The notes: generated by a model from the letters alone, not told the origin. Numbered from the stretch's first letter, positions 1 through 64,000 are shown. The stretch is DNA of 64,000 bases from a virus (IMGVR_UViG_3300025156_000001:1-64000), one strand, 5' to 3'. A program made the numbers and translations.

Positions 1-61
1 TTGGGCAATAATATCCAGTATACCCCTCTCTCATATACTCGGAACATCGTGGGCATCTCAT
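1..61 (-). CDS. Cys-rich miniprotein, truncated by window edge
   Basis: Only the first 20 codons lie in the window. The visible N-terminus has CPRC followed by a later CP, the pattern of a zinc ribbon. A GGGGTATGAT ribosome site precedes the ATG at 61. It directly follows the Cys-rich gene at 77-433 in the same leftward operon. Function unknown. Confidence 0.6.
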   Translation of the reverse strand, partial: MRCPRCSEYMREGYTGYYCP

Positions 62-76
62 TTTATCATACCCCCT

Positions 77-433
77 TTAAACGCCACATACAGGGCATAT
101 ACAATCACTACATAATGGGGTTCCACACACTAAAGAACCTGCAGTACTACACTCATGTGTTGCTTGTTTTCCGCACCTCGCACACTTTTTACCGTGGTGT
201 TCTTTACAATAATAGGAGCCTTTAACGGCCGGCTTTTTACATGGGCCAATCCATGCCTCATGAAATATACACTGGTGTTTTCTTTTCATTTCCTTCGACT
301 CCATACGTGCCACTTCTACCATTTCTTTTGTTGCTTTATCATCACACTTCCAACACGCATGGACAGTCTTTCCGCTAGCATCTTCATAAGTCCACCCACC
401 AAACACATCACGCCCACAAAATTTACATTTCAT
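77..433 (-). CDS. Multi-Cys/His zinc-binding protein
   Basis: This 118-residue protein has at least four Cys pairs: CKFC at 3-6, CWKC, a central CIFHEAW...CKKP...CKEHH cluster, CARC, and a terminal CSDCICPVC. The spacing suggests several zinc knuckles or ribbons, as in cross-brace or nucleic-acid-binding modules. The ATG overlaps the TAA of the upstream DUF3310 gene (TAAATG) and uses GGTGGATAA as ribosome site, so the two are probably translationally coupled. No family can be named. Role in nucleic-acid or protein binding is inference. Confidence 0.75.
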   Translation of the reverse strand: MKCKFCGRDVFGGWTYEDASGKTVHACWKCDDKATKEMVEVARMESKEMKRKHQCIFHEAWIGPCKKPAVKGSYYCKEHHGKKCARCGKQATHECSTAGSLVCGTPLCSDCICPVCGV

Positions 434-640
434 TTATCCACCGACCCTATTGATTTCTCTAAGTATATACCATTTGGCTTTCAATAAGTCTGTGAGTTCA
501 TCTTCGCCCTTTTTACCAGCCCTGGCTACATACTTTATAATATTACCTCTGTTAAAATTTAAGTCCCAATCTTCTATAACATCTATTACCTCAATGGTCC
601 CAGTATTATAGTGCCCTGGGTGGTCAACAGTATCGCCCAT
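434..640 (-). CDS. DUF3310 family protein (T7 gp1.7-like)
   Basis: The 68 residues carry the DUF3310 signature: HPxHYN near the start, IEVIDVIEDW, then GNIIKYVARAGKK and a DLLKAKWYI tail. This family is common in phages and includes T7 gene 1.7, reported as an unusual nucleotide kinase. The length is typical of the short form. The start is supported by GGAGATGATTAA just upstream. Family assignment is firm; enzymatic activity in this copy is not shown by sequence. Confidence 0.85.
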   Translation of the reverse strand: MGDTVDHPGHYNTGTIEVIDVIEDWDLNFNRGNIIKYVARAGKKGEDELTDLLKAKWYILREINRVGG

Positions 641-680
641 TTAATCATCTCCTTTATATATACCACAAGTAAGTATGGTA

Positions 681-1013
681 TCAAGTCTCGACATACCTCT
701 CACCACAATTATCACAACGTAGACAGATATCTTTACCACCCGCGGCATCTATATATGTACTATCGTGGAACTTGGTGTACCCGCACTTTTTACATATTCT
801 CTTTCTAACTTCCGCCTCCAATTCAATCAATGTTGTAACTATATCTGATAGAAATACTGGCCCAAAGAATACATTATCTTTAATAGGTGAGAAAACAAAA
901 CAACCCCAATCTTTATTCCATGTTATTCTACCTATTTTCTTACTACTGGACCACACATAGTAAGCGAGATGGCTATCACCACCAATCTTTGTAATAGTTG
1001 GTTTATATGACAT
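681..1013 (-). CDS. Zinc-ribbon protein, unknown function
   Basis: The first 70 of 110 residues have no motif I recognise. The C-terminal 40 residues form a zinc ribbon: CKKCGYTKFH, then CLRCDNCGERY. A GGTGGAATGTAA site supports the ATG at 1013. The fold resembles ribbons seen in many viral regulators and nucleic-acid-binding proteins, but no specific role can be given. Confidence 0.7.
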   Translation of the reverse strand: MSYKPTITKIGGDSHLAYYVWSSSKKIGRITWNKDWGCFVFSPIKDNVFFGPVFLSDIVTTLIELEAEVRKRICKKCGYTKFHDSTYIDAAGGKDICLRCDNCGERYVET

Positions 1014-1029
1014 TTACATTCCACCATTA

Positions 1030-1242
1030 TCACTCTATGTCTTCTAGTTCCTCTATTCCATATAATTCCAGCTCTACAATATTAAAGGACGTATCTGCCC
1101 TATCTGAGTAGCCCCATACGAGAGATGAAGCGGAGAAACCAGCATATTTCAAAGCATCAACAACATGAATCACATCACCGGTTCTTTTGTGCACCATTGT
1201 ACCGTATTCGTGGTCTAACGCATAATCATATGGTACTCGCAT
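1030..1242 (-). CDS. Hypothetical protein, 70 aa
   Basis: A short acidic protein without recognised motifs. The start has GGTGATTAGAAA before ATG, the standard ribosome site of this genome. Tight spacing to both neighbours (16 and 11 bases) indicates one leftward operon. Confidence 0.65.
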   Translation of the reverse strand: MRVPYDYALDHEYGTMVHKRTGDVIHVVDALKYAGFSASSLVWGYSDRADTSFNIVELELYGIEELEDIE

Positions 1243-1253
1243 TTTCTAATCAC

Positions 1254-1505
1254 CTACAGTTTTGATAAATCTTCAAGTACTTCTTCCCATTCTTCACCCA
1301 TACCTTCAAATGTATGTATATGTGTCTTGTATTGTTTAATATCCCATCTCGTCCTAGCCTTCCAGCCATACCTAAAACCAGCATTAAACGCTCTAACCAT
1401 TTCAGGTGTCGCCTCAACATTCCTCTTGCGCAGTATATGAAACCACCTTCTTCTGGCGTTCCTCTTTATCTGGTTTATCCAGTTCTTTTTACCTGCTTCA
1501 TCCAT
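1254..1505 (-). CDS. Hypothetical basic protein, 83 aa
   Basis: The N-terminal half is strongly basic (KRNARRRWFHILRKRN), followed by a predicted helix with a GFRYGWKAR segment and an acidic C-terminus. This charge pattern could suit nucleic-acid or protein binding, which is inference only. The AGGTGATTAC site supports the ATG at 1505. Confidence 0.65.
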   Translation of the reverse strand: MDEAGKKNWINQIKRNARRRWFHILRKRNVEATPEMVRAFNAGFRYGWKARTRWDIKQYKTHIHTFEGMGEEWEEVLEDLSKL

Positions 1506-1513
1506 GTAATCAC

Positions 1514-2311
1514 CTACGGTAGCCTCACCTGTTTTCTATATTGGTATGCAACTTTAGATTGCTCCTCATCTAGTCCACAATACTCTTTAAACCAATCTAT
1601 ATAAGTCCCCTCACTAGGTATAGTTGGGTGCATAGGTATAAGTATATCCTTCATAAAAGCAATAGAATGGGATGCCTTATTACTTTTAAACACATCATTA
1701 ATACCTGGTTGATAGGGTATTTCGACTGAAAAGTCCTCCATGTTTAGGTGGGTGTATCTGTCTATAATATTCCCATTCCTATCGTATAACTCCTTCGGTA
1801 TCTTCGGCATACGATAGTCATGGAAAAAGACTTCAATGTTCCAAAGGCCGAGTTTACTCCTACCGGACCTGAACACCCTAAACATATACTCGTGGACATT
1901 ACTCGGCACAATACCCCTTTTCTTCATCTCATCTATAACTACACCCGCTATGCGCCCATTGGCGGGCCATATAAGTAACTCCTCTTTACCATCTACAATG
2001 TGGGAACAAATCCAATTCCTATATTCTCCGTATCTACCCCTCTTAATGAATGGGTATGGACTTACAAACCTTATGTATGCTTCATTTATATATATTGCGT
2101 TTGTCTTTATGGTGAATATACCGTCTTTAAGTTGAGATAGATACCTACCACCCTTCTCTACGGTACTATAACCAACCCATCCAATATCTGGATTTCCTAT
2201 AGTACCCGCAGTAGGCACCCATCTTATCTTTAGGGTATGTATATGTCTTATCAGCCCCTTATCTTTCAACCTATCATATGTGCCTTTGTCTATGTACCTA
2301 TTTACAGGCAT
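1514..2311 (-). CDS. Hypothetical protein, 265 aa
   Basis: No recognisable domain. The protein is a mixed alpha/beta chain of conserved-looking composition. I chose the ATG at 2311 because GGGTGTAGGTAAT precedes it and because it begins just after the stop of the phosphoesterase gene at 2317; a longer frame would overlap that gene. It lies directly downstream of the phosphoesterase and is probably cotranscribed. Confidence 0.7.
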   Translation of the reverse strand: MPVNRYIDKGTYDRLKDKGLIRHIHTLKIRWVPTAGTIGNPDIGWVGYSTVEKGGRYLSQLKDGIFTIKTNAIYINEAYIRFVSPYPFIKRGRYGEYRNWICSHIVDGKEELLIWPANGRIAGVVIDEMKKRGIVPSNVHEYMFRVFRSGRSKLGLWNIEVFFHDYRMPKIPKELYDRNGNIIDRYTHLNMEDFSVEIPYQPGINDVFKSNKASHSIAFMKDILIPMHPTIPSEGTYIDWFKEYCGLDEEQSKVAYQYRKQVRLP

Positions 2312-2316
2312 ATTAC

Positions 2317-3087
2317 CTACACCCACGTCATTATTTCGGGTCTAAATTTAGGCCCGTTCCAATGTAATCTAATGTAACCTCTCTGCCAATTTGCTATTGG
2401 GTTATAATCCATGTCTTTACACATGCACCCACCCTCCATTGCTACATTAGTTTCGCCGGATGCCAATGTTCTATAATAAACACCAAGTTTATGTGTGTGT
2501 CCAATTAACCAGTTACCACCGTAGTCAGTAACATATGCTTTAGGGGTTGCACAACTCCACTTAAGCACCCTCCACCCGTGGGCAATATTAATCTTATCTC
2601 TCAACCTGTATATAGACTTCTCTGGATTGGGGTCTATATGGAACTCTATATCGAAATCATCCAGGCCGAACAACTGCGATGGTGATGGGTCTATAACTTC
2701 TGGCCCATAATTTATTCCTAACCTGGCTAGAGCATACAATGATTTACCCCATATCTCATGGAGATTTTTATACCACCTATATTCATGGTTGCCAGGTAGA
2801 TATATTATTTTTGCTTTCGGTTGTAACTCCCTTATACGTGCCATATAATGCCTAAACGCCCTTATCTCATCCAAGAACAGATTGTTGACTAGAGTTATGG
2901 GCGGTTTATCGAACCTACTCAACTCATAGGCATCTATCATGTCCCCATTTAGGATTATATGTTCATACTCATTCTCCGCTATATCGTTCATGAAGGCATT
3001 TATAACTCGCCCATCATGGAATGGTATATGCCAATCGCTAACTACAATATCGGACTCATCGCTATTTATTGGTATCTTTCTAGGCAT
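2317..3087 (-). CDS. Calcineurin-like metallophosphoesterase
   Basis: All metal-binding motifs are present in order: DWH at 18-20, GD at 48-49, GNHE at 99-102, a single His near 170, and GHTH at 196-199. This is the dinuclear metal site of the calcineurin-type phosphoesterase superfamily, which hydrolyses phosphomono- or diesters. The 256-residue length matches phage members. The substrate is unknown; nucleic-acid repair or nucleotide hydrolysis are usual guesses. A TATA-like tract lies in the 86-base gap upstream, so it may have its own promoter. Confidence 0.9.
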   Translation of the reverse strand: MPRKIPINSDESDIVVSDWHIPFHDGRVINAFMNDIAENEYEHIILNGDMIDAYELSRFDKPPITLVNNLFLDEIRAFRHYMARIRELQPKAKIIYLPGNHEYRWYKNLHEIWGKSLYALARLGINYGPEVIDPSPSQLFGLDDFDIEFHIDPNPEKSIYRLRDKINIAHGWRVLKWSCATPKAYVTDYGGNWLIGHTHKLGVYYRTLASGETNVAMEGGCMCKDMDYNPIANWQRGYIRLHWNGPKFRPEIMTWV

Positions 3088-3118
3088 GGTATGACCTCTT
3101 TATTTTTATATATATTGT

Positions 3119-3147
3119 GGGGTGGGCACATGAGAGGTACCCACCCC
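3119..3147 (-). terminator. Hairpin between operon segments
   Basis: An 8-bp perfect stem (GGGGTGGG with CCCACCCC) encloses a 13-base loop, just after the stop of the leftward gene at 3174. It is followed on the minus strand by an A/T tract that doubles as a TATA-like element for the phosphoesterase gene. Probably a transcription terminator or RNA-stability hairpin. Confidence 0.5.
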
Positions 3148-3173
3148 TGGCTATTGCGGACACCCTACCCTAG

Positions 3174-3485
3174 TTAGATACTTGTTTCTAGGCCGAATGC
3201 TTCTGCCAAAGCATCCATAATCGCTACCCTATTATCGGTTGGTAATGCCTCATCGTCAAGACTTATAGTAACAACCGTCTTATACTTTTTACCATACTTC
3301 TCGTGGTAATAACCCTTACTTATAGAAACAAACTTATTTACGTCTTTACCAGAAATAGCCTTCTTACACCCTATCTCGATAAAGTTGTTGCTATTACCTA
3401 TGTCTATAACTACCGGCTCCAAAATGTCTTCGTATCTAACACTATCTCTATTTCCGCTATTTTCTCTTGCTGTATATCTAGCCAT
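3174..3485 (-). CDS. Hypothetical small protein under the repeat-rich promoter
   Basis: 103 residues, no recognised family. The central part is a predicted beta-rich segment (FIEIGCKKAISG, later TVVTISLDDE) ending in a helix. It is preceded by a strong archaeal promoter, a leader of about 100 bases and the dense TGTACA repeat array, so it may be strongly expressed or autoregulated. A single-strand-binding or regulatory role is possible but unproven. The start at 3485 uses GGAGATGAG. Confidence 0.65.
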   Translation of the reverse strand: MARYTARENSGNRDSVRYEDILEPVVIDIGNSNNFIEIGCKKAISGKDVNKFVSISKGYYHEKYGKKYKTVVTISLDDEALPTDNRVAIMDALAEAFGLETSI

Positions 3486-3599
3486 GTTTCTCATCTCCGA
3501 ATGGTTTGTTTTCTTTCTAATTCGGCTTCTGCCTATCGGGGTAATACCCCTCCTTTCAGGGCCACGTTTTAAGGGACCCTACTACCTATATGTGCTTTC
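3486..3599 (-). other. Structured 5' leader of the 3174-3485 gene
   Basis: About 100 non-coding bases lie between the predicted transcription start near 3580 and the ATG at 3485. The leader contains a GGGGTATTACCCC hairpin, a CCTATCGG copy near 3530 and a GGGTCCC...GGGCCC-like pairing. Other genes here have very short leaders, so this one may carry an RNA element. Confidence 0.4.
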
Positions 3600-3618
3600 G
3601 ATTATATAAATGTTTCTA
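3600..3618 (-). promoter_or_regulatory. Archaeal BRE/TATA promoter, leftward
   Basis: On the minus strand the sequence is GAAACATTTATATAAT, the same 16 bases as the rightward promoter at 25799-25814. GAAAC fits an archaeal BRE and TTTATATA a TATA box. It would drive the gene at 3174-3485. Confidence 0.75.
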
Positions 3619-3627
3619 TGAACGTTA

Positions 3628-3832
3628 CTATTGTACAATATGTACAATAGATATGTACAATATGTACAATAGATTTGTACAATAGATTTGTACAATATGT
3701 ACAATAGATTTGTACAATATATACTTACTCTTTGTACAATTGTACAAATAAAGAGTAAGTAACCTAGATTGTAGATAAGTATAACAGATAGTATGTATTG
3801 TACATATAGTACCTATCGGTACAATTGTACAT
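3628..3832. repeat. TGTACA repeat array (operator or iterons)
   Basis: Twelve TGTACA sites occur in about 200 bases (first bases at 3632, 3641, 3654, 3663, 3676, 3689, 3698, 3711, 3733, 3741, 3799 and 3826), many within TTGTACAATA units. The pair at 3733-3746 lies in a larger imperfect palindrome (CTTACTCTTT...AAAGAGTAAG). A CCTATCGG element at 3812 lies between the last two. The array is upstream of the promoter at 3600-3618. It is probably a protein-binding array for control or replication. Confidence 0.75.
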
Positions 3833-3833
3833 A

Positions 3834-4028
3834 CTAATCATTTTTCCTGCGCAATCGCCCAGGGAAATCTTCTCTACTACAACATCCATCACACCCATGT
3901 ACTCCCCATGTAGCATCATCTGTTTTACGACCCATTTCTACAACGGAGTTTTCATCTGGATGGCCCACTCCATGTTCGCATTGCCATTCTATTAATCCAC
4001 TAGCCCTTACTATACGTTTCCATTTCAT
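3834..4028 (-). CDS. Small Cys/His-rich protein
   Basis: 64 residues with WQCEHGVGHP and GVHGCDGCCSRED, a Cys/His pattern that suggests zinc binding. The ATG at 4028 is preceded by GGTGTTGTTTGAT. The gene ends exactly at the border of the repeat array. Function unknown. Confidence 0.65.
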   Translation of the reverse strand: MKWKRIVRASGLIEWQCEHGVGHPDENSVVEMGRKTDDATWGVHGCDGCCSREDFPGRLRRKND

Positions 4029-4070
4029 ATCAAACAACACCTATACCTTCCTATTATCGGCGATAATACT

Positions 4071-4355
4071 CTACACTAATTCACTAATACGCATAATTTT
4101 ATCCTTCCCAACCTTCACTACATAATCACTAAAATCATCTATAAATTCACCTAGCTTATACTCTGGGTCCAACTCCAGGTAGTAGGCATCCTCGTATGTC
4201 ATAGCACCACCATCGAGTATTATAACTGTACCATCATCGGCCTCCCCTTTATAGGTATAAGACCCCTTATACAGATGGTGGAATTTCATATCTACATCTC
4301 TATATTTTTCAACCCTATCTTTGATTCCATTTTGAACACCATCGTCTTTATTCAT
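4071..4355 (-). CDS. Hypothetical protein, 94 aa
   Basis: No recognised motifs; acidic C-terminal half. The start at 4355 is chosen for the site GGTGGGATGAAA directly before ATG; it overlaps the stop of the preceding gene by 8 bases. The same ribosome-site cassette starts the upstream gene at 4626. Confidence 0.6.
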   Translation of the reverse strand: MNKDDGVQNGIKDRVEKYRDVDMKFHHLYKGSYTYKGEADDGTVIILDGGAMTYEDAYYLELDPEYKLGEFIDDFSDYVVKVGKDKIMRISELV

Positions 4356-4626
4356 TTTCATCCCACCTGGGTGAATTTCCTTTGTCATCTCCTTCCCACC
4401 AACAACGTTCAACTTTACTATTACCCCTTTTATAAAAATCGCATATACCAATATGTAAAACCTGTTCATGTCCATCTTTTCTACTACATGTTAGTATACG
4501 GTCCATATCATATCCAGAAAATTTACAGTTGGCGCAGCATTTAATGTCATCCTGAACGCGGTAACCATAGGCAAACATCTTCCTTCTTATACTCGCCTTA
4601 TATTTTTCCCATGCGTCATTACTCAT
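4348..4626 (-). CDS. Four-Cys zinc-binding miniprotein
   Basis: 92 residues. The Cys arrangement CCANCKF...LTCSRKDG...GICDFYKRG closely resembles that of the protein at 56583-56816 (CCFTCKYY...YSCSYTES...GICKKYK), so the two are probably paralogues at opposite ends of the window. Likely one zinc site. The start at 4626 uses GGTGGGATGAAA. The C-terminus PRWDENE is repeated in the mini-frame just upstream. Confidence 0.7.
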   Translation of the reverse strand: MSNDAWEKYKASIRRKMFAYGYRVQDDIKCCANCKFSGYDMDRILTCSRKDGHEQVLHIGICDFYKRGNSKVERCWWEGDDKGNSPRWDENE

Positions 4627-4666
4627 TTTCATCCCACCTAGGCTCGATGGTATTTGTATATACCAT
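4619..4666 (-). other. 15-codon leader frame ending in a duplicated tail
   Basis: This short frame ends in PRWDENE then TAA, the same ending as the downstream gene at 4348-4626. At DNA level an about 20-base cassette spanning the stop, ribosome site and next ATG has been duplicated. It may serve only for translational coupling. Expression as a peptide is doubtful. Confidence 0.35.
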
Positions 4667-4667
4667 T

Positions 4668-4796
4668 TTAATCGCCCCATACATCAATTGTATCATCTTC
4701 TATATCCCTATTACAGTACTCTATTGCGGATATCTCATATCCACAAGTAGTACATATGTATTTATCCTTAACTGTATCATACTCAAAAGTGTGCAT
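4668..4796 (-). CDS. Zinc-ribbon miniprotein, 42 aa
   Basis: The frame has CTTC at 15-18 and a later Cys at 28, in an otherwise acidic protein. GGTGATAAT precedes the ATG at 4796. One of about 19 tiny Cys-rich proteins in this virus. Function unknown. Confidence 0.6.
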   Translation of the reverse strand: MHTFEYDTVKDKYICTTCGYEISAIEYCNRDIEDDTIDVWGD

Positions 4797-4804
4797 ATTA
4801 TCAC

Positions 4805-5680
4805 CTATATATCTCTTTCTATATTGAAGTCGAGTATATCGAATGTCCCATTCCTTATCTTTTTCCCGATGGAGAAAGCCTTCTTTAGCCTACTGCCGAC
4901 CTTTTTACTCCCAATATTTATATCCCTTATAGTATTACTACAACCATACTTTGGGATGTTATTTCCTTCAATCGCATACTCGAAAAACGTATGTTGGCCT
5001 GGCGCATTACCCTTTGTGATTGCATCTAATCTTACGATGTGTGCTGGGATAAGACTCTCGTCCACACCCCCATCATCATCTACATCATCACCGATAATAT
5101 CGACAAGTCTAAAGTAATGGTGGCTTCTATCAGATAGTCTCCTTACAAATGATAAAGAGATGGCAGTAAGCGGGTGAATACCCTTATTTACAAGATGGGC
5201 AACCATCCTAACCAAATTCGGCTCGCCTATTATGGACCTTATATTACATAGGTATATATAGAATTGGGCCGGATACATTTCATCTACGTTGCGTATAACC
5301 ACAACGCCTTCATTCACAGCCATGTCTATATCTACGTCCCTCGGTATATGTCCGCATGATTGTAACGACCTCAAGTATGTATCTACCTCATCAGCCTTAA
5401 GGTCTACCTTACTCTCCTCCAAATCAAATACGAATACCAAAGCCGTATGTTTATTGTCTACCGGTTTGCCCTTTTCGATTAATATATCATCGATTACATG
5501 AGTATACGCATGAATAAAATCCCAAAAACAAGACACGGTTGTTATATTTTTCTTCAGTTGTTTGACATCCAATTCCTCGTCGTCCGCAATACGTATTACC
5601 TTATACGAGGAACTATCCACCTTTGAGAATACACTTCTCAATTTATGCACATCTAGCAGAGCCTTTCTTTCCCATGACAT
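4805..5680 (-). CDS. Hypothetical protein, 291 aa, first of the amidoligase cluster region
   Basis: No recognised domain. A mixed alpha/beta protein with a run of acidic residues near 205-215 (DDVDDDGG) and a basic C-terminal segment. It is the last leftward gene of the tightly spaced set 4805-9742, where gaps are 2-11 bases, so it may share a pathway with the ATP-grasp, amidotransferase and ligase genes upstream. That link is positional inference. Confidence 0.65.
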   Translation of the reverse strand: MSWERKALLDVHKLRSVFSKVDSSSYKVIRIADDEELDVKQLKKNITTVSCFWDFIHAYTHVIDDILIEKGKPVDNKHTALVFVFDLEESKVDLKADEVDTYLRSLQSCGHIPRDVDIDMAVNEGVVVIRNVDEMYPAQFYIYLCNIRSIIGEPNLVRMVAHLVNKGIHPLTAISLSFVRRLSDRSHHYFRLVDIIGDDVDDDGGVDESLIPAHIVRLDAITKGNAPGQHTFFEYAIEGNNIPKYGCSNTIRDINIGSKKVGSRLKKAFSIGKKIRNGTFDILDFNIERDI

Positions 5681-5682
5681 GG

Positions 5683-6540
5683 TTAATCACCCTTTTCGTC
5701 GCCATATCCATTTACGATACCATCTTCTACGAGTTTGCTTGAAAGCCTACCATGTTTATCGGTCATTACATTCTTGACCTTTATTATTTTTATATCATCT
5801 ATCCATCTGGAGCAGTAGTCAGTCAGTCTAGTATCCCATTCCCCTTCTACTCCAACTGAACATTGGAATAGTTTTGCTGGGGGTTGGTATAATGGGTTCA
5901 GGAATGATATATTTATCCTTTCGTCCTCTACACCTGCCATCAATTCCTTTACCATATATTTCGCCATATCAAATCTAACCTTTTCGCCCCGCACATCTAT
6001 ACCGTCATCACCTACTAGTATACCTATATGATATACATCTGCATTTATATATAGTTTTTGTAATGCCCTATAATTGCCTATGTGCGCCTCTTTGAAGTTA
6101 CCAAGTATAAGACCGTGGACAAGTTGGTCATCACCACTATCAATATAACCATCTATATTAAATGGTAATATTCTGGCCCTACTTATTACTTCCCCTATAA
6201 TGGGAACCAATTCCAGGTCATATACTGGAACAAATTCGTTGTCCGTATCAAATTCTACAAGTGCAAAACTCCTATCAACATCCATTACGTTACCGTATCT
6301 AAACATATAGGCACCATCTTTGCCCATTGCATACTGTTTAACGTAGTCATCAGCCGATAAGAAATCCTCAAGTAGTTTGATATTTATACCAGTAACAAAA
6401 ACCGTCCTGCCTTCACTATCCAGATTACTATCGGATATTATATTGTACCCATAACGCCCAGTGGATTGCACGGTCCCACTATATACACTCCCCCCATATT
6501 CAAATGCTACTTTATCACCAACTTTAAATGTCTGACCCAA
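5683..6540 (-). CDS. Hypothetical protein with N-terminal SH3-like region
   Basis: About 285 residues. The first 50 (VGDKVAFEYGGSVYSGTVQ) look like an SH3/KOW-type beta-barrel; the rest is unrecognised. I chose a TTG start at 6540 because the site GGTGAT ends four bases before it and it follows the stop of the ATP-grasp gene. An ATG start at 6567 would overlap that gene. It sits immediately downstream of the ATP-grasp gene and may act with it. Confidence 0.65.
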   Translation of the reverse strand: MGQTFKVGDKVAFEYGGSVYSGTVQSTGRYGYNIISDSNLDSEGRTVFVTGINIKLLEDFLSADDYVKQYAMGKDGAYMFRYGNVMDVDRSFALVEFDTDNEFVPVYDLELVPIIGEVISRARILPFNIDGYIDSGDDQLVHGLILGNFKEAHIGNYRALQKLYINADVYHIGILVGDDGIDVRGEKVRFDMAKYMVKELMAGVEDERINISFLNPLYQPPAKLFQCSVGVEGEWDTRLTDYCSRWIDDIKIIKVKNVMTDKHGRLSSKLVEDGIVNGYGDEKGD

Positions 6541-6541
6541 T

Positions 6542-7339
6542 TTAATCACCATCATTCTCAATTCCATTAGGCCAAAGGGTAGATACCATATGGGATACCA
6601 CTATCGGCAATGAATATTCACCGAGCGTAGGTGCTGTATTACACTCGATGACATATACCTCGCCGTCTTTAGTTTCCAGTATATCTACTGCCCCGAAGTC
6701 CAGCCCAAGTGCCTTAACACTATCTATTGCTAAATGTATCGCCCCTAAAGTTGATAGGGTTATATCCTTTATCTGTTCCTGTCTGTACCCAAATTCCATA
6801 TTCCATCTGTAATTATCCGGCTCCTCAACCATAGGCTTCTTTTCATATACAATAAGGGCCTTATATGGGGTTGCAAACACCCTATACTCTCTTGCCTTAT
6901 CTATATATGCCATATAATATCCGTCATCTTCGGTATTATGCGTAGCCTCCCCGAGGTTCTCTATATACTCAAAATCCCTACCATGAGAGTGGTTTTTACC
7001 CCTCCACACTATAGGCGCATTTCTACCCAGGAAGTGTAGTAATGCCCTGGGGTTCTTATGGAATTGTGGTACATGCCAGACTATATCGCCACTATCCCTC
7101 AACACCTCCAAAGTCCTATACTTATCGGTGCTTCTGGCGATAGCCGACCTACTGTTGAATACCACGCCATTTACTTTTATACCCTTCCTAGATGTACCCC
7201 ATCTTATAATATTGGTATCTCTATTATTAGGTGGGTCCTCACTGAATGTGGTTGGCACACCCAGGATTTCAAACTCATCCCTTATTGCCCTAGCGGTTGC
7301 ACCACATTTCCTACTATACATGATATGTGTATCGAACAT
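6542..7339 (-). CDS. ATP-grasp ligase
   Basis: 265 residues with the ATP-grasp hallmarks: a RGKNHSHGRDFEY nucleotide-binding segment, EYRVFATPYKALIVYEKK, then GLDFGAVDIL and YVIECNTAP, where the E-x-N pair binds metal. These enzymes activate a carboxylate as acyl-phosphate and join it to an amine or thiol; the glutaminyl/peptide ligase branch is the closest in style. In phiEco32-like phages such a gene sits beside COOH-NH2 ligase, GATase II and GGCT, as here. The start at 7339 uses GGAGTGGTAAAA. Confidence 0.88.
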   Translation of the reverse strand: MFDTHIMYSRKCGATARAIRDEFEILGVPTTFSEDPPNNRDTNIIRWGTSRKGIKVNGVVFNSRSAIARSTDKYRTLEVLRDSGDIVWHVPQFHKNPRALLHFLGRNAPIVWRGKNHSHGRDFEYIENLGEATHNTEDDGYYMAYIDKAREYRVFATPYKALIVYEKKPMVEEPDNYRWNMEFGYRQEQIKDITLSTLGAIHLAIDSVKALGLDFGAVDILETKDGEVYVIECNTAPTLGEYSLPIVVSHMVSTLWPNGIENDGD

Positions 7340-7350
7340 TTTTACCACTC

Positions 7351-7668
7351 CTATGCAGTAACATACATACACTGCGTGGTATTTGGCCTTCTTTTGATAC
7401 GTATATGGACATTAATGTCCCCATACATTTCGGTGAACCATCCCATTTTTCTTATGGGTTGTTCATGATATGTCATAGTGAAATTATCTTCATTAAACTC
7501 CACTACAACGAAAGGTACACCGTTTTCCTTCTCCATATATACCTTTGTGGCTAGTATATCTACATCGGCTAGAGAGGCGGACGACATATACTTCCTTTTG
7601 GTGTTCTTTTCTATCCTCTTTTGCAACGTATCCATTATTTCCTTCATAGATTTTTGATTGTTCTGCAT
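7351..7668 (-). CDS. Hypothetical protein, 105 aa
   Basis: Predicted N-terminal helix rich in K/E followed by a beta-rich half (PFVVVEFNEDNFTMTY). No known family. It lies between the GATase II and ATP-grasp genes with gaps of 2 and 11 bases, so it may be an accessory factor of the pathway. Confidence 0.6.
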   Translation of the reverse strand: MQNNQKSMKEIMDTLQKRIEKNTKRKYMSSASLADVDILATKVYMEKENGVPFVVVEFNEDNFTMTYHEQPIRKMGWFTEMYGDINVHIRIKRRPNTTQCMYVTA

Positions 7669-7670
7669 AT

Positions 7671-8534
7671 TTAACCACCCCTTCTATTACATGTAGCCAA
7701 AATTATCAAGTTTGTCAGTTGACCTTTCAAACTCTTCTTTACTAGGCTTGTGGAGGTCCTCGATAATTTTCCTGACCGCTTTTGGTAGGTCCTCCAACTT
7801 TCCCGAGGGTTTGATTTATATGTATACGTAGAAGTATATTTTACGGTCCTTTTAGCCTTTTCGTATTTATCAATATTCGCAAGTATTTCCCAATCAGATA
7901 GTAGTTCACTACCTGGGACGGCCTTGACAACATACTTATCTATTATGTCATCGGTAAACTCCGATGCTATAATAGTCATATCGCCTATTTGCGCCACATC
8001 TAAATCTCTTGTTGTAGATGTTTTATATACCTCTAATATACCATCTTTCCTCAATGACAGAAACACACCAGTAAAATTGGTATTTATTGGTGCGCCCATA
8101 TTCAATACACCAAACCCATATAGAGATACCAGGTATGATGTTGCTTCACTATCTGATATTTCACCGCCTCTACGTATAACATATGGTATAAGTAGGGGTT
8201 TAAATATGGAAAGGTCTGATGTTGTTGTCCCATTATGACATAGTATCTGCTCTCCATTATTAAACGGTTGGCAGTTTTCATCTGTCTTTGGTGCCACCGT
8301 TTTTATACGGGTATGGAATAAGAAGGCACCATTATCCCATTTGGTTTTGACAGCCTTTTCTACCAATTCCTCTACCGTTTTCTCAACGCCTTTGATGACC
8401 AACGGTTCACCTTTTACCCAACCACCTATACCATTTCCGTGCCCACCTTTAGCGTCCTCAAGATGCTTAAACAAGTCCACAAGAAACTCCTTATCCTTCT
8501 TCTTTACGCCTTTGACGAAAGCCAATCTACACAA
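7671..8534 (-). CDS. Class II glutamine amidotransferase (Ntn hydrolase)
   Basis: This family uses an N-terminal Cys as nucleophile after Met removal. The only start that gives Met-Cys is the TTG at 8534 (TTG-TGT), and GTGGTGGTAAAA lies just before it. Other hallmarks: FHTR with His74 and Arg76, QPF...LCHNG with HNG at 100-102, and SDSE at 127-130. The enzyme would release ammonia from glutamine or hydrolyse a gamma-glutamyl amide. It lies two bases downstream of COOH-NH2 ligase 1. The C-terminal 60 residues are rich in S/K/R and do not belong to the core. Confidence 0.88.
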   Translation of the reverse strand: MCRLAFVKGVKKKDKEFLVDLFKHLEDAKGGHGNGIGGWVKGEPLVIKGVEKTVEELVEKAVKTKWDNGAFLFHTRIKTVAPKTDENCQPFNNGEQILCHNGTTTSDLSIFKPLLIPYVIRRGGEISDSEATSYLVSLYGFGVLNMGAPINTNFTGVFLSLRKDGILEVYKTSTTRDLDVAQIGDMTIIASEFTDDIIDKYVVKAVPGSELLSDWEILANIDKYEKAKRTVKYTSTYTYKSNPRESWRTYQKRSGKLSRTSTSLVKKSLKGQLTNLIILATCNRRGG

Positions 8535-8536
8535 TT

Positions 8537-9742
8537 TTACCACCACATTACAGGCAAGTATTTATCCGAATGTGAGGACATAATATCACTTATATCATTC
8601 ACAATCGTGTTGATTGCCCCCTTTTCCTTTCTGATATGGATTGGTATACCAACAACAACACCTATGGACGGGGACAATTTTTCGTATCTCCCCCAACGTC
8701 CATGCTTCACTGTATACCCTTTCCGTTTTAGGTAGGTAATGACATCCTTACAGATAGGCCCGCTATCTTCATCGGACCACACCCATAAGTCCCTACCATG
8801 TTTGCGACCAGACCCATATATATATATGTCGCCTATACCCTTCTTCTTGATACTGGTAACATCTATATCCAGGCCACTTTCTTTACCCATATATATGTTA
8901 ACCGTATTGGACTTCGGCTTGATACCCCATGAAACGAATATGTTTCTTGTAGTATCCATAGCCGTTCTCCTTCTTGTAACGTTTGATGCGAAGTGTAGGT
9001 ATCTTCCAACCTCACTATATCCATCCAACGTTGTAAACCAATTGAAGATTTCATTTATGATATTATATACATCCGTATATACGGCTTTGTTATTCCCCGA
9101 CCACCGTCTATTACCACGGTCGTTCCTTTCATTCCTAAATAGCGTATTACGTTCATATATATCTATCAATCTCCCTATTCTTTTATCGCCTTTAACTTTA
9201 TCCCAATTACGAATCATAATCCACGCAATAGATAAGTATGCACCAGTCCATATTGGGCTTGACAACCAACTATATGGTGTTCTTGTTTCAAACCCGTGAT
9301 GCTTCACCCTAAAGTCGAATGGCCCCCCATACTTCCCGACTTTAAGCCTATCTATAAAGTCTTCCCCACCTGTCATCCAGTTGAAGGAAAACAATACGGC
9401 ACCAAGACTTCTTGCCTTTTCATCTATCTCGCTATCGGCGGATATATGTATATGCCCACCTATTGGATGTCCAGTTGGTGCACCACCACCACGTAGCCTT
9501 ATAGAACTGCCCAGGAAATCCTGGATTTTACATATTGTATCCATAAGTTCCTGAATACACCCTCTCATATTTTCCATGTGTTCTTCAACACTTTCGGATG
9601 GGTCGGGCCTAAACTCTATAGGTACCTGCGCACTATCACTGCCGACAGATATACCAGTAAAGTAGTCTTGTCCAGTTACACGACTACCATCAACAAATAG
9701 TACAGCTTCGGGGTCAGACCCTATAAGAAAATCCTGTGTCAT
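8537..9742 (-). CDS. phiEco32-like COOH-NH2 ligase 1 (amidoligase)
   Basis: 401 residues, the longest of three ligases. It has GSDPEA at 8-13, the phage-type PIEFRP segment, GGHIHIS at 95-101 and HGFETRTP at 149-156. These are landmarks of the glutamine-synthetase-fold COOH-NH2 ligase type 2 family, proposed to join amines to carboxyl groups of peptides or proteins with ATP. The start at 9742 is set by GGAGTGATAACA. The C-terminal third goes beyond the common core. It probably works with the adjacent GATase II and ATP-grasp proteins. Confidence 0.9.
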   Translation of the reverse strand: MTQDFLIGSDPEAVLFVDGSRVTGQDYFTGISVGSDSAQVPIEFRPDPSESVEEHMENMRGCIQELMDTICKIQDFLGSSIRLRGGGAPTGHPIGGHIHISADSEIDEKARSLGAVLFSFNWMTGGEDFIDRLKVGKYGGPFDFRVKHHGFETRTPYSWLSSPIWTGAYLSIAWIMIRNWDKVKGDKRIGRLIDIYERNTLFRNERNDRGNRRWSGNNKAVYTDVYNIINEIFNWFTTLDGYSEVGRYLHFASNVTRRRTAMDTTRNIFVSWGIKPKSNTVNIYMGKESGLDIDVTSIKKKGIGDIYIYGSGRKHGRDLWVWSDEDSGPICKDVITYLKRKGYTVKHGRWGRYEKLSPSIGVVVGIPIHIRKEKGAINTIVNDISDIMSSHSDKYLPVMWW

Positions 9743-9747
9743 TGTTA

Positions 9748-9924
9748 TCACTCCTCAACACATTCCCAAAATGCCTTTGTAATTACATCCATACGTTTGG
9801 ATGTAACTACATTTATCATTTCGGATAGGTGGTTCTTTACAATATGGTCTGTCATTCTAACAGTAACCAAATATGGGTTAACACCCGCCTCTTTATGGCT
9901 ACAAAATGGGCATATATCATTCAT
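9748..9924 (-). CDS. C2H2-like zinc finger miniprotein
   Basis: 58 residues with CPFC near the N-terminus and HIVKNHL about 20 residues later, a C2H2 layout. GAGGTGTTTTCA supports the ATG at 9924. It could bind DNA or RNA; its place in the modification cluster is unexplained. Confidence 0.65.
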   Translation of the reverse strand: MNDICPFCSHKEAGVNPYLVTVRMTDHIVKNHLSEMINVVTSKRMDVITKAFWECVEE

Positions 9925-10063
9925 TGAAAACACCTCTTATCAGCACATTAGCCTTTGTCTTTCTGCCGTGCTTTTCCACAGTAGCATATATATGGGCTTT
10001 AGCCAATATTTCAACGATGTCCTCTGCTATTTCGACATCCAGTTTACTGTATTTTACCTTCAT
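9917..10063 (-). CDS. Hypothetical protein, 48 aa
   Basis: A short K/E-rich helix-strand protein. The ATG at 10063 overlaps the TGA of the upstream GGCT-like gene (ATGA), and GGAGAAAGGTAT lies before it, indicating translational coupling. No family known. Confidence 0.55.
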   Translation of the reverse strand: MKVKYSKLDVEIAEDIVEILAKAHIYATVEKHGRKTKANVLIRGVFNE

Positions 10064-10449
10064 ATACCTTTCTCCTTCGCGTTTTTTAGCCATTCTATAT
10101 AGTCGGTGCATCTAATCATACTATATCTCGACGTTTTATAGTCCTGATAGAAGTTAAATGGGGCAAGTTTGTTGTTATCCAAAGTGGATGTAGTGGAAAC
10201 ATACATACCCAATGACGAGTAGAATTTGTGTACATCTTCCGATATTTTACCGGTTATACTATACAATTCTACTACATATTCATCCGTGCCATATCCACTA
10301 TGGTATTTAAGTCTCGGTATACCATTAGCATCAATCATAAGTGTATATTGCCCAACATATTTTATCTTTCTAAATGGTGCCAAATCACCCAGATAATATC
10401 TATGTAATGGGCCGCCCTCTCTCAACAACCCATACTCTCCTAGTATCAT
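10060..10449 (-). CDS. GGCT-like protein 1, catalytic Glu apparently missing
   Basis: The N-terminal EYGLLREGGP matches the YGTLR loop of gamma-glutamylcyclotransferase-fold proteins, and VVELYSI fits the following core strand. Where the family has a catalytic Glu (Glu74 in GGCT-like protein 2), the aligned position is Ser79 in FYSSLGMY. It may therefore be a binding-only member or act differently. It follows paralogue P1 by four bases. The fold assignment is good; loss of activity is inference from a hand alignment. Confidence 0.7.
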   Translation of the reverse strand: MILGEYGLLREGGPLHRYYLGDLAPFRKIKYVGQYTLMIDANGIPRLKYHSGYGTDEYVVELYSITGKISEDVHKFYSSLGMYVSTTSTLDNNKLAPFNFYQDYKTSRYSMIRCTDYIEWLKNAKEKGI

Positions 10450-10453
10450 TGTA

Positions 10454-10942
10454 TTATACCCCCATAGTATGTTCCATTATACCAGTCCTAACCTCATCGA
10501 TTGGTAAATCAAACCCGTACTCGTATATTATACCATTTCTTATATCTTTCTTCATCTCACTTATTAGCCATTTGTCATCCAACGTATCGAAGAACGCTTT
10601 GTACATATTTTCGTTCGTCCATAGGAATACCTTTGGTAGTTTGGTGTTCTTGACACTACCCCTATCATTATTATCAATGATAAGCCTTTTTGAACTGCCA
10701 TCTGAATTTACACGATTGCCACCATACATAGGAACGTAAGTCAAAAATATAGTAGGAATTACAATACCATTTTTATAGTTATGCAGTATATTATTTCCTT
10801 TATATCCCACATATACTGGTGTGCTATCACCTATAAATCGTAGTCTAAATACTATATCTTTATCCATGCCAGTTATCTTTATATGTGATGGTAATATTAC
10901 TGCATCACTTTTATCATCAAGCAAATCTATCGTTGTCTTCAT
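10454..10942 (-). CDS. PxxE-GIxEH family paralogue P1
   Basis: The longest member (162 aa) and the only one apart from the main array. It ends PIDEVRTGIMEH plus four residues, and has the central LPKVFLW segment shared by all nine. The N-terminal 100 residues are the most divergent and lack the GH motif. It lies between GGCT-like protein 1 and a hypothetical gene downstream of ligase 2. AGGAGGTAACTAT is an excellent ribosome site. Function unknown; possible substrate or adaptor of the amidoligases. Confidence 0.75.
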   Translation of the reverse strand: MKTTIDLLDDKSDAVILPSHIKITGMDKDIVFRLRFIGDSTPVYVGYKGNNILHNYKNGIVIPTIFLTYVPMYGGNRVNSDGSSKRLIIDNNDRGSVKNTKLPKVFLWTNENMYKAFFDTLDDKWLISEMKKDIRNGIIYEYGFDLPIDEVRTGIMEHTMGV

Positions 10943-10946
10943 ATAG

Positions 10947-11225
10947 TTACCTCCTACTTTCTATATAGTCGAGGAACCTAATCACTATATTTATAGGGGT
11001 ATAATTCTGGAATTTTACTGTACCATTTCTCCTGTTCCAATAGCACCAGTACTTAATAGACTTATCCTTCTTAATTGGAACGGTAATAGTCATCTCTGTA
11101 TATTCTTCTTCAATATGTATTCCCCCATCTCCTCCCCCACTATCTACTATAACCATATCATCTATTGTATCCAATTGGCTAGTTATTGCCTTATCGCGTA
11201 TCTCTTTATCTCTTTTAGTGGGCAT
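10947..11225 (-). CDS. Hypothetical protein, 92 aa
   Basis: It has a charged N-terminus, a glycine-rich SGGGDGG linker near 30 and a beta-rich C-terminal half (TITVPIKKDK, YWCYWNRRN). No known family. It lies between ligase 2 and P1 with gaps of 9 and 4 bases. GGTGATTTC precedes the ATG. Confidence 0.6.
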   Translation of the reverse strand: MPTKRDKEIRDKAITSQLDTIDDMVIVDSGGGDGGIHIEEEYTEMTITVPIKKDKSIKYWCYWNRRNGTVKFQNYTPINIVIRFLDYIESRR

Positions 11226-11234
11226 GAAATCACC

Positions 11235-12122
11235 TTATAACCATATACTGTAAAGGTCATTATCATTATTTTCTGTACGAAGGGCATAACTTATTAGTTC
11301 CTTACTCTTATCACTAAAGATATTCCATTTGGATATTAATTCCCCAAGTAGGGATGTGGCATAGTGCGGGTCCTCTACCGCTTTCACTATAACACTTTCG
11401 CCAATACTCTTAACTATACCAGGCCCGTTTTGGGACATATGGTAGATGGCATCTTCCACCAACGAATAAACAAGTCTAGTGTAGAGAGGGCTTTTAAGCC
11501 AGTAGTTTGATAGAGTGCGGTATTCTACCCCATAAGATGTCTTACGGAAACAACCGGCCCTACCGTATAATTTCCTCCGTTCCGTTGCATCCTTCGAGTT
11601 ATCTATAACGGATGATACGACACCCAAGAATAGGTCTAATACCTTTATAAATTGCATTGAATCGTAATGGTCCAAAAGGAATAAGGTATCGGGGTCATCA
11701 TCAAATCCTATATGTATATGGCCGCCACAACTCCTAAAGGTTGGGAAATCTTCTGGACTAGGTGGTTCGTTGGTCATACCTGTATATGCGGACAGGTCTG
11801 GAGAGCACCCAAACAGTTTTGCCTCTGGACTAGACACTTCCTCTATTGGGAAGTTTGCGGATGCCAGTACAACTGGTCTTATGCTATTATCAAGTCTATC
11901 ATGTAATAGGTGGACCGTATCTCTTACGGCTTTAACCCATTCATTTTCATTATGGGCTGGCGGTGTGCCAAACTCGGCGCATACATTATCCCATTGTATC
12001 ATCCCACCATTAGGTAGTTCAACGGGTTTTTCTTTTGTCCCATTTATATATGGTATCGCAGATACCAATCTACCCCTTTTTGCGACAAATACTTCTGGGT
12101 CGCATCCTATTGTAAATTTCAT
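11235..12122 (-). CDS. phiEco32-like COOH-NH2 ligase 2 (amidoligase)
   Basis: 295 residues, about the usual family length. Motifs: IGCDPEVF at 5-12, CAEFGTPP near 48-55, GGHIHIG at 133-139 and GVEYRTLSN at 198-206. It is the most canonical of the three ligases. It is followed five bases upstream by the nine-paralogue array, so the array products are plausible partners or substrates. The reaction expected for the family is ATP-dependent amide bond formation at a carboxylate; the actual substrates are unknown. Confidence 0.92.
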   Translation of the reverse strand: MKFTIGCDPEVFVAKRGRLVSAIPYINGTKEKPVELPNGGMIQWDNVCAEFGTPPAHNENEWVKAVRDTVHLLHDRLDNSIRPVVLASANFPIEEVSSPEAKLFGCSPDLSAYTGMTNEPPSPEDFPTFRSCGGHIHIGFDDDPDTLFLLDHYDSMQFIKVLDLFLGVVSSVIDNSKDATERRKLYGRAGCFRKTSYGVEYRTLSNYWLKSPLYTRLVYSLVEDAIYHMSQNGPGIVKSIGESVIVKAVEDPHYATSLLGELISKWNIFSDKSKELISYALRTENNDNDLYSIWL

Positions 12123-12126
12123 TTAA

Positions 12127-12540
12127 TCACCCATTGTAATATATATCTGTGATGTGTTCGATTATACCAGTTTCAAGCTCGTTCTCCGGCATACCCCCCA
12201 GCGTAGTTATATGTAGTGTTCCCTTTAGGTAGTCAATCGTAAAGCCATTTGATTTATATGAGGATGCCACCCTCCTTACATCATACGTATGAAACATGTT
12301 CCAGAATGTACGTGGTACTCTCATGTTATTTTCTGCGAAGGCATTTTCTAAAGCCCTACACGGGTGGGCTTCATGGCCCATATATTTTACGGCGATACGT
12401 GGCGACCCTGGTAGGTCTCTACGTATATACTCCCCATTTACAAGCGGGTATAATATCATCCGCCCATCTGTTTTCTCTTTAACTATTTTTAAACCTGGTA
12501 TCTCCGTATAGATAACATCAGGCAGAATATTAATATCCAT
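12127..12540 (-). CDS. PxxE-GIxEH family paralogue P2
   Basis: 137 residues. Family landmarks: IAVKYMGH (GH motif), VPRTFW, an SSYK segment, and the C-terminal PENELETGIIEH with an 8-residue tail. The start at 12540 uses GGGGTGAACCAC and overlaps the end of P3 by 11 bases. Function unknown. Confidence 0.75.
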   Translation of the reverse strand: MDINILPDVIYTEIPGLKIVKEKTDGRMILYPLVNGEYIRRDLPGSPRIAVKYMGHEAHPCRALENAFAENNMRVPRTFWNMFHTYDVRRVASSYKSNGFTIDYLKGTLHITTLGGMPENELETGIIEHITDIYYNG

Positions 12541-12961
12541 GTGGTTCACCCCTATAATCACTCTTGTCATACGGTATATCTGTATGCTCGTGTATTCCAG
12601 AATTCATCTCATCTTTTGGGATTTTGTTATTAAACACCGCATACAATCTCTCCTCCAGAAACTTCCTGTTGAAACGCGGCGCCCTATATGACAATGCGCA
12701 CATCTTTGCACATTCCGTATTGTTAATATAGTAGAATGCTCCTGGTACATACCCATCCTTACCAAATAACGTTTCTATGGTTTTTGAACCTCTAGCCTGA
12801 TGTCCACCATAGTGTATTGCTATTGGGATACCCCACTCCCTACGTATAATTATACTATTTACACATGGTAAAAGTAGTGTTTTTCCATAAACCTCACGTT
12901 TTTCTATTGTAACGTTAGGTATCAACGTTGGGATAACACTCGGTAGCTTCGATAAATCCAT
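12530..12961 (-). CDS. PxxE-GIxEH family paralogue P3
   Basis: 143 residues with PIAIHYGGH, VPGAFYY, a CALSYR segment and PKDEMNSGIHEH. It has the longest tail after the signature (17 residues); part of that tail is encoded by the P2 start region, so overlap may have lengthened it. GGGGTGTATAG precedes the ATG. Confidence 0.75.
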   Translation of the reverse strand: MDLSKLPSVIPTLIPNVTIEKREVYGKTLLLPCVNSIIIRREWGIPIAIHYGGHQARGSKTIETLFGKDGYVPGAFYYINNTECAKMCALSYRAPRFNRKFLEERLYAVFNNKIPKDEMNSGIHEHTDIPYDKSDYRGEPHGY

Positions 12962-12979
12962 CTATACACCCCAATACCT

Positions 12980-13390
12980 TTAAGTTATATGCTCATATAT
13001 ACCGGTTTCGATTTCATTATTTGGTAGGTTACTATCAAGTATAATTAGCGCGCCGGCGGAAGATAAAAATGATATAGCTTCAGTATAATTCTTTGTATAA
13101 CTCCTTAATGTGGTAGTATTTTTAGATATCCATCGAAATACGTGTGGTACCCGCACCCCTGTTACAGCTATATGTTTTTGCCAGTTGTTAATATCACTCC
13201 CACCTGAATTGCTAACAAAAGTCAGGAAGAAATGGTTCTCCGGTACCCCGTGTCCCTCAAAATAGATACGTTTTCCATTCTTATCTCTTGCTACATATAT
13301 ATCGTAACCTGCCTGTTGTTCAAGAAAGAACGTAACTTCAGGTATTATACTTTTAAACCTGATATGGGTAGGCAATTTTGTGTCTATCAT
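12980..13390 (-). CDS. PxxE-GIxEH family paralogue P4
   Basis: 136 residues, ending PNNEIETGIYEH plus two residues. It has VPHVFRW and TLRSYT, but the GH motif is replaced by a longer insert (FVSNSGGS). GGTGATATAG precedes the ATG at 13390. Within the N-terminal third it shows a GHGVPENHFF variant of the usual PLxIxxxGH strand. Confidence 0.72.
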   Translation of the reverse strand: MIDTKLPTHIRFKSIIPEVTFFLEQQAGYDIYVARDKNGKRIYFEGHGVPENHFFLTFVSNSGGSDINNWQKHIAVTGVRVPHVFRWISKNTTTLRSYTKNYTEAISFLSSAGALIILDSNLPNNEIETGIYEHIT

Positions 13391-13395
13391 CTATA

Positions 13396-13770
13396 TCACC
13401 TATCTACGTGCTCCCATATACCAGTAGCGGATTCCTCTTCTGGTATAGTAATCTTACCAAACAGTTTTATTATTCGTGATAACAAATCGTCATCGGAGTA
13501 CGAACGGCTAGCTTCCTCCGCGCTATTGCCACCATATATACCCCAAAATATTTCCGGTAAATCTCCCCTATCGTGGAACCGATGGGATATAATGCTACCT
13601 CTCGCCCGATGTCCCTCTGTATGGATAGCAAGTGGCACATTATCATAGAGGCACCTTTCACCGTCCACATACACAATTAAAAGTTCGTGCCCATACATTG
13701 TTTCTTTATGTAGCTCCACGCCAGGCATCTTTGATGATGCTATTATATCTGGATACCCATCTAAATACAA
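13396..13770 (-). CDS. PxxE-GIxEH family paralogue P5
   Basis: About 124 residues. It is closest to P6: both have PGxELHKETMYG in the N-terminal part. Other landmarks are PLAIHTEGH, LPEIFW, ASRSYS and PEEESATGIWEH plus three residues. The TTG at 13770 aligns best with the P6 N-terminus and avoids overlap; a GTG at 13800 is the alternative. Confidence 0.72.
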   Translation of the reverse strand: MYLDGYPDIIASSKMPGVELHKETMYGHELLIVYVDGERCLYDNVPLAIHTEGHRARGSIISHRFHDRGDLPEIFWGIYGGNSAEEASRSYSDDDLLSRIIKLFGKITIPEEESATGIWEHVDR

Positions 13771-13783
13771 TATACCACATCCA

Positions 13784-14176
13784 TTATTTGTATTGAACAC
13801 GACAATTTATATGTTCGTATATACCTGTATTCTTTTCGTTTGTTGGCAATTCATACGCATCGAAATATTTTTGTAGTGAATCAACTAGCCTATTTATCCA
13901 CTTCTCCTCTAATGCCCCATCCAAATCTGCTTTTGACCTAACGTACCAAAACATTCGAGGCGGTAATATACCCTCTTTTTTATATTTTTTGTAAAAATCT
14001 ATTGGGCCCATATGCCCATATGGACATATAATTATGCTATTACCGGCATGAATACACGGTTTGTCCATATAGTAAACACGTAGGACCTTGGCCCCATACA
14101 TTGTTTCTTTATGTAGTTCTAGCCCAGGTATATGTTTCGATACAAGTATATCCGGTACTTTGTCTGCCCACATCAT
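13784..14176 (-). CDS. PxxE-GIxEH family paralogue P6
   Basis: 130 residues. It has IPGLELHKETMYG in common with P5, then ICPYGH, PPRMFWYV and PTNEKNTGIYEH with an 8-residue tail. The ATG at 14176 follows GGTGTTTAAT and the stop of GGCT-like protein 2; an ATG at 14188 overlapping that stop is possible. Confidence 0.74.
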   Translation of the reverse strand: MMWADKVPDILVSKHIPGLELHKETMYGAKVLRVYYMDKPCIHAGNSIIICPYGHMGPIDFYKKYKKEGILPPRMFWYVRSKADLDGALEEKWINRLVDSLQKYFDAYELPTNEKNTGIYEHINCRVQYK

Positions 14177-14177
14177 A

Positions 14178-14543
14178 TTAAACACCATTGTATTCCGCGA
14201 TATAATCGCCACTTTTTATTATGGGATAGGTTTTATTTATCGCCCTCTCTCTTGCCCATACCCATATATCGGCTTTACCGACAGGTGTTTCTATCTCCTC
14301 TTTGTGGTATCCAGCACCCAACTCCATAATATCTATAGAGTTGTATGTGCTATCCGGCACATCATATACCTCTATCTTGACATCCCTCATATTGTTGTCG
14401 TTTACAAGTGCGGGATATGAATATGGTAGTACCATTATATAAGGTAATGGCACAAACCCACTGAAAAGTGGCTTACCTATAGACTTCCTATAATTATATC
14501 CACCCTCTCGGAGGGTGCCGTACACCGCTATTCTCTTTACCAT
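14178..14543 (-). CDS. Gamma-glutamylcyclotransferase-like protein 2 (GGCT fold)
   Basis: 121 residues with the canonical VYGTLREGG at 7-15, the YPALV segment, VYDVPDS and DIMELGAGY, in which Glu74 fits the catalytic Glu of the family. GGCT enzymes cleave gamma-glutamyl amines or dipeptides to release 5-oxoproline; phage members travel with amidoligases. It sits inside the paralogue array, between P6 and P7. It could reverse or trim the modification made by the ligases. GGTGATATAA precedes the ATG. Confidence 0.88.
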   Translation of the reverse strand: MVKRIAVYGTLREGGYNYRKSIGKPLFSGFVPLPYIMVLPYSYPALVNDNNMRDVKIEVYDVPDSTYNSIDIMELGAGYHKEEIETPVGKADIWVWARERAINKTYPIIKSGDYIAEYNGV

Positions 14544-14554
14544 TTATATCACCT

Positions 14555-14929
14555 TTACTCTATATGCTCATATATCATGGTTTCAATCTCTTTTTGGGGT
14601 AGTTCGAATGTACCCATATACATTTTAATTTTATCCATAGTGTAGGAAAAAAGACACTCAAGTGCTTCATTTATATCTCCAACATAATAGAATATAGCAG
14701 GTATACTAATTGGTGCGCCACAGCCACTTGAATAAAACCTTTTAACAGCTTCAGTTGGCCCAGAATGTCCATCGAAATTTATACATAATGGATTTCCAGT
14801 TCTAACACTAGATTGTGGTGAACCGTCTAGGAATACTCTTAATAATGGCTGGTTCTGTATAAGTTGTTTCCTTGCAGATAACCTATGGCATGTGCCTTTT
14901 ATAAATAAGATTTCAGGTATGTCTTTCAC
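14555..14929 (-). CDS. PxxE-GIxEH family paralogue P7
   Basis: 124 residues from a GTG start at 14929, chosen because GGAGTGGTACC lies just before it. Landmarks: PLCINFDGH, IPAIFYYV, CLFSYT and PQKEIETMIYEH plus two residues. It is the only copy with Met in place of Gly in the signature. A longer frame from 14950 is possible. Confidence 0.73.
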   Translation of the reverse strand: MKDIPEILFIKGTCHRLSARKQLIQNQPLLRVFLDGSPQSSVRTGNPLCINFDGHSGPTEAVKRFYSSGCGAPISIPAIFYYVGDINEALECLFSYTMDKIKMYMGTFELPQKEIETMIYEHIE

Positions 14930-15338
14930 GGTACCACTCCATATGCTCATGAATACCAGTGTTTTCCTCTTCTACCGGTAAATTATATAATTGAAGATAG
15001 TCTTTCATAACCCTTTTTGAATACGAGCGCCTGCATAGTATGGCGTCTCCACCATCAAATACGTAGTAAAATATATATGGTATACTCTTCTTCCTGTTCA
15101 AATAGTATGTGAAAACATCCGGTGTTACATGGTCGTGCCCATTACTAGATAGCGCAATGCATAATGGCCTACCGGTTTCACTGCTATTTTGTGGTACACC
15201 ATTGAGGTACACCCTATATACATCATGCCCACAGATATTTTCTAATACACCTATTAATTCCTCCCCATCTATGCGGACAATTTCTGGCAACTCAAATTTA
15301 ACGATACTATAACCCCCATTGTTATTCGATGTGCTCAT
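14913..15338 (-). CDS. PxxE-GIxEH family paralogue P8
   Basis: 141 residues. It has PLCIALSSNGHDH, IPYIFYYV, CRRSYS and PVEEENTGIHEH with a 9-residue tail that overlaps the P7 start. The ATG at 15338 follows AGGTATAT and overlaps the end of P9 by 17 bases. With P7 and P9 it forms the most closely similar subgroup (shared PLCI/L and YYV). Confidence 0.72.
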   Translation of the reverse strand: MSTSNNNGGYSIVKFELPEIVRIDGEELIGVLENICGHDVYRVYLNGVPQNSSETGRPLCIALSSNGHDHVTPDVFTYYLNRKKSIPYIFYYVFDGGDAILCRRSYSKRVMKDYLQLYNLPVEEENTGIHEHMEWYRERHT

Positions 15339-15666
15339 ATATACCTGATACCATTTCTTCATATGGCACATTTTGTGGTATATATTTTTTGATATTGTGC
15401 ATTAAATACGTACTGTTGCAAACTAACGCATCCCCTTTATCATAGACATAAAAGAATATCCTAGGTGGGTCTTGTTCTATGGAACGGTATGCTATAAACC
15501 CCCCATACCCACAATTATCGTGCCCGTTAAACTTTAGGCACAACGGCATTGGGTATGATGCGAGTTCGCCGTCTACATATACCACATAAACGTATACCCC
15601 ATATAGTTTTTCGAGCCTGGCTATTATCCTATTCTTAACCAACTCCAAACACAATGGCAATTCCAT
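15322..15666 (-). CDS. PxxE-GIxEH family paralogue P9
   Basis: The shortest member (114 aa), so it marks the minimal unit. PLCLKFNGH, PPRIFFYV, CNSTYL and PYEEMVSGIYEH plus two residues are all present. It is first in the direction of transcription among P2-P9. GGAGGTATGAT precedes the ATG. Confidence 0.75.
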   Translation of the reverse strand: MELPLCLELVKNRIIARLEKLYGVYVYVVYVDGELASYPMPLCLKFNGHDNCGYGGFIAYRSIEQDPPRIFFYVYDKGDALVCNSTYLMHNIKKYIPQNVPYEEMVSGIYEHIE

Positions 15667-15688
15667 ATCATACCTCCATATCCTACTA

Positions 15689-15748
15689 TCAATATTTGTG
15701 TTCCACTTGCCATTTCAATTCATATGAATATATCCCTGTATTGTTCTC
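15689..15748 (-). pseudogene. Possible relic of a tenth paralogue C-terminus
   Basis: In a frame lacking any start, the minus strand reads ENNTGIYSYELKWQ before a stop, just upstream of P9 and matching the E-x-x-T-G-I-Y signature. The same frame is closed by a stop about 10 bases upstream of this fragment. It looks like a decayed copy, although such a short match could be chance. Confidence 0.35.
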
Positions 15749-15809
15749 GTATTCCTTTTATATAGTTATATTCTCTATGGCCGTATAGCCTATGGTAGTC
15801 TGGATGCAT
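15720..15809 (-). CDS. Hypothetical 29-aa protein
   Basis: It has a good ribosome site (GGTGATAAT) before the ATG at 15809 and a Tyr/Arg-rich sequence. It overlaps the possible paralogue relic in another frame, so it may be a product of decay and re-use. Low confidence as a functional gene. Confidence 0.4.
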   Translation of the reverse strand: MHPDYHRLYGHREYNYIKGIREQYRDIFI

Positions 15810-15817
15810 ATTATCAC

Positions 15818-15931
15818 CTATTCTTCTTTCTTTTCATATAGTAGACATTGATGAGAGTGTGGGGATACAACATAAGTACTCGATAGCATACATGTATGAC
15901 TACCGTAGTGCTTACAATCTATACATGGCAT
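15818..15931 (-). CDS. Zinc-binding miniprotein, 37 aa
   Basis: CIDCKHYGSHTC near the N-terminus plus HSHQC about 15 residues later gives a Cys/His metal site. GTGATAAT precedes the ATG at 15931. It lies between ligase 3 and the paralogue array. Confidence 0.6.
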   Translation of the reverse strand: MPCIDCKHYGSHTCMLSSTYVVSPHSHQCLLYEKKEE

Positions 15932-15944
15932 ATTATCACTTCAT

Positions 15945-16676
15945 TTAGTATTTATATACATCGTCGATTACATCCTTCGCTATATTATGCGCCATTCTAC
16001 ATATTTTAAATAGATTTTTAAATGTCTTTGCGTTCATAGGCAGAGACCTATACTCAAAGCCGTGGTCCTTAAGCCTCCAGAACCCCTTCTGCCTATAAGA
16101 GTTTAGTGGCTCATCTTGTAGGAACGACTTTATATATGGGTGTTTCTCAAACCTCCTAACAAATTCTTCTATATCTCTTTTTGCCCATGAAAAGACAAAG
16201 TTTACCTCGGTGTTACCATCGATAAGCGTGGTCTTGTTTGCGGAGATGTGTATATGTAGCCCACCCCCCCTATATATATGCCCATCTATATCCCTATGAC
16301 GCATCTTATTGCCATATATATTACCACCAACTATCTCCTCTTTATAATTGGAATAGGAGGTAGCGCACCGTAGTACATTTTCCCAATATTCCTCTGTGGT
16401 AAAGGGGTATTCCTTTGTGGACATATGATACCCCTTATAGTCCCCTCCCAAATGCCTAAACCTATCCACCACATCATTATACTTCTCTACAAACGAACCG
16501 AAAGCAACACCAGGAGTACCGTAATCACTTCTTATCTCCGCTAGGAGGTCGAAGTTATCCCTCGGTATACTATATGGTGCCGGACACGGTTTGCCTTTTT
16601 TATCCAGTATGAGGAACTCACCCTCAATACCTATATCTATCCTATTCGGCTTCATGCCAAGTACACTTGTAGACAT
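15945..16676 (-). CDS. phiEco32-like COOH-NH2 ligase 3 (amidoligase)
   Basis: 243 residues, the shortest and most divergent ligase. It opens IGIEGEF at 15-21 in place of GxDPE, then EIRSDYGTP, GGLHIHIS at 138-145 and HGFEYRSLP at 205-213. Together these still fit the COOH-NH2 ligase fold; the first motif resembles the more general amidoligase EGE form. AAGGTGTATAAT sets the start at 16676. It closes the cluster on the upstream side and may have a different substrate from ligases 1 and 2. Confidence 0.85.
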   Translation of the reverse strand: MSTSVLGMKPNRIDIGIEGEFLILDKKGKPCPAPYSIPRDNFDLLAEIRSDYGTPGVAFGSFVEKYNDVVDRFRHLGGDYKGYHMSTKEYPFTTEEYWENVLRCATSYSNYKEEIVGGNIYGNKMRHRDIDGHIYRGGGLHIHISANKTTLIDGNTEVNFVFSWAKRDIEEFVRRFEKHPYIKSFLQDEPLNSYRQKGFWRLKDHGFEYRSLPMNAKTFKNLFKICRMAHNIAKDVIDDVYKY

Positions 16677-16692
16677 ATTATACACCTTCTGT

Positions 16693-17211
16693 TTATTCCG
16701 TAGGAATAATATCTTTGTAATTGTAATCGTAACGGTATCTATTTCTATATCGTTGGCTCTCATCCCACTCAACGGTATACCAATGTGTACCCCCGTCCCA
16801 ATTATACCCATTGTGTTCCGTTTTGGGGACCTCCACCACCGTACCTAATTGCTTCACTCCATTCTTATCGCGGTCTTGGTCCCACCATTCCCATGAGGGT
16901 CCCCTCTTTACCCTATCTCCAACCTTTAGAGTTGGTATATTCCTATTAAGAACAACCCCAATCAGGGGTTCTATAAGGTAACGTCTGTAAGAGATACCCT
17001 CCTTATTAATCGCATCATTTTCCACCTTAATATACCATTCTACAAATTCTACCCCCTTCTTTGTTGGTGGTACATTATCATCTATCCACCTTCTTTGTAC
17101 ATTGGAGCACGGATTATACCTCTTGAGAAACGAAGCGAATTTTTTGTAGTATGTACCATTATACTTCTCCAATTCTTTAACCTTATATCTATTTAACTTG
17201 TGCATATACAT
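16693..17211 (-). CDS. Protein with C-terminal MIB/HERC2-like domain
   Basis: 172 residues. Residues about 97-168 read VGDRVKRGPSWEWWDQDRD, later GTVVEV, TVEWDES and YRYDYNYKDI, matching the order and key residues of the MIB/HERC2 domain, an SH3-like fold found mainly in eukaryotic ubiquitin ligases. The N-terminal 95 residues are basic and unrecognised. It lies directly upstream of ligase 3. The domain may bind a peptide or a modified protein; no ligase domain is present. Confidence 0.7.
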   Translation of the reverse strand: MYMHKLNRYKVKELEKYNGTYYKKFASFLKRYNPCSNVQRRWIDDNVPPTKKGVEFVEWYIKVENDAINKEGISYRRYLIEPLIGVVLNRNIPTLKVGDRVKRGPSWEWWDQDRDKNGVKQLGTVVEVPKTEHNGYNWDGGTHWYTVEWDESQRYRNRYRYDYNYKDIIPTE

Positions 17212-17225
17212 CTATATGCCCCCAA

Positions 17226-17486
17226 CTACTTACCCTCTTCTCTAGCCTTTCTCTTCATGCCCTGGTAATAACAGTATATCTCAAACTCATCCAGGAAACC
17301 CCTAACAGGCTTTATGTTTAGATACCCGAGTTTCCTCAAGTAGTTTGTACCGAGCCCCGCCCTGTCGGGGTGTGGCCCTTTAACTTTATCCTTATTGGCA
17401 ATATGCCTCTCATTGGCAGTTGCAACACCCTTCAACCGCCTCAATCTAACCCTATCCTTTACCTTTTTCTTATTACTGTATACCAT
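17226..17486 (-). CDS. Hypothetical basic protein, 86 aa
   Basis: Highly basic first half (KKKVKDRVRLRRLKG) and conserved-looking KGPHPDRAGLGTNYLRKLGY segment. Likely nucleic-acid binding by charge only. GGTGATTAAG precedes the ATG at 17486. Confidence 0.6.
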   Translation of the reverse strand: MVYSNKKKVKDRVRLRRLKGVATANERHIANKDKVKGPHPDRAGLGTNYLRKLGYLNIKPVRGFLDEFEIYCYYQGMKRKAREEGK

Positions 17487-17487
17487 C

Positions 17488-17643
17488 TTAATCACCCTTC
17501 TTTTCCCAATCGTTGATTATCTCTGATATGGCTTCTGCCATATAGTAACAAAAGTTTCGTAAACTTACAGGTTCGGATGATTTGAAGCGATAATCTATAT
17601 GCTCCTCATCCTCTCCAACTTCTACTTCTAGTTCTATTTTCAT
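17488..17643 (-). CDS. Hypothetical acidic protein, 51 aa
   Basis: Acidic, strand-then-helix sequence, no known family. It lies between the second phosphoesterase and the basic protein at 17226, two bases after the former. Its stop region supplies the ribosome site of the next gene. Confidence 0.55.
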   Translation of the reverse strand: MKIELEVEVGEDEEHIDYRFKSSEPVSLRNFCYYMAEAISEIINDWEKKGD

Positions 17644-17644
17644 T

Positions 17645-18175
17645 TTACCATTCCCCATCTATTTGTTTTTGCCCAAATAACAATGGGAATACCACTTCCG
17701 CAGATACAGGTGAGTAATCCCATACATCTACACCAACATTAACTACATTCTCTATGTTCCTAAACAGGTGGTGGACATGCCCACATATAAATAACTTTTT
17801 CTTTAACACGCCCGCCACTGCGGGGTCGTGTATAAGGGTTATATCATACCCGTTTACCTCTAGTTTTAAAGATGTATGAACGGACTCGAAGCCCATATCT
17901 ACATAATCGAATGGTTTTAAGTTATCGTGATTGCCAAGTATAAGCACCTTCCTACCCTTTAGGGAACGTATTTTCTTCTCCAGCATATCTTTACTAACCT
18001 CATACCACGAGGCTATATCGCCGAGGAAATATACGGTATCGCCCCCTTTCACTATACTATTATAATTTCTAGTTATAATAGCATTCATCTCTTTTACCGA
18101 CCTAAATGGCCGACTTTCATACTTTAATATATTGGTATGCCAAAAGTGTTGGTCTGACGTGAAGTATATAGCCAT
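17645..18175 (-). CDS. Calcineurin-like metallophosphoesterase 2
   Basis: 176 residues, a compact phage-type member. Motifs in order: DQH at 8-10, GD at 52-53, GNHD at 81-84, HDP near 116 and GHVHH at 132-136. All metal ligands are intact. This short type is widespread in phages and bacteria; its substrate is unknown. It is not closely similar to the phosphoesterase at 2317-3087 outside the motifs. Confidence 0.9.
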   Translation of the reverse strand: MAIYFTSDQHFWHTNILKYESRPFRSVKEMNAIITRNYNSIVKGGDTVYFLGDIASWYEVSKDMLEKKIRSLKGRKVLILGNHDNLKPFDYVDMGFESVHTSLKLEVNGYDITLIHDPAVAGVLKKKLFICGHVHHLFRNIENVVNVGVDVWDYSPVSAEVVFPLLFGQKQIDGEW

Positions 18176-18177
18176 AA

Positions 18178-18312
18178 TTAACCCTCATATACCTTTACAA
18201 GCCTGGCATTTAGATATGCAGGGGCTTCTTTGAGTACCTCTGCAACCTCCTCCTCGTGTCTTTTACGTAAAGCGTCTATCTTTACGAACCACCTCAACTC
18301 ATCTTTATCCAT
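18178..18312 (-). CDS. Hypothetical protein, 44 aa
   Basis: A charged, largely helical peptide without known motifs. Its ATG overlaps the TGA of the preceding gene (TGATG), so translation is probably coupled. Confidence 0.5.
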   Translation of the reverse strand: MDKDELRWFVKIDALRKRHEEEVAEVLKEAPAYLNARLVKVYEG

Positions 18313-18506
18313 CATTTATACACCTCATCTACTTTTTGCCATACCTCTACATGTAGACGCCCACAATCTGGGCATATGTGTGTCTTTATGGACCACGTAT
18401 CGTCAATAGCATCCAATTTGTGAAGTACCTTCACGGCACCCTTAACGGATAAAAGCCCCTCATCAAGAAGGGCCTTTACCCTATTTATTTCTTTAATCAT
18501 ATCCAT
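18312..18506 (-). CDS. Small protein with C-terminal CPDC motif
   Basis: 64 residues. A helical first half is followed by HICPDCGRLHVEVW, half of a zinc-ribbon, with His as possible extra ligands. GTGATTACA sets the ATG at 18506. Confidence 0.55.
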   Translation of the reverse strand: MDMIKEINRVKALLDEGLLSVKGAVKVLHKLDAIDDTWSIKTHICPDCGRLHVEVWQKVDEVYK

Positions 18507-18511
18507 TGTAA

Positions 18512-18892
18512 TCACTTCACTATTTCCAATACCTTTAGGGCATTACCTTCATAAACAGAATATCTACGTGAGGATGGATAAAATATCCATGTACCTTTTG
18601 CCCCTATTTTTGTAAGTCTAACCTTTATTATATATGGTTTAACACCCATTATAGTCCAAAAGGATTTGGCTACTATCCATTTTCGGAGGGCTTTGGCATC
18701 TGCCAAATTCTCAAATACCGAAAAACCAGGTGTGTGTTTCGTCCTATGTGTTTTCCCTATAACATATCTAAAGATTCTATATATATCGTGCTTGAACCAA
18801 CTACGTAGCTCATTATCGACCACCTTATACCCTATTACACTCCGAGGTAATTTGCTCCCAGTTATTATAGGGTAGTCTGGAGATAAACACAC
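18512..18892 (-). CDS. Hypothetical protein, 126 aa
   Basis: A beta-rich protein with GYKVVDNELRSW, GFSVFENLADAKAL and IIKVRLTKIG. The G-F-x-V-F...A pattern is common in small phage proteins of unknown role. It uses a GTG start at 18892 with GGTGAGAACGT before it. Confidence 0.6.
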   Translation of the reverse strand: MCLSPDYPIITGSKLPRSVIGYKVVDNELRSWFKHDIYRIFRYVIGKTHRTKHTPGFSVFENLADAKALRKWIVAKSFWTIMGVKPYIIKVRLTKIGAKGTWIFYPSSRRYSVYEGNALKVLEIVK

Positions 18893-18896
18893 GTTC

Positions 18897-19199
18897 TCAC
18901 CGCGCCCATCTCTCTACCGTATCTTTTATGGTACTCCACCCTCTAAAGAGTGGCCCCTCATTCTTATGGCTTACCCTTATGTAACCCATCTTGTTTTCCA
19001 ACTTGAGTTTACATAAGGAAATCCCTATGAGGGGGTCCCATACATCTTCCCTCGAGCATCTTATACGCGCCGTTACCCTGTCTCGCCCAAGATACATTAT
19101 CCCAGATACCCTACGCCGTTCCTTGTCGACATAGAATTTAAATTTTGCCTCCCCCATAACCATATCTATTATAGGGGGTATTGTGTGTATTGGTCGCAT
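18897..19199 (-). CDS. Hypothetical protein, 100 aa
   Basis: No known family. The start at 19199 has a strong site (GGTGATAGAC), which makes its first 62 bases overlap the upstream gene in another frame; an ATG at 19163 would shorten the overlap but lacks a site. Confidence 0.55.
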   Translation of the reverse strand: MRPIHTIPPIIDMVMGEAKFKFYVDKERRRVSGIMYLGRDRVTARIRCSREDVWDPLIGISLCKLKLENKMGYIRVSHKNEGPLFRGWSTIKDTVERWAR

Positions 19200-19476
19200 G
19201 TCTATCACCAAAATCGAATTCCATCCTAATAATAAATAGTATTTCAGCCTTTTCGTTTGTTCTCCAATGTTGTTTATGATAGTTAGAGGCTTTTTTCTCA
19301 TCTACATCGCATATCAATATAGATGCTTTTACCCCTCGTCTTATCCTTACCCTCCTTGCGTAATTGATAGCAAAGGAAAAATCGGTAGTAAAATACGATA
19401 CCTTTTTACCTATCCCAACATACCCATTCATCTTTTCTACTTTATCTATTGTTGTTGCGTGATACATGTGGGTCAT
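19138..19476 (-). CDS. Possible ADP-ribosyltransferase-fold protein
   Basis: About 112 residues. The N-terminus MYHATTIDKVEKM, followed by YFTTDFSFAINYARR and ILICDVDE, resembles the start of ART/RNA-phosphotransferase-like folds (YHgT ... yFt.d...A..YA). The resemblance is by eye and weak. The C-terminal 30 residues overlap the next gene. GGATGAG precedes the ATG at 19476. Confidence 0.5.
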   Translation of the reverse strand: MTHMYHATTIDKVEKMNGYVGIGKKVSYFTTDFSFAINYARRVRIRRGVKASILICDVDEKKASNYHKQHWRTNEKAEILFIIRMEFDFGDRHATNTHNTPYNRYGYGGGKI

Positions 19477-19891
19477 ATATCTCATCCTTTCCGATTACGG
19501 TTATGAACATAGGCCTATTGGCCTTTTCGCCGTAGTTTTTTAGGGCCTTCCTCCACCCCACCTTTTCAAATACCCTCTTTATATATGACTCCTCCTTTAA
19601 GGGAACCCTTTCGAGGACAAGCCCATATTTACTTACCTTTACCCTATATATACCAGGGAGGACAGGCTTCCCATGAAAATTCCCCCCAAATGGGAGATTT
19701 AGGGTATCCCCTTCGGATATGCTATACATACCCTGCCTCTTCTTTCCCTTTATCAACTCCTTTTTAGGCGTAGGTTTATACGCCCAAAGGGTATCACCCT
19801 CGCCCACTACCTTTATGTCGGCAATGGTGCCGAGGGGTATCTGTATGTCTGGCAGTTTTTCTGTGTGGCCTATTGGCCCAAATGTGGTCAT
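19442..19891 (-). CDS. Hypothetical protein, 149 aa
   Basis: Beta-rich, with Gly/Pro-rich loops and a basic helix near 115. No known family. AAAGGAGTTGAAAAC is a strong ribosome site. It overlaps the next gene by 35 bases. Confidence 0.6.
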   Translation of the reverse strand: MTTFGPIGHTEKLPDIQIPLGTIADIKVVGEGDTLWAYKPTPKKELIKGKKRQGMYSISEGDTLNLPFGGNFHGKPVLPGIYRVKVSKYGLVLERVPLKEESYIKRVFEKVGWRKALKNYGEKANRPMFITVIGKDEIYDPHVSRNNNR

Positions 19892-19960
19892 GTTTTCAAC
19901 TCCTTTCGGTTATTGATGAACGTAAATACCCAGGGGCGAAAGCCACCTGTTTATAGGGTT

Positions 19961-20128
19961 TTAATATCCCATTTCCAATTTGACTTGATGCTCCGCAAAG
20001 AAGCATACAATATTAGGGTCTTTTTCAACGGGTGTATACGGTATTATACCGTAATGTGGGCATATTGCCCCACAGTATAGACATTTGCCTACCTCACTGT
20101 CGATAGGCCTTAACATACTACATCGCAT
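19961..20128 (-). CDS. Zinc-ribbon-like miniprotein, 55 aa
   Basis: Four Cys: RCS at 3, CLYC at 16-19, CPHY at 23, with later Cys42 and His. Probably one metal site. First ATG at 20128, right after the stop of the 34-aa gene upstream. Confidence 0.55.
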   Translation of the reverse strand: MRCSMLRPIDSEVGKCLYCGAICPHYGIIPYTPVEKDPNIVCFFAEHQVKLEMGY

Positions 20129-20129
20129 T

Positions 20130-20234
20130 TTACCACACAAGTTTTATTATGGTAATATCCGCATGGATACCACCAGACGTGGGTATAGGGTATTCCCCTT
20201 TCCCTATTTGTTCGAGGGCATCCACCCATTTCAT
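20130..20234 (-). CDS. Hypothetical protein, 34 aa
   Basis: Short frame in the tight string of tiny genes at 19.9-20.5 kb. Its ATG overlaps the upstream TGA (ATGA), arguing for coupled translation. No motif. Confidence 0.45.
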   Translation of the reverse strand: MKWVDALEQIGKGEYPIPTSGGIHADITIIKLVW

Positions 20235-20338
20235 GGGCGGTTTGCCTCCTCGATGTATCTCGCGTGTTTTACACAGAGGGTATACCCTCTGTATACCACA
20301 GATGCCTCATTCTCACATCCTGCTATTGCGCATTTCAT
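20231..20338 (-). CDS. Zinc-binding miniprotein, 35 aa
   Basis: Pattern CAIAGCE...TLCVKH, i.e. C-x4-C-x14-C-x2-H, a plausible single zinc finger. GAGGGAAAAAC precedes the ATG at 20338. An internal DNA palindrome (AGAGGGTATACCCTCT) lies in the coding region. Confidence 0.55.
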   Translation of the reverse strand: MKCAIAGCENEASVVYRGYTLCVKHARYIEEANRP

Positions 20339-20353
20339 GTTTTTCCCTCATGT

Positions 20354-20518
20354 TTATGCGTCATGTCTGCAAAAAAAGTATTTTCCACAGGAGGGACATT
20401 CACCCCTCTCCCATGTCATAAAACGCCCCGTGTTAGGTGCAACCTCATGGGGGTTTTCAGACTGGTCTACGTTGTTGGGACCGTATTCGGCCCCACAAAA
20501 TGGGCAATGACTTATCAT
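20354..20518 (-). CDS. Zinc-ribbon miniprotein, 54 aa
   Basis: Two knuckles, CPFC at 5-8 and CPSC at 41-44, plus C50 and H52: a standard zinc ribbon. GGTGATAAA-type site precedes the ATG at 20518. Confidence 0.65.
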   Translation of the reverse strand: MISHCPFCGAEYGPNNVDQSENPHEVAPNTGRFMTWERGECPSCGKYFFCRHDA

Positions 20519-20531
20519 CTTTTATCACCTA

Positions 20532-20557
20532 CCCCCTAACGATTACACGTTTAGGGG
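20532..20557 (-). terminator. Hairpin downstream of the 20609-20893 gene
   Basis: A CCCCTAA/TTAGGGG stem lies between the stop at 20609 and the next ATG at 20518. A second G/C hairpin (GCCCC...GGGGC) is next to it. No long T-run follows, so attenuation or RNA stabilisation is as likely as termination. Confidence 0.4.
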
Positions 20558-20608
20558 CCAATTAATGCCCCCGCCCACAATAAAGGGGCGGAGGTAGGTG
20601 TCCACCTA

Positions 20609-20893
20609 TCATCCGAGCTTCTCTATGAGGGCTCGGAGGAGTTTCTTTGTGTCTGCATCCATATTGGATACCCCTTTCGGGGTAGAGGTTGCCAGGCTCT
20701 TGACATAATCAGAGTGGGATACATGTTCCCTCACGATTATGTCCACCCTCATACCCAGATGGTCATCCGTCTGGAGTGTCTTGAGGGTTTTCGCAATACC
20801 GTGCCCAACTTTACCATCCATCTTCTGATGGGTGGTGATGAGCCTTCCGAGGGCCGAAGCCCCAAGATATACGTTCTCTATGGTTTTTGTCAT
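20609..20893 (-). CDS. Hypothetical protein, 94 aa, first gene of the left block
   Basis: Mostly helical, no known family. It is the first leftward gene after the large non-coding region, preceded by AGGTGGTATT and by a CCCCGAAAGGGG hairpin, so it lies nearest to the start of the left early operon. Confidence 0.6.
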   Translation of the reverse strand: MTKTIENVYLGASALGRLITTHQKMDGKVGHGIAKTLKTLQTDDHLGMRVDIIVREHVSHSDYVKSLATSTPKGVSNMDADTKKLLRALIEKLG

Positions 20894-21859
20894 AATACCA
20901 CCTTACCCCTTTCGGGGCCATACCTAACCCCTATACGGCGAAGTACGAGGTAAGTTAGTTAGAAAAAATAAACCGTGGCACCTTATCTCAAAGATACCCC
21001 CAGGGAGGTAGATTTGCTCTACGGAGGTATACGGGTATCAGGTATGTTTACCCGTTGCCTATTGCTCTGTCACTAGACTTCACTCGGTCTCATAGGATAT
21101 TAGAATACGTTACCCGTTCTATACGGTCTCGTCTCGAGGGTGTGTTGCCCCTACCCAATATTAATGCGCTCCTTAACACAAATGGGTAATGTATATACCA
21201 CCGCAATACCCTACCTACCCATATATATATACGGTACCTAAACGGGGTGTTTTAATACCCCTTTTAACGTAATGAGAGGTTGCTTCTAGAGTCCAACATG
21301 AGAACGTTACATATAGGGCCTATATACATATATAAATACGCACTATATTACGGATTATGTATATACATATCCAATATTGGATACATATATCCTACCGGAT
21401 TTTCACAGCCAAACTATATATACTTCTAGAGTCTATATATAGATTTACAGACATTATCTATACCCACCCTACGTATATGGGAATTCACCCCTACTTCGAT
21501 ATAATATTATATATTATATATATATTATATCAGGATGTAGTTGTGTTGTCATGGGAGACGAACACTATTTGACCCAAACGCATAGATACGATTTAAAACT
21601 TTCGGTTGTGCCGCCTAGACATCACTAGACTCTAGAATCATTTTTTAGAGTAATATATCACGTGATAACTCTCGATATAGTTGTACAAAGTTATCTAGAG
21701 GGGGTGCCACCTACGTGATCCTATTCGCATATAAGGATACCCCCTACATACGGTATATAAAGGTTATCGTATATCGATATGGGTATAATATAACCGTATA
21801 GATTGAATAAAATTCTACAATACTACGGTATATATACCTTATACGTATTACGTTGAAAT
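20894..21859. other. AT-rich non-coding region, candidate origin or control region
   Basis: Nearly 1 kb without a convincing gene. It contains a 7-bp hairpin (ACGGGTA at 21031, TACCCGT at 21049), a TATCCAATATTGGATA palindrome near 21370, a long AT-only palindromic tract near 21502-21530, several TCTAGA/CTAGAGT sites, a cacgtg palindrome and one TGTACA. It separates the leftward left block from the rightward 21.86-22.85 kb operon. A replication origin is plausible but unproven. Confidence 0.45.
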
Positions 21860-21964
21860 ATGGGAAACATAAAGGGTAAGGGTGCCGTACTGGGTCTTAC
21901 AACATTAGACCCTAATAACCCAATGAACCCAATGACAGATAAATACGCAAAAAATCTACTGTAA
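21860..21964 (+). CDS. 34-aa hypothetical protein, perhaps leaderless
   Basis: The frame begins about 25 bases after a TATATATA element at 21829, which would place the transcription start at or next to the ATG. No ribosome site is seen. The sequence is rich in Gly, Asn and Pro. It leads the small rightward operon. Confidence 0.4.
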   Translation: MGNIKGKGAVLGLTTLDPNNPMNPMTDKYAKNLL

Positions 21965-22017
21965 TATTGCCCAGATATTACAATTGTAGTACCAAATACT
22001 AAATGCGAGGTTAAACC

Positions 22018-22623
22018 ATGAAAAACGTAAATACGGCAATAAAGGAATTGAAGGAAATAGGTATAGAAAATGTCAAAACGGATATGGAGAAATTGGATAA
22101 GAAGTCTTATCTGAATTTCTTAAGACATATCTCCGCGCTATGTGGTATTTCTCAAGAAAAAAGCTGGTGCCCTAGACAACATATTGAGAATATCAAAACG
22201 GTATTACTCAATACAAATAATGCAAACAACACACACACACAACACACAAATACCAATGAATACCCAAAAGATACTAGCCTATTTGCCCAAATAAAAGAAA
22301 CAACGTTTGACATATCCGATAATGGAGTTTCAATCGAAGGGATTATACCCCTAGCTCCAACGACATTGACTAATATCTCGTATTATATGGGTAAAATCAA
22401 CGATAAATGGAAATCCATTAAAGGAAATCCATGTCTTGTAAGGGTAAAAGTTACCCCTATAAGACCCCTACAGAAAACACCGGATAACTCATATTCCGAA
22501 GTATGGGAACGGTATGTATCTGATAACCTAGAAAAAGCCAACGACAACCCACCATTGGACATAGACAACCTAACCAATACCCAAATAAAACAGTTAGTAA
22601 AAAAACTACTGAATTTGGGTTAA
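22018..22623 (+). CDS. Hypothetical protein, 201 aa
   Basis: An N-terminal helical part of about 65 residues with SWCPRQ, an Asn/Thr/His-rich linker near 68-85, and a C-terminal mixed part. No family recognised. GAGGTTAAACC sets the ATG. It is one of only two clear genes on the plus strand between the two leftward blocks, with its own terminator, so it may be separately regulated. Confidence 0.65.
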   Translation: MKNVNTAIKELKEIGIENVKTDMEKLDKKSYLNFLRHISALCGISQEKSWCPRQHIENIKTVLLNTNNANNTHTQHTNTNEYPKDTSLFAQIKETTFDISDNGVSIEGIIPLAPTTLTNISYYMGKINDKWKSIKGNPCLVRVKVTPIRPLQKTPDNSYSEVWERYVSDNLEKANDNPPLDIDNLTNTQIKQLVKKLLNLG

Positions 22624-22635
22624 AATGGTGTTAAA

Positions 22636-22854
22636 ATGGTAGAAATATCTAACGAACTAGCCCATGCATATTTGCTAATAGCAAACGAAACCCTACGTAG
22701 GTATTATATGACTATTAATCTGTCATTAATGCCCAAATATATAGCATATACGTATTTATTCCTAGCGAGGGAACATATAATCCTATGTGATATTCATTTG
22801 GATTACGGAGAAATACGTAATGTCTTGTTATCCTACAATATGTATAACCCATAA
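22636..22854 (+). CDS. Hypothetical helical protein, 72 aa
   Basis: A predicted all-helical protein with many hydrophobic and Tyr residues (AHAYLLIANETLRRYYM...YTYLFLAREHIIL). GGTGTTAAA precedes the ATG; it follows the 201-aa gene by 12 bases and ends just before the terminator. Confidence 0.6.
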   Translation: MVEISNELAHAYLLIANETLRRYYMTINLSLMPKYIAYTYLFLAREHIILCDIHLDYGEIRNVLLSYNMYNP

Positions 22855-22870
22855 AATCCAATATTTGGTG

Positions 22871-22905
22871 CCCAATAGGGAGATATTCCCTATTGGGTTT
22901 TTTTT
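22871..22905 (+). terminator. Hairpin plus T-run terminator
   Basis: A perfect 11-bp stem (CCCAATAGGGA with TCCCTATTGGG), a 5-base loop and then eight or more T. It lies 16 bases after the stop of the 72-aa gene and ends the rightward mini-operon. Confidence 0.85.
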
Positions 22906-23572
22906 ATGTACAGATTATCTATCAATGGGTATATGGACATATCAATTCATGGGAATATGGGTTATCAATGCACGGATCCGTACCGACATAAGGTTGAAGT
23001 GATAGAATAGGTTCAATCCAATGTCAATCTATGAGATAACCAATACATATACGGTAGTACATGGTACGTAGTACGTACGTATTCAATGGTATAGATTGAT
23101 ATGTATTTTATACCCTTTAACGTATAGGGTATGTCGTTATTCTGTATAGTTTTGTGATGACAAGTTACCATAAATCCGATATTTTGGGAGGAACCGGAAG
23201 GGGTCGCGCTTATCTTCGAGGCCCATCACCGTGTAAATACTCTAATCTCGCCCTAGTTCATCGGTGCTTGATAGGTACATGTAAGTGGTGACTCCGACTT
23301 ATATACTTTTACTATTTTTTCAGGGCGGGTTATTTAAATATATAATATGGTGTCTATGGAAAAAGGTATGATTCCTTTGGCGTTTAAAAATTTTTTTTGA
23401 AAAAAACGGGAAATTGCCGATTGTCTGCGAAGTAGACAACTTATTAGTAAATCCGTGTAGAATCTGGGTGTGATTTACGTTTTATGTAAAATATATGTGG
23501 GGCCGCTCCGTGGTCTTTATAGGAGGTTCTCACCCGCCCACTCATACTATTGGGGCGGCCCGATTGTGCATA
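22906..23572. other. Non-coding region with hairpins, possible structured RNA
   Basis: No convincing gene. It includes a TATA-like element (GGTTATTTAAATATATAAT near 23330-23348), a T8/A7 palindrome near 23400, and three stems in series: TTGTCT/AGACAA (23421-23439), GTAAATC/GATTTAC (23447-23478) and GGGCCGC/GCGGCCC (23500-23561), the last enclosing CCGCCC/GGGCGG. A GC-rich patch lies near 23190-23225. It could encode an RNA on the plus strand or end the leftward operon above it. Confidence 0.45.
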
Positions 23573-23662
23573 TCAGAGTTCTATAATGTTCCCCTGGGGC
23601 CGCTTGCCTTTTGGCCCAACAACAATAACTTTCTTCTTATCAACATCATAGTAGACAGCCAC
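23573..23662 (-). CDS. 29-aa protein with GTG start
   Basis: AAAGGAGGACTAAAC is one of the best ribosome sites in the window and precedes the GTG at 23662. The peptide is a basic beta-like sequence (DKKKVIVVGPKGKRPQ). Last gene of the leftward 25.3-23.6 kb unit. Function unknown. Confidence 0.55.
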   Translation of the reverse strand: MAVYYDVDKKKVIVVGPKGKRPQGNIIEL

Positions 23663-23664
23663 GT

Positions 23665-23982
23665 TTAGTCCTCCTTTCTTGCCTTTGTACCCATAACTGT
23701 GCCGTTTGTTACTATCCACGTAACAGTTGGGTAAGTCGGACTAGTATCTGGGTAATCCCATTGATACGGATAGAATGGGTATGTCCAATAATCCCCATTG
23801 ACATTTGTGACTTCATTGTCTGGGAATTTAACCTTATCCTTACTATCTACACCGACGACCTTATAATCATCGCCGAGCTGGTCCTGTAGTCTTTCAACTC
23901 GCTGTTCTATACACTTCTCTTTGTCCTTTTCGCCAGAAGTATCGACGAAGAGGACAACAATTTTAGGCTTTTCAAACATCAT
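23665..23982 (-). CDS. Hypothetical protein, 105 aa
   Basis: N-terminal half predicted alpha/beta (KIVVLFVDTSG, a helix with C and Q), C-terminal half rich in Tyr, Trp, Pro and Thr (YWTYPFYPYQWDYP). The second half looks like a surface or structural peptide. It follows the jelly-roll-like gene at 23991 in one unit. Confidence 0.6.
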   Translation of the reverse strand: MMFEKPKIVVLFVDTSGEKDKEKCIEQRVERLQDQLGDDYKVVGVDSKDKVKFPDNEVTNVNGDYWTYPFYPYQWDYPDTSPTYPTVTWIVTNGTVMGTKARKED

Positions 23983-23990
23983 ACAATCAC

Positions 23991-24476
23991 CTACGTTTGT
24001 CTATATCTCAACCAAGCAGTAACAACGTTCGGGGAAGAACTCCCACTAGCCGCCTGCGTTCTAAAATTCAAGTAATCACCATTGCTCAATTCGACCGGTT
24101 GTGAAAGTTCATTGACAGCAGATTGCCCAGTAGAGACCGCCACATTAGCACTGGAGCCCTGGGACACACCATTTATTACGGCTTGGACAGTTGCTGTACC
24201 ACTACCTATACGAAGGGACATAGCCACAATATGACACTCCCACCCCGTAGGTACGTATATGGCCAACCCCCCGTCTGAGGGTGTATTTGCACCATTACCG
24301 AATGCCCACTCATAAGCGTCTGCTGAAAGTGTGGAATTCTCCTCTGCCCATATTGGCACAATATACTCCGATATACCACCCCCACCCCCACCATACGATA
24401 TTTCTTTGGAATCGTCAACTCTACTATAATACATCTTATCATCGGAGTCGTCATATATAACTCTACTTATCCCCAT
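23991..24476 (-). CDS. Putative virion or surface protein with beta-sandwich C-terminus
   Basis: 161 residues. The N-terminal part has a Gly6 linker. The remaining 115 residues are Ser/Thr/Gly/Ala-rich beta strands (GWECHIVAMSLRIGSGTATVQAVING ends within this stretch), like decoration or fibre domains of tailed viruses. It lies downstream of the thrombospondin-like protein in the same leftward unit. ATG at 24476 chosen over GTG at 24485. Confidence 0.6.
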   Translation of the reverse strand: MGISRVIYDDSDDKMYYSRVDDSKEISYGGGGGGISEYIVPIWAEENSTLSADAYEWAFGNGANTPSDGGLAIYVPTGWECHIVAMSLRIGSGTATVQAVINGVSQGSSANVAVSTGQSAVNELSQPVELSNGDYLNFRTQAASGSSSPNVVTAWLRYRQT

Positions 24477-24481
24477 AGTTT

Positions 24482-25282
24482 TCACATTCCGTCATTATCA
24501 GAATCGGTAATATGCCCATCAGTAGAATCCCCATTGCCCATTTCGACACCATCTATAAGCATATCGTCGTCTGTATCCCAATCGTTCGGGTCGAGCCCAA
24601 GAGTTAGCTCCATATTATCCCAGAGCCCATCACCATCTGTATCCGGGTTGTTATAATCTGTGCCCATTGCCATCTCATCAGTATCTGTTATACCGTCGCC
24701 GTCGTCGTCTATATTACCATCACCGTCTCCGTCTCCACTGCCCCCTGGTGCAGGCCCACTACCCCCACCCCCCGTATCCGTCCCACCATTACCAGAACCA
24801 CCTGTACCATCATTTGAGAAGTCCCAAGGCCAAGAATCGTCTGGGTCAAGCACTCCGTCGCCGTCTGTATCTGGGTTATTGGGGTCTGTGGGATTATATA
24901 TCACTTCACCGGTGTCTCTATTTACACCGTACACCCTAAAATACTCATTATAATTGTCATAAGGTGGCTCAACCTGTGAATATGAGGCATATTCTTCGCC
25001 ACCAAAGTAGTCATTGTCGTCTTCCGCGTCATTTGGGTCGTTAGGATTGAGTGAATTGTCAACTTCCCACCCATCTGGAAGGCCATCTCCGTCGGTATCC
25101 CAACAATTTGGGTCCGAACCCGCTAAAAATTCGTCTAAATTGGTCAATCCGTCCATGTCCCCATCGGCATCCCAATCATTATTGTCAAGTGGATTAAGGC
25201 CAAAGGCCGAAAATGATAGGATGAAGATGAAAAGGGACGCAAAAAGCCCCCGGATGGCCAAGTTTTCGAAGATTGTAACCAT
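24482..25282 (-). CDS. Secreted thrombospondin type-3-like Ca-binding protein
   Basis: 266 residues. A signal peptide or membrane segment (LFASLFIFILSFSAFG) covers about 12-28. The rest is a string of D-x-D-x-D-G-x-x-D calcium loops (DADGDMDGLTNLDE, DTDGDGLPDG, DTDGDGVLDPDD, DTDGDGLWDN and others) with a Gly/Ser-rich spacer at about 160-185. Such repeats are common in archaeal and bacterial surface proteins. It may be a virus-encoded cell-surface or virion protein. The protein ends in mid-repeat. GGTGAGAAAA sets the ATG at 25282. Confidence 0.8.
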   Translation of the reverse strand: MVTIFENLAIRGLFASLFIFILSFSAFGLNPLDNNDWDADGDMDGLTNLDEFLAGSDPNCWDTDGDGLPDGWEVDNSLNPNDPNDAEDDNDYFGGEEYASYSQVEPPYDNYNEYFRVYGVNRDTGEVIYNPTDPNNPDTDGDGVLDPDDSWPWDFSNDGTGGSGNGGTDTGGGGSGPAPGGSGDGDGDGNIDDDGDGITDTDEMAMGTDYNNPDTDGDGLWDNMELTLGLDPNDWDTDDDMLIDGVEMGNGDSTDGHITDSDNDGM

Positions 25283-25311
25283 TTTTCTCACCTATATACA
25301 TAATAGACGTC

Positions 25312-25329
25312 TTATTATTTAAAGGTTGT
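25312..25329 (-). promoter_or_regulatory. TATA-type promoter, leftward
   Basis: On the minus strand ACAACCTTTAAATAATAA lies about 30 bases upstream of the 25282 ATG, so the transcript would have a leader of roughly 10 bases. Confidence 0.55.
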
Positions 25330-25356
25330 GGTGCAAACCATGAACAAAGTGCCAAT

Positions 25357-25461
25357 TTAGAACGAACAACGCCCACTCGGGCATGGAATGCCGCAATTCG
25401 GGCAGATATGGTCCTCTACAAAGCATGGCGCGCCGCATAAATAACACTGAGTTGGAGTCAT
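25357..25461 (-). CDS. Zinc-ribbon miniprotein, 34 aa
   Basis: CYLCGAPC and CPNCGIPCPSGRC give eight Cys in 34 residues, enough for one or two zinc sites. GGTGATTAAT precedes the ATG at 25461. First gene leftward from the divergent control region. Confidence 0.65.
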   Translation of the reverse strand: MTPTQCYLCGAPCFVEDHICPNCGIPCPSGRCSF

Positions 25462-25548
25462 ATTAATCACCTGTAGTAAAATTCGACGAAGGGTTGTCCT
25501 AACAGATGTCTACAATCACCGAAAATACATACTACTATATGCTCTCCT

Positions 25549-25564
25549 ATTATTTAAATGTTTC
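25549..25564 (-). promoter_or_regulatory. Archaeal BRE/TATA promoter, leftward
   Basis: Minus-strand GAAACATTTAAATAAT, differing in one base from the promoters at 3600 and 25799. It would drive the 25461 gene and the surface-protein unit. Confidence 0.7.
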
Positions 25565-25573
25565 GTTGAGTGT

Positions 25574-25795
25574 ATTTCCATTGTACAATAGACCCTATCG
25601 GGTACAATATACGTATTGTACAATATGTATATATAGTGCCTATCGGCTCTATTGGGTTATACCCCTTTATACAATATGTACTCCCCCTCCCCCTTATAGT
25701 AATTTAGGTTACTTTACTATATGTACTGAACCTATCGGTATAATACATACTGTACAATATGTATATGGTGCCTATCGGCATCATTGTACAATATA
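25574..25795. repeat. Divergent control region with TGTACA and CCTATCGG repeats
   Basis: Between the two divergent promoters lie four TGTACA sites (25582, 25617, 25751, 25785) and four CCTATCGG elements (near 25593, 25639, 25731 and 25771), often paired with a following (G/T)GTACAAT. The same two elements occur at 3.5-3.83 kb. Probably binding sites for a viral regulator that controls both early and late promoters. Confidence 0.7.
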
Positions 25796-25798
25796 ACC

Positions 25799-25814
25799 GA
25801 AACATTTATATAAT
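25799..25814 (+). promoter_or_regulatory. Archaeal BRE/TATA promoter of the virion operon
   Basis: GAAACATTTATATAAT, identical to the minus-strand promoter at 3600. The ATG of the first virion gene is 20 bases downstream, so the leader is very short or absent. Confidence 0.75.
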
Positions 25815-25834
25815 AGTACGTAGTTATAGGTACT

Positions 25835-26275
25835 ATGGGTAAAGAGTTAGACAAGGCCACGAAGGCTCTGATGAAGTCTGAAGACGTAGACGATTTGAAG
25901 TACGTACTGTCTCTTATAAGGGACGACCCGAGACTTGCCCAGAGATTTGTGAATACGCTCCAGGAAATTGCCCAAGACAATGAGCACAAGTTTTCCACCA
26001 TTGAGCTTGAGATGTTTGCAACGATGAAAATGATATTTGACACCCAAGTATCTGAATTACTAATGGGCAACGATATAGATATAGATGACTATGTAAAGTT
26101 GGGGGCACTTGTAAAGTCTATGTACGAAGTACTAAATAAGTCACTTCAGAATGCCAGAGTTAAAGAGAGGGCGGAGAATGACAAATTGAAGAAGCTTAAT
26201 AAGATGGAGATACCAATGGACGAGGACACAACGGTAACTGTCAAAAGAAAAAAGGCGGAAGTAATAGATGTCTGA
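25835..26275 (+). CDS. terS: Putative terminase small subunit
   Basis: 146 residues, almost entirely helical and highly charged. It sits directly before the large terminase with an 8-base overlap, the usual place of the DNA-recognition subunit. No sequence motif proves the role. First gene of the rightward virion operon. Confidence 0.65.
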   Translation: MGKELDKATKALMKSEDVDDLKYVLSLIRDDPRLAQRFVNTLQEIAQDNEHKFSTIELEMFATMKMIFDTQVSELLMGNDIDIDDYVKLGALVKSMYEVLNKSLQNARVKERAENDKLKKLNKMEIPMDEDTTVTVKRKKAEVIDV

Positions 26276-28169
26276 AGAGTATGTATTCAAATTCGGTATG
26301 TTCAAGACGAACTTCAACTTCGAGAAGCTCATAAGAGATATAAATGTAGCGTATAGTAAACCGACAACGGACATCAGAAGGGAACACAACAAGAAGATAC
26401 TCAAAAAGTTCATGGGCGTATACAATGATATGCTTGACAAATCTAGCAAATATGGGTGGTCGGATAGAGAGGCAATATCGTGGTTCCATACAGAATGTCT
26501 ATCAGACTATGAGTTATTTTGTTTGGCGTATATACGACTAGATAATAATTTACCGATGTTCTCGTCACCGTGGCAATCAGAAGCCGCCAAGTTTATAGAG
26601 GAGTATGAAATAGTTTCTGGGCTCATGTCCAGGAAGGTTGGCAAGAGCGCATTCATGACATCATATATACCGTTCAGGATGATAAATAATGCACCGGAGC
26701 ATGTTGTCGTGTTTGCCCCAACAACTAAACAGCTTATGGTAATGGACGATTTATATAGGGCGATAAAAACATCAGATTTCCTCAAGGGGGAGTGGATTGT
26801 ATTACATGGGCCGATGGATAAGAAGGGAAAACTAGGAAGAGAGGAGATAATCTTCGCTAGGGATTGGGGTACAGGCTCTTGTTGGTCGGATGTTATCGCA
26901 TTGAATCTATCCCAGAATACAGAAGGGGAAACAAAAAGAGGTCAGAAAGGTACATTTTTCCTAGTAGACGAACAGCAGATGGTCAAGGAGGATATATTAA
27001 CCACAGTTATAAACCCCATGATGTCAGATGCTTATTCAGATAAGAAGATGGTTAAGTTCGGAACTCCAAATTTATCTGTCAACCCAAGGGCTGATATAAG
27101 GTGGAGGGATGAGGTAGAATCAGATGAAGTATACATATTAAACTACGATTGGGTTGATGGATTGGTACAGGGGTGTCTCAAAGAGAAATATATGATGCGT
27201 GTATTTAAAGAGCATGGTATACCGTGCCCATTCGGCACTAAGATGGGTATATGCGGAAAGAGAATGTTAAAGGAAGGCGCTAGGTATGATGAGGTTGGTA
27301 ACAAAGTTGTATACCCTGGAGATGAATCATACGACTCGGCGTGGCAATGTGATGATTCGTGTGAGTATTTCAACAAGTTCATAGAAGAACATGGGGCAAA
27401 ATTTGGTAAGTATATGAACCAGACATTCCCGGATGATGTAATGCAAGACGTTGGAGACGAGAAGTTAAGATGGCATATAGCTGGGGTGGCAGGTGAGAAG
27501 TACATTCTGTCGGCTGATGTCGGCGTCCTACAATTTCCCACTCAGATTGGTGTGTTTAGAATAGATAGCGGTGAAGTGGATAGACTCACTATGGTATACT
27601 ACAAAGAGATACCACCACTATCAGTGGCAAAAGACATGGAAGTGGAAGATAACCCGTCCTATGACCCAACAATAGAAGAAATAAAGAAGATATCTCGACT
27701 GTTCAACTCAAATGGCGGTGAGATAGTACAGTATTATATAGATGTCACAAACCAATTACAGTTGGCAAAGGCATTAGTTACTGGGCGAGATGCGTTACCT
27801 AGGAGTCGTGTATTTCAGAATGATACATCTAAGAACAAGGGTGTATATGGTGTATGGAACAGTGGGCCATATAATCACATGATGAAAGCCCATTACCAGA
27901 AGATGCTTATAAATAGGAGGATGAAGACACCGATACTTGACCCATTCTGGTCTAAATTCATAAGAGAACATAAAGAGATAGTTGTAAAACCCACGGAAGA
28001 TGGGCGATATATAAAATACGCCCCACCAAAAGGTAAGACATTCCAAGGCACAATAGATATAGTGGATATGTTTAGTATGGCATCTCTATATCTCCTCGAT
28101 GAATCTGTGAATAGGCCGAGTAAATCAATAGTAATAGCAAATAGGGGTGGTGTATATGTCGCGAGATAA
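26268..28169 (+). CDS. terL: Terminase large subunit
   Basis: 633 residues. Walker A SRKVGKS at 121-127, Walker B with catalytic Glu FLVDEQQ at 231-237, and a RNase H-type nuclease beginning YILSADVGV with Asp417 and a late IVDMFSMA Asp near 600. This is the packaging motor ATPase and headful or cos nuclease. Between the ATPase and nuclease are four Cys (320, 329, 361, 365) that could hold a zinc ion, an uncommon addition. Confidence 0.93.
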   Translation: MSEEYVFKFGMFKTNFNFEKLIRDINVAYSKPTTDIRREHNKKILKKFMGVYNDMLDKSSKYGWSDREAISWFHTECLSDYELFCLAYIRLDNNLPMFSSPWQSEAAKFIEEYEIVSGLMSRKVGKSAFMTSYIPFRMINNAPEHVVVFAPTTKQLMVMDDLYRAIKTSDFLKGEWIVLHGPMDKKGKLGREEIIFARDWGTGSCWSDVIALNLSQNTEGETKRGQKGTFFLVDEQQMVKEDILTTVINPMMSDAYSDKKMVKFGTPNLSVNPRADIRWRDEVESDEVYILNYDWVDGLVQGCLKEKYMMRVFKEHGIPCPFGTKMGICGKRMLKEGARYDEVGNKVVYPGDESYDSAWQCDDSCEYFNKFIEEHGAKFGKYMNQTFPDDVMQDVGDEKLRWHIAGVAGEKYILSADVGVLQFPTQIGVFRIDSGEVDRLTMVYYKEIPPLSVAKDMEVEDNPSYDPTIEEIKKISRLFNSNGGEIVQYYIDVTNQLQLAKALVTGRDALPRSRVFQNDTSKNKGVYGVWNSGPYNHMMKAHYQKMLINRRMKTPILDPFWSKFIREHKEIVVKPTEDGRYIKYAPPKGKTFQGTIDIVDMFSMASLYLLDESVNRPSKSIVIANRGGVYVAR

Positions 28170-28422
28170 CAATGTATATAACGATTGTGTCGTGATAATA
28201 TCTTGGTTCTATAGGAATCAGGGAAAGCATATAAATCTATCACAATGCGAAAGAGACACTGGAATAAGTAGGACAATGATAAAGAGATATATAGATGCAT
28301 ACATTACGTACGATGACTGGTTCCTATATAGGGTCGGCCTATCTATAGGATACAAGGTTATTTACACTGGGCGAGAAGGCGAATACATATGGGTTGAGGA
28401 ACTCTACAACCGAAACCTTTAA
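28156..28422 (+). CDS. Small helix-turn-helix protein
   Basis: 88 residues. INLSQCERDTGISRTMIKRY fits a helix-turn-helix, and the rest is a short beta tail. It overlaps the end of the terminase gene by 14 bases and precedes a promoter. It may regulate late genes or help DNA packaging. Confidence 0.65.
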   Translation: MSRDNNVYNDCVVIISWFYRNQGKHINLSQCERDTGISRTMIKRYIDAYITYDDWFLYRVGLSIGYKVIYTGREGEYIWVEELYNRNL

Positions 28423-28425
28423 ATA
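28412..28425 (+). promoter_or_regulatory. Internal BRE/TATA promoter before portal
   Basis: GAAACCTTTAAATA on the plus strand, overlapping the stop of the HTH gene and about 60 bases before the portal ATG. It may boost head gene expression. Confidence 0.5.
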
Positions 28426-28484
28426 CCTGTTCACAATATATATAATGGGTACTGTTGATACAGTACTTAACCAAGGGTGCCGTT

Positions 28485-29882
28485 ATGGTTAGCAAACAGA
28501 TACCAAAAGCGAAGAAGATTTTCCTCCTATCTGCGGAAGCCGGATGGCTTTCACAGGATAATAGTACAAGGGAGAACTTCGATGTTGGCGATACGACCAA
28601 CGGCGACTATAGAGAGCTAAACCTTTCTGGCGATGAACCATCATACTATGAGGAGCGATACATTGAATATACAGAAAACGAATGGTATTCTTTTCTTATC
28701 GATTATTTAACGGCTTCCCTTTTTTCAGATATTAAATTCAGTGGCCCCGGTAAGGATGATGTTGATAGATTTTTCGACACAGTTTGTCCAGATGGTTTGG
28801 AGCAAATAGTTATGGCTGGGCTTGAAGCTATCCGTGACGGCACCGGATTCATTTATAAGATAAAAGATAAAGGTGGCAAACTATCCCAGATTAAGTATTT
28901 CCCTACATGGGATATGAAAATGAAATGGGAGCATATGCGACCTGTTACTGATGAAGAGGGTAATGAAATAAATTGGGGAGATGGGTTAAGCGACTACGAT
29001 GATGCGAATGCATCCGAAGGCGAAATGAGATGGATTAAGGTTTGGAATGAGGAAACTGGTTCAGAATGGTGGTTCAGAAATTATCCAAGATACTCCGAAG
29101 AAGACTACAAGAATCCATATATGGCTATATTGAGATTAAAACAGTCACATCTAACCCCTTATGGCGTACCTATAGGCAAATCGTGCTTCCATAGTATAAA
29201 AGCACTAAAGGGTGTGAACAGAGATATAGTTGCAGCAATAAAGAAGGTTGCATCAAATATTTTGGTCGTTAGATATGATACTTCTGCATACAATGACTCA
29301 GAGAAGGAGACAGCACTTAAAAATATGGGCGATTCGCTTAAAGGTTTAGAGTCCGCTACCGCGGACGTTATAGTTATGGATAGTTCGCACGATATAGGAT
29401 ATCTATCAAACCTGGAAAATCACTCAGGTGGATACGATGGACGACTACTTAATATAATGGAACATATAGAACCAGTTCTATCTAGTGTGCTATTGAACTA
29501 TCTTGTTGCCCTTGGCATAGTAGAGCAGACGGGTGCAAATAAATCCCTTATAGCTAGGCAGATATCAGAGGGTAGAAAGATGCTTAACCAATATAGGTCT
29601 ATAGTGACTAGACTTATAAAGACGCAGATACTTAGCGATATCACAGATAAAGATGTTGATGTAATATTTGAGACAGCCTTCGACCCAGAATACATTGTAT
29701 TAATGTATCAGGCGGGGATGGTTTCAAGGGAATGGGCACAAGAAAATTTGGATATATCGGACAATGGTGAGACATTCAACGAAGTAAATAACTTACAAAA
29801 TGGCAAGAGTGGAGATTCAAACGACGACGGTATGAGCGGAAAGAGAGAGGAATCACAGTCAGACCCGACAGCGAGTGGATAA
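28485..29882 (+). CDS. Portal protein
   Basis: 465 residues with portal-like layout: N-terminal helical wing, LTPYGVPIGKSCFHSIKALKG before a long helical stem, and a Gln/Asn-rich C-terminal tail. Position after terminase and before the protease fits. It forms the 12-mer DNA channel of the head. The ATG at 28485 follows GGGTGCCGTT. Confidence 0.85.
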   Translation: MVSKQIPKAKKIFLLSAEAGWLSQDNSTRENFDVGDTTNGDYRELNLSGDEPSYYEERYIEYTENEWYSFLIDYLTASLFSDIKFSGPGKDDVDRFFDTVCPDGLEQIVMAGLEAIRDGTGFIYKIKDKGGKLSQIKYFPTWDMKMKWEHMRPVTDEEGNEINWGDGLSDYDDANASEGEMRWIKVWNEETGSEWWFRNYPRYSEEDYKNPYMAILRLKQSHLTPYGVPIGKSCFHSIKALKGVNRDIVAAIKKVASNILVVRYDTSAYNDSEKETALKNMGDSLKGLESATADVIVMDSSHDIGYLSNLENHSGGYDGRLLNIMEHIEPVLSSVLLNYLVALGIVEQTGANKSLIARQISEGRKMLNQYRSIVTRLIKTQILSDITDKDVDVIFETAFDPEYIVLMYQAGMVSREWAQENLDISDNGETFNEVNNLQNGKSGDSNDDGMSGKREESQSDPTASG

Positions 29883-29883
29883 A

Positions 29884-31089
29884 ATGATTGGCAACTTAAG
29901 AGAAATAATAGTAAGGAAATTTAGGTCCGGTAATGTGCCAAAGTGGATGCTCGAACTCAGAGAAGAGGGTATGAGCATCTACGAGATTAGTGATAAAATA
30001 GCACAACTCATAAAGGAGCGGGCTATGGTAAAGTCCGCGGCCGCGGGTGACGAAGACGCAGAAGTGGGGGAGGCATGTTGGACGGAAGCGGCAGAAGCAG
30101 GGGAAGTGGAAGGAGTTTGGATTAGAGGCATGGACACCAAGACAAAGATACGACAGAGGCACGGTGGGAGATTATTTGGTATAGATGAAATTGCACATGT
30201 TGTTGCAATAGACGATTGGAAAAAGAATAGAGAGAAGATAGTTGGACATATAGACCACAATAGGGGCGACAAGAAAGCCGAAGTGGACCTTGGTATAGAA
30301 GATGTTAAGTATGACTTTGGAAATGGATTGTATTTCAAGTTGAACCCGAAAGACCCAGAGATAAGAAAGGGGCTGAGTGAAGGCTATATAAAACCATCTA
30401 TAGAAATAGATTTCTATTCTGATATGGTAAAAGACGATAAGATACTAAAGTATCAACCCACAGGAATTGGACTAATGATAAATGGTAACGCTAGAGGTGG
30501 GGATAATGTTGGGCCAGGAATCCCAGACCCCATAACTAGTATAAGTGCTGAAGGAGGGGAACCTATGCCGAAAGGAAAAGAAGACGACGAAGAAAACGAT
30601 GGAAATAATGAACCTGAGGAACCGGAGAATAATGAACCAGAAGGACCGAAAAACAATGAACCCGAGGAACCAGAAATCAAGCCTGAGGGCACAAAGCCTG
30701 AAGGAGAAAAAAATGGGGACGAAGATGAGGTCGAAAAACTCAGGAAGGAAATAGAGGAAATGAAGAAAGAGCGGGAAGAGCTGCTTAAGTCTGAAAAGAT
30801 AAAGGAAGACCTTGAGAACACTATAAAGAAGCAGATTGCTGCCCAGATTGGTGAAGATTACAAGTACGAGGACAAAACTCTTGACGAGGTTAAGAGGGAC
30901 CTTGAACTTATTAATACATTCTCAAAGAGGCTCACAGATGGTGTGCCTGGGGCTGGTATAGTACCAATTATACCCCCGAGTAAACCGGAAAGGGATGTTG
31001 ATGAGAATGGCATACCTTCTGAAAAATGGTACAAGAAGGTAAACGAAAAGTTTAACACGAGAAAAAAGAGAAAGGAAATTAAGAGGTAG
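29884..31089 (+). CDS. Prohead protease fused to scaffold
   Basis: 401 residues. Residues about 75-220 look like a prohead serine protease: VGHIDHNRG with a candidate His, then GYIKPSIEIDFY with a candidate Ser, then PTGIGLMINGNARGG. A region near 220-280 is Glu/Pro/Asn-rich low complexity with NEPEEPE repeats. A coiled coil near 280-330 and basic tail fit an internal scaffold. Fused protease-scaffolds are known in tailed phages. SD GTGGATAAA before ATG at 29884. Confidence 0.75.
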   Translation: MIGNLREIIVRKFRSGNVPKWMLELREEGMSIYEISDKIAQLIKERAMVKSAAAGDEDAEVGEACWTEAAEAGEVEGVWIRGMDTKTKIRQRHGGRLFGIDEIAHVVAIDDWKKNREKIVGHIDHNRGDKKAEVDLGIEDVKYDFGNGLYFKLNPKDPEIRKGLSEGYIKPSIEIDFYSDMVKDDKILKYQPTGIGLMINGNARGGDNVGPGIPDPITSISAEGGEPMPKGKEDDEENDGNNEPEEPENNEPEGPKNNEPEEPEIKPEGTKPEGEKNGDEDEVEKLRKEIEEMKKEREELLKSEKIKEDLENTIKKQIAAQIGEDYKYEDKTLDEVKRDLELINTFSKRLTDGVPGAGIVPIIPPSKPERDVDENGIPSEKWYKKVNEKFNTRKKRKEIKR

Positions 31090-31094
31090 ATAAT

Positions 31095-31772
31095 ATGACT
31101 GCGTTTACAATTGATGATGCGCCATACGCCGGTGATTACGGCGGGGGGCGACAGATAGCGGTTATCCTATACGAAGGTAGTATGACTGCATATCCTGGCA
31201 GTTCAATGTGGGCCCATGCTGGCGAATCGAAAAACGATTTTGCCAAGTTTGCCGCGCCTGTAGCGAAGGGTGACCTTGTGAAGCTGGTTAGATTTGCATC
31301 TAACAAGTTTGAGACATGTATGGGTAAGTTCGCTGTGGAAAAGGCAGATGCAGATGGAGACCTTGCAATAGGTAGAGTTATTATGGACCCAGTGTACTAT
31401 GGTAATACCATACCTACATCGAATGTCACCATAAACGACTCGGCTACGTTTGCAACTGCTATAGGGAACGGATATTTCAACTACACCACAATCGAACTCT
31501 TCACTGCTGGGCCGATATACCCTGTGCAGTGCGGTGTTGCTGGTAGTGGGAACATAGTTGCCGGAGACAGCGTCGTCTTTGATGTTTCTGATGCCACGTG
31601 GGCATACGGGGATGATGGCGATGTCGCTGACAATGGTGTTTGGGATGATTCGGGGGCGGATACCGGTTCCAATTCAGCAATAGCTGGGTTTATGGCACTG
31701 AATTCTGCCGATACGGATGACGAATACATATTGGTTACTCCAATGTTTGCCCCGGTGAGGCTTGTGGCTTAG
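31095..31772 (+). CDS. Head decoration/stabilisation protein (putative)
   Basis: 225 residues, Gly/Ala/Asp-rich and beta in character, located directly before the capsid gene, where decoration or head-stabilising proteins (gpD or DUF2190-like) usually sit. Segments such as APVAKGDLVKLVRFASN fit a DUF2190-like barrel. Assignment is by context plus loose motif. Confidence 0.65.
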   Translation: MTAFTIDDAPYAGDYGGGRQIAVILYEGSMTAYPGSSMWAHAGESKNDFAKFAAPVAKGDLVKLVRFASNKFETCMGKFAVEKADADGDLAIGRVIMDPVYYGNTIPTSNVTINDSATFATAIGNGYFNYTTIELFTAGPIYPVQCGVAGSGNIVAGDSVVFDVSDATWAYGDDGDVADNGVWDDSGADTGSNSAIAGFMALNSADTDDEYILVTPMFAPVRLVA

Positions 31773-31783
31773 AGGTGATATGA

Positions 31784-32797
31784 ATGGCAAGTACTTCTAG
31801 AACGGGAATTATAACCCCTTGGAACAAGGAGATTTACAATCAGTACTATATATCAAGGTATATAGAAGAACTCGTTGACCCCGAGCTCATCTGGGAACAG
31901 TTTGTGCCGGAGGAGTCCACGACTTCTATGGCGATTGAGTGGCTCGTCGATGGGACTGGAGGTTCGCCTTCGTCCCCTGGTAGGGACACTAAGAAAAATA
32001 GGGCACCGCTACATGCTCCTGCATCAGAGGTCCCCTTCATCGAAATTTCCGATATTAGCAGGCAGACTGCTACTACGGAAGAGATAGCGATTGGTATAAG
32101 GTTTAGAGAAAGAATGAGAAAGATGAACAACCTCGACCCAATCCAGAGGACGATGAGGAGACTGTCCAGGTGGCTTGCAGAACAGCTCAACTACGAAGTT
32201 GCATCAAACATGTTTGGTGGATTCTCCGTAACGAACGATTCTTCAAATGCGCTTACCAATGCGTCTTCATTCGGTGTTGAGACCACGTATGGTTTCCATG
32301 CTGGGGTGCTTGATGCTGGTAAGTATTGGGGTACTGATGGGATGGACCCCCTGACTGATATCGAGGACCTCAGGCTTGCGATACTGGACCAGGAGGGATA
32401 CAACTATAACCTTACTGATATAATGATGCCTATGCGGATTTATTCTAAGGTAAAGAGATATCTCGATAGGGTCGATTATACGTACCAGACTTCGCCGCTC
32501 GGCGGAAGGAATTCTCTCACTCTGCCCGATGTGGGTGGAGTCAGGATTACTGAGGCTAGGTACGTCGATGGGCTCGAAGCGAATAAGATTCTCTTCTGGG
32601 ACGCCTCGGCGGAACCCGCGACAACGTTTGTGTTTGAGGACGCAGATGGTTATAGCAAGTGGTCCGGCGACGCAAGGTTCTATTCACATCAGTGGATGGA
32701 GAACGCGACTGGCGACCTCTATACAAAGATGTTCACCAACAGGAGAACGGTTCTTATCGAGCCGAAGAGCGTTGGTGTACTACAGGTGACGGCCTAA
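31784..32797 (+). CDS. Major capsid protein (HK97 fold, putative)
   Basis: 337 residues. The N-arm, a long helix around 100-130 rich in Arg/Met (FRERMRKMNNLDPIQRTMRR), and the central GGRNSLTLPDVGG turn fit HK97-type capsid proteins of archaeal tailed viruses. It has a strong site (GAGGTGATATGA) and higher GC and preferred codons than its neighbours, as expected for the most abundant product. Two RNA hairpins follow. Confidence 0.85.
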   Translation: MASTSRTGIITPWNKEIYNQYYISRYIEELVDPELIWEQFVPEESTTSMAIEWLVDGTGGSPSSPGRDTKKNRAPLHAPASEVPFIEISDISRQTATTEEIAIGIRFRERMRKMNNLDPIQRTMRRLSRWLAEQLNYEVASNMFGGFSVTNDSSNALTNASSFGVETTYGFHAGVLDAGKYWGTDGMDPLTDIEDLRLAILDQEGYNYNLTDIMMPMRIYSKVKRYLDRVDYTYQTSPLGGRNSLTLPDVGGVRITEARYVDGLEANKILFWDASAEPATTFVFEDADGYSKWSGDARFYSHQWMENATGDLYTKMFTNRRTVLIEPKSVGVLQVTA

Positions 32798-32814
32798 ATC
32801 CGTTAAACTGGCCT

Positions 32815-32863
32815 GGGCGAGAGCCATAATCTCGCCCACTTGTCCGACTACCCGAGTAGGACA
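32815..32863 (+). terminator. Tandem hairpins after the capsid gene
   Basis: Hairpin 1 pairs GGGCGAGA (32815-32822) with TCTCGCCC (32830-32837). Hairpin 2 pairs TGTCC (32841-32845) with GGACA (32859-32863), with an inner ACT/AGT. No T-run follows. They could partly terminate transcription or protect the capsid mRNA end. Confidence 0.6.
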
Positions 32864-32887
32864 CAAATAAGATATCAGGTGATACAA

Positions 32888-33958
32888 ATGAGTGATAAAC
32901 TAGATTTGCCAACAAACGAATTCGCATTTAAGACCGCGTATGGTGGAAGGTCGCTGTCTTATAAAATGGCGAAGCATTACGATAAACTAATTTCAATGGC
33001 CGATGGAAACAAGATAAGAGTTATAGATGATATGGAGTCATATACTTCAGACGCACTCGCCCAGGCGGCTTGGGTTGCATCAGATGCCGTTGCTACAACC
33101 GGTGTTGCTGTTACCTCAGAGTCGTCTACTGTGGCTGGGGGTTCATATGCTATAACGCTTACGACTGGGACGTCGTCATTTACTTCTGATGTTTCCGTCT
33201 TGAGAACGCTTACTGCATCGTCTTCCTATCTGGAAGACGTAGAAAACTCGCAGGACTGGCGGGAATACAATTTCCTCGGCTTTATAGCCTACGCTGGCGC
33301 GGCAACTGGCGCGGCTGATATTGACCTCCATGTTGGAGATAAGTTCGGCAATTGGGCAACAGTGTCCCTTGGGGTAATAGACTCAAACCATGCGCAGGAT
33401 TATATACCTGTGGAGGTTAAACTGTCTTCAATGTCCGGGTCGATAGACTGGTCAAGAATGAAGTATGTGAAACTTGTGCTTACTTCTTCGATGGGAACGT
33501 CCGAGACCTATACCATCGATGAAATGATTCTGTACAAGTATTCAAATGGATATGGGCCGGTTAATGGAAATACCATCAAACTCACTGCTGGGGCAGACAA
33601 TCTCACCAGGGGTATGATTGTGAAGGTTGTACCCAATGGTATGAGGGTGTTTGTTAATGCATCCGCGGATGGTGATGAAGAGGCTATTGGTATTCTCTGT
33701 ACCGATGGCGATACCGGTGACGATGTCTATGTCCAGATAGATGGATACGCCTACCAGCCAGTTGGAGAAGACCCGTCTGGTTGGGAAGCGGGAGACGGTG
33801 TTGCTTGTGCTGGTGCTAGCGGCGCTGGTATAGCAGAAGCGGCTTCGACGATGGCTGACGCATTTGGTAGATATATTGCTCCACTCGCTGGGACAATTTC
33901 ACAGTATGGATATGCTCTTATTCAGATAGGTAATCCTGGTGCAACGCCCAGCGCTTAA
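32888..33958 (+). CDS. Head fibre/decoration protein with carbohydrate-binding-like domain
   Basis: 356 residues from the ATG at 32888 (GGTGATACAA site). Residues about 35-215 resemble a jelly-roll carbohydrate-binding module starting VIDDMES and ending TYTIDEMILY. The C-terminal part, KLTAGADNLTRGMIVKV to YALIQIG, resembles the DUF2190-type capsid-stabilising barrel. Probably displayed on the head surface to touch host glycans. Codon use is similar to the capsid gene. Confidence 0.65.
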   Translation: MSDKLDLPTNEFAFKTAYGGRSLSYKMAKHYDKLISMADGNKIRVIDDMESYTSDALAQAAWVASDAVATTGVAVTSESSTVAGGSYAITLTTGTSSFTSDVSVLRTLTASSSYLEDVENSQDWREYNFLGFIAYAGAATGAADIDLHVGDKFGNWATVSLGVIDSNHAQDYIPVEVKLSSMSGSIDWSRMKYVKLVLTSSMGTSETYTIDEMILYKYSNGYGPVNGNTIKLTAGADNLTRGMIVKVVPNGMRVFVNASADGDEEAIGILCTDGDTGDDVYVQIDGYAYQPVGEDPSGWEAGDGVACAGASGAGIAEAASTMADAFGRYIAPLAGTISQYGYALIQIGNPGATPSA

Positions 33959-33973
33959 ATGGGGTGATTAGGA

Positions 33974-34294
33974 ATGCCTGGCGAATTAACATTAGATGAA
34001 CTCAAAGAAATATTCATAACCCCAGATAGATGCTATCGGAGACAGAAAGAGATACTTGATAGGGATGTGGGTATTAAAGCTGATATAGAGGTATTGAAAC
34101 AGGGCCAGGAAGATATAAAATCTGATGTTAAGGAGATAAAAGACGTTGTGCTCGAGATTAAGATAAAGAGGAGAATGGTATCTAGATTCTTGGGCACAAT
34201 TGTCCATCTCCCTAAAACTACAAAGATTATACTATTAATACTTGCAGCACTTGGAATACTAGCTAGTGCTGGTGCTTCTGTTGCATGGGGATGA
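33974..34294 (+). CDS. Holin-like/XhlA-like membrane protein
   Basis: 106 residues: an N-terminal helix, a coiled coil with repeats such as DIEVLKQGQEDIKSDVKEIK, then one C-terminal membrane segment (IILLILAALGILASAGASVAW). The layout is that of XhlA/holin-associated proteins. A role in lysis or as an inner membrane virion protein is inference. Confidence 0.6.
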   Translation: MPGELTLDELKEIFITPDRCYRRQKEILDRDVGIKADIEVLKQGQEDIKSDVKEIKDVVLEIKIKRRMVSRFLGTIVHLPKTTKIILLILAALGILASAGASVAWG

Positions 34295-34299
34295 TACAA

Positions 34300-34767
34300 A
34301 TGGCAATTAGTAAAATAGATTTGGGAACTGGAAACTCTCTGAATGTAGAATTAGCGGAAGATGCCGGTTCAACGTTCTATGAAGTAACCGATAGTAATGG
34401 CACCGTACTATTTAAAGTTCTATCGGACGGCACTATAGACATGGGTTCCGGTTCTGTTTACAATAATAGCGTATCCATAAATGCACAAACCGGTACTACG
34501 TATACATTACAGTCGTCTGACCTCGGTAAGGTAATCACCCTCAATAATGCATCTGCTATTACTCTAACGGTTCCAGATGCTCTTTCTGCTGGATTTCATT
34601 GCACGATTATTCAGATTGGTGCTGGGCAGGTTACAGTTGCAGGTGGAGGGTCTATGACACTTAGAAACAGACAGTCACATACAAAGTTGGCAGGTCAGTA
34701 CGCTATGGGCTCACTGTATATATATGCTCCTAATAATGTGGCACTTGGTGGAGATACCGCATCGTAG
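34300..34767 (+). CDS. Small fibre-like structural protein
   Basis: 155 residues, ATG at 34300 after GGGGATGATACAA. The N-terminus contains FYEVTDSNGTVLFKVLSDGTI, which matches the FRVVDSLSNTLFEVRADGTI segment of the tail protein at 48223, a common fibre attachment repeat. The rest is beta strands with TYTLQSSDLGKVITLNNAS. Confidence 0.65.
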   Translation: MAISKIDLGTGNSLNVELAEDAGSTFYEVTDSNGTVLFKVLSDGTIDMGSGSVYNNSVSINAQTGTTYTLQSSDLGKVITLNNASAITLTVPDALSAGFHCTIIQIGAGQVTVAGGGSMTLRNRQSHTKLAGQYAMGSLYIYAPNNVALGGDTAS

Positions 34768-34775
34768 GTGATAAT

Positions 34776-34820
34776 ATGCACAGTAGTAGATATATAAGAT
34801 TGGGGGACACAAAATGCTAA
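34776..34820 (+). other. 14-codon frame coupling two genes
   Basis: A GGTGATAAT site precedes an ATG; the frame ends at the start of the 34814 gene (overlap of 7 bases). It may act as a coupling leader. Peptide function not supported. Confidence 0.3.
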
Positions 34821-35533
34821 TGTCGCCAGCGCACCTCCAACCCGCATCTGGCGGAAGTCCACCGAGTGGTAGTTATCTATACGCTGATTGGGAGGAGAGC
34901 GACGATAGTGATGGGAAGGACCTTTTTACAGAAATCAAGTCCACTACAAGCGGTTCTGATGGCTCTACTAAAGTAAATCGTTCGGCTGATTGGTCATCAC
35001 ATGGTTCCTGTGGGGCCAAACTATCTACTGCGTGGGCATATGTCCATACTATACTTGTGAAAGAGAACGGGACAGGTGGTTCGTCTGATTTTGACATACG
35101 GATGAATTTCCGACACAAAGCAAATCAGGACGAGAAGTTTGGACTGTGTTGGGGTGCTGATTGGGATTCTGACCCAGACTATGTTGGTGGCATACTCTTA
35201 TGGTATGATGATGACGGTAATGATTTATGGCTATCTGCATTTGAAACCGACGGCGTCCCAAAGTTCTATTCGGAGATAGATGTTGATAGTAATATAGGAG
35301 CGCTCACTGATGGCTCGCTATATAAACTTCATCTGAACATAACAATCTCTGGGGGGACTGCTACTATTACTGGAGAAATTCTTAACTCAACCGATACACA
35401 AATTGGTTCAGTATCGGGTTCTATCTCAACGTCAGGGATGACAGACGATATTAGTTTCTTGATATATTCTGAGGCATCGGGAGCAGGGAATGAGGCAATA
35501 GCGGATGAAATGGAGGTTGTAGTAAATGATTAG
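34814..35533 (+). CDS. Concanavalin-like beta-sandwich structural protein
   Basis: 239 residues. Alternating strands such as FDIRMNFRHKANQDEKFGLCWG, GGILLWYDDDGNDLWLSAF and YKLHLNITISGGTATITGEI look like a LamG/concanavalin jelly roll, often a glycan-binding module. It is in the head cluster between fibre-like proteins. Binding of host surface sugar is inference. Confidence 0.6.
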   Translation: MLMSPAHLQPASGGSPPSGSYLYADWEESDDSDGKDLFTEIKSTTSGSDGSTKVNRSADWSSHGSCGAKLSTAWAYVHTILVKENGTGGSSDFDIRMNFRHKANQDEKFGLCWGADWDSDPDYVGGILLWYDDDGNDLWLSAFETDGVPKFYSEIDVDSNIGALTDGSLYKLHLNITISGGTATITGEILNSTDTQIGSVSGSISTSGMTDDISFLIYSEASGAGNEAIADEMEVVVND

Positions 35534-38054
35534 ACGCATGTTCACATTTATCTTGACATTCCTACTTGCATTTGCGGTGATACAGGGTGTGGATTGCGAG
35601 ACGGTTGTACCTGAGAAGGAATCATTCAAGAAGAAGTGGCTAGAGAGACATAGAGAGCTTCACTTCGTTGAACGACTCAAATCACAGTTTGAACGTGAAC
35701 ATAAACGTTTCAAGGTAATATGGGGTTATATGACCGATGTAATATACATGGGTCCAAGGAACAAACCGCTACCCAAAAGGGTAAAAAGGTCTCTATTACT
35801 CAATAAGATAATCAGTAGGATTCCAATACTGGCAAAACTCAACCCAAAGGTTGGGCCGAATAAGTGGTGGAAGGTTAGATTCAAAGCAAGGAGATGGTGG
35901 TTCAAGCACAGGCTTCATGTCATGTATGTCTCCATTTTTGTACTCCTCCTTCTAATATCTACTGGGATACTCCCGCCTATTGCCGGGCTATTTGGAGCTT
36001 CATATTATCTTGATATGGACGCTGGTAGTAATGGTGATGGTTCACAGTCTTCACCATTCAACAACTGGACATCATTCAAGAACGCCATGCAGTCTAGTGG
36101 TCCACATGATGGATACATCAAGAGAGGGAACACACTGACTGGGAATAATAATATTTATCCGAGTGGGGATGGATGGACTATACAAGCGTATGGGACCGGA
36201 GATGCCCCTTTTATTACAGCAGGGTTTGGAACCAACAATGATGATTGGACTATCAGCGATATAGATATCGATGGGACTGGCGTGACAGGGTTCAGTTATA
36301 TTATCCAGAATGATAATGGCCAATCGATATGGAACGGGACTATTCATGATGTAGAAGTCACAAATACACGGTTTATGGCCTATAATAATGGTGGGGGTGG
36401 TTTCAGCATACACGATTTTACAATATCGGCAACCGGTAGTTGTATGAATTTTGAGGCCACGGCATCAAACAAGTTTGGCGATACGGACATTTACAACTTC
36501 ACAATAGATTGCAACGATTCTACTTCAAGCGATGGGATTTCCATACATACCGACCAGGATGGACAGACAGGTGGGACCGGATGGGCGATTTACAACGGTG
36601 AGATAAGTAACTGTGCAGAGAACGCCCTTGACCTAACCGCATGTGGGGGTGGGCAATTCTATCAATTGGAATTACATGATTGTTCTGGGCCATTGGTATA
36701 TGTATCGTATAGAAGCACGGGCGTCCATCTCCATCACAGCTATATATACGAGAGCAACAATAGTGGGATAGCGGATTACTCAAAGGGCCCCAACTATTAT
36801 TACAAGAATCTCATCAAGATAGATGCGTCAGCAGGTAATGGAGTATTCTATATTGCTGATTATGGTGGTTCCAATAAAGACGATGGATACATTGAAGGGA
36901 ATACCATTATTATAGATGGTGGGACGGCTTTCAAGTTTACAGAAGAGAATGGGGCGGCTATTACGGCCTTTCATATCAATAATAATATTATTACTACTAC
37001 AACAAGCTCACTATCAACAGTATATTCATTCTCCGGGTTCACATGGGGTGAAGTAACGGCGGCTAACAATATCTATTACAATCCAGCCGGAGACCCACAG
37101 ATGACACCCTCTGTGAATTGGACCACATGGACGGGGACGCATACGGAAGCGAGTAAGAACGACCCGCTTCTCGTCGATAGGGCTTTTACAACATACGGAG
37201 ATTATCGGGATGCATATCTCTCTGGTACATCATCGCCAGCATATGGTAACGCATCGTATTCAACAACTGGTACATATTATAAAAGAGACGGAACCTCTGT
37301 GACTGGGTTGGCAAGTGTAGATGACTATGCCGGCGATACTGGCGGTGGGGATATTGGATTTGATGAGTATGTAGATGCTGGTAATCCGCCCACTGTTACC
37401 ACCCAGTCTGCAACAAGTATCACATATCAATCTGCCACTCTTAATGGGAATATCACAGCGATAGGCGATAGTACCCCGACTCGAAGAGGCTTCTACGTGA
37501 ATACCTCCGAGAGTAAGACTGGGGCCGATGACGTCTATGAAACGGGGTCTTTCCCCACAGGTTCTTTCTCACTCGGAACGGGGGATACACTCGACCCCAA
37601 CACAACCTATTATTGCCTTGCTTATGCAACCAACACACAGGGTGAAAGCACAAATAATACCTGGGAGTCGTTTGTAACTCTAGACTATTCCCAGAGCTGT
37701 AGCTTAACAATGTCGGACGGTGATGATATAATACTATCGAATGGGGACGATTGGTCTGATATAAATATAACCGTTGGTGCAACAAGTACAATCACAACGA
37801 ATAACAATTCAGATAACGTGACGGTTGGCGATGGAACAAACAACGGAACACTTGGAACAGAAAACCATACCGGGACCGTGACTGGTGGTACATGGACCGA
37901 ATGTGGTGAGTATCTCGGCGGATTCTCAACACTTGAACCGGCTAGTTGTTCTGGCGGTAGTTCCCCATCAGGTGATGGCACATTTGATATGGATAACATT
38001 AATAAAAATAATATTTGTAAAGGACAAATGAATTTAAAAAGTGGAGGATATTAA
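35526..38054 (+). CDS. Membrane-anchored right-handed beta-helix protein
   Basis: 842 residues. A signal-like segment at 5-22, a basic stretch of 100 residues, and a second membrane segment at 131-157. The beta-helix then opens YYLDMDAGSNGDGSQSSPF, the typical start of pectate-lyase-like helices, and runs to about 610. An FN3-like domain follows (about 625-720), then a Thr/Asn-rich module with CGEYLGGFST...C at 793-808, shared with the tail protein at 49221. It may be a surface depolymerase or receptor-binding protein held in a membrane. Confidence 0.75.
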   Translation: MIRRMFTFILTFLLAFAVIQGVDCETVVPEKESFKKKWLERHRELHFVERLKSQFEREHKRFKVIWGYMTDVIYMGPRNKPLPKRVKRSLLLNKIISRIPILAKLNPKVGPNKWWKVRFKARRWWFKHRLHVMYVSIFVLLLLISTGILPPIAGLFGASYYLDMDAGSNGDGSQSSPFNNWTSFKNAMQSSGPHDGYIKRGNTLTGNNNIYPSGDGWTIQAYGTGDAPFITAGFGTNNDDWTISDIDIDGTGVTGFSYIIQNDNGQSIWNGTIHDVEVTNTRFMAYNNGGGGFSIHDFTISATGSCMNFEATASNKFGDTDIYNFTIDCNDSTSSDGISIHTDQDGQTGGTGWAIYNGEISNCAENALDLTACGGGQFYQLELHDCSGPLVYVSYRSTGVHLHHSYIYESNNSGIADYSKGPNYYYKNLIKIDASAGNGVFYIADYGGSNKDDGYIEGNTIIIDGGTAFKFTEENGAAITAFHINNNIITTTTSSLSTVYSFSGFTWGEVTAANNIYYNPAGDPQMTPSVNWTTWTGTHTEASKNDPLLVDRAFTTYGDYRDAYLSGTSSPAYGNASYSTTGTYYKRDGTSVTGLASVDDYAGDTGGGDIGFDEYVDAGNPPTVTTQSATSITYQSATLNGNITAIGDSTPTRRGFYVNTSESKTGADDVYETGSFPTGSFSLGTGDTLDPNTTYYCLAYATNTQGESTNNTWESFVTLDYSQSCSLTMSDGDDIILSNGDDWSDINITVGATSTITTNNNSDNVTVGDGTNNGTLGTENHTGTVTGGTWTECGEYLGGFSTLEPASCSGGSSPSGDGTFDMDNINKNNICKGQMNLKSGGY

Positions 38055-38055
38055 T

Positions 38056-38511
38056 ATGACTACTAACTTTCAGGAAATAGACACACCCGGTGTGGGCCAG
38101 TCCCACTGGGAAGGTGTGGATATGACATCGCCCAATTCCGAGGCGCTCTTGTCGTACGACAGTCTACCAGCAATATTCTTTATAGACCCGTATTCTAACG
38201 TGTCAATAGAGATAGTAAATAAACACGCAACGGCGGACCTTACTGTCAAACTGTTTGTATCGAACTTCGACGACCCCGGCAGTACATTCTCAACAGACTT
38301 CACAAGCGATTCAAAGTGGGCCCAGGTTAGAGATGCAGACGGGACAGTTGTATCAATTACGGTAACCGCGGATGGAACGCCAGCAAACAACCAGACGGTA
38401 CATATAGACGGTAGATATAAATGGCTCGCCGTATCTGCAAGCAATGGGGCGGGGGATTACACAAACTCCATTGATATGGCAGTTACAATGACCAAAAGAG
38501 ACAACAAGTAG
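38056..38511 (+). CDS. Hypothetical structural protein, 151 aa
   Basis: Beta-rich, with VSIEIVNKHATADLTVKLFVSNFDDPGS, reminiscent of small head or decoration proteins. GGAGGATATTAAT precedes the ATG at 38056. It lies between the beta-helix gene and the head-tail connectors. Confidence 0.55.
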   Translation: MTTNFQEIDTPGVGQSHWEGVDMTSPNSEALLSYDSLPAIFFIDPYSNVSIEIVNKHATADLTVKLFVSNFDDPGSTFSTDFTSDSKWAQVRDADGTVVSITVTADGTPANNQTVHIDGRYKWLAVSASNGAGDYTNSIDMAVTMTKRDNK

Positions 38512-38521
38512 GTGGTAAAAT

Positions 38522-38926
38522 ATGAGCGACGTGATAGCTAGGTTCAGGGCCGTTTCGAAGATATCGACGACAACGATAACGGATACATCTCTGAAGACAA
38601 TATATATACCTGCTGTAGAGGCTAGGTTTAATCACGTCATGGACACATCACACGAAGTAGATATAAGCGGTGAGACTTATACAACTGGTGACGATGCTGT
38701 AGACCTATCTATAACATACTTATTGTGTTCTGAGGCATATAAGGAAGAATTCATGCGAAGGGTGGTTGAAAATGTCGACCAATGGTATCTATACGAACAG
38801 ATGGCGTACTGTATAATGTCGGAAATAGACCCGAGTAAGGTGGGGAGGAGGCCACAAGGCGAATACTATCTTAGATATTCCGGTAGGGGGAAACCCGCCG
38901 ATGCAGTTTACATAGGTGAAGACTAA
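38522..38926 (+). CDS. Head-tail connector (adaptor) protein
   Basis: 134 residues, helical with a middle loop, ending in a Gly-rich tail. Position and size match adaptor proteins (HK97 gp6 type) that attach below the portal. Assignment mostly by order. Confidence 0.55.
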   Translation: MSDVIARFRAVSKISTTTITDTSLKTIYIPAVEARFNHVMDTSHEVDISGETYTTGDDAVDLSITYLLCSEAYKEEFMRRVVENVDQWYLYEQMAYCIMSEIDPSKVGRRPQGEYYLRYSGRGKPADAVYIGED

Positions 38927-39441
38927 TGTCAACTATAAATACATTAATGGAACATATGAAAACGGCCTTAACAAGTGGTATAGATAGCTATGGCGCAATA
39001 GCCTCATCGAGCCCAACTTACGGCGGTACAGGTGATGGGGAGGATTTCGACGGCTTCGGGGTATTCCTTACTGGCCTCAACGATACTATAGACTTCTCCT
39101 CTATAACACTACCAGCCCTTTTGGTCTCTTTTGACTTGTTTCAATCTGGAGATAGAGTATTCGGCGATGAGCCATTGGGTATGTCAATATCCGTATCGCC
39201 AATAGTTAACGATTTCTATGGCTCTGCAATAGAAGGTACCCAGGTCATTGAGAATAAAGAGGCTGTAAATGTATATATAGATAGACTTAATGAATTTATG
39301 AAATACGTACAGTTCCCAGATGTAGTCCTTATAGCAAGGGATAACTCATCACCTATAAGTCCTGGTGGATTTGCACCAAACAACGACTTCTATGTTACGG
39401 GAACAGTTACATTAAATATAGAGTATATGGAGGATATATAA
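38926..39441 (+). CDS. Tail terminator/neck protein (putative)
   Basis: 171 residues, a one-base overlap with both neighbours. An N-terminal helix, a core of strands and a long loop fit tail-completion proteins that sit between connector and tube genes. Assignment by order. Confidence 0.55.
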   Translation: MSTINTLMEHMKTALTSGIDSYGAIASSSPTYGGTGDGEDFDGFGVFLTGLNDTIDFSSITLPALLVSFDLFQSGDRVFGDEPLGMSISVSPIVNDFYGSAIEGTQVIENKEAVNVYIDRLNEFMKYVQFPDVVLIARDNSSPISPGGFAPNNDFYVTGTVTLNIEYMEDI

Positions 39442-40442
39442 TGACTAGAGAGCCGGTACTAAGGTATAGCGTTGAGTTGAATGGGGTAAGAGTCCCTATT
39501 ACAACTACGATAAATTTCAATACAATTGGCAAAGTTATGGAGGAAGTACACTCATTAGAAGACCCATATACTAAAAGTATAGAGATTGTAGACAAGGTAT
39601 CTGGTACTATAACCTTTAAGGTTCCAGCCGGGAACTACTCAAATGACCCGCTTACATTTCTGGAGACGCTTGGTCATAGGGATATGAGTACGATATACAA
39701 TACTACAACTGAGTCGATAGAGATAACTGGTTCATATGGTTATACTGACCTCGGTGGTGGCGAGATATCGGAGCCAAAGATACCTATTGAAATTAGGCAG
39801 ACGGAAGCAACTGGTGGGACACCAATATCGAGTGGTGGAACATCGATGATAGCAATCCCATTCAAGATGCCTACAGATGAACTAACGAGTCTAAAAATGA
39901 AATGGAGAGAAGCAACTGATGGTGATGTAACATCATGCGATATAGAATTGTTTACAGATAATTCTGGTGAACCTGGCTCGAAGGTTACCAATAGTAATAC
40001 ACTGTCTCCGACGATTGACCCAGCGAATGGCGCGTCATATCTATCGGCAGAGTACGAGACTATAGATATATCAAATCTCCTCGGTACATCTACTACGACA
40101 ATTGGTACAAAATATTGGATTGTAATAACGGCAACAGATTCCGACAATCTATATGTATCCCACACTAGTAATAGGAATTACTACGATAGGGTAATGGGAT
40201 ACTCGGGCTCATGGGCATATATATCTAATGTGGAAAACTTCTGCTTCATACTTACTGGAACCCAGAGTCTTGGTGGGCACCATCTAAAGATAGTTGGTAC
40301 CACACAGAATGGTACGTATATACGTACATATGAACTTAATGGGTGTAGAATAGTTGCGAAACCGCCGTCCCCTTCACCGCAGAAGAGCACGGAGATTTCT
40401 TTCGACTTTACATCATATGACTATACGATAACGGAAACATAG
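39441..40442 (+). CDS. Tail tube protein 1 with inserted domain
   Basis: 333 residues. The first 110 and last 50 residues match the shorter protein at 40452: both end in a strand with L-x-G-C-R followed by P-x-PSPQ and a final D-rich strand. Residues about 115-280 are an extra beta-sandwich (FKMPTDELTSLKMKWREA, YWIVITATD), of the kind used as surface decoration. Suggests duplication and domain insertion in the tail tube. Confidence 0.7.
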   Translation: MTREPVLRYSVELNGVRVPITTTINFNTIGKVMEEVHSLEDPYTKSIEIVDKVSGTITFKVPAGNYSNDPLTFLETLGHRDMSTIYNTTTESIEITGSYGYTDLGGGEISEPKIPIEIRQTEATGGTPISSGGTSMIAIPFKMPTDELTSLKMKWREATDGDVTSCDIELFTDNSGEPGSKVTNSNTLSPTIDPANGASYLSAEYETIDISNLLGTSTTTIGTKYWIVITATDSDNLYVSHTSNRNYYDRVMGYSGSWAYISNVENFCFILTGTQSLGGHHLKIVGTTQNGTYIRTYELNGCRIVAKPPSPSPQKSTEISFDFTSYDYTITET

Positions 40443-40451
40443 GTGATTTAA

Positions 40452-41084
40452 ATGGTAGATTCAATGATAAAATGTGCAGTTGGAGTGAGGCTGAAGAATT
40501 GGACCGGTAGTCTAACAGACCCGACCAATACTGGGCCGCTTGGGGACCCAGAGTACCTTGGTCCACTTTACGATTCAGACGCTGGTTCGTATAGTGGTCT
40601 TGAGGTTCTTAAGATATCCAAACCTACAGATGTCTCAGTGTCCGACTTGGAAAAGATGCTTGAAACGTTTCAGACTACAGAGGACCCGTATGAGTATCAT
40701 ATACCAATACGCGATACAGGTGGGTGTTCTTTTGAGATTTACGATACGATAGATACAACCAGTGGTACAGCTTCAATGGGACTGCTTTGGGGCTCTCTAC
40801 ATCTCCCTGTGGGTTGCACCAATACGTCTGCTGGGGCGGCTGTATATGATGCATGGTCAGATACTAATGCTGGTACGGAATCGTCTGATGTAGTTGGTTA
40901 TGAAGTAATTCTGGAGTGGCAGGTAGGTGAAAATCTGTACAGGTATATAAAGCTTTCTGGGTGTAGACTCAAGGCAATACCTGCACCTTCACCCCAGAGG
41001 GCAACGAAGGTAAGGGTTGACCTTACAGATGCTAGGTATGTCACAATAGGTAGTGATACTCAATCTCATCTAGAAACATCGTAG
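40452..41084 (+). CDS. Tail tube protein 2 (minimal)
   Basis: 210 residues with the same C-terminal KLSGCRLKAIPAPSPQ motif as tube protein 1 but no insert. Both lie immediately before the chaperone and tape measure genes. One may be the main tube subunit and the other a minor or alternating subunit. GGTGATTTAA precedes the ATG. Confidence 0.7.
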   Translation: MVDSMIKCAVGVRLKNWTGSLTDPTNTGPLGDPEYLGPLYDSDAGSYSGLEVLKISKPTDVSVSDLEKMLETFQTTEDPYEYHIPIRDTGGCSFEIYDTIDTTSGTASMGLLWGSLHLPVGCTNTSAGAAVYDAWSDTNAGTESSDVVGYEVILEWQVGENLYRYIKLSGCRLKAIPAPSPQRATKVRVDLTDARYVTIGSDTQSHLETS

Positions 41085-41106
41085 ATATATTAAGGAGGGA
41101 AAGAAT

Positions 41107-41490
41107 ATGGGAATACTTGACAAATATATTAAGGCAGAAAGGAAGTACGAAGAAGTGCATCTCGAAGACGCCAATAAAAAGGTTAGGTTTAGGATACCTA
41201 ATCAGAGGGAACTCGAGATGATGTATAAGGAATTCGAGGATATACTAAAGGGCAACGATGGTAAGTTCAACTCTACTACCGTCGCCATAGTTATTAAACT
41301 CTTCTCTGAAATACCAGAGATACAGTCTGTTAGTGTAGATGAAATAAAGGAAGCGGTGCTTGATATGTCTCCAAAGGACATAGTCTCCATACTTGTATGG
41401 TTCTATGAAAAGATAGGCATAAACATGGATGGAGTAATGGGTGCTGTAGCCGATGAGGATTTTCACTATCAGACAGGGACAGAGCTTTAG
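41107..41490 (+). CDS. Tail assembly chaperone (G-like)
   Basis: 127 residues, acidic and helical, just upstream of the large tail genes. It matches G-type chaperones in size and place. The reading frame ends at 41490, but a long open -1 frame overlaps its end (next entry), as in lambda G/GT. AAGGAGGGAAAGAAT is a strong ribosome site. Confidence 0.75.
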   Translation: MGILDKYIKAERKYEEVHLEDANKKVRFRIPNQRELEMMYKEFEDILKGNDGKFNSTTVAIVIKLFSEIPEIQSVSVDEIKEAVLDMSPKDIVSILVWFYEKIGINMDGVMGAVADEDFHYQTGTEL

Positions 41491-41756
41491 TCGCAATAAG
41501 CAAAGAGTTTAATTTACCTCTGGTAAATTCCCCATACTTCGACATCCCTGTCGTTGATGAGTACTTCGTCGAACCACATGAGCATGGGTACAAAATCAGC
41601 GTGAGCAATGTAAAATTGCATAGGGTGCATATATATGGTTTGCCGAGCGTAGATGGTTATTCAGATGTATTGCTATCATCTATGCTCAACTATATTAAAG
41701 AAGGTATAGAAAGTAATTCAGACCAGTTGGAGGGCGTTGTAGATGTCACAGAGTAA
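41457..41756 (+). CDS. Frameshift extension of the tail chaperone (GT-like)
   Basis: The -1 frame is open from 41457 to the TAA at 41756 with no ATG near its start, and encodes about 99 residues with plausible composition (SDRDRALVAISKEFNLP at the start). A slip must occur between 41457 and 41490; the T-run in GATTTTCAC at 41458-41466 is the best candidate. The fused product would be about 217 residues. The end overlaps the next ATG by 14 bases. Confidence 0.75.
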   Translation, partial: GFSLSDRDRALVAISKEFNLPLVNSPYFDIPVVDEYFVEPHEHGYKISVSNVKLHRVHIYGLPSVDGYSDVLLSSMLNYIKEGIESNSDQLEGVVDVTE

Positions 41757-43560
41757 AGGTTTCAAAGTGAAGGGTGTAGACCCTATAACTGGGGCCAGTG
41801 TGACATATACGATTGGACCAGACGGTATTCCAAAAGGATTCTTTGACTATGTGCCGAATTCTGATAGTATTGATAGGATGGCACGTATTAGATTTAAGAG
41901 AATGCCAAATAGTTCTGTTGGTTCTGAGATATTTGATATAGGGTATAAACCGCCTGGATGGACAAGGACGCAAACTAGAAGGGACACATGGTTTAAAAGA
42001 TTTATACCGGGTAGTAGGTCTGGTAAAACATCATTGGCATTCAGGAGGGTGACCAGTGGTATAATAAGGCCTAGGTATCGTACTAGACAGTTTGGGGGAT
42101 ATAAAGACTTCAAGGCTGGTATGAAGGGCGCATCGTCAATGAACGCTAGGATGGAAAAGATGATTGCACTTAGACAGACCATGTTAAAGAAAGGCTTTGA
42201 TATAAATAGGTCCGGCACCGCCTTTGTCAGAGTGAAAAACGTCAGACTGGTATCCGGGGTTAAAAAACCAACAAAGGTTATGTTGGGCACAACGTCTCGG
42301 TCATTCGGTAGCGGAAAGATTGGAAGTAGGGCATTTAAAAGTGTAATTGGTAGGGCGGATTATATCGGTAAAATAGCAAAGACCATGAGGTCGAAAGGAT
42401 TCGCATTAGATTCTATTGGCACTTCGTTTAAAAGAGTTAGAAATATATCAAGTGGGATTTCTGGTAGTAGGATGAAATGGCTACAGACTAAAAGCAAATT
42501 GAATAATGCATATATCAATTCCGTACTTAAAAACAAAGTGGCCGGCAAAACTAGTAACATCCTTGGTACCATAAAGGTATATGGTATGAAAACGGAATCG
42601 AGAATAAAGACAAAGGTATTTAGTGTTAGGAGTAAAACTGGCGGATATGTTAAGAAGATTTCGGGGGCTGGATTAGAGGGGAAAAAGCTCAAAGAAATAA
42701 TAACAGGTAGTAATATCCTTAGCGGTTGGGCTGTTCCTAGGGTTAGTTATGGGCTCATTAATATTAATATGCACAACTACGACGAGGTTTCATACAAACT
42801 TATAGAATACCAAGTATGGATTGCAAATATACACCCGCAACAGTTTGCTAGTGCACTAAGGAAGAGCATACCAGCGCAGATTAAAAAGAAGTACAAGAAT
42901 AGAAATCAGGGGCAATGGCCCATAAATGCACCAAATTGGAGGAGGACCAAAGCATATTCTGGATATGATAAGAGGGTAATGCATCAGCACGATACCCGCC
43001 CAGATGACCACCCGTATGGGCAACCGTTGGCTTTATCGGTAGAAAAATCAGATAGTCATATACATGTAAATGTTGTTGGTGGTGCTGTAGTTGTGTCTGG
43101 CCTAGACGAAGCCTTCAAGTTCAATCCATATGTATGGTTCCATGAAATAGGCTTTTCTACAAGGGGCGTGAGAGTGCCAGCTAGGCCGTTTATTGCACCA
43201 GGTGTTCAAGAGGGTGTTGCGCAGGCAATGAGATGGGTAATGGATAGAAATCCGTCTACATCTACCAACTATGGTGTGTATTGGAACTCTAATAATGTAT
43301 CTAGTTATGTTAATGCACAAAGAAATATAATGGGTAGGCTCGGTAGGTGGATATGGTGGTTTATGCCGCCTAGCGAATACTGGAAATATCTTGGTATATA
43401 CGCCGATATAATGGCGACCTTAAAGGGCTATCTACTGAATCCATCAACTCTAGTTAAATTCCTATCTGCATTCGGACTTGGTAAACTCGGTGGTATGGTC
43501 GGTGTGCCGCTAACAAAGAAATCCCGTAGGAGGAGATTCAGACATAAGCTGTGGAGTTGA
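41743..43560 (+). CDS. Large basic tail protein with gp10-like C-terminal domain
   Basis: 605 residues, strongly basic. Two internal repeats of about 32 residues (141-172 and 209-240) share KGF...SGTxFxRVxN. The C-terminal domain (about 340-510) has FHEIG at 466-470 and PARPFIAPG at 479-487, typical of HK97 gp10/virion morphogenesis neck proteins. Its position, between chaperone and tape measure, is unusual for such a domain. The basic N-terminal half may bind DNA or the tape measure. Confidence 0.6.
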   Translation: MSQSKGFKVKGVDPITGASVTYTIGPDGIPKGFFDYVPNSDSIDRMARIRFKRMPNSSVGSEIFDIGYKPPGWTRTQTRRDTWFKRFIPGSRSGKTSLAFRRVTSGIIRPRYRTRQFGGYKDFKAGMKGASSMNARMEKMIALRQTMLKKGFDINRSGTAFVRVKNVRLVSGVKKPTKVMLGTTSRSFGSGKIGSRAFKSVIGRADYIGKIAKTMRSKGFALDSIGTSFKRVRNISSGISGSRMKWLQTKSKLNNAYINSVLKNKVAGKTSNILGTIKVYGMKTESRIKTKVFSVRSKTGGYVKKISGAGLEGKKLKEIITGSNILSGWAVPRVSYGLININMHNYDEVSYKLIEYQVWIANIHPQQFASALRKSIPAQIKKKYKNRNQGQWPINAPNWRRTKAYSGYDKRVMHQHDTRPDDHPYGQPLALSVEKSDSHIHVNVVGGAVVVSGLDEAFKFNPYVWFHEIGFSTRGVRVPARPFIAPGVQEGVAQAMRWVMDRNPSTSTNYGVYWNSNNVSSYVNAQRNIMGRLGRWIWWFMPPSEYWKYLGIYADIMATLKGYLLNPSTLVKFLSAFGLGKLGGMVGVPLTKKSRRRRFRHKLWS

Positions 43561-43565
43561 ATATA

Positions 43566-45491
43566 ATGGGTACATTTAAACAGGTATTTAGTTCCGAATT
43601 CGTTGCGGATACAACACAGGCGCAAACGTCAGTAGCTAGATTGGGTGCTACAATAGCTTCACTTGGCCCATTGATGAATTCATCTATGGCAGCCGTATCT
43701 TCTATTGCAAAAATGGCAGCTATAGGGTTTGCCGGTGTAACTGCTGCGGCTATGGGTTCAGTACTACTGGTCAGCGAGTTCAATAAAAATTTGGTCCACG
43801 CTGCCGCCCTTGGGGATTTAAACAAAACACAGATGGCTGCATTAGGGAATGAAATAGTTGGACTATCCGTTAAATATGGGCAGGCTGCTTCTGCTATTGC
43901 AGATGGTGTTGTTACACTTACAAAGGCCGGTCTTACCAACGAAGAGATAGCCATGTCTATGGATTCTATAACACAGGCCATGATGGCTAACGCTATATCA
44001 TTTGAGGAAGCAGCAAATATAGCGGTGTATGCAACGAAGCAGTTTGGTGGTGGGGCTGGATTTTCTAATCTTACAACGCTCATGGATAAGATGCAGAAAG
44101 TTACACAGGAAACCGTTATGGACTTCACGGATTTACAGCAGGGCCTAGCCTATGCCGGTTCAACTGCAATGCTGGCAAATGTATCATTCGACCAACTACT
44201 TGCAATGCTTGGGACACTATCACAGAGAGCTATGGAAGCAGGTATAGGGGCGAGGTCACTAAACCAGATGATGCTATCACTGATAGAGAAGGCCCCAGAG
44301 ATGCAGGAATGGCTAGATGAAATGGGGGCTGGATTCCAACTGATAACCGATGAAGGTCTACAAGTAGATAAAGTGTTGAGGTTCTTCAATGGCATGGACT
44401 CTGGATTCAAGGAACTGATAAAGTCGACCGATATATTCACAAAGAGGGGGCTAAGGTCGTGGGGTCTACTTATAACTGGTGGTGATGAATACCTCAAACT
44501 ACTAGAGCAGGACTTACCCGGAGCAGCAGGCACACTAGAGAAAGTTTATAAAAAGCAGACAGAGAGTATAAGTTTTCAATTGAAACAGATGCTTAGGATG
44601 CTAACTGCGCCATTCCTAGCTTCAGAGTTCCAGGAAAAGATAACAGGCTGGATGTCAGACCCCAAAATAAAGAAAGGCGTTAAAGATATAGGCGAGTTAC
44701 TATCGAAATATATATGGGCTTTCCTAGAGTGGACAATAAAGAACTCCAGTAAATTAATTGATTTCGTAAAATCCGCTATAGAGTTTTCGTTTAATCTGTT
44801 GGAACCACTGTACAATATTGGGCAATTACTTATGGGTATGGGCGACTTCTTATTCAGAGTGTATATGACATATAAAATAATGATGGGTATGGGCTTGAGG
44901 GCTTTTATGGATGGTATAACCAGGTCATATGCCATGAGAAATAGAGCACAAGCTACATCAATAGCTCTCGCCGAGAAGGATGTGTTGACAACTGGAATGC
45001 AAATTCAACAGAGTAGATTACACACCCAGGCAATGATGGCAGAAAGGGCTATGTATTTACAGATGGCTGGGGCGATGATAACAGCAGCAACTTCAGCATT
45101 TGTTCTTGGTAAAGCAATGGGTTTCGACCCGACTACAGCGATAACTAGTACATTGATGTCCACCGTAATGGGTATGTATCTAGGGGGTATGGTAACCGGC
45201 GGTAGCCCCTGGGGTATTGCTGGTGGGGGTATTTTAATGGGTGGAACAACTCTTGCAACTTACCTAATAGCAGCTTCGCAGCACAAAGAGATTGAGAAGC
45301 CCAAATTATCAACAGCAAATCTATCTTACAGTACATCACCCTCTAGCTATTCTCTCGGTACAGCACCGTCATCACAAACTGGTAGTACAACGAACGTGAC
45401 AGTAAACGTAAATGGATATGTAGGTAATGAAGAAAAGCTAGCAAAGATGACAGATAGATATATCGCGGCTAGAATAAACGGAGGTAGGTAA
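43566..45491 (+). CDS. Tail tape measure protein
   Basis: 641 residues from the ATG at 43566. It has the TP901-type tape measure core: GLSVKYGQAASAIADGV, LTKAGLTNEEI, QGLAYAGSTA and MLGTLSQRAMEAG. An N-terminal hydrophobic helix (IGFAGVTAAAMGSVLLV) and a hydrophobic stretch near 500-580 are typical. The length would predict a tail of roughly 95-100 nm using 1.5 Angstrom per residue. Confidence 0.9.
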   Translation: MGTFKQVFSSEFVADTTQAQTSVARLGATIASLGPLMNSSMAAVSSIAKMAAIGFAGVTAAAMGSVLLVSEFNKNLVHAAALGDLNKTQMAALGNEIVGLSVKYGQAASAIADGVVTLTKAGLTNEEIAMSMDSITQAMMANAISFEEAANIAVYATKQFGGGAGFSNLTTLMDKMQKVTQETVMDFTDLQQGLAYAGSTAMLANVSFDQLLAMLGTLSQRAMEAGIGARSLNQMMLSLIEKAPEMQEWLDEMGAGFQLITDEGLQVDKVLRFFNGMDSGFKELIKSTDIFTKRGLRSWGLLITGGDEYLKLLEQDLPGAAGTLEKVYKKQTESISFQLKQMLRMLTAPFLASEFQEKITGWMSDPKIKKGVKDIGELLSKYIWAFLEWTIKNSSKLIDFVKSAIEFSFNLLEPLYNIGQLLMGMGDFLFRVYMTYKIMMGMGLRAFMDGITRSYAMRNRAQATSIALAEKDVLTTGMQIQQSRLHTQAMMAERAMYLQMAGAMITAATSAFVLGKAMGFDPTTAITSTLMSTVMGMYLGGMVTGGSPWGIAGGGILMGGTTLATYLIAASQHKEIEKPKLSTANLSYSTSPSSYSLGTAPSSQTGSTTNVTVNVNGYVGNEEKLAKMTDRYIAARINGGR

Positions 45492-45492
45492 T

Positions 45493-46485
45493 ATGGCATT
45501 TCTTTTCCCGTGCGTATTGGTAGACAATATGGTATTTGCAGAATTGGCTTCCGACATCGAGACAGAAGAAAAAAACAAATGGTCCACAACTTCAAATTCA
45601 GAGCTTCTGCCGAGCTTTGAGTACTTTAAGGCATATGACAACAAGAGGACACTTAAACTCTCATACGACACGACTGCTGAAAGATATGCCCTAAAGGGTA
45701 TAGATGGTGTAGATTTCGACCACACAACATGGAGTAACCCGTATGGCACAGATAGTGGGCACGAGTATAGCGATATAAGTTGGGCAACAAATATTGGTAT
45801 GTGGATATATACCGATACACATGACTACAATGACGACTCAACGATGTTCAAGGTATTGTACCACGATGTGAATAATAATGGCCCAAGCTACCTGTACTGG
45901 AACAGCTCTGTTGGTGAAACCAATAAATGGGTATGGTTCGATGATGAATTAACAACTACAAATAAGAGAGTTGATAGGGTTGGTATTGGCATAGATAAGT
46001 CGGAGTCTGGTAATATATATATAAACACGATTGTAATATTCAAAAGGAAGTGCTCAAATGCCCAGGTGTATGATGCAAGTGACAATGGTGGTACAAATGC
46101 CGCAACGGGTGAGTACACATTCGACAACGGCTTAAAATTTACACTTACAGGCCTAGAAAACAGCGACAACTCGATAAAGATATCCGGTCTTATTCATGGT
46201 AGTGATTATAGGGAGGTGGAGAGACAGCTTATGATGATGAAGACAACTGGAGTAACCATAGATAATATTCTCGGCAAACCAATGCCCAAGGTATCTTCTA
46301 TGTCAGACTTCGGGGAAGTAAAACCGTATCTGTTCTACAGCGTGTATAATGCAAAAGGCGACTCGTCTAATAAAGAGATGGCGGCAACACCGGTAGTAAT
46401 ATCATCACTTAGTACAACACACCCACCCGGGAAGACGGGTATAATATCGTTTACGGCAGTACTAATTAAACTTGGTGGTGTATGA
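45493..46485 (+). CDS. Distal tail protein (putative)
   Basis: 330 residues. The place right after the tape measure and before the hub fits a Dit-like distal tail protein. The middle part (about 60-190) resembles an inserted carbohydrate-binding-like beta-sandwich; the last 80 residues form a core domain ending in ISFTAVLIKL. Confidence 0.6.
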   Translation: MAFLFPCVLVDNMVFAELASDIETEEKNKWSTTSNSELLPSFEYFKAYDNKRTLKLSYDTTAERYALKGIDGVDFDHTTWSNPYGTDSGHEYSDISWATNIGMWIYTDTHDYNDDSTMFKVLYHDVNNNGPSYLYWNSSVGETNKWVWFDDELTTTNKRVDRVGIGIDKSESGNIYINTIVIFKRKCSNAQVYDASDNGGTNAATGEYTFDNGLKFTLTGLENSDNSIKISGLIHGSDYREVERQLMMMKTTGVTIDNILGKPMPKVSSMSDFGEVKPYLFYSVYNAKGDSSNKEMAATPVVISSLSTTHPPGKTGIISFTAVLIKLGGV

Positions 46486-47831
46486 TGTATAGGGTTGACC
46501 CAACAAAAGAACTGTCTTTAAAGATGTATACGCAACCATATTCCTGGTCGGAGGACTACGAGGTAGACATTACACAGGATATAAAGGATGGTATGACATT
46601 ACAGATGGAGCTTGGCGCATCATACTCGTTGTCTGTCACGGTAAGAAACGACAGATTTAGGTTTATAGATACCGACTCACAGTATCATATGTTCAGGGGG
46701 CAGAAATTTAAACTCAAGTTTAATGACAAGGAGTACAAATTCACACTCGTTGAGCCACCCTACTCAATCGCAGAGAATGAACTTACCCTCTCCCTTTCCG
46801 GCCCCTCTTATGAGCTAGCCCAATCAATTGCCCAGATAAGAGTTAAACCATCTACGGACGGGGTTTATTACCTTGAGGACATTTTATGGTCCGCTCTTTA
46901 TGATACAGGTTTACAGAATTGGTTTGTAATAGATACCGATAGTGGATATTATCACCCATCCACATCTAATATGTACAAAAGACCAATAGATAATGACGTA
47001 GATGTCGTATACGACAAGGTAACTGTTCTCGAAATACTAAATGATTTGTGTGAGAGGAATGGGTATTCATGGTATATATCGTGCCCAACATCTATCGACC
47101 AGTCTGTTATACATATAGTTGACATACTATCTAATATGGAAGTACCACAAAGTGATATAGTGTATATTAGGACGAGGCATGATGCATCGGAAATAGGGGT
47201 GGAGAGAAGTATAGATTCAATATCCAATATTGTGTACTTTGATAAACTACCAATTATACTTAGCGATGAGGATAGTATAGATGAATATGGTAAAAGAAAC
47301 CCAACGAGAATAAGTATATCGGAAGAGAACACAGATGTTGACCTAATAGTTAATTATGCCCAAAAATATCTAGATATATCTAAAGACCCAGACACTACTA
47401 TCACTGTATCATGTCACGGTATAGCTGATATAGAAAGTGTAAACAAGTATATTAAACTAGTTGGTGAAGATAACAAGTATGACAATACATATGGGATTGA
47501 CAAAAAGTATAGGATTATTTCTATATCATACGATTTTTCGTCGTCCATAACAACAATAGTATGTGGGAACAAATACAAATCAATATTAGCCGAGAAGATT
47601 ATGGAACTTATAGCTGGCAATTCTAATATAAGTGATACAAACGACGCTATGGAGATAGCAAAAAAGGTAGACGTAAGGATACAGGTAAACACAGTTGGTG
47701 CAAATATAGATGAGCCGAGTGTTACAACAACACATGGTGTTAGGGTTGGTATAGACTATCTATACGACAGCACATATAGCCCGAACAGTAAAATATACTT
47801 CGAGGATGATGGTGTTAGAAATGGCAACTAG
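46482..47831 (+). CDS. Tail hub protein (gp27/gpD-like)
   Basis: 449 residues. TLQMELGASYSLSVTVRND and FRGQKFKLKFNDKEYKFTL, followed by VTVLEILNDLCERNGY, fit the hub domains of gp27/late control protein D, on which fibres and spike assemble. It overlaps the previous gene by four bases. Confidence 0.7.
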   Translation: MMYRVDPTKELSLKMYTQPYSWSEDYEVDITQDIKDGMTLQMELGASYSLSVTVRNDRFRFIDTDSQYHMFRGQKFKLKFNDKEYKFTLVEPPYSIAENELTLSLSGPSYELAQSIAQIRVKPSTDGVYYLEDILWSALYDTGLQNWFVIDTDSGYYHPSTSNMYKRPIDNDVDVVYDKVTVLEILNDLCERNGYSWYISCPTSIDQSVIHIVDILSNMEVPQSDIVYIRTRHDASEIGVERSIDSISNIVYFDKLPIILSDEDSIDEYGKRNPTRISISEENTDVDLIVNYAQKYLDISKDPDTTITVSCHGIADIESVNKYIKLVGEDNKYDNTYGIDKKYRIISISYDFSSSITTIVCGNKYKSILAEKIMELIAGNSNISDTNDAMEIAKKVDVRIQVNTVGANIDEPSVTTTHGVRVGIDYLYDSTYSPNSKIYFEDDGVRNGN

Positions 47832-48222
47832 TGCATACGTGACAAAGAACGGCCTCACAGTTGTGAGTAATAGGATACTAATGGACTATATAAACGATGC
47901 ATACACAGATAGGCTGTGTAAATGTAGAATGTGGTTTGATAAAGATTCAGATGGAGAAGAGGAATCATACATAGATGTAAAAGCTTATATAATAGAGGGT
48001 GAAGACGATAATGTAAAACCATCATATGGGTCCGGGTCAGATAATACATATGGTACATCCTATGACACAATAACATTGAAACTCAGGTTTGTCATACCAG
48101 AAAGGAAGGTAATATACAACGGTATGTCTGGAGAATATGAGACACTAACAGAAAATATAGACATAGTTAGACTTGAACTTATGACCAATAACGATATAAT
48201 ATTTGCAAAAGGAGTGGTGTAA
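47821..48222 (+). CDS. Hypothetical tail protein, 133 aa
   Basis: Beta-rich with a DKDSDGEEESYID acidic loop. It overlaps the hub gene by 11 bases (GGATGATGGTGTTAGAA site) and precedes the fibre genes, so is likely a small baseplate part. Confidence 0.55.
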   Translation: MATSAYVTKNGLTVVSNRILMDYINDAYTDRLCKCRMWFDKDSDGEEESYIDVKAYIIEGEDDNVKPSYGSGSDNTYGTSYDTITLKLRFVIPERKVIYNGMSGEYETLTENIDIVRLELMTNNDIIFAKGVV

Positions 48223-49212
48223 ATGTCAGACATAGAGGTTCCCTCTGGGAGCGATTTCGAGATAGAATTGGGTAGTCAATTAATAACAGACGCCTTTAGG
48301 GTAGTAGACTCTTTAAGTAATACACTATTTGAAGTTAGGGCGGATGGCACAATAGCCGGTAATGCAATAAAGGACGAAGATAATATGTCCTCAGATTCCG
48401 ATGTGCATTTGGCTACACAACAGAGCATAAAAGCATATGTAGATGGGCAAGTACCAGATGACGCATCGGACTTACCCACCGATACTACTGGTTTTGATGG
48501 TATACTATCTACGTCAGAAGATACTGTTCAGAAAGCGTTGGATATCATAGATGACCACGCCTCCGACCATACAACTGGTGGGTCTGGAGAAATAGATGGC
48601 GACAAACTGGATATAGATTGGAATCCGAGTAATTATGTCCCTAGTACTTCTCCCTCAGAAGTAGATAATTTGGACAATCTAACGGCGCATCTGAAAGGTA
48701 TAGACGATGAGCTCGGCGATAAGGTTGATAGTACAACTGGATTGACTTCCGATTTCCCAGTAAATGAGAACGGTATAATCTTCGACGATTCTCTTAGTGC
48801 GCCTGCTAAGTACTCCGGGCTTATTATATCAGCACAGACACTAAAGACCAACCCAGGGCAGACAATAGCTGTTGGGGATTTATTGTTCCTTAACTCATTA
48901 CAGCAATGGGAATTGACAAATGCAACAGCTACTTCTACAATGTTATGCGCAGGTGTGTCATTAGGCACATGTGGTGACAATACAACAAACGGAGACCAGA
49001 AGGTATTACTACAGGGGTTTATAAGGAAGAGCGGATATTCGTTTTCTATAGGCTCGCGCACCACAACGGATATATGTTATCCAGATACAATCGATGGGGC
49101 GGTAACACAATTAAAACCGAGTTCTAGTGGTAATGTCGTACAGCCTATAGGGTGGGCGAGGTCTAGTGATACAATGTACTTCTCCCCGGATTGGACATAT
49201 ACTATAGTGTAG
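48223..49212 (+). CDS. Tail fibre protein
   Basis: 329 residues. The N-terminal FRVVDSLSNTLFEVRADGTI repeat is typical of fibre attachment and also appears at 34300. Next come VHLATQQSIKAYVD and an SDHTTGGSGEIDGDKLDIDW segment, both common in tail fibres, then a beta-rich tip. Probably attached to the hub or baseplate. Confidence 0.75.
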   Translation: MSDIEVPSGSDFEIELGSQLITDAFRVVDSLSNTLFEVRADGTIAGNAIKDEDNMSSDSDVHLATQQSIKAYVDGQVPDDASDLPTDTTGFDGILSTSEDTVQKALDIIDDHASDHTTGGSGEIDGDKLDIDWNPSNYVPSTSPSEVDNLDNLTAHLKGIDDELGDKVDSTTGLTSDFPVNENGIIFDDSLSAPAKYSGLIISAQTLKTNPGQTIAVGDLLFLNSLQQWELTNATATSTMLCAGVSLGTCGDNTTNGDQKVLLQGFIRKSGYSFSIGSRTTTDICYPDTIDGAVTQLKPSSSGNVVQPIGWARSSDTMYFSPDWTYTIV

Positions 49213-49220
49213 GTGGGTAA

Positions 49221-52200
49221 ATGACTACTTTGTTTGTTAGGGACGGGGTAATAATATCCTTACAGGATGGGACTACAGTAAACTGTGATGTAGATGTAAA
49301 CGTAGGTGGAACCATAAAGGCGGATACCATAGTCTCAGACCTAACATTCGGCTCGGATTTTAATAACGATGGCGTAGCCGGAGCAAATAACCACACCGGC
49401 ACAATAACAATATCCGGGACAGTCACTGGGTGTGGTGAATATCTAGGTGGTTTCTCAACTTACGAACCCGCCACATGTGGGACATTCAGTATAGACTACA
49501 CCAAAAGATACGAATTCGATTGGGATGTAACAATAGCGAATGATAATGCACCGCAGTGCTGGAATGGGTTGCCAATATCTGCTGTAACAGATTATGGGCT
49601 CTATGTAACATCTAATAGGCTTATCTTTGATTACAATGGTAGCCCACAGACAACGCCACCAATGGGGGTATATCTGCACTCCTATGGTTCCGACCACCCA
49701 ATAGGACTAACAGACACAAGCGCGCGTTGCTATCATTATACAACTTCATGGGCGGAAAAAACGTCAACCTTTACTATGGGCGATTCTAATATTATGCAGA
49801 TTATGTCGACCAACTTATTCACATCTCTATATATAGATTTAGATACAAACGGTACCGGGGACTTTAAGACTGAATTGTACTATTACAATGGGTCGTGGGT
49901 CAAGCTACAGAATTCTGCCGACCATACGCTTTCCCTCCACTCCAACGGTGTCATAGAGTTTAATGCACCCTATGACTGGACCACTGTGCAAGACCCAGTC
50001 TCCGGTACCTTCACTGGATATGGTATACAGATTAAAGTAACGTCAGCACCAACGGTAAGCCCACAGATAGACCCCGTAAACAGTAATGTTTACACACAGG
50101 TTGTAGATGATTCAATATCCGAACCAACAAATATAATGGCTATGAAACAGGCATCAATATCAACCCCGTCAGTATTTAGGCCGTCATCGACTATATCTGC
50201 CCAGTTCAACTCTGCTGAAATAGGTAGACTTAAAGATTCAGATGGATTTATAGTGTCGGGCGAATCCAGAGTTATAAGGGGTATATCTCTTACAAATAAT
50301 AATGTACTACGTAGGAAGATAGTATCTCCAGTATCGGTGTCTATAACAAGTGCCAATGTGGGTGCAAGTGATGGATATGTAGACATACCAAACACAAACC
50401 CCAAACCGGATATACCATTGGTTATGTATGCCACTAGCTCTGGAACATATAAGGGTGAATGTGTAAGATTCAGCAAGAATATATATGTGACCATATCGGG
50501 TTCAAACTGGAGAGTACATGGACTGAAAGGGTTACATTCATCGTACGACTACAAGTTCTACTACCTACCTATGGAAATTGATATGTCAAGTTCAGAGATA
50601 AACGGCGAGACGGTAAAAAGAATAGTTGGTGTTTTCGGCCCAACGCAGACAATGTCCTACCCAGAGGGTATATCAACAGGTATAGTGTCATCGTCGTGGA
50701 CCCTTGAAGACCCCGATTCGATAGTGTATAATATGTCTAGCGGTAAATTCCTAGGGCACAAAGATTTATGGAATGAATATTATACAAAGGAAAAGACAAA
50801 GAGCGAAGAAAAGAAACCATATGTGGATATAGATTTACCCCCAATTATAGGCGGACGAAATAATAGACATGAGGACGACGACAAGTTCTTAGTAAAAAGG
50901 ATACATTTTGGTTCGAGGAGGATGCCAAGAACATATACCAGATTCTATATGTCTGACGACCTCGGCGACAAATTCATAGTTAAAACACCCCTCGGCAAAT
51001 CTTTTATCTTCTCATTCAATTCTATGGATAGATACCCCTCTACACTTATGAGGTTTTATAACCCTGGCGCCCTTTATAATGGCTCACTCGATTTGCAGAT
51101 TTCGTTCAGTTTGGCGTCCGGTCTTAATGTTTCGGGTGTAGATTTTTATGTATGGACAAACCCAGATGGTATAGGCAAATGGGAAAAGGTAGGTGGGACA
51201 GATATAAACTATGGGGATAGATATGAGGATATAAAGACTATACCTATAACCACGGACCTAAGTGAACTCGGTAGGTATATATATGTCATGGCTGTATCCA
51301 AATTCCCAGAGTTTACACAGGCAAAAGGACTTATAGTAAACGGTGATGTTCCAGAGGAGGATTTGTCAAAGACATTTAATGAAATACATGAAGAGTTTAC
51401 AAACAATGAATTTTCTGGGGAGAGGGATTTATCACAGGCATTGCCTTGGGAGCCACAGAGTACACATATGTTATTTAATACAATGTTTGCAAGAATAATA
51501 ACACATGGCACATCTGATTCCGCGACGGGGTATATGGATGGTATAGACTATACATATGATGATTCCACACACAAAATTACATTTAGAACAACCGGCGAAA
51601 AACTCAATAAACTTATGGAGCGGAGAGTACATGTAACCGGAAGAAAATACTATACCACTCCGGCAATAGTTAGTTCCAATGAAACATATACAGATATTGG
51701 TAAACTCGGTTCCACCAACGGTGAATGGAACAACGACGAGACAATAGAACCTAGATACACGGAAGCCGGATTCAACTTTGAATTTGCAATAAATGGTATA
51801 CCATACTGCGGGGAATATGGTATACATGGTGTGTTTGTACATGGGGTTGAGAAGTATATAGGGAAAAGCAACATGTTGTTTAAATACAGAGAAAGCTATG
51901 AGTACAGTTCGGAGAATGATTATAAGGATAACAAGATAAAAAGGCACAACCAGGGTATGGGGTGCTATACGATAAGTGTTAAGGATATCTATAATACAGC
52001 GATGGAAACAATACTAGATGAAGACGATATATACATGTCACTATTCTATACATCGCTGACAAATAACTACTACATAGTAGACTATATAGTAGATACGGAT
52101 TATGGTATCTTCTCTACATCCTTACTAGAAGAAAATTCTTTTACTACACCAAAAAGATGTCCGAACTCGGATACAATATTCCCACAGGTACAACTAACGG

Positions 52201-52256
52201 TTGGATGGCCTAGAGGGGAGGAACCCTGGAAAACCATAGAGGAGGAGGAAGAATGA
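49221..52256 (+). CDS. Large tail/fibre protein
   Basis: 1011 residues. The first 90 residues include the CGEYLGGFST...C module (71-86) shared with the beta-helix protein at 35526. The rest is beta-rich with many Tyr, and includes a basic-acidic hinge near 520-560 (KEKTKSEEKKPYVDID) and an EEEE tail. Likely a central fibre or receptor-binding component. Confidence 0.7.
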   Translation: MTTLFVRDGVIISLQDGTTVNCDVDVNVGGTIKADTIVSDLTFGSDFNNDGVAGANNHTGTITISGTVTGCGEYLGGFSTYEPATCGTFSIDYTKRYEFDWDVTIANDNAPQCWNGLPISAVTDYGLYVTSNRLIFDYNGSPQTTPPMGVYLHSYGSDHPIGLTDTSARCYHYTTSWAEKTSTFTMGDSNIMQIMSTNLFTSLYIDLDTNGTGDFKTELYYYNGSWVKLQNSADHTLSLHSNGVIEFNAPYDWTTVQDPVSGTFTGYGIQIKVTSAPTVSPQIDPVNSNVYTQVVDDSISEPTNIMAMKQASISTPSVFRPSSTISAQFNSAEIGRLKDSDGFIVSGESRVIRGISLTNNNVLRRKIVSPVSVSITSANVGASDGYVDIPNTNPKPDIPLVMYATSSGTYKGECVRFSKNIYVTISGSNWRVHGLKGLHSSYDYKFYYLPMEIDMSSSEINGETVKRIVGVFGPTQTMSYPEGISTGIVSSSWTLEDPDSIVYNMSSGKFLGHKDLWNEYYTKEKTKSEEKKPYVDIDLPPIIGGRNNRHEDDDKFLVKRIHFGSRRMPRTYTRFYMSDDLGDKFIVKTPLGKSFIFSFNSMDRYPSTLMRFYNPGALYNGSLDLQISFSLASGLNVSGVDFYVWTNPDGIGKWEKVGGTDINYGDRYEDIKTIPITTDLSELGRYIYVMAVSKFPEFTQAKGLIVNGDVPEEDLSKTFNEIHEEFTNNEFSGERDLSQALPWEPQSTHMLFNTMFARIITHGTSDSATGYMDGIDYTYDDSTHKITFRTTGEKLNKLMERRVHVTGRKYYTTPAIVSSNETYTDIGKLGSTNGEWNNDETIEPRYTEAGFNFEFAINGIPYCGEYGIHGVFVHGVEKYIGKSNMLFKYRESYEYSSENDYKDNKIKRHNQGMGCYTISVKDIYNTAMETILDEDDIYMSLFYTSLTNNYYIVDYIVDTDYGIFSTSLLEENSFTTPKRCPNSDTIFPQVQLTVGWPRGEEPWKTIEEEEE

Positions 52257-53173
52257 CAGTAAGTAATGGGCCGGAACAAATAGGTGTATATATAGAGGAA
52301 GTGGTTACTGTTACATCTTCCACGCTAATATACACAACATATCCCATAAGCAAAAACATATGTGGTGAGGCATATACATACGACCCAACTGGTAATTCTT
52401 ATCTTAATGGCGGGATTACAAAGTTGATTAACGAGAGTGATAACGACACCGATTTATACCCATTCATACAGTATGTTGCAATCACAGGGGACTACCAAAT
52501 ACAAATAGCATCGGGGCACATGACAACCGGGGATAATATACGTGTTGGGTACTACGCTTCTGGTACAGATACATATACAACTGGCTCCGATATCACACAG
52601 GTGACAGACCCAACAGCAACTTATGCAAATTCATATACAGCGAATAAGGAACTGATGCAGTCATTGGCAAATATGATGGATATAAAATCACCGATACACT
52701 TGTTCAAGCTTGGGTACAGATACGCAGATAAAATGTTCTGGTCTAAATTTAGCAGTGATGATTTGAGTTCGTCGTTTACAAAAGAGGCCGAATACACGGT
52801 AGACACGGACACATTTGACTACTCTGTAGATATGAGCAAAATGTATCCATTTGTAGTAACAGAAGTGAGGGCGATATGTGACGATACGTCCTATAAGATA
52901 CGGCCAGTCCTATCTATTGGTACCAGAAATACTAATGGCTCGCCTGGATATATATGTGAAGGTAGTAACGACTACATAGATGCAAGTTCTACAACATGTA
53001 TATATAGAGGGTTATCTGGGACAAACCATATAATATCCATATATATAGGTAGGTATGTAGCAGACGGAATACAGATATGGCTAGATTCTACGATTGCATC
53101 TGGGCACACATTGAGTGTCGAGGTGGCGGGATATTATAAACCACTTATTGGTTCAGCATCGGGGATGGTATAA
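52253..53173 (+). CDS. Tail/receptor-binding protein, 306 aa
   Basis: Beta-rich, Thr/Ser/Tyr-rich. The segment MSKMYPFVVTEVRAICDD followed by strands and a YYKPL end resembles the tips of the next two proteins (e.g. HGLPAYITEVAVNIGQP at 54296), suggesting a small family of distal proteins. Overlaps the previous gene by four bases. Confidence 0.6.
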   Translation: MTVSNGPEQIGVYIEEVVTVTSSTLIYTTYPISKNICGEAYTYDPTGNSYLNGGITKLINESDNDTDLYPFIQYVAITGDYQIQIASGHMTTGDNIRVGYYASGTDTYTTGSDITQVTDPTATYANSYTANKELMQSLANMMDIKSPIHLFKLGYRYADKMFWSKFSSDDLSSSFTKEAEYTVDTDTFDYSVDMSKMYPFVVTEVRAICDDTSYKIRPVLSIGTRNTNGSPGYICEGSNDYIDASSTTCIYRGLSGTNHIISIYIGRYVADGIQIWLDSTIASGHTLSVEVAGYYKPLIGSASGMV

Positions 53174-54294
53174 TGGAATCTGATAACGACGTGACAACAA
53201 AGTCCACGATGGGCGGTGGAATACGACAAAGATTTAGACTTACTGCGGATTCATCCCCAAAAATTGAACTCCCCGCCGGTAGTAGTACAACTGGGGCGAC
53301 TAGAATATTTACACCCACACATCCGTTCCTACTTATACCTGGGTTGGATTCTTCGGTGAGTATATATTATGGTGTTGAACGCGCCTTTAACGAAACTACG
53401 CAGATGGATGTAATATCCGCAATGACAAAGACTAGTAACCAGTATATATATTTCGACCCGACATATGTAACAGATGGGGATATAATAGACCTAACAGTTT
53501 ATACTAACTACCCACCCGTAAATACAGAAATGCCTATACAGAGAGAATGGATTGAACAATTCTATAGACATGCTGGCTCAATGGATAGAATAGACTTTGG
53601 GAATTACACCCCACCATTTAAATGGGCGATGGACCAATCATCCTATTCCGACCTAACATTCGCATTTCATCAAAGACTCTTCTACTCGTATCACGGTTGG
53701 GTTGCAGAGAAGTCGAGAGTTGAAGGCCAACTAGACAGTTGTTTCTCTATAACCCCACAGAATGAGACGATACTTTCCTGGGATGCAACATCCAGCAAGA
53801 ATATTGGGCAGTATATAGGGGATGCCGCACTAAATTCTGTGTACGGTGACAATGATATGTATACAGTGCAACCGATACCGTTCTATATTACTGGGTTTAC
53901 ATTCTACTGTAAGATGAAAAATACAAATTATGATATAGAGAAGGGGGCGGCTATAAAGCTAACGTTTGATATAGATGGGAATTCGTCTGCTATAGGCAGT
54001 AAGCCGGGATACAGGGATTCCGATGAAATTCTTATACAGGCAGAGAAATTTGGAGACAATGACAACTTTATTATGTCGTTCTCATCCGTTATAGACTACT
54101 CATCATTAACACCAGCATATTCTCTAGGTGAATCCATAGGCGGTGAAGAATATGGTGTAGTTAACCGGAAGCTCGGTATAGTAAGGGCAAGTTCTATAAA
54201 GGTATCCGCCATGCTACTTGGGGATGACCCGGACTATAACGAAATAGATAAATGGTATCTAACTATATCTGGATATATAACTATGGGGTATTGA
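53173..54294 (+). CDS. Tail/receptor-binding protein, 373 aa
   Basis: Contains YTVQPIPFYITGFTFYCKMK, similar in pattern to neighbours on both sides, then IKLTFDIDGNSSAIG. It has LPAGSSTTGATRIFTPTHPF near the N-terminus. One-base overlap with the previous gene. Role as attachment protein inferred from place at the end of the virion operon. Confidence 0.58.
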   Translation: MESDNDVTTKSTMGGGIRQRFRLTADSSPKIELPAGSSTTGATRIFTPTHPFLLIPGLDSSVSIYYGVERAFNETTQMDVISAMTKTSNQYIYFDPTYVTDGDIIDLTVYTNYPPVNTEMPIQREWIEQFYRHAGSMDRIDFGNYTPPFKWAMDQSSYSDLTFAFHQRLFYSYHGWVAEKSRVEGQLDSCFSITPQNETILSWDATSSKNIGQYIGDAALNSVYGDNDMYTVQPIPFYITGFTFYCKMKNTNYDIEKGAAIKLTFDIDGNSSAIGSKPGYRDSDEILIQAEKFGDNDNFIMSFSSVIDYSSLTPAYSLGESIGGEEYGVVNRKLGIVRASSIKVSAMLLGDDPDYNEIDKWYLTISGYITMGY

Positions 54295-54295
54295 A

Positions 54296-55294
54296 ATGGC
54301 AGACTTTTATGCGTATGGGTCGGATAAGGAAGTAGATAATAGAGTTCTCATGGCAATGGGAAATATGTCTATAGGTATACCTAGGATAGAAAAAAACTAT
54401 GCAATATCAGATGATGTTATACACTTGAGGGGGCCAGCCATAGAGATAAATCACCCGGACGACTACAATAGTCTTAAATACAGAACTGGGCACGGCGCGG
54501 GGCCAACCTTTGAGGTGATGAAATATGGTGTTGCTGGTATATATAATGTATCAACAACGTCATGGATTACATCGAGTATAGATGATGTAGATAGTTCTGG
54601 CACAACTATAAATATGGATAGCGGTGTTACGGCCGGTGATGAACTGAAGATTTACTACTATGCGGGGGTTGCATTTAATGGTAGTAGATATATGGGTATA
54701 CTGGAAGGGGATATGCTTCTACCGGAGACGATAGATATATTAACCAGGGTGTATAATGATTCCGTTATATCTAGATTCGGCACACATAGTAACGACCAGG
54801 GGGATACGTACCAGTGGTATGCTGACGCAATGTATAACAGTAGTGTTAGCTGTACTGCCGATACATGGACAACGCTTTTTGATTATGGGTCTACCGGCTC
54901 ATCCAGAATACACGGCCTCCCGGCCTATATAACAGAAGTAGCGGTAAATATCGGCCAGCCTTCGTCGATAAGTGCAATAAGGTTCAAGATAACACTCGAC
55001 GGGAAAATAATAACTAGGGGTTTTGGCACGGATACAACTGTATTTTACGAAATCGATGAAGCCTTATACGCAGAAAGTGGTGGGCCATATTCTAATACCC
55101 CGGGTATGATGAAGAATGGTAACGACGAGGCGATGTTCTTTGATATATATAAAGATATGAATGGTGATAAGATACTACTCTTCAACCTGGGTATGGCAGA
55201 AATGACAAGTTCGTTTAAGGTCGAGGTGCGCTCCGCGGCATATGCCATCACATGTGATATAAACATAAGGGCGATAATAGATGCTACTGCATAA
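54296..55294 (+). CDS. Tail/receptor-binding protein, 332 aa
   Basis: The last gene of the virion operon. Middle part: VSTTSWITSSIDDVDSSGTT with a following AGDELKIYYYAG, then a C-terminal strand set starting GLPAYITEVAV. Its stop codon is directly adjacent to that of the convergent methyltransferase gene, with no terminator between them. Confidence 0.58.
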   Translation: MADFYAYGSDKEVDNRVLMAMGNMSIGIPRIEKNYAISDDVIHLRGPAIEINHPDDYNSLKYRTGHGAGPTFEVMKYGVAGIYNVSTTSWITSSIDDVDSSGTTINMDSGVTAGDELKIYYYAGVAFNGSRYMGILEGDMLLPETIDILTRVYNDSVISRFGTHSNDQGDTYQWYADAMYNSSVSCTADTWTTLFDYGSTGSSRIHGLPAYITEVAVNIGQPSSISAIRFKITLDGKIITRGFGTDTTVFYEIDEALYAESGGPYSNTPGMMKNGNDEAMFFDIYKDMNGDKILLFNLGMAEMTSSFKVEVRSAAYAITCDINIRAIIDATA

Positions 55295-56266
55295 TTACAA
55301 CCCCAAATATTCATCAATAAGTGTATTATAGTCACCACACAAATCGAACCCGAGCCCAATCTTACCCTGGCTATTCGCTACCTTTATTGTCGTGCCTCTA
55401 CCCAAGAATGGGTCAAACACAATACCGCCTGGTTTGCAACAAGCGTCTATCGGCACAGAAATCAACTCTTCCGGGTATACAGCATAGTGCCCCCCTTTAA
55501 ATGATGCCGGGTTTATTTCCCATACAGTCCTCATATTCCTGGTGCCATCAGAGCCTTTCTCTATCATACGTCTTTTGATACCCGACGGGTCCTCCGCTTT
55601 TGCGCCCCCATACTCCTTTACGGCTTTACCGTTATACTTCCTCTCTATCCACCATTTGCTTTTTGCTGGTTCTTTCTGTTGTTTGAAGTAATAGTGTGGG
55701 TTTTTTGTAAAGAAGAACAAATATTCAAAGTCCACAGTAAATCTATCTTTTGCACTAGATGGTTTACAACTAGGTTTCTTCCATATTATCGTATTACGAA
55801 GTATCCACCCACTGTCTATCATAGCAGTAGCAAATCTAAACGGTATACCCAACATCGTCTTATTTGGGTAACCTTTCGCCCTGGTTGGATTGCTCTGTGC
55901 ACCACTATATTCTCCTTTACCAAATTGCGTGTGTCTTTCCCTGCCTTCTTTTGTTGAGCCGGCGCCACCACTGCCATTGTATGTATCTCCAATATTAACC
56001 CACAGAGCGCCACCATCTTTGAGTTTCTGTCTATATATTCCTGTAAACCCAGTTACTAGACGGTGTATATATGTCATGAAGGTTTCTTCAGACCCCATCT
56101 CCCTACTATCATCTACATAATTTCGTAAACTCCAATAAGGGGGTGAAGTTATTATCATATCCAAACTCCTATCTGGTATGGTCTGGGTCATTGGCCCAAC
56201 CCAATCACCATTGATATATGGCTTCGTGCTTGCCCACCACTCAGGTATCTGTAGTATTCCAGTCAT
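55295..56266 (-). CDS. DNA methyltransferase, beta class (m4C/m6A type)
   Basis: 323 residues. The catalytic TSPPYW at 40-45 precedes the AdoMet-binding FDPFLGRGTT at 284-293, the beta-class order. Between them lies the target-recognition region with many Lys/Arg. It would methylate adenine N6 or cytosine N4 in a specific site, probably to evade host restriction. No restriction enzyme gene is near. GTGGAGTAA precedes the ATG. Confidence 0.9.
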   Translation of the reverse strand: MTGILQIPEWWASTKPYINGDWVGPMTQTIPDRSLDMIITSPPYWSLRNYVDDSREMGSEETFMTYIHRLVTGFTGIYRQKLKDGGALWVNIGDTYNGSGGAGSTKEGRERHTQFGKGEYSGAQSNPTRAKGYPNKTMLGIPFRFATAMIDSGWILRNTIIWKKPSCKPSSAKDRFTVDFEYLFFFTKNPHYYFKQQKEPAKSKWWIERKYNGKAVKEYGGAKAEDPSGIKRRMIEKGSDGTRNMRTVWEINPASFKGGHYAVYPEELISVPIDACCKPGGIVFDPFLGRGTTIKVANSQGKIGLGFDLCGDYNTLIDEYLGL

Positions 56267-56578
56267 TTACTCCACATCCGATTTAAGTTCCCAATCATCA
56301 TAATCACACGCGTGTTCCAATAGGAATGCGAATAGTCTACTATGCATCATTAATATTGTAAAGTTAGAAAGTATGTCATGGTCTTCAACTATATCGTGTA
56401 TATCACTAACCGATAAGTCTGATACCTTTTTGTCTATATACTGACGTTCCTTTTCACCATCACAATATTCATATACATCATCAAATATCTTCTTATAATC
56501 ATCCATCATATACATAGAAATATTTCTACCGACATATATCTTTTTATCCCCGTTTACCATATAGTAGTCTACGCCCAT
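56267..56578 (-). CDS. Hypothetical acidic protein, 104 aa
   Basis: Acidic and helical, no known family. The start at 56578 follows GGTGATAGT; longer frames would overlap the upstream Cys-rich gene. It overlaps nothing and ends one base before the methyltransferase start. Confidence 0.6.
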   Translation of the reverse strand: MGVDYYMVNGDKKIYVGRNISMYMMDDYKKIFDDVYEYCDGEKERQYIDKKVSDLSVSDIHDIVEDHDILSNFTILMMHSRLFAFLLEHACDYDDWELKSDVE

Positions 56579-56582
56579 ACTA

Positions 56583-56816
56583 TCACCTAGCATTATTTGG
56601 TTTATACTTTTTACATATCCCAGTTGGTTGGACACATGGGAAACGATATTCGGATTCGGTATAACTACAAGAATATATTCTACCATGCCTACGATAATAT
56701 TTACAAGTGAAACAACATTTCAATCCCAATCTATCCGCATAATCGTTCTCTGTAAGGAACTTCTCCATTTCTTTTCGTTCTTTCTTTTCTTGTTCTGTTA
56801 TATATGCTTCCCACAT
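56583..56816 (-). CDS. Four-Cys miniprotein, paralogue of the 4348 gene
   Basis: 77 residues. A charged helix precedes CCFTCKYY...YSCSYTES...CVQPTGICKKYK, the same order as the protein at 4348-4626. GGTGGGTAAT sets the ATG at 56816, which the stop of the next small gene nearly touches. Confidence 0.65.
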   Translation of the reverse strand: MWEAYITEQEKKERKEMEKFLTENDYADRLGLKCCFTCKYYRRHGRIYSCSYTESEYRFPCVQPTGICKKYKPNNAR

Positions 56817-56817
56817 A

Positions 56818-56916
56818 TTACCCACCCCCACAATACGGGCACGGCGCAGATGTGCCATCTACCCTCTTAACGTATTTCTTTCCTTCACAGTACCAGCATA
56901 CTTTGTTGTAGTTCAT
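56818..56916 (-). CDS. Zinc-ribbon miniprotein, 32 aa
   Basis: CWYC at 7-10 and CPYC at 26-29 form a minimal zinc ribbon. GGTGTTAAT precedes the ATG at 56916. Confidence 0.6.
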   Translation of the reverse strand: MNYNKVCWYCEGKKYVKRVDGTSAPCPYCGGG

Positions 56917-56937
56917 ATTAACACCACACTATACATA

Positions 56938-57090
56938 TTAAAACTCCTCTGGGGGTTGTTCTGTATATTCATCCAATTCAACACTTGTGTCCTGTTTTAC
57001 TCTACATTGATAACACACCCATCTATTACCAACCCAATATCCCCAACTTGAATACTTACCACACCATTGACACCTTCTTGATTTGCCCAT
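56938..57090 (-). CDS. Zinc-ribbon miniprotein, 50 aa
   Basis: CQWC at 7-10 and CYQC at 26-29, then an acidic tail. Same spacing as the 32-aa neighbour, so perhaps a duplicate with added tail. AGGTGTTAAT precedes the ATG at 57090. Confidence 0.6.
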   Translation of the reverse strand: MGKSRRCQWCGKYSSWGYWVGNRWVCYQCRVKQDTSVELDEYTEQPPEEF

Positions 57091-57098
57091 ATTAACAC

Positions 57099-57275
57099 CT
57101 ACAGTATATTTCTAACTATATCATTAACTACGTCCCCTTCTACAGTATCTATATCTGATGGCTCGACTACTATATCATCCTTATACAGTTTGTATCCAAG
57201 TCTATATAAAGAGTTAAATACAAACATTGTTATAAGCGATATATCACTAATAGGCAACACTTTATCATAGTCCAT
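57099..57275 (-). CDS. Hypothetical protein, 58 aa
   Basis: Hydrophobic N-terminal half (SDISLITMFVFNSLYRLGY) that could be a short membrane or amphipathic helix, then an acidic tail. AGGAGGAAGTAAT is an excellent ribosome site. Confidence 0.55.
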   Translation of the reverse strand: MDYDKVLPISDISLITMFVFNSLYRLGYKLYKDDIVVEPSDIDTVEGDVVNDIVRNIL

Positions 57276-57276
57276 A

Positions 57277-57372
57277 TTACTTCCTCCTATATTTACATTC
57301 TATTGAATCAAGTGTGCATGTACCATGTCTATAGTACTTACAATCCTCGGCTCCAAGTCCACATATTCTCAT
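57277..57372 (-). CDS. Cys-rich miniprotein, 31 aa
   Basis: Four Cys (4, 11, 19, 27) in 31 residues. Its ATG overlaps the TGA of the primase gene, and AAGGAGATATT lies inside the primase end, so the two are coupled. Confidence 0.6.
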   Translation of the reverse strand: MRICGLGAEDCKYYRHGTCTLDSIECKYRRK

Positions 57373-58445
57373 AATATCTCCTTCCATACATTATCATACT
57401 CTATTGGTGGTTCCCAAAAAGTGCCCGGTATTGGCACCCTTTCTTCTACGCCATCGAATTCATCTTCTGCTATTACCCCTTTAATCCAGTTATGCGTATA
57501 CCTTATATTGTACATGGTTTCCCTACTGTTTGGGTTATAGTCTTCCCACTTAACGTTTGCGGTTAGCCACTTATGTATCTCTTCCGGGTCCATTGCATAA
57601 TAATATGATAAATATGATACAAGATGTACCTTAAGCATATGCTTTACATCTATATCCATATTACATATAACCTTAAGTTGCGGGGGCAAAAGCCTATACC
57701 ATCTATCTCCTTTCTTTGACCATTTTAATGATGATATCTGACTTGGCGTTAAACTCATAAGCTCCATAGAGGTCTTTTCGAACTCCAGTTTGTCATCGTA
57801 TGTATCTAGATTTATATCTTTATACTCATATGCATCAAACGTGTAATCCGGTATATCCTCTAATAATAGCATCCTCCTATTTACTATATTTATTGTATCG
57901 CCGTAGTTTATAGGCACCGCAAATTTCCTACTGCCCATATGAATAGATAGCCCTCTAACAAGTCTACCCCTTTCATACATATGCATGTCTACAAATGGCC
58001 TTGTCTCAGCCCTACCTATATTAACGTTAGTTAATTTTGCGGTATTATATATAGTAAATGCTATGTTTTTCATCGTCTGTAATATTCTGTTTTCACCCCA
58101 TGTACCCGGGAACTTCATTGGCAGTATTATATGTGTTCCAGATTTACCGGATGCTTTCATCAATGGATACACACCAAGAAGTTCGTACGTTGCGTTGTAG
58201 AGTTTGTACGTATTCAGTAGTATACTGGTGTCTATGCCATTACCGTCCAAATCCATAACAAACATATACTTATTCTTCTCCTTATATTTAATACTTCGTG
58301 CCCAACCAACATTGTCTATACCCCATCCTCTGAAGTTTTTCTTACTCCACACACCATTGTCGACTTCCCATCTGAGTTCATTTGCCCCATAGCAAAATTC
58401 CAGATTGAGTTTCTCTAGTGCTTTAAGTCTGGGATTTATAATCAA
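57369..58445 (-). CDS. Archaeal/eukaryotic-type primase (PriS-like)
   Basis: 358 residues. The catalytic DLD at 65-67 in YMFVMDLDGNG, the SGKSGTHI motif at 99-106, and the third-acidic/His region ending RGLSIHMG at 164-171 identify the AEP superfamily. It would make primers for the family B polymerase nearby. It begins with TTG at 58445 after GTGAAGTGATACA; there is no suitable ATG. The C-terminal half has no PriL-type iron-sulphur or helicase motif. Confidence 0.85.
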   Translation of the reverse strand: MIINPRLKALEKLNLEFCYGANELRWEVDNGVWSKKNFRGWGIDNVGWARSIKYKEKNKYMFVMDLDGNGIDTSILLNTYKLYNATYELLGVYPLMKASGKSGTHIILPMKFPGTWGENRILQTMKNIAFTIYNTAKLTNVNIGRAETRPFVDMHMYERGRLVRGLSIHMGSRKFAVPINYGDTINIVNRRMLLLEDIPDYTFDAYEYKDINLDTYDDKLEFEKTSMELMSLTPSQISSLKWSKKGDRWYRLLPPQLKVICNMDIDVKHMLKVHLVSYLSYYYAMDPEEIHKWLTANVKWEDYNPNSRETMYNIRYTHNWIKGVIAEDEFDGVEERVPIPGTFWEPPIEYDNVWKEIL

Positions 58446-58449
58446 TGTA

Positions 58450-58593
58450 TCACTTCACAAATAAATCTAGTTTAGTATCTTCTTTATCAGGTTCTGCCTT
58501 ATGTTTATATCCTACACCCATATAGCAATCCAAACACAATCCACCCTCCCATAGATGCTCTGTATATCTTTTACATCGTCTACATTCCGCCAT
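58450..58593 (-). CDS. Zinc-ribbon miniprotein, 47 aa
   Basis: CRRC at 4-7 and CLDC at 20-23, followed by a charged tail. GGTGATAAC precedes the ATG at 58593. Its end supplies the ribosome site of the primase, so it may also be coupled to it. Confidence 0.65.
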   Translation of the reverse strand: MAECRRCKRYTEHLWEGGLCLDCYMGVGYKHKAEPDKEDTKLDLFVK

Positions 58594-58597
58594 GTTA

Positions 58598-58783
58598 TCA
58601 CCTACCGTATAATTTCCTTGCGCCCTCATGACTTCTCGGTGTATACCATGCGTCTTCTACCCAGTATACAGCAGTCTCTGTGTGTATACCATTGTCATAT
58701 TCCGTCTCCTCTGTCCTGGAAGACCACGTCTTTCCAGTAATTACATCCCATGCTATAGATATTCTTTTCCATATAGACATCAT
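58598..58783 (-). CDS. Hypothetical protein, 61 aa
   Basis: Starts MMSIWKR, rich in Trp, Glu and Thr. No known family. GGTGATTTAA precedes the ATG. It lies between the resolvase and the Cys-rich gene. Confidence 0.55.
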   Translation of the reverse strand: MMSIWKRISIAWDVITGKTWSSRTEETEYDNGIHTETAVYWVEDAWYTPRSHEGARKLYGR

Positions 58784-58788
58784 TTAAA

Positions 58789-59292
58789 TCACCCAAATAG
58801 TTTTATCCACGGCCAACTCTTTATATCGGCTTTAGTTGGTTTCTTAAATATCGCCCTGATAAATCTCTTTAACGGCATAGCTTCAGCCCAATTATAATCT
58901 ATATATACTCCACCTTTATTTCCTGTTTCCTTTATCACTTCTGTGCATGGTATTACTCTCCACCTATCCACCAAGTCGGTTTTATCGCCTTTCCTCTTAT
59001 ACCTTAATGCATAAAATGTAAGGACATTCCATTTGTTATATATATCCATATACCTATTAAACTGCTCAATAACCTGCTCTTTATAGTTACGTCTTATTTG
59101 TGTAAACGATTTGCATTCTATAGGTATAAACTTGTTCCAGTGTTCTATCCTTACATTTTTACTTACTATCAAGTTATCCCACCCTGGAGTTGTACCACCT
59201 ATATGCCATACTAGAATGTTCTCATCCGTATGTTCTATTATACGCTTGAATTCCCATTCATAACCTACGCCCATTCTCTTCGACACTCGCAT
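58789..59292 (-). CDS. Hjc-like Holliday junction resolvase/PD-(D/E)xK nuclease
   Basis: 167 residues. Layout: YEWEF near 11-15, PGWDN with Asp39, and IPIECKS with Glu59 and Lys61, the E-D-ExK set of archaeal Hjc-type nucleases. EQFNRYMDIY follows, as Hjc proteins often have EQ. It probably resolves branched DNA before packaging. The C-terminal 60 residues extend beyond standard Hjc. ATG overlaps the upstream TAA (TAATG). Confidence 0.75.
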   Translation of the reverse strand: MRVSKRMGVGYEWEFKRIIEHTDENILVWHIGGTTPGWDNLIVSKNVRIEHWNKFIPIECKSFTQIRRNYKEQVIEQFNRYMDIYNKWNVLTFYALRYKRKGDKTDLVDRWRVIPCTEVIKETGNKGGVYIDYNWAEAMPLKRFIRAIFKKPTKADIKSWPWIKLFG

Positions 59293-59447
59293 TAGAAACC
59301 CCCAATGGGCATATTACGAAGTCTGAGCGAACTCAATTCACCCTCCAATTTTTTTATGTTTGCTTCTATGGTTGCTATTCTAGCCTTTATTTGCTGTATC
59401 TCATAGTTGTTGTTCTCTATCAAGTTTACTATGTATTCTTCATTCAT
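59292..59447 (-). CDS. Short coiled-coil protein, 51 aa
   Basis: A heptad-rich helix (YEIQQIKARIATIEANIKKL) spanning most of the protein. It lies between polymerase and resolvase, one base overlap with the latter. GGTGATTAG in the polymerase end supports the ATG. Could be a polymerase or resolvase accessory. Confidence 0.6.
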   Translation of the reverse strand: MNEEYIVNLIENNNYEIQQIKARIATIEANIKKLEGELSSLRLRNMPIGGF

Positions 59448-61811
59448 CTAATCACCACCAAAACCTAAATCTTCAAATGTATACTGAAATTTACCAGTCT
59501 TTATATCTACTCTATCGAAGCCAAATACCTCTGCTATCGGCTCTATACTATCTAGTATTCTGTTTATATAATACTTTCTATATGGTCTAGGTAATTCTCT
59601 CCCCTCTATTACGGGTTCCACTATCTGTTTACCTGAATTATCCACCCCAGTCACAATCCATGACACACGCATATTGTTGAAGAACGGAACACCTTCTCTA
59701 ATTAGTTTCTTTGCCGCGGACACATGTGGTATCTTGTCGTTTTTGTATGAGTTTATATCGCCTACTGTCTTAGTCAATACCAATTTTTTGGTATCCATAC
59801 CGTATGTTAAGTAGTCCCTCATGTCCTTCGAGAACTGGGTGAAGTACTCCTTCGGGGATACGTCACTAACTATTGCCTCTATGGTTCTATTGAGTATATC
59901 CCTCTGTAATTCAAATGAGTCCTTTCTTCTTATTGCAAAGCCCCTTATCTTCATTTCCTGTTTCGGCCATATGGCTTTACCAAAATACATTGTCTTTGCA
60001 CCATAAGTAAAGAACCTACTGAATATCTGTTCGAGTTGAAGCTTGGAGTAACCCTCTGTACATTTCTCCGATATATAGTTCCCTATTTCTATCAATTCCT
60101 CCAGTGATTTATCCTCTCCGCCCAATACAAATACTGAATCCGTATGGGAGTGCAATACGAAATAACCCAGTTCATCCTGAATCATATTTATAGAGTTTAT
60201 TATTGTATTCCTAGCCGTTGTTGTAGTACTTTCAGCAATACCTATGTTAGTAAACCTATAGAAATCACTACCAAACACACCGTATAAAGCATTCATTAGA
60301 ACCTTAAGAGCGTCCTGTAGTCTATTATAGTATTCATTACCAGTCTCTTTCAACTTCCTCTTCGCCTTATCTCTTTCATCCATAAGTCCGATAAGGACAT
60401 TTGGTATTATACCAACCTTTTTCTCTCTCTTTATGAAATAATGTTTACCACCGGGTGTATCTATCTCCTCCGTATCCCTCTCCTTATATGACCTATATGT
60501 AGTATAACATATATTATTCTTTATAATCATACTCGGATACATAGACTTGAAGTCCAACACTATTACATTGTGGAATAAACCCGCCGGTGGTTCCATTACA
60601 TATGCGCCAGTATATCTTTTCTTCTTCTTGTTGTCTTTCTTTGTGAATTTGTGCATTGGTATAAGATAACTATTTTTTTCAAACTCTCTTATCAAGATAG
60701 AATCTATAAGTCTGGAATCACTATACGTTATTGTCTCAGAGAGCGGTAACATACTAACCTTCGACAGTGCTATAGCGGAGTCTATAAATCTAAGCGAGTC
60801 ATGCATAAAGATATTATAGGTTACTTTACAATCCTGTATACAGTAGTCCTTTATATCTTCTTTTCGTTCAACCCACAACTCATCCATCTTACTTGCATCT
60901 ATACCCTCCACTTTACCCTCTAACCCCATCTGTTTTGCTACATCGTCTAATCTCTCCGATACAGGTTTTAATGTTCTACGTATCCTTTTCATCAAATCTA
61001 CAGATGCTCTACCTGGGATATTAAGCCTCATAACACCCTCTTTATTACTATATATTACCTTCTTGTTCCCCCTACCTATAGTCATATCAACCCCAAATTC
61101 TTCCGCTTTGTCCATTATTATAGGCCAATCAAACCCATCTATATTATACCCAACCATTATATCTGGGTCCTCTCTATTTACAGTCTCTATAAATTTGCGC
61201 AGTATATATTCCTCATCTCCACTCATCTTATACGTATTGGGCCTAGTCCCATCGATATTTGTTACATATACACCAATCATAAACAATGTACCTTTCATCG
61301 GAGAAGTTTCTATATCGAAACTCATCACCCTGAGGTTCGGCTTGAACGCCTTACAGTCCTTATAAGACTTCACCGATATGGTATCATTGCCCATATATTT
61401 GCCCTCGGCCTCCACGAAAGCACCTATATTCTTACTGTATATATACCTAAGTGGATAAAGTATGTCTGCGGAAAAGAGTCTTTTCCGGTGCGAGTAAGCC
61501 CACTTTTTTAGGGTGTAGACTGCTGTAGGGAATAGCAGATTTAGGCGGCAGACTGAAATGTTTCGCCCATAATCATCTATACCGGTTGTATATTCATAGG
61601 ATTTCAGGAGTTTTCTACCATAGTCGTCCTCGATTTTCTGTAGCATTTTAAGGTCAAACTTGCTCACATTTTCGATATATATAAATGGGTCGAACTTGTC
61701 CTCTATCCTAACAACATTACCTTTGTCACTCCTACCATAAAAGACGGCGGTTGTGCCGTCTTCGTCTATATCATATCCGCCATGTATAAGGAACAGTTTG
61801 GACTTAACCAT
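59448..61811 (-). CDS. polB: Family B DNA polymerase
   Basis: 787 residues. Exonuclease motifs: FDIETS at 165-170, GYNIDGFDWP at 221-230, DYCIQDCK at 322-329. Polymerase motifs: A LDFKSMYPS at 419-427, B KVLMNALYG at 503-511, C HTDSV at 556-560. All catalytic acids are in place, so it should have proofreading and replicative activity. It is close to archaeal and phage protein-free (RNA-primed) B polymerases. The nearby primase fits this. Confidence 0.97.
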   Translation of the reverse strand: MVKSKLFLIHGGYDIDEDGTTAVFYGRSDKGNVVRIEDKFDPFIYIENVSKFDLKMLQKIEDDYGRKLLKSYEYTTGIDDYGRNISVCRLNLLFPTAVYTLKKWAYSHRKRLFSADILYPLRYIYSKNIGAFVEAEGKYMGNDTISVKSYKDCKAFKPNLRVMSFDIETSPMKGTLFMIGVYVTNIDGTRPNTYKMSGDEEYILRKFIETVNREDPDIMVGYNIDGFDWPIIMDKAEEFGVDMTIGRGNKKVIYSNKEGVMRLNIPGRASVDLMKRIRRTLKPVSERLDDVAKQMGLEGKVEGIDASKMDELWVERKEDIKDYCIQDCKVTYNIFMHDSLRFIDSAIALSKVSMLPLSETITYSDSRLIDSILIREFEKNSYLIPMHKFTKKDNKKKKRYTGAYVMEPPAGLFHNVIVLDFKSMYPSMIIKNNICYTTYRSYKERDTEEIDTPGGKHYFIKREKKVGIIPNVLIGLMDERDKAKRKLKETGNEYYNRLQDALKVLMNALYGVFGSDFYRFTNIGIAESTTTTARNTIINSINMIQDELGYFVLHSHTDSVFVLGGEDKSLEELIEIGNYISEKCTEGYSKLQLEQIFSRFFTYGAKTMYFGKAIWPKQEMKIRGFAIRRKDSFELQRDILNRTIEAIVSDVSPKEYFTQFSKDMRDYLTYGMDTKKLVLTKTVGDINSYKNDKIPHVSAAKKLIREGVPFFNNMRVSWIVTGVDNSGKQIVEPVIEGRELPRPYRKYYINRILDSIEPIAEVFGFDRVDIKTGKFQYTFEDLGFGGD

Positions 61812-61822
61812 ATTAACACACC

Positions 61823-62440
61823 CTACTGGTAAAGCACACTTTCATCTTTACTGTCCAGTGGTTTTACCTCTACCCTCTCCCCTTCCTCATTTATATATGT
61901 TGTAAGCTCGTTCGTATCTATGTTATGTTCCTCCTTTGTCGTGGCGACGCGTACTATATCGTCCATACGAGTCCTCAATTCATCTGCGTCAACAAATTCT
62001 ACATACAAATCGAATTCCACTAGATTTGTCGGGTATGTGCAGAATTCACTCGGCGAGCCATTATTTATATATATCATCTTACCTTCCATTAGGTCCCTTA
62101 TGGTATAGTGCTCACCCCTATTGGAGATTTCAGTTATTACGAAGTTATCATAGCCCCTAGTAACGAGTTCATCTATATGCTTGACAACCGCGCCCATCCA
62201 AAAATCGTCTCCGAGTATAGTCATAGAATTTCTTATGGACTTAACGAAAAAATCATTCCTTATTACAGGTGCCTCTTTTACCATTTCCTTAATCAATCTA
62301 ATTATTACAGCCTTTACTATATCGCTTATCTTCACTATTACCCAATTGGTTTTATCTTTTGACGCATTTATAACGAACTCCCTCGCGAATGTATCAATGG
62401 CCTTATTATCGGAGCCCGTGACTCCTATAAAATGGGCCAT
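61823..62440 (-). CDS. dNMP-kinase-like protein with altered P-loop
   Basis: 205 residues. The N-terminus FIGVTGSDNKAIDTFA corresponds to a P-loop of dNMP kinases but lacks the GK pair in its normal place. Farther on FVITEISNRGEHYTIRDL matches the VITDVRFpNEa.. region of T4 gp1-like deoxynucleoside monophosphate kinases. Probably derived from a dNMP kinase; ATP binding may be weak or changed. AAAGGAGTGATTTCG sets the ATG at 62440, next to polymerase. Confidence 0.6.
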   Translation of the reverse strand: MAHFIGVTGSDNKAIDTFAREFVINASKDKTNWVIVKISDIVKAVIIRLIKEMVKEAPVIRNDFFVKSIRNSMTILGDDFWMGAVVKHIDELVTRGYDNFVITEISNRGEHYTIRDLMEGKMIYINNGSPSEFCTYPTNLVEFDLYVEFVDADELRTRMDDIVRVATTKEEHNIDTNELTTYINEEGERVEVKPLDSKDESVLYQ

Positions 62441-62445
62441 CGAAA

Positions 62446-62772
62446 TCACTCCTTTTTACCTTTATATCCACCAAACTTTTTCCTGGTTGCACTGGACCTT
62501 CCGTGCCTCGTCCTGGACCTCATATCGGTTTCCCATTTGTCCACGAATTCCCTCAAATCCATTTCCAATACATCCCATTCCGGTGAACTCTCCAGGTCAT
62601 CCGATTTAACTGTTACCATTATAGACATTGTGTCGTTCTCATAATCTACTCTAGATATTTTTCTTTCTTCTTTGATACTGGTTGAGTATTTAAATTCTGC
62701 TGTCTTTTCTGTGCTTATTTTATCTATTTTTTCTATTAGTTCTTTCATTAGTTTCTCTGCTTCCTTGGTCAT
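62446..62772 (-). CDS. Hypothetical protein with basic tail, 108 aa
   Basis: N-terminal helix, central beta part and a C-terminus rich in Arg, Lys, Gly and Ser (RSRTRHGRSSATRKKFGGYKGKK). The tail could bind nucleic acid. It has its own promoter at 62808-62825 and AAGGAGTTGTTTACC ribosome site, so it leads the polymerase transcription unit. Confidence 0.6.
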   Translation of the reverse strand: MTKEAEKLMKELIEKIDKISTEKTAEFKYSTSIKEERKISRVDYENDTMSIMVTVKSDDLESSPEWDVLEMDLREFVDKWETDMRSRTRHGRSSATRKKFGGYKGKKE

Positions 62773-62807
62773 GGTAAACAACTCCTTGACTTATATATAT
62801 ACTTACT

Positions 62808-62825
62808 ATTATTTAAACTTTCTCG
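62808..62825 (-). promoter_or_regulatory. TATA-type promoter of the polymerase unit
   Basis: Minus-strand GAGAAAGTTTAAATAAT, close to the other promoters. Its TATA box overlaps the stop of the upstream gene; the ATG at 62772 lies about 35 bases downstream. Confidence 0.6.
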
Positions 62826-63369
62826 TAGCATATTCATATCCACATATATATAGTTTTGTATCCCAATTGAGTTTCTCTGATAGTTGGGCGCTTATCTTGT
62901 TGCCCTGTGCTTCTATTGCCATAGATATCTGTAATGATTGCAGATACCTAACACCCGCTTTCTCCAGTTCTTTAAATACAATCTCACTCCATACATCCCT
63001 CCATGACTTCCAATCGTTGCTTCTCCACAGATAATATGTATTGGATGTGCCATACCTAACTTTAGAGAAGCCATCCTTCTCCTCTTTATCATCCCTGAAT
63101 AGGAACAATGATATACCAATTGGGCCAATAATAGATAGGAACCTAGTTATATCAGAATCTCCTATTTTATATAGCATGTGTCTTGTGAACCTATTCAATT
63201 TATCGGTTATAGATATACCCCTACTGCCGTTGGTCTCCTTTGTCAGTCCGACTATCGGCACATAGAAAAAGTTATCGCCGTATCTGTCCACTATATTACT
63301 AGCCGCAAAGGCATATCTAGTATCACGTATATCTGAAATATATTCCCATACTCTACTATCACTTCTCAT
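62809..63369 (-). CDS. Hypothetical protein, 186 aa
   Basis: No recognised domain. Hydrophobic core segments (FLSIIGPIGISLFLF) with many Arg and Asp and a Trp-rich WRSNDWKSWRDVWSE. It ends at the promoter of the next unit and overlaps its upstream neighbour by 11 bases. Confidence 0.6.
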   Translation of the reverse strand: MRSDSRVWEYISDIRDTRYAFAASNIVDRYGDNFFYVPIVGLTKETNGSRGISITDKLNRFTRHMLYKIGDSDITRFLSIIGPIGISLFLFRDDKEEKDGFSKVRYGTSNTYYLWRSNDWKSWRDVWSEIVFKELEKAGVRYLQSLQISMAIEAQGNKISAQLSEKLNWDTKLYICGYEYATRKFK

Positions 63370-63700
63370 CTAATACCTCCATAGCATCATATACAGCACT
63401 AAGTTCATAATCATGGCCTTGCTTAAGATATATATTTTCCTCTACCTTCTCTATTCTATCCAATATCTTCTTGTATGATTGTTTAAGTTCTTTAACGTAA
63501 TCCCCTAAAAAACATACATCGCTTCTGATGGCTTTCATCCTAGTTACATGCTCAGCTATGGCAATAATAGCCGATACCAACGTAGTGTGCATCTCGTTTA
63601 TTCCAGGCCCACTGACTATATACCCAACAGTAGTTATAGTGAGTTTGCACCTATAGTAGACTACAAGCACTAACTCATCATACTCAATCCTCTTGGGCAT
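63359..63700 (-). CDS. Hypothetical protein, 113 aa
   Basis: Beta-rich N-terminal third and a long coiled-coil-like helix after residue 70 (LKQSYKKILDRIEKVEENIY). Unknown. TAATG overlap with the upstream gene. Confidence 0.58.
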   Translation of the reverse strand: MPKRIEYDELVLVVYYRCKLTITTVGYIVSGPGINEMHTTLVSAIIAIAEHVTRMKAIRSDVCFLGDYVKELKQSYKKILDRIEKVEENIYLKQGHDYELSAVYDAMEVLDEK

Positions 63701-63978
63701 TAGGAACCACCATCCTTATATATCTTACACTTACCAGCCTCTCTAACTGGGCACGTCTTACAGTATGCGCCAGTATATGGCCCAATACACGGGAATCTAC
63801 CATCGTCTATACTATCCGCTACATACTTTGCAAGTATATCTACACCGGCTATATCATCTTCCCCTACAACAATCTTCTCCTCTAGTTGGTACGAGTCTTC
63901 TGAAATAACCTTATGCTTTATGAATATATTGAACTTAAATGTATTTGTATTCTCTTTCGGTATGTCAATCTCCTGCAC
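63700..63978 (-). CDS. Cys-containing protein near window edge (Cas4/PD-ExK tail-like Cys pattern)
   Basis: About 92 residues from a GTG at 63978 that has AGGTGACGAT before it; a frame from 63996 is also open and the gene may extend past the window. The C-terminal CxxxxxxYCKTCPVREAGKC layout with an earlier single Cys resembles the Cys clusters of Cas4/RecB-like nucleases, but no nuclease core is visible. Identity uncertain. Confidence 0.5.
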   Translation of the reverse strand: MQEIDIPKENTNTFKFNIFIKHKVISEDSYQLEEKIVVGEDDIAGVDILAKYVADSIDDGRFPCIGPYTGAYCKTCPVREAGKCKIYKDGGS

Positions 63979-64000
63979 ATCGTCACCTGTTACCACATAC

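Follow-up and report, generated by a model that had tools for sequence, protein, structure and literature searches.

Nine paralogous small proteins with a conserved C-terminal tail are encoded among the amidoligase genes of a tailed virus

Small proteins that share a C-terminal signature and are encoded among the genes of an amidoligase cluster raise the question of whether this signature ties them to the ligases. We address it for a region of a 64-kb window, which is the first part of a 68,756-bp virus record. The virus is tailed and previously unseen. Its genes also include those for tape-measure, capsid, portal, and terminase proteins on the plus strand and for a family B DNA polymerase; searches for relatives via terminase, polymerase, and primase gave no close one, and the polymerase B match was too distant for naming a host.

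A reading of the sequence alone had listed nine paralogous open reading frames, P1 to P9, and all of them were found on the minus strand at the positions it gave. P1 (10454 to 10942, 162 aa, signature PIDEVRTGIMEH), a divergent paralog, is preceded by an AGGAGGT ribosome-binding site. The other eight are P2 (12127 to 12570, PENELETGIIEH), P3 (12530 to 12961, 143 aa, PKDEMNSGIHEH), P4 (12980 to 13390, 136 aa, PNNEIETGIYEH), P5 (13396 to 13800, 134 aa, PEEESATGIWEH), P6 (13784 to 14212, PTNEKNTGIYEH), P7 (14555 to 14950, PQKEIETMIYEH), P8 (14913 to 15371, PVEEENTGIHEH), which is the best match to the HMM of the family, and P9 (15322 to 15666, PYEEMVSGIYEH), the minimal form with 114 aa. Ribosome-binding sites favor later starts in P2 (12540, resulting in 137 aa), P6 (14176, 130 aa), P7 (14929, an alternative GTG start), and P8 (15338, 141 aa), so that most P proteins would be compact and start near an LPxxI motif.

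The relatedness of these proteins does not depend on the tail in most copies. In leave-one-out HMM searches with full-length sequences, the ninth copy was found by the other eight with E values of 1e-10 to 1e-21 (2e-5 for P1). With the signature removed, seven of nine were still recovered at 6e-10 to 1e-14, P4 was marginal (0.006), and P1 was lost (0.33). P1 and P4 nevertheless align end to end, with 26% identity over 144 columns and an E value of 5e-7 in this single comparison. Thus, the nine proteins form one family and, as judged from these alignments, are true paralogs, with P1 joining through P4. Both proteins belong to a divergent branch without the GH motif, which is aligned in the seven remaining copies, as had been claimed, and replaced by GG in P1 and P4. 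A central [VILP]PxxF segment followed by an aromatic residue had been attributed to all nine copies; PxxF is indeed invariant, but the aromatic residue follows in only seven, with Leu in P1 and Arg in P4 at this position. A profile search of the whole record returned exactly nine copies, with E values of 1e-28 to 1e-45 against a profile built from these same sequences, and no further copy is present in the record.

The C-terminal signature PxxExx[TS][GM]IxEH holds up as described: its 12 residues are gap-free in all nine proteins, Met replaces Gly solely in P7, and the last His lies 4, 8, 17, 2, 3, 8, 2, 9, and 2 residues from the stop in P1 to P9, respectively. Only in P7 and P9 is a C-terminal Glu the last residue. 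A six-frame search of the window matched the signature exactly nine times; the same search of DNA from other amidoligase phages and from control phages, covering 3.8 million residues, gave no match. At the DNA level, the pattern of the TG form occurred six times in the window versus 0.00 expected from 100 shuffles. Codons were compared across all 36 pairs of P genes. The seven conserved signature positions showed 106 synonymous and 22 nonsynonymous pairwise differences, and the five variable positions showed 12 synonymous and 157 nonsynonymous differences. Because the conserved codons differ synonymously with residues unchanged, the signature is under selection at the protein level. The sequence-only reading was right in this respect; the upstream parts are divergent, yet they remain alignable at 19 to 39% identity to the reference row. 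In the alignment, conservation of the P proteins is highest in the tail, and P, G, P, F, P, E, I, E, and H are the invariant columns of the family.

The P genes are interleaved with ligase, ATP-grasp, and gamma-glutamyl cyclotransferase (GGCT) genes on one strand, which agrees with their proposed placement among COOH-NH2 ligases and GGCTs and suggests that they may be cotranscribed. The minus-strand order is AL-C, P9, P8, P7, GGCT, P6 to P2, AL-B, a 92-aa protein, P1, a GGCT-like protein, AL-A, an amidotransferase, and an ATP-grasp ligase. AL-A (8537 to 9751) is a COOH-NH2 ligase matching Pfam PF14395 (E = 1.8e-18) and carrying the motifs GSDPE and GGHIHI. AL-B (11235 to 12122) is a COOH-NH2 ligase of the phiEco32/LUZ24 type (PF14395, 2.7e-13; phrog_3815, 1.3e-56), matched by 313 GenBank phage records. 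AL-C (15945 to 16811) is a probable third COOH-NH2 ligase, detected by the AL-B family HMM (E = 6e-4) and by the motifs GIEGE, GLHIHI, and HGFEYR, with no Pfam match. The GGCT between P7 and P6 (14178 to 14543) matches PF06094 (GGACT; 5.5e-13) and phrog_2520 (3e-12), and the GGCT-like protein (10060 to 10449) is assigned by the motif YGLLREGG..H..YLG only, with no Pfam or PHROG match. The probable type II glutamine amidotransferase (7671 to 8546) has the motifs FHTRIKTVA, CHNGTT, and SDSE and no Pfam match; an internal TTG start at 8534 (TTG TGT) would give an N-terminal Met-Cys. The RimK-like ATP-grasp ligase (6542 to 7372) matches phrog_2599 (E = 2.1e-22) and, weakly, RimK/R2K families of Pfam. 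The 92-aa protein between AL-B and P1 (10947 to 11225) could be assigned to no kind from its sequence and a Pfam search.

Clusters of this composition are familiar. As reportedly described by Iyer et al. in 2009, they comprise a COOH-NH2 ligase, a second amidoligase, a type II glutamine amidotransferase, a RimK-like ATP-grasp protein, and a GGCT. The window carries the same enzyme set as phiEco32/LUZ24-type clusters on one strand, with the amidotransferase probable by motifs, and this set was also found in LUZ24, phiEco32-like phages, Privateer, CW02, and relatives. Compared with these clusters, the window adds the probable third ligase, the second GGCT-like protein, and the nine P paralogs, and it is without the gp17-type companion, for which an iterated profile of 60 sequences found no match in the window. 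Of about 91 amidoligase loci, 60 have this companion after AL-B; since about a third of the other loci lack it as well, it is common but not strictly defining. Its position between AL-B and AL-A is taken here by the 92-aa protein and P1. P proteins are not recognizable as gp17 homologs (hhalign probability, 0.1) or as homologs of another multicopy accessory family, the X family, which lies upstream of AL-B in other viruses and has at most four copies, in locus L033 (hhalign probability, 0.1). A part of the window (4808 to 5680) was likened by eye to the X family, and profile comparison gave no support for this. The closest ligase relatives and the LUZ24- and phiEco32-type clusters are without a P-like family, so amidoligase pathways do not generally include the P family. 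In the literature found, what the amidoligase cluster of phages makes is not established; its role was guessed to be a cell wall modification against superinfection, an idea from 2009 that has been repeated since (PMC10580990; PMC11945000).

We found no significant match to the P family in Pfam, PHROGs, NCBIfam, PADLOC, or PDB sequences, in keeping with the earlier statement that no named family is known to bear this signature, and no homologs among GenBank phages. In IMG/VR, no relatives were returned for P8, AL-A, or AL-B as single-protein queries, and an alignment of P7 to P9 had no match; the databases searched may omit near relatives of this virus. The signature pattern occurred in nine stretches in IMG/VR, all judged by eye to be due to chance, and a genome scan gave at least 120 stretches, with no homolog among the matches listed; double matches in Bacteroidales lay within large unrelated proteins. 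Nor was the family found in open reading frames of the fetched amidoligase loci or in 50 whole records. Derivation of the P family from GGCT received no profile match in support. Neither HMM searches nor comparison of a moderately confident fold model placed the proteins in a known unrelated family. Homologs far from amidoligase genes, which had been named as evidence against a link, were not seen, but homologs were found nowhere outside this virus, and the linkage to ligases thus rests on one virus.

The fold of the P proteins is suggested only by prediction. AlphaFold2 modeled P8 from the nine sequences with moderate confidence (pLDDT of 72, pTM of 0.66) as an N-terminal hairpin sheet, two further strands, and helices, with a pLDDT below 50 in the tail; a second model, from the minimal copy P9, reached a pLDDT of 51. 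Foldseek comparison of the P8 model, with its pLDDT of only 72, to PDB and BFVD gave no match below an E value of 0.1. The predicted layout comprises an N-terminal LPxxI motif, a beta-hairpin sheet, a PxxF strand with a helix, and the C-terminal PxxExx[TS]GIxEH tail. By sequence criteria, we regard the P proteins as a new, lineage-specific family of small proteins of about 110 to 160 aa.

Shared tails on small proteins were also detected in other amidoligase phages, each with its own C terminus: LEEN in Salinivibrio phage CW02, LENK in Klebsiella phage VR7901, F[KR]GN in locus L058, and LYEI in locus L080. Eight of the nine LEEN genes lie inside the amidoligase cluster of CW02 (hypergeometric P = 5e-4) and five of the eight LENK genes inside that of VR7901 (P = 0.014), both P values being optimistic since the cluster limits were picked after viewing the data. 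Small-protein genes are interleaved with cluster enzymes in L080 as well. Like the P proteins, the LEEN and LENK proteins are small and multicopy and share a C-terminal tail. They differ in being shorter (about 60 to 97 aa), many of them KOW/SH3-like by eye with no significant Pfam match, and in a tail of other sequence that sits at the very C terminus and often overlaps the next ribosome-binding site. Such coincidence with the ribosome-binding site of the next gene affects many shared tails in CW02, VR7901, and L058, and the likeness of the tails, FKGN especially, is partly that of a ribosome-binding site read in a fixed frame. Still, some copies in CW02 and VR7901 without such a site keep the tail residues through synonymous codons, and a Pro further upstream is also kept in the CW02 tails. 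Groups of at least four shared tails occurred by a stop-anchored test in 6 of 95 amidoligase loci, representing four distinct phages, and 89 had none, which speaks against amidoligase phages having shared tails as a rule. The control loci (3 phage, 58 bacterial, and 9 viral) contained no group of this size, and SIO1 and VpV262, in which the HMM detected no ligase, contained not even a group of three. The enrichment of shared tails near amidoligases is suggestive only. By analogy, however, the parallel with CW02 and VR7901 makes a functional link of tailed small proteins with ligases more plausible.

Our preferred, tentative proposal is that the ligases recognize the P proteins through the tail and have them as protein partners, whether acceptors, carriers, or adaptors; we hold this reading to be possible but short of probable. 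In its favor are the gene order on one strand, the selection on the signature residues, the location of P1 where gp17-type companions are usual, the tailed multicopy proteins of CW02 and VR7901, the multicopy X family next to AL-B in other viruses, and the chemistry of Pup ligase. The family would have been amplified by tandem duplication within a phage amidoligase operon. Its members might serve as acceptors or carriers for amino acid joining by the COOH-NH2 and ATP-grasp ligases, or as adaptors that present a target, and the shared tail would be the piece that the ligases bind. Low model confidence in the most conserved part of the proteins would be expected of a linear recognition motif. 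By analogy with Pup or LysW, an amino acid could possibly be added at the side chain of a tail Glu. Equally, the proteins could be adaptors for the guessed cell wall modification. The position of the tail, which is not at the extreme C terminus in most P copies, speaks against the partner reading. So do the finding of the family in a single virus, the missing Pup and LysW motifs, the LUZ24- and phiEco32-type clusters that have no such family, the 89 of 95 loci with no shared-tail group of four or more, and, in loci with such a group, the overlap of many tails with the ribosome-binding site of the following gene.

Pup ligase, a carboxylate-amine ligase, makes its linkage through the Glu at the C terminus of a small protein (PMC2588565). 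The P proteins resemble Pup in the Pup/PafA system in their small size, and they have a conserved Glu-bearing tail and genes that lie next to those of ligases of broadly the same type. Pup, however, ends in GG[EQ], which the P proteins lack, and is a bihelical unit, in contrast to the predicted beta-rich body of P and its nine copies. LysW is a small amino-group carrier protein with a conserved acidic C terminus that is used by a RimK-family ATP-grasp ligase. It has zinc-binding Cys residues in addition to this terminus, whereas the P alignment contains neither a conserved Cys nor a LysW-type terminus. Both systems show that such chemistry exists, and by sequence comparison the P family has the defining features of neither.

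About as likely as a role as ligase partner is an unrelated accessory role, in which an amplified family acting in host takeover, antidefense, or similar processes is merely cotranscribed with the amidoligases and the tail serves its own folding or a host target; we give this explanation, too, a real but less than even chance. The early regions of phage genomes often contain arrays of small paralogs, and the P family has neither homologs nor a conserved linkage elsewhere, including in the closest ligase relatives. PADLOC and Pfam point neither way. It is harder to reconcile with this explanation that the P copies are not confined to one block but spread among pathway genes, with P1 between ligases and the GGCT between P7 and P6, and that CW02, VR7901, and L080 show comparable interleaving. 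Alternatively, the P proteins might be small enzymes that act on a small molecule of the pathway through a metal or catalytic site formed by the GH motif, the tail Glu, and the Glu-His. The invariant columns and the GH motif in seven of nine copies would fit this idea, which we nevertheless consider unlikely, given that P1 and P4 are without the His of GH, that the tail is modeled with low confidence, that the P8 model matched no enzyme fold, and that a single enzyme is not usually present in nine copies. A role as virion or structural components, among which multicopy families do occur, is very improbable, as the P genes lie in the minus-strand nonstructural part, apart from the plus-strand terminase, portal, capsid, and tape-measure genes, and no structural family was matched. 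It is hardly credible that the signature results only from the overlap of neighboring genes, with the tail residues dictated by nucleotides that serve as the following gene's ribosome-binding site and start codon: the P8 start and an AGGT site do lie inside the P9 tail codons and the listed ATG of P7 inside the P8 tail, and shared tails in CW02, VR7901, and L058 often coincide with such sites, but the other seven P genes keep the signature with the next start outside its codons, the upstream Pro and first Glu are fixed as well, and the synonymous variation at conserved codons largely refutes it for the window.

Extending the partner reading beyond this virus, one might suppose that phage amidoligase pathways act on small acceptor proteins made by ribosomes and that each phage lineage has its own amplified set with its own recognition tail, such as TGIxEH here, LEEN in CW02, and LENK in VR7901. 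The result would be a tagging or carrier system similar to that of Pup or LysW, in which many carriers could replace one another; it is a rather doubtful generalization. The operon type is already known, and the P proteins are a new orphan family within it. Should tailed small proteins prove to be what the ligases act on or through, mass spectrometry of these proteins with their cognate ligases could directly address the question of the cluster product, and CW02 and other cultured phages with such tails would provide a usable test system.

Many small proteins within a single phage carry a common, phage-specific C-terminal tail in four other amidoligase loci: LEEN in Salinivibrio phage CW02 (L233, 2-10907), LENK in Klebsiella phage VR7901 (L232, 21944-40048), F[KR]GN in L058, and LYEI in L080. 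This likeness reflects in part ribosome-binding sites that overlap gene ends and in part conservation at the protein level. A separate family of about 225-325 amino acids is present in one to four copies per locus in many viral amidoligase loci, mostly directly upstream of the COOH-NH2 ligase AL-B, as in L033 (1891-9995) and L042 (5728-10004) and also in L050, L069, and L074.

The structural half of the window contains two further paralogous pairs, 35526-38051 with 49221-52253, weakly matching a right-handed beta-helix, and 39441-40439 with 40452-41081. At about 57-62 kb of the virus's own record, a family B DNA polymerase (5448-7811 in the numbering of L011) lies with its two neighbors (3369-4445 and 4789-5292). 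This polymerase best matched an E. coli Pol II-like gene and sequences from tailed viruses of haloarchaea. It is adjoined by a possible LigD-like primase-polymerase domain (weak match), and a small protein beside it resembles resolvases, as judged by eye.

Type II amidotransferases are expected to carry a catalytic N-terminal Cys. The listed start of the probable amidotransferase reading frame (7671-8546) is GTG, and an internal TTG at 8534 has TGT as its next codon. Initiation at this TTG would give the enzyme the expected catalytic N-terminal Cys.
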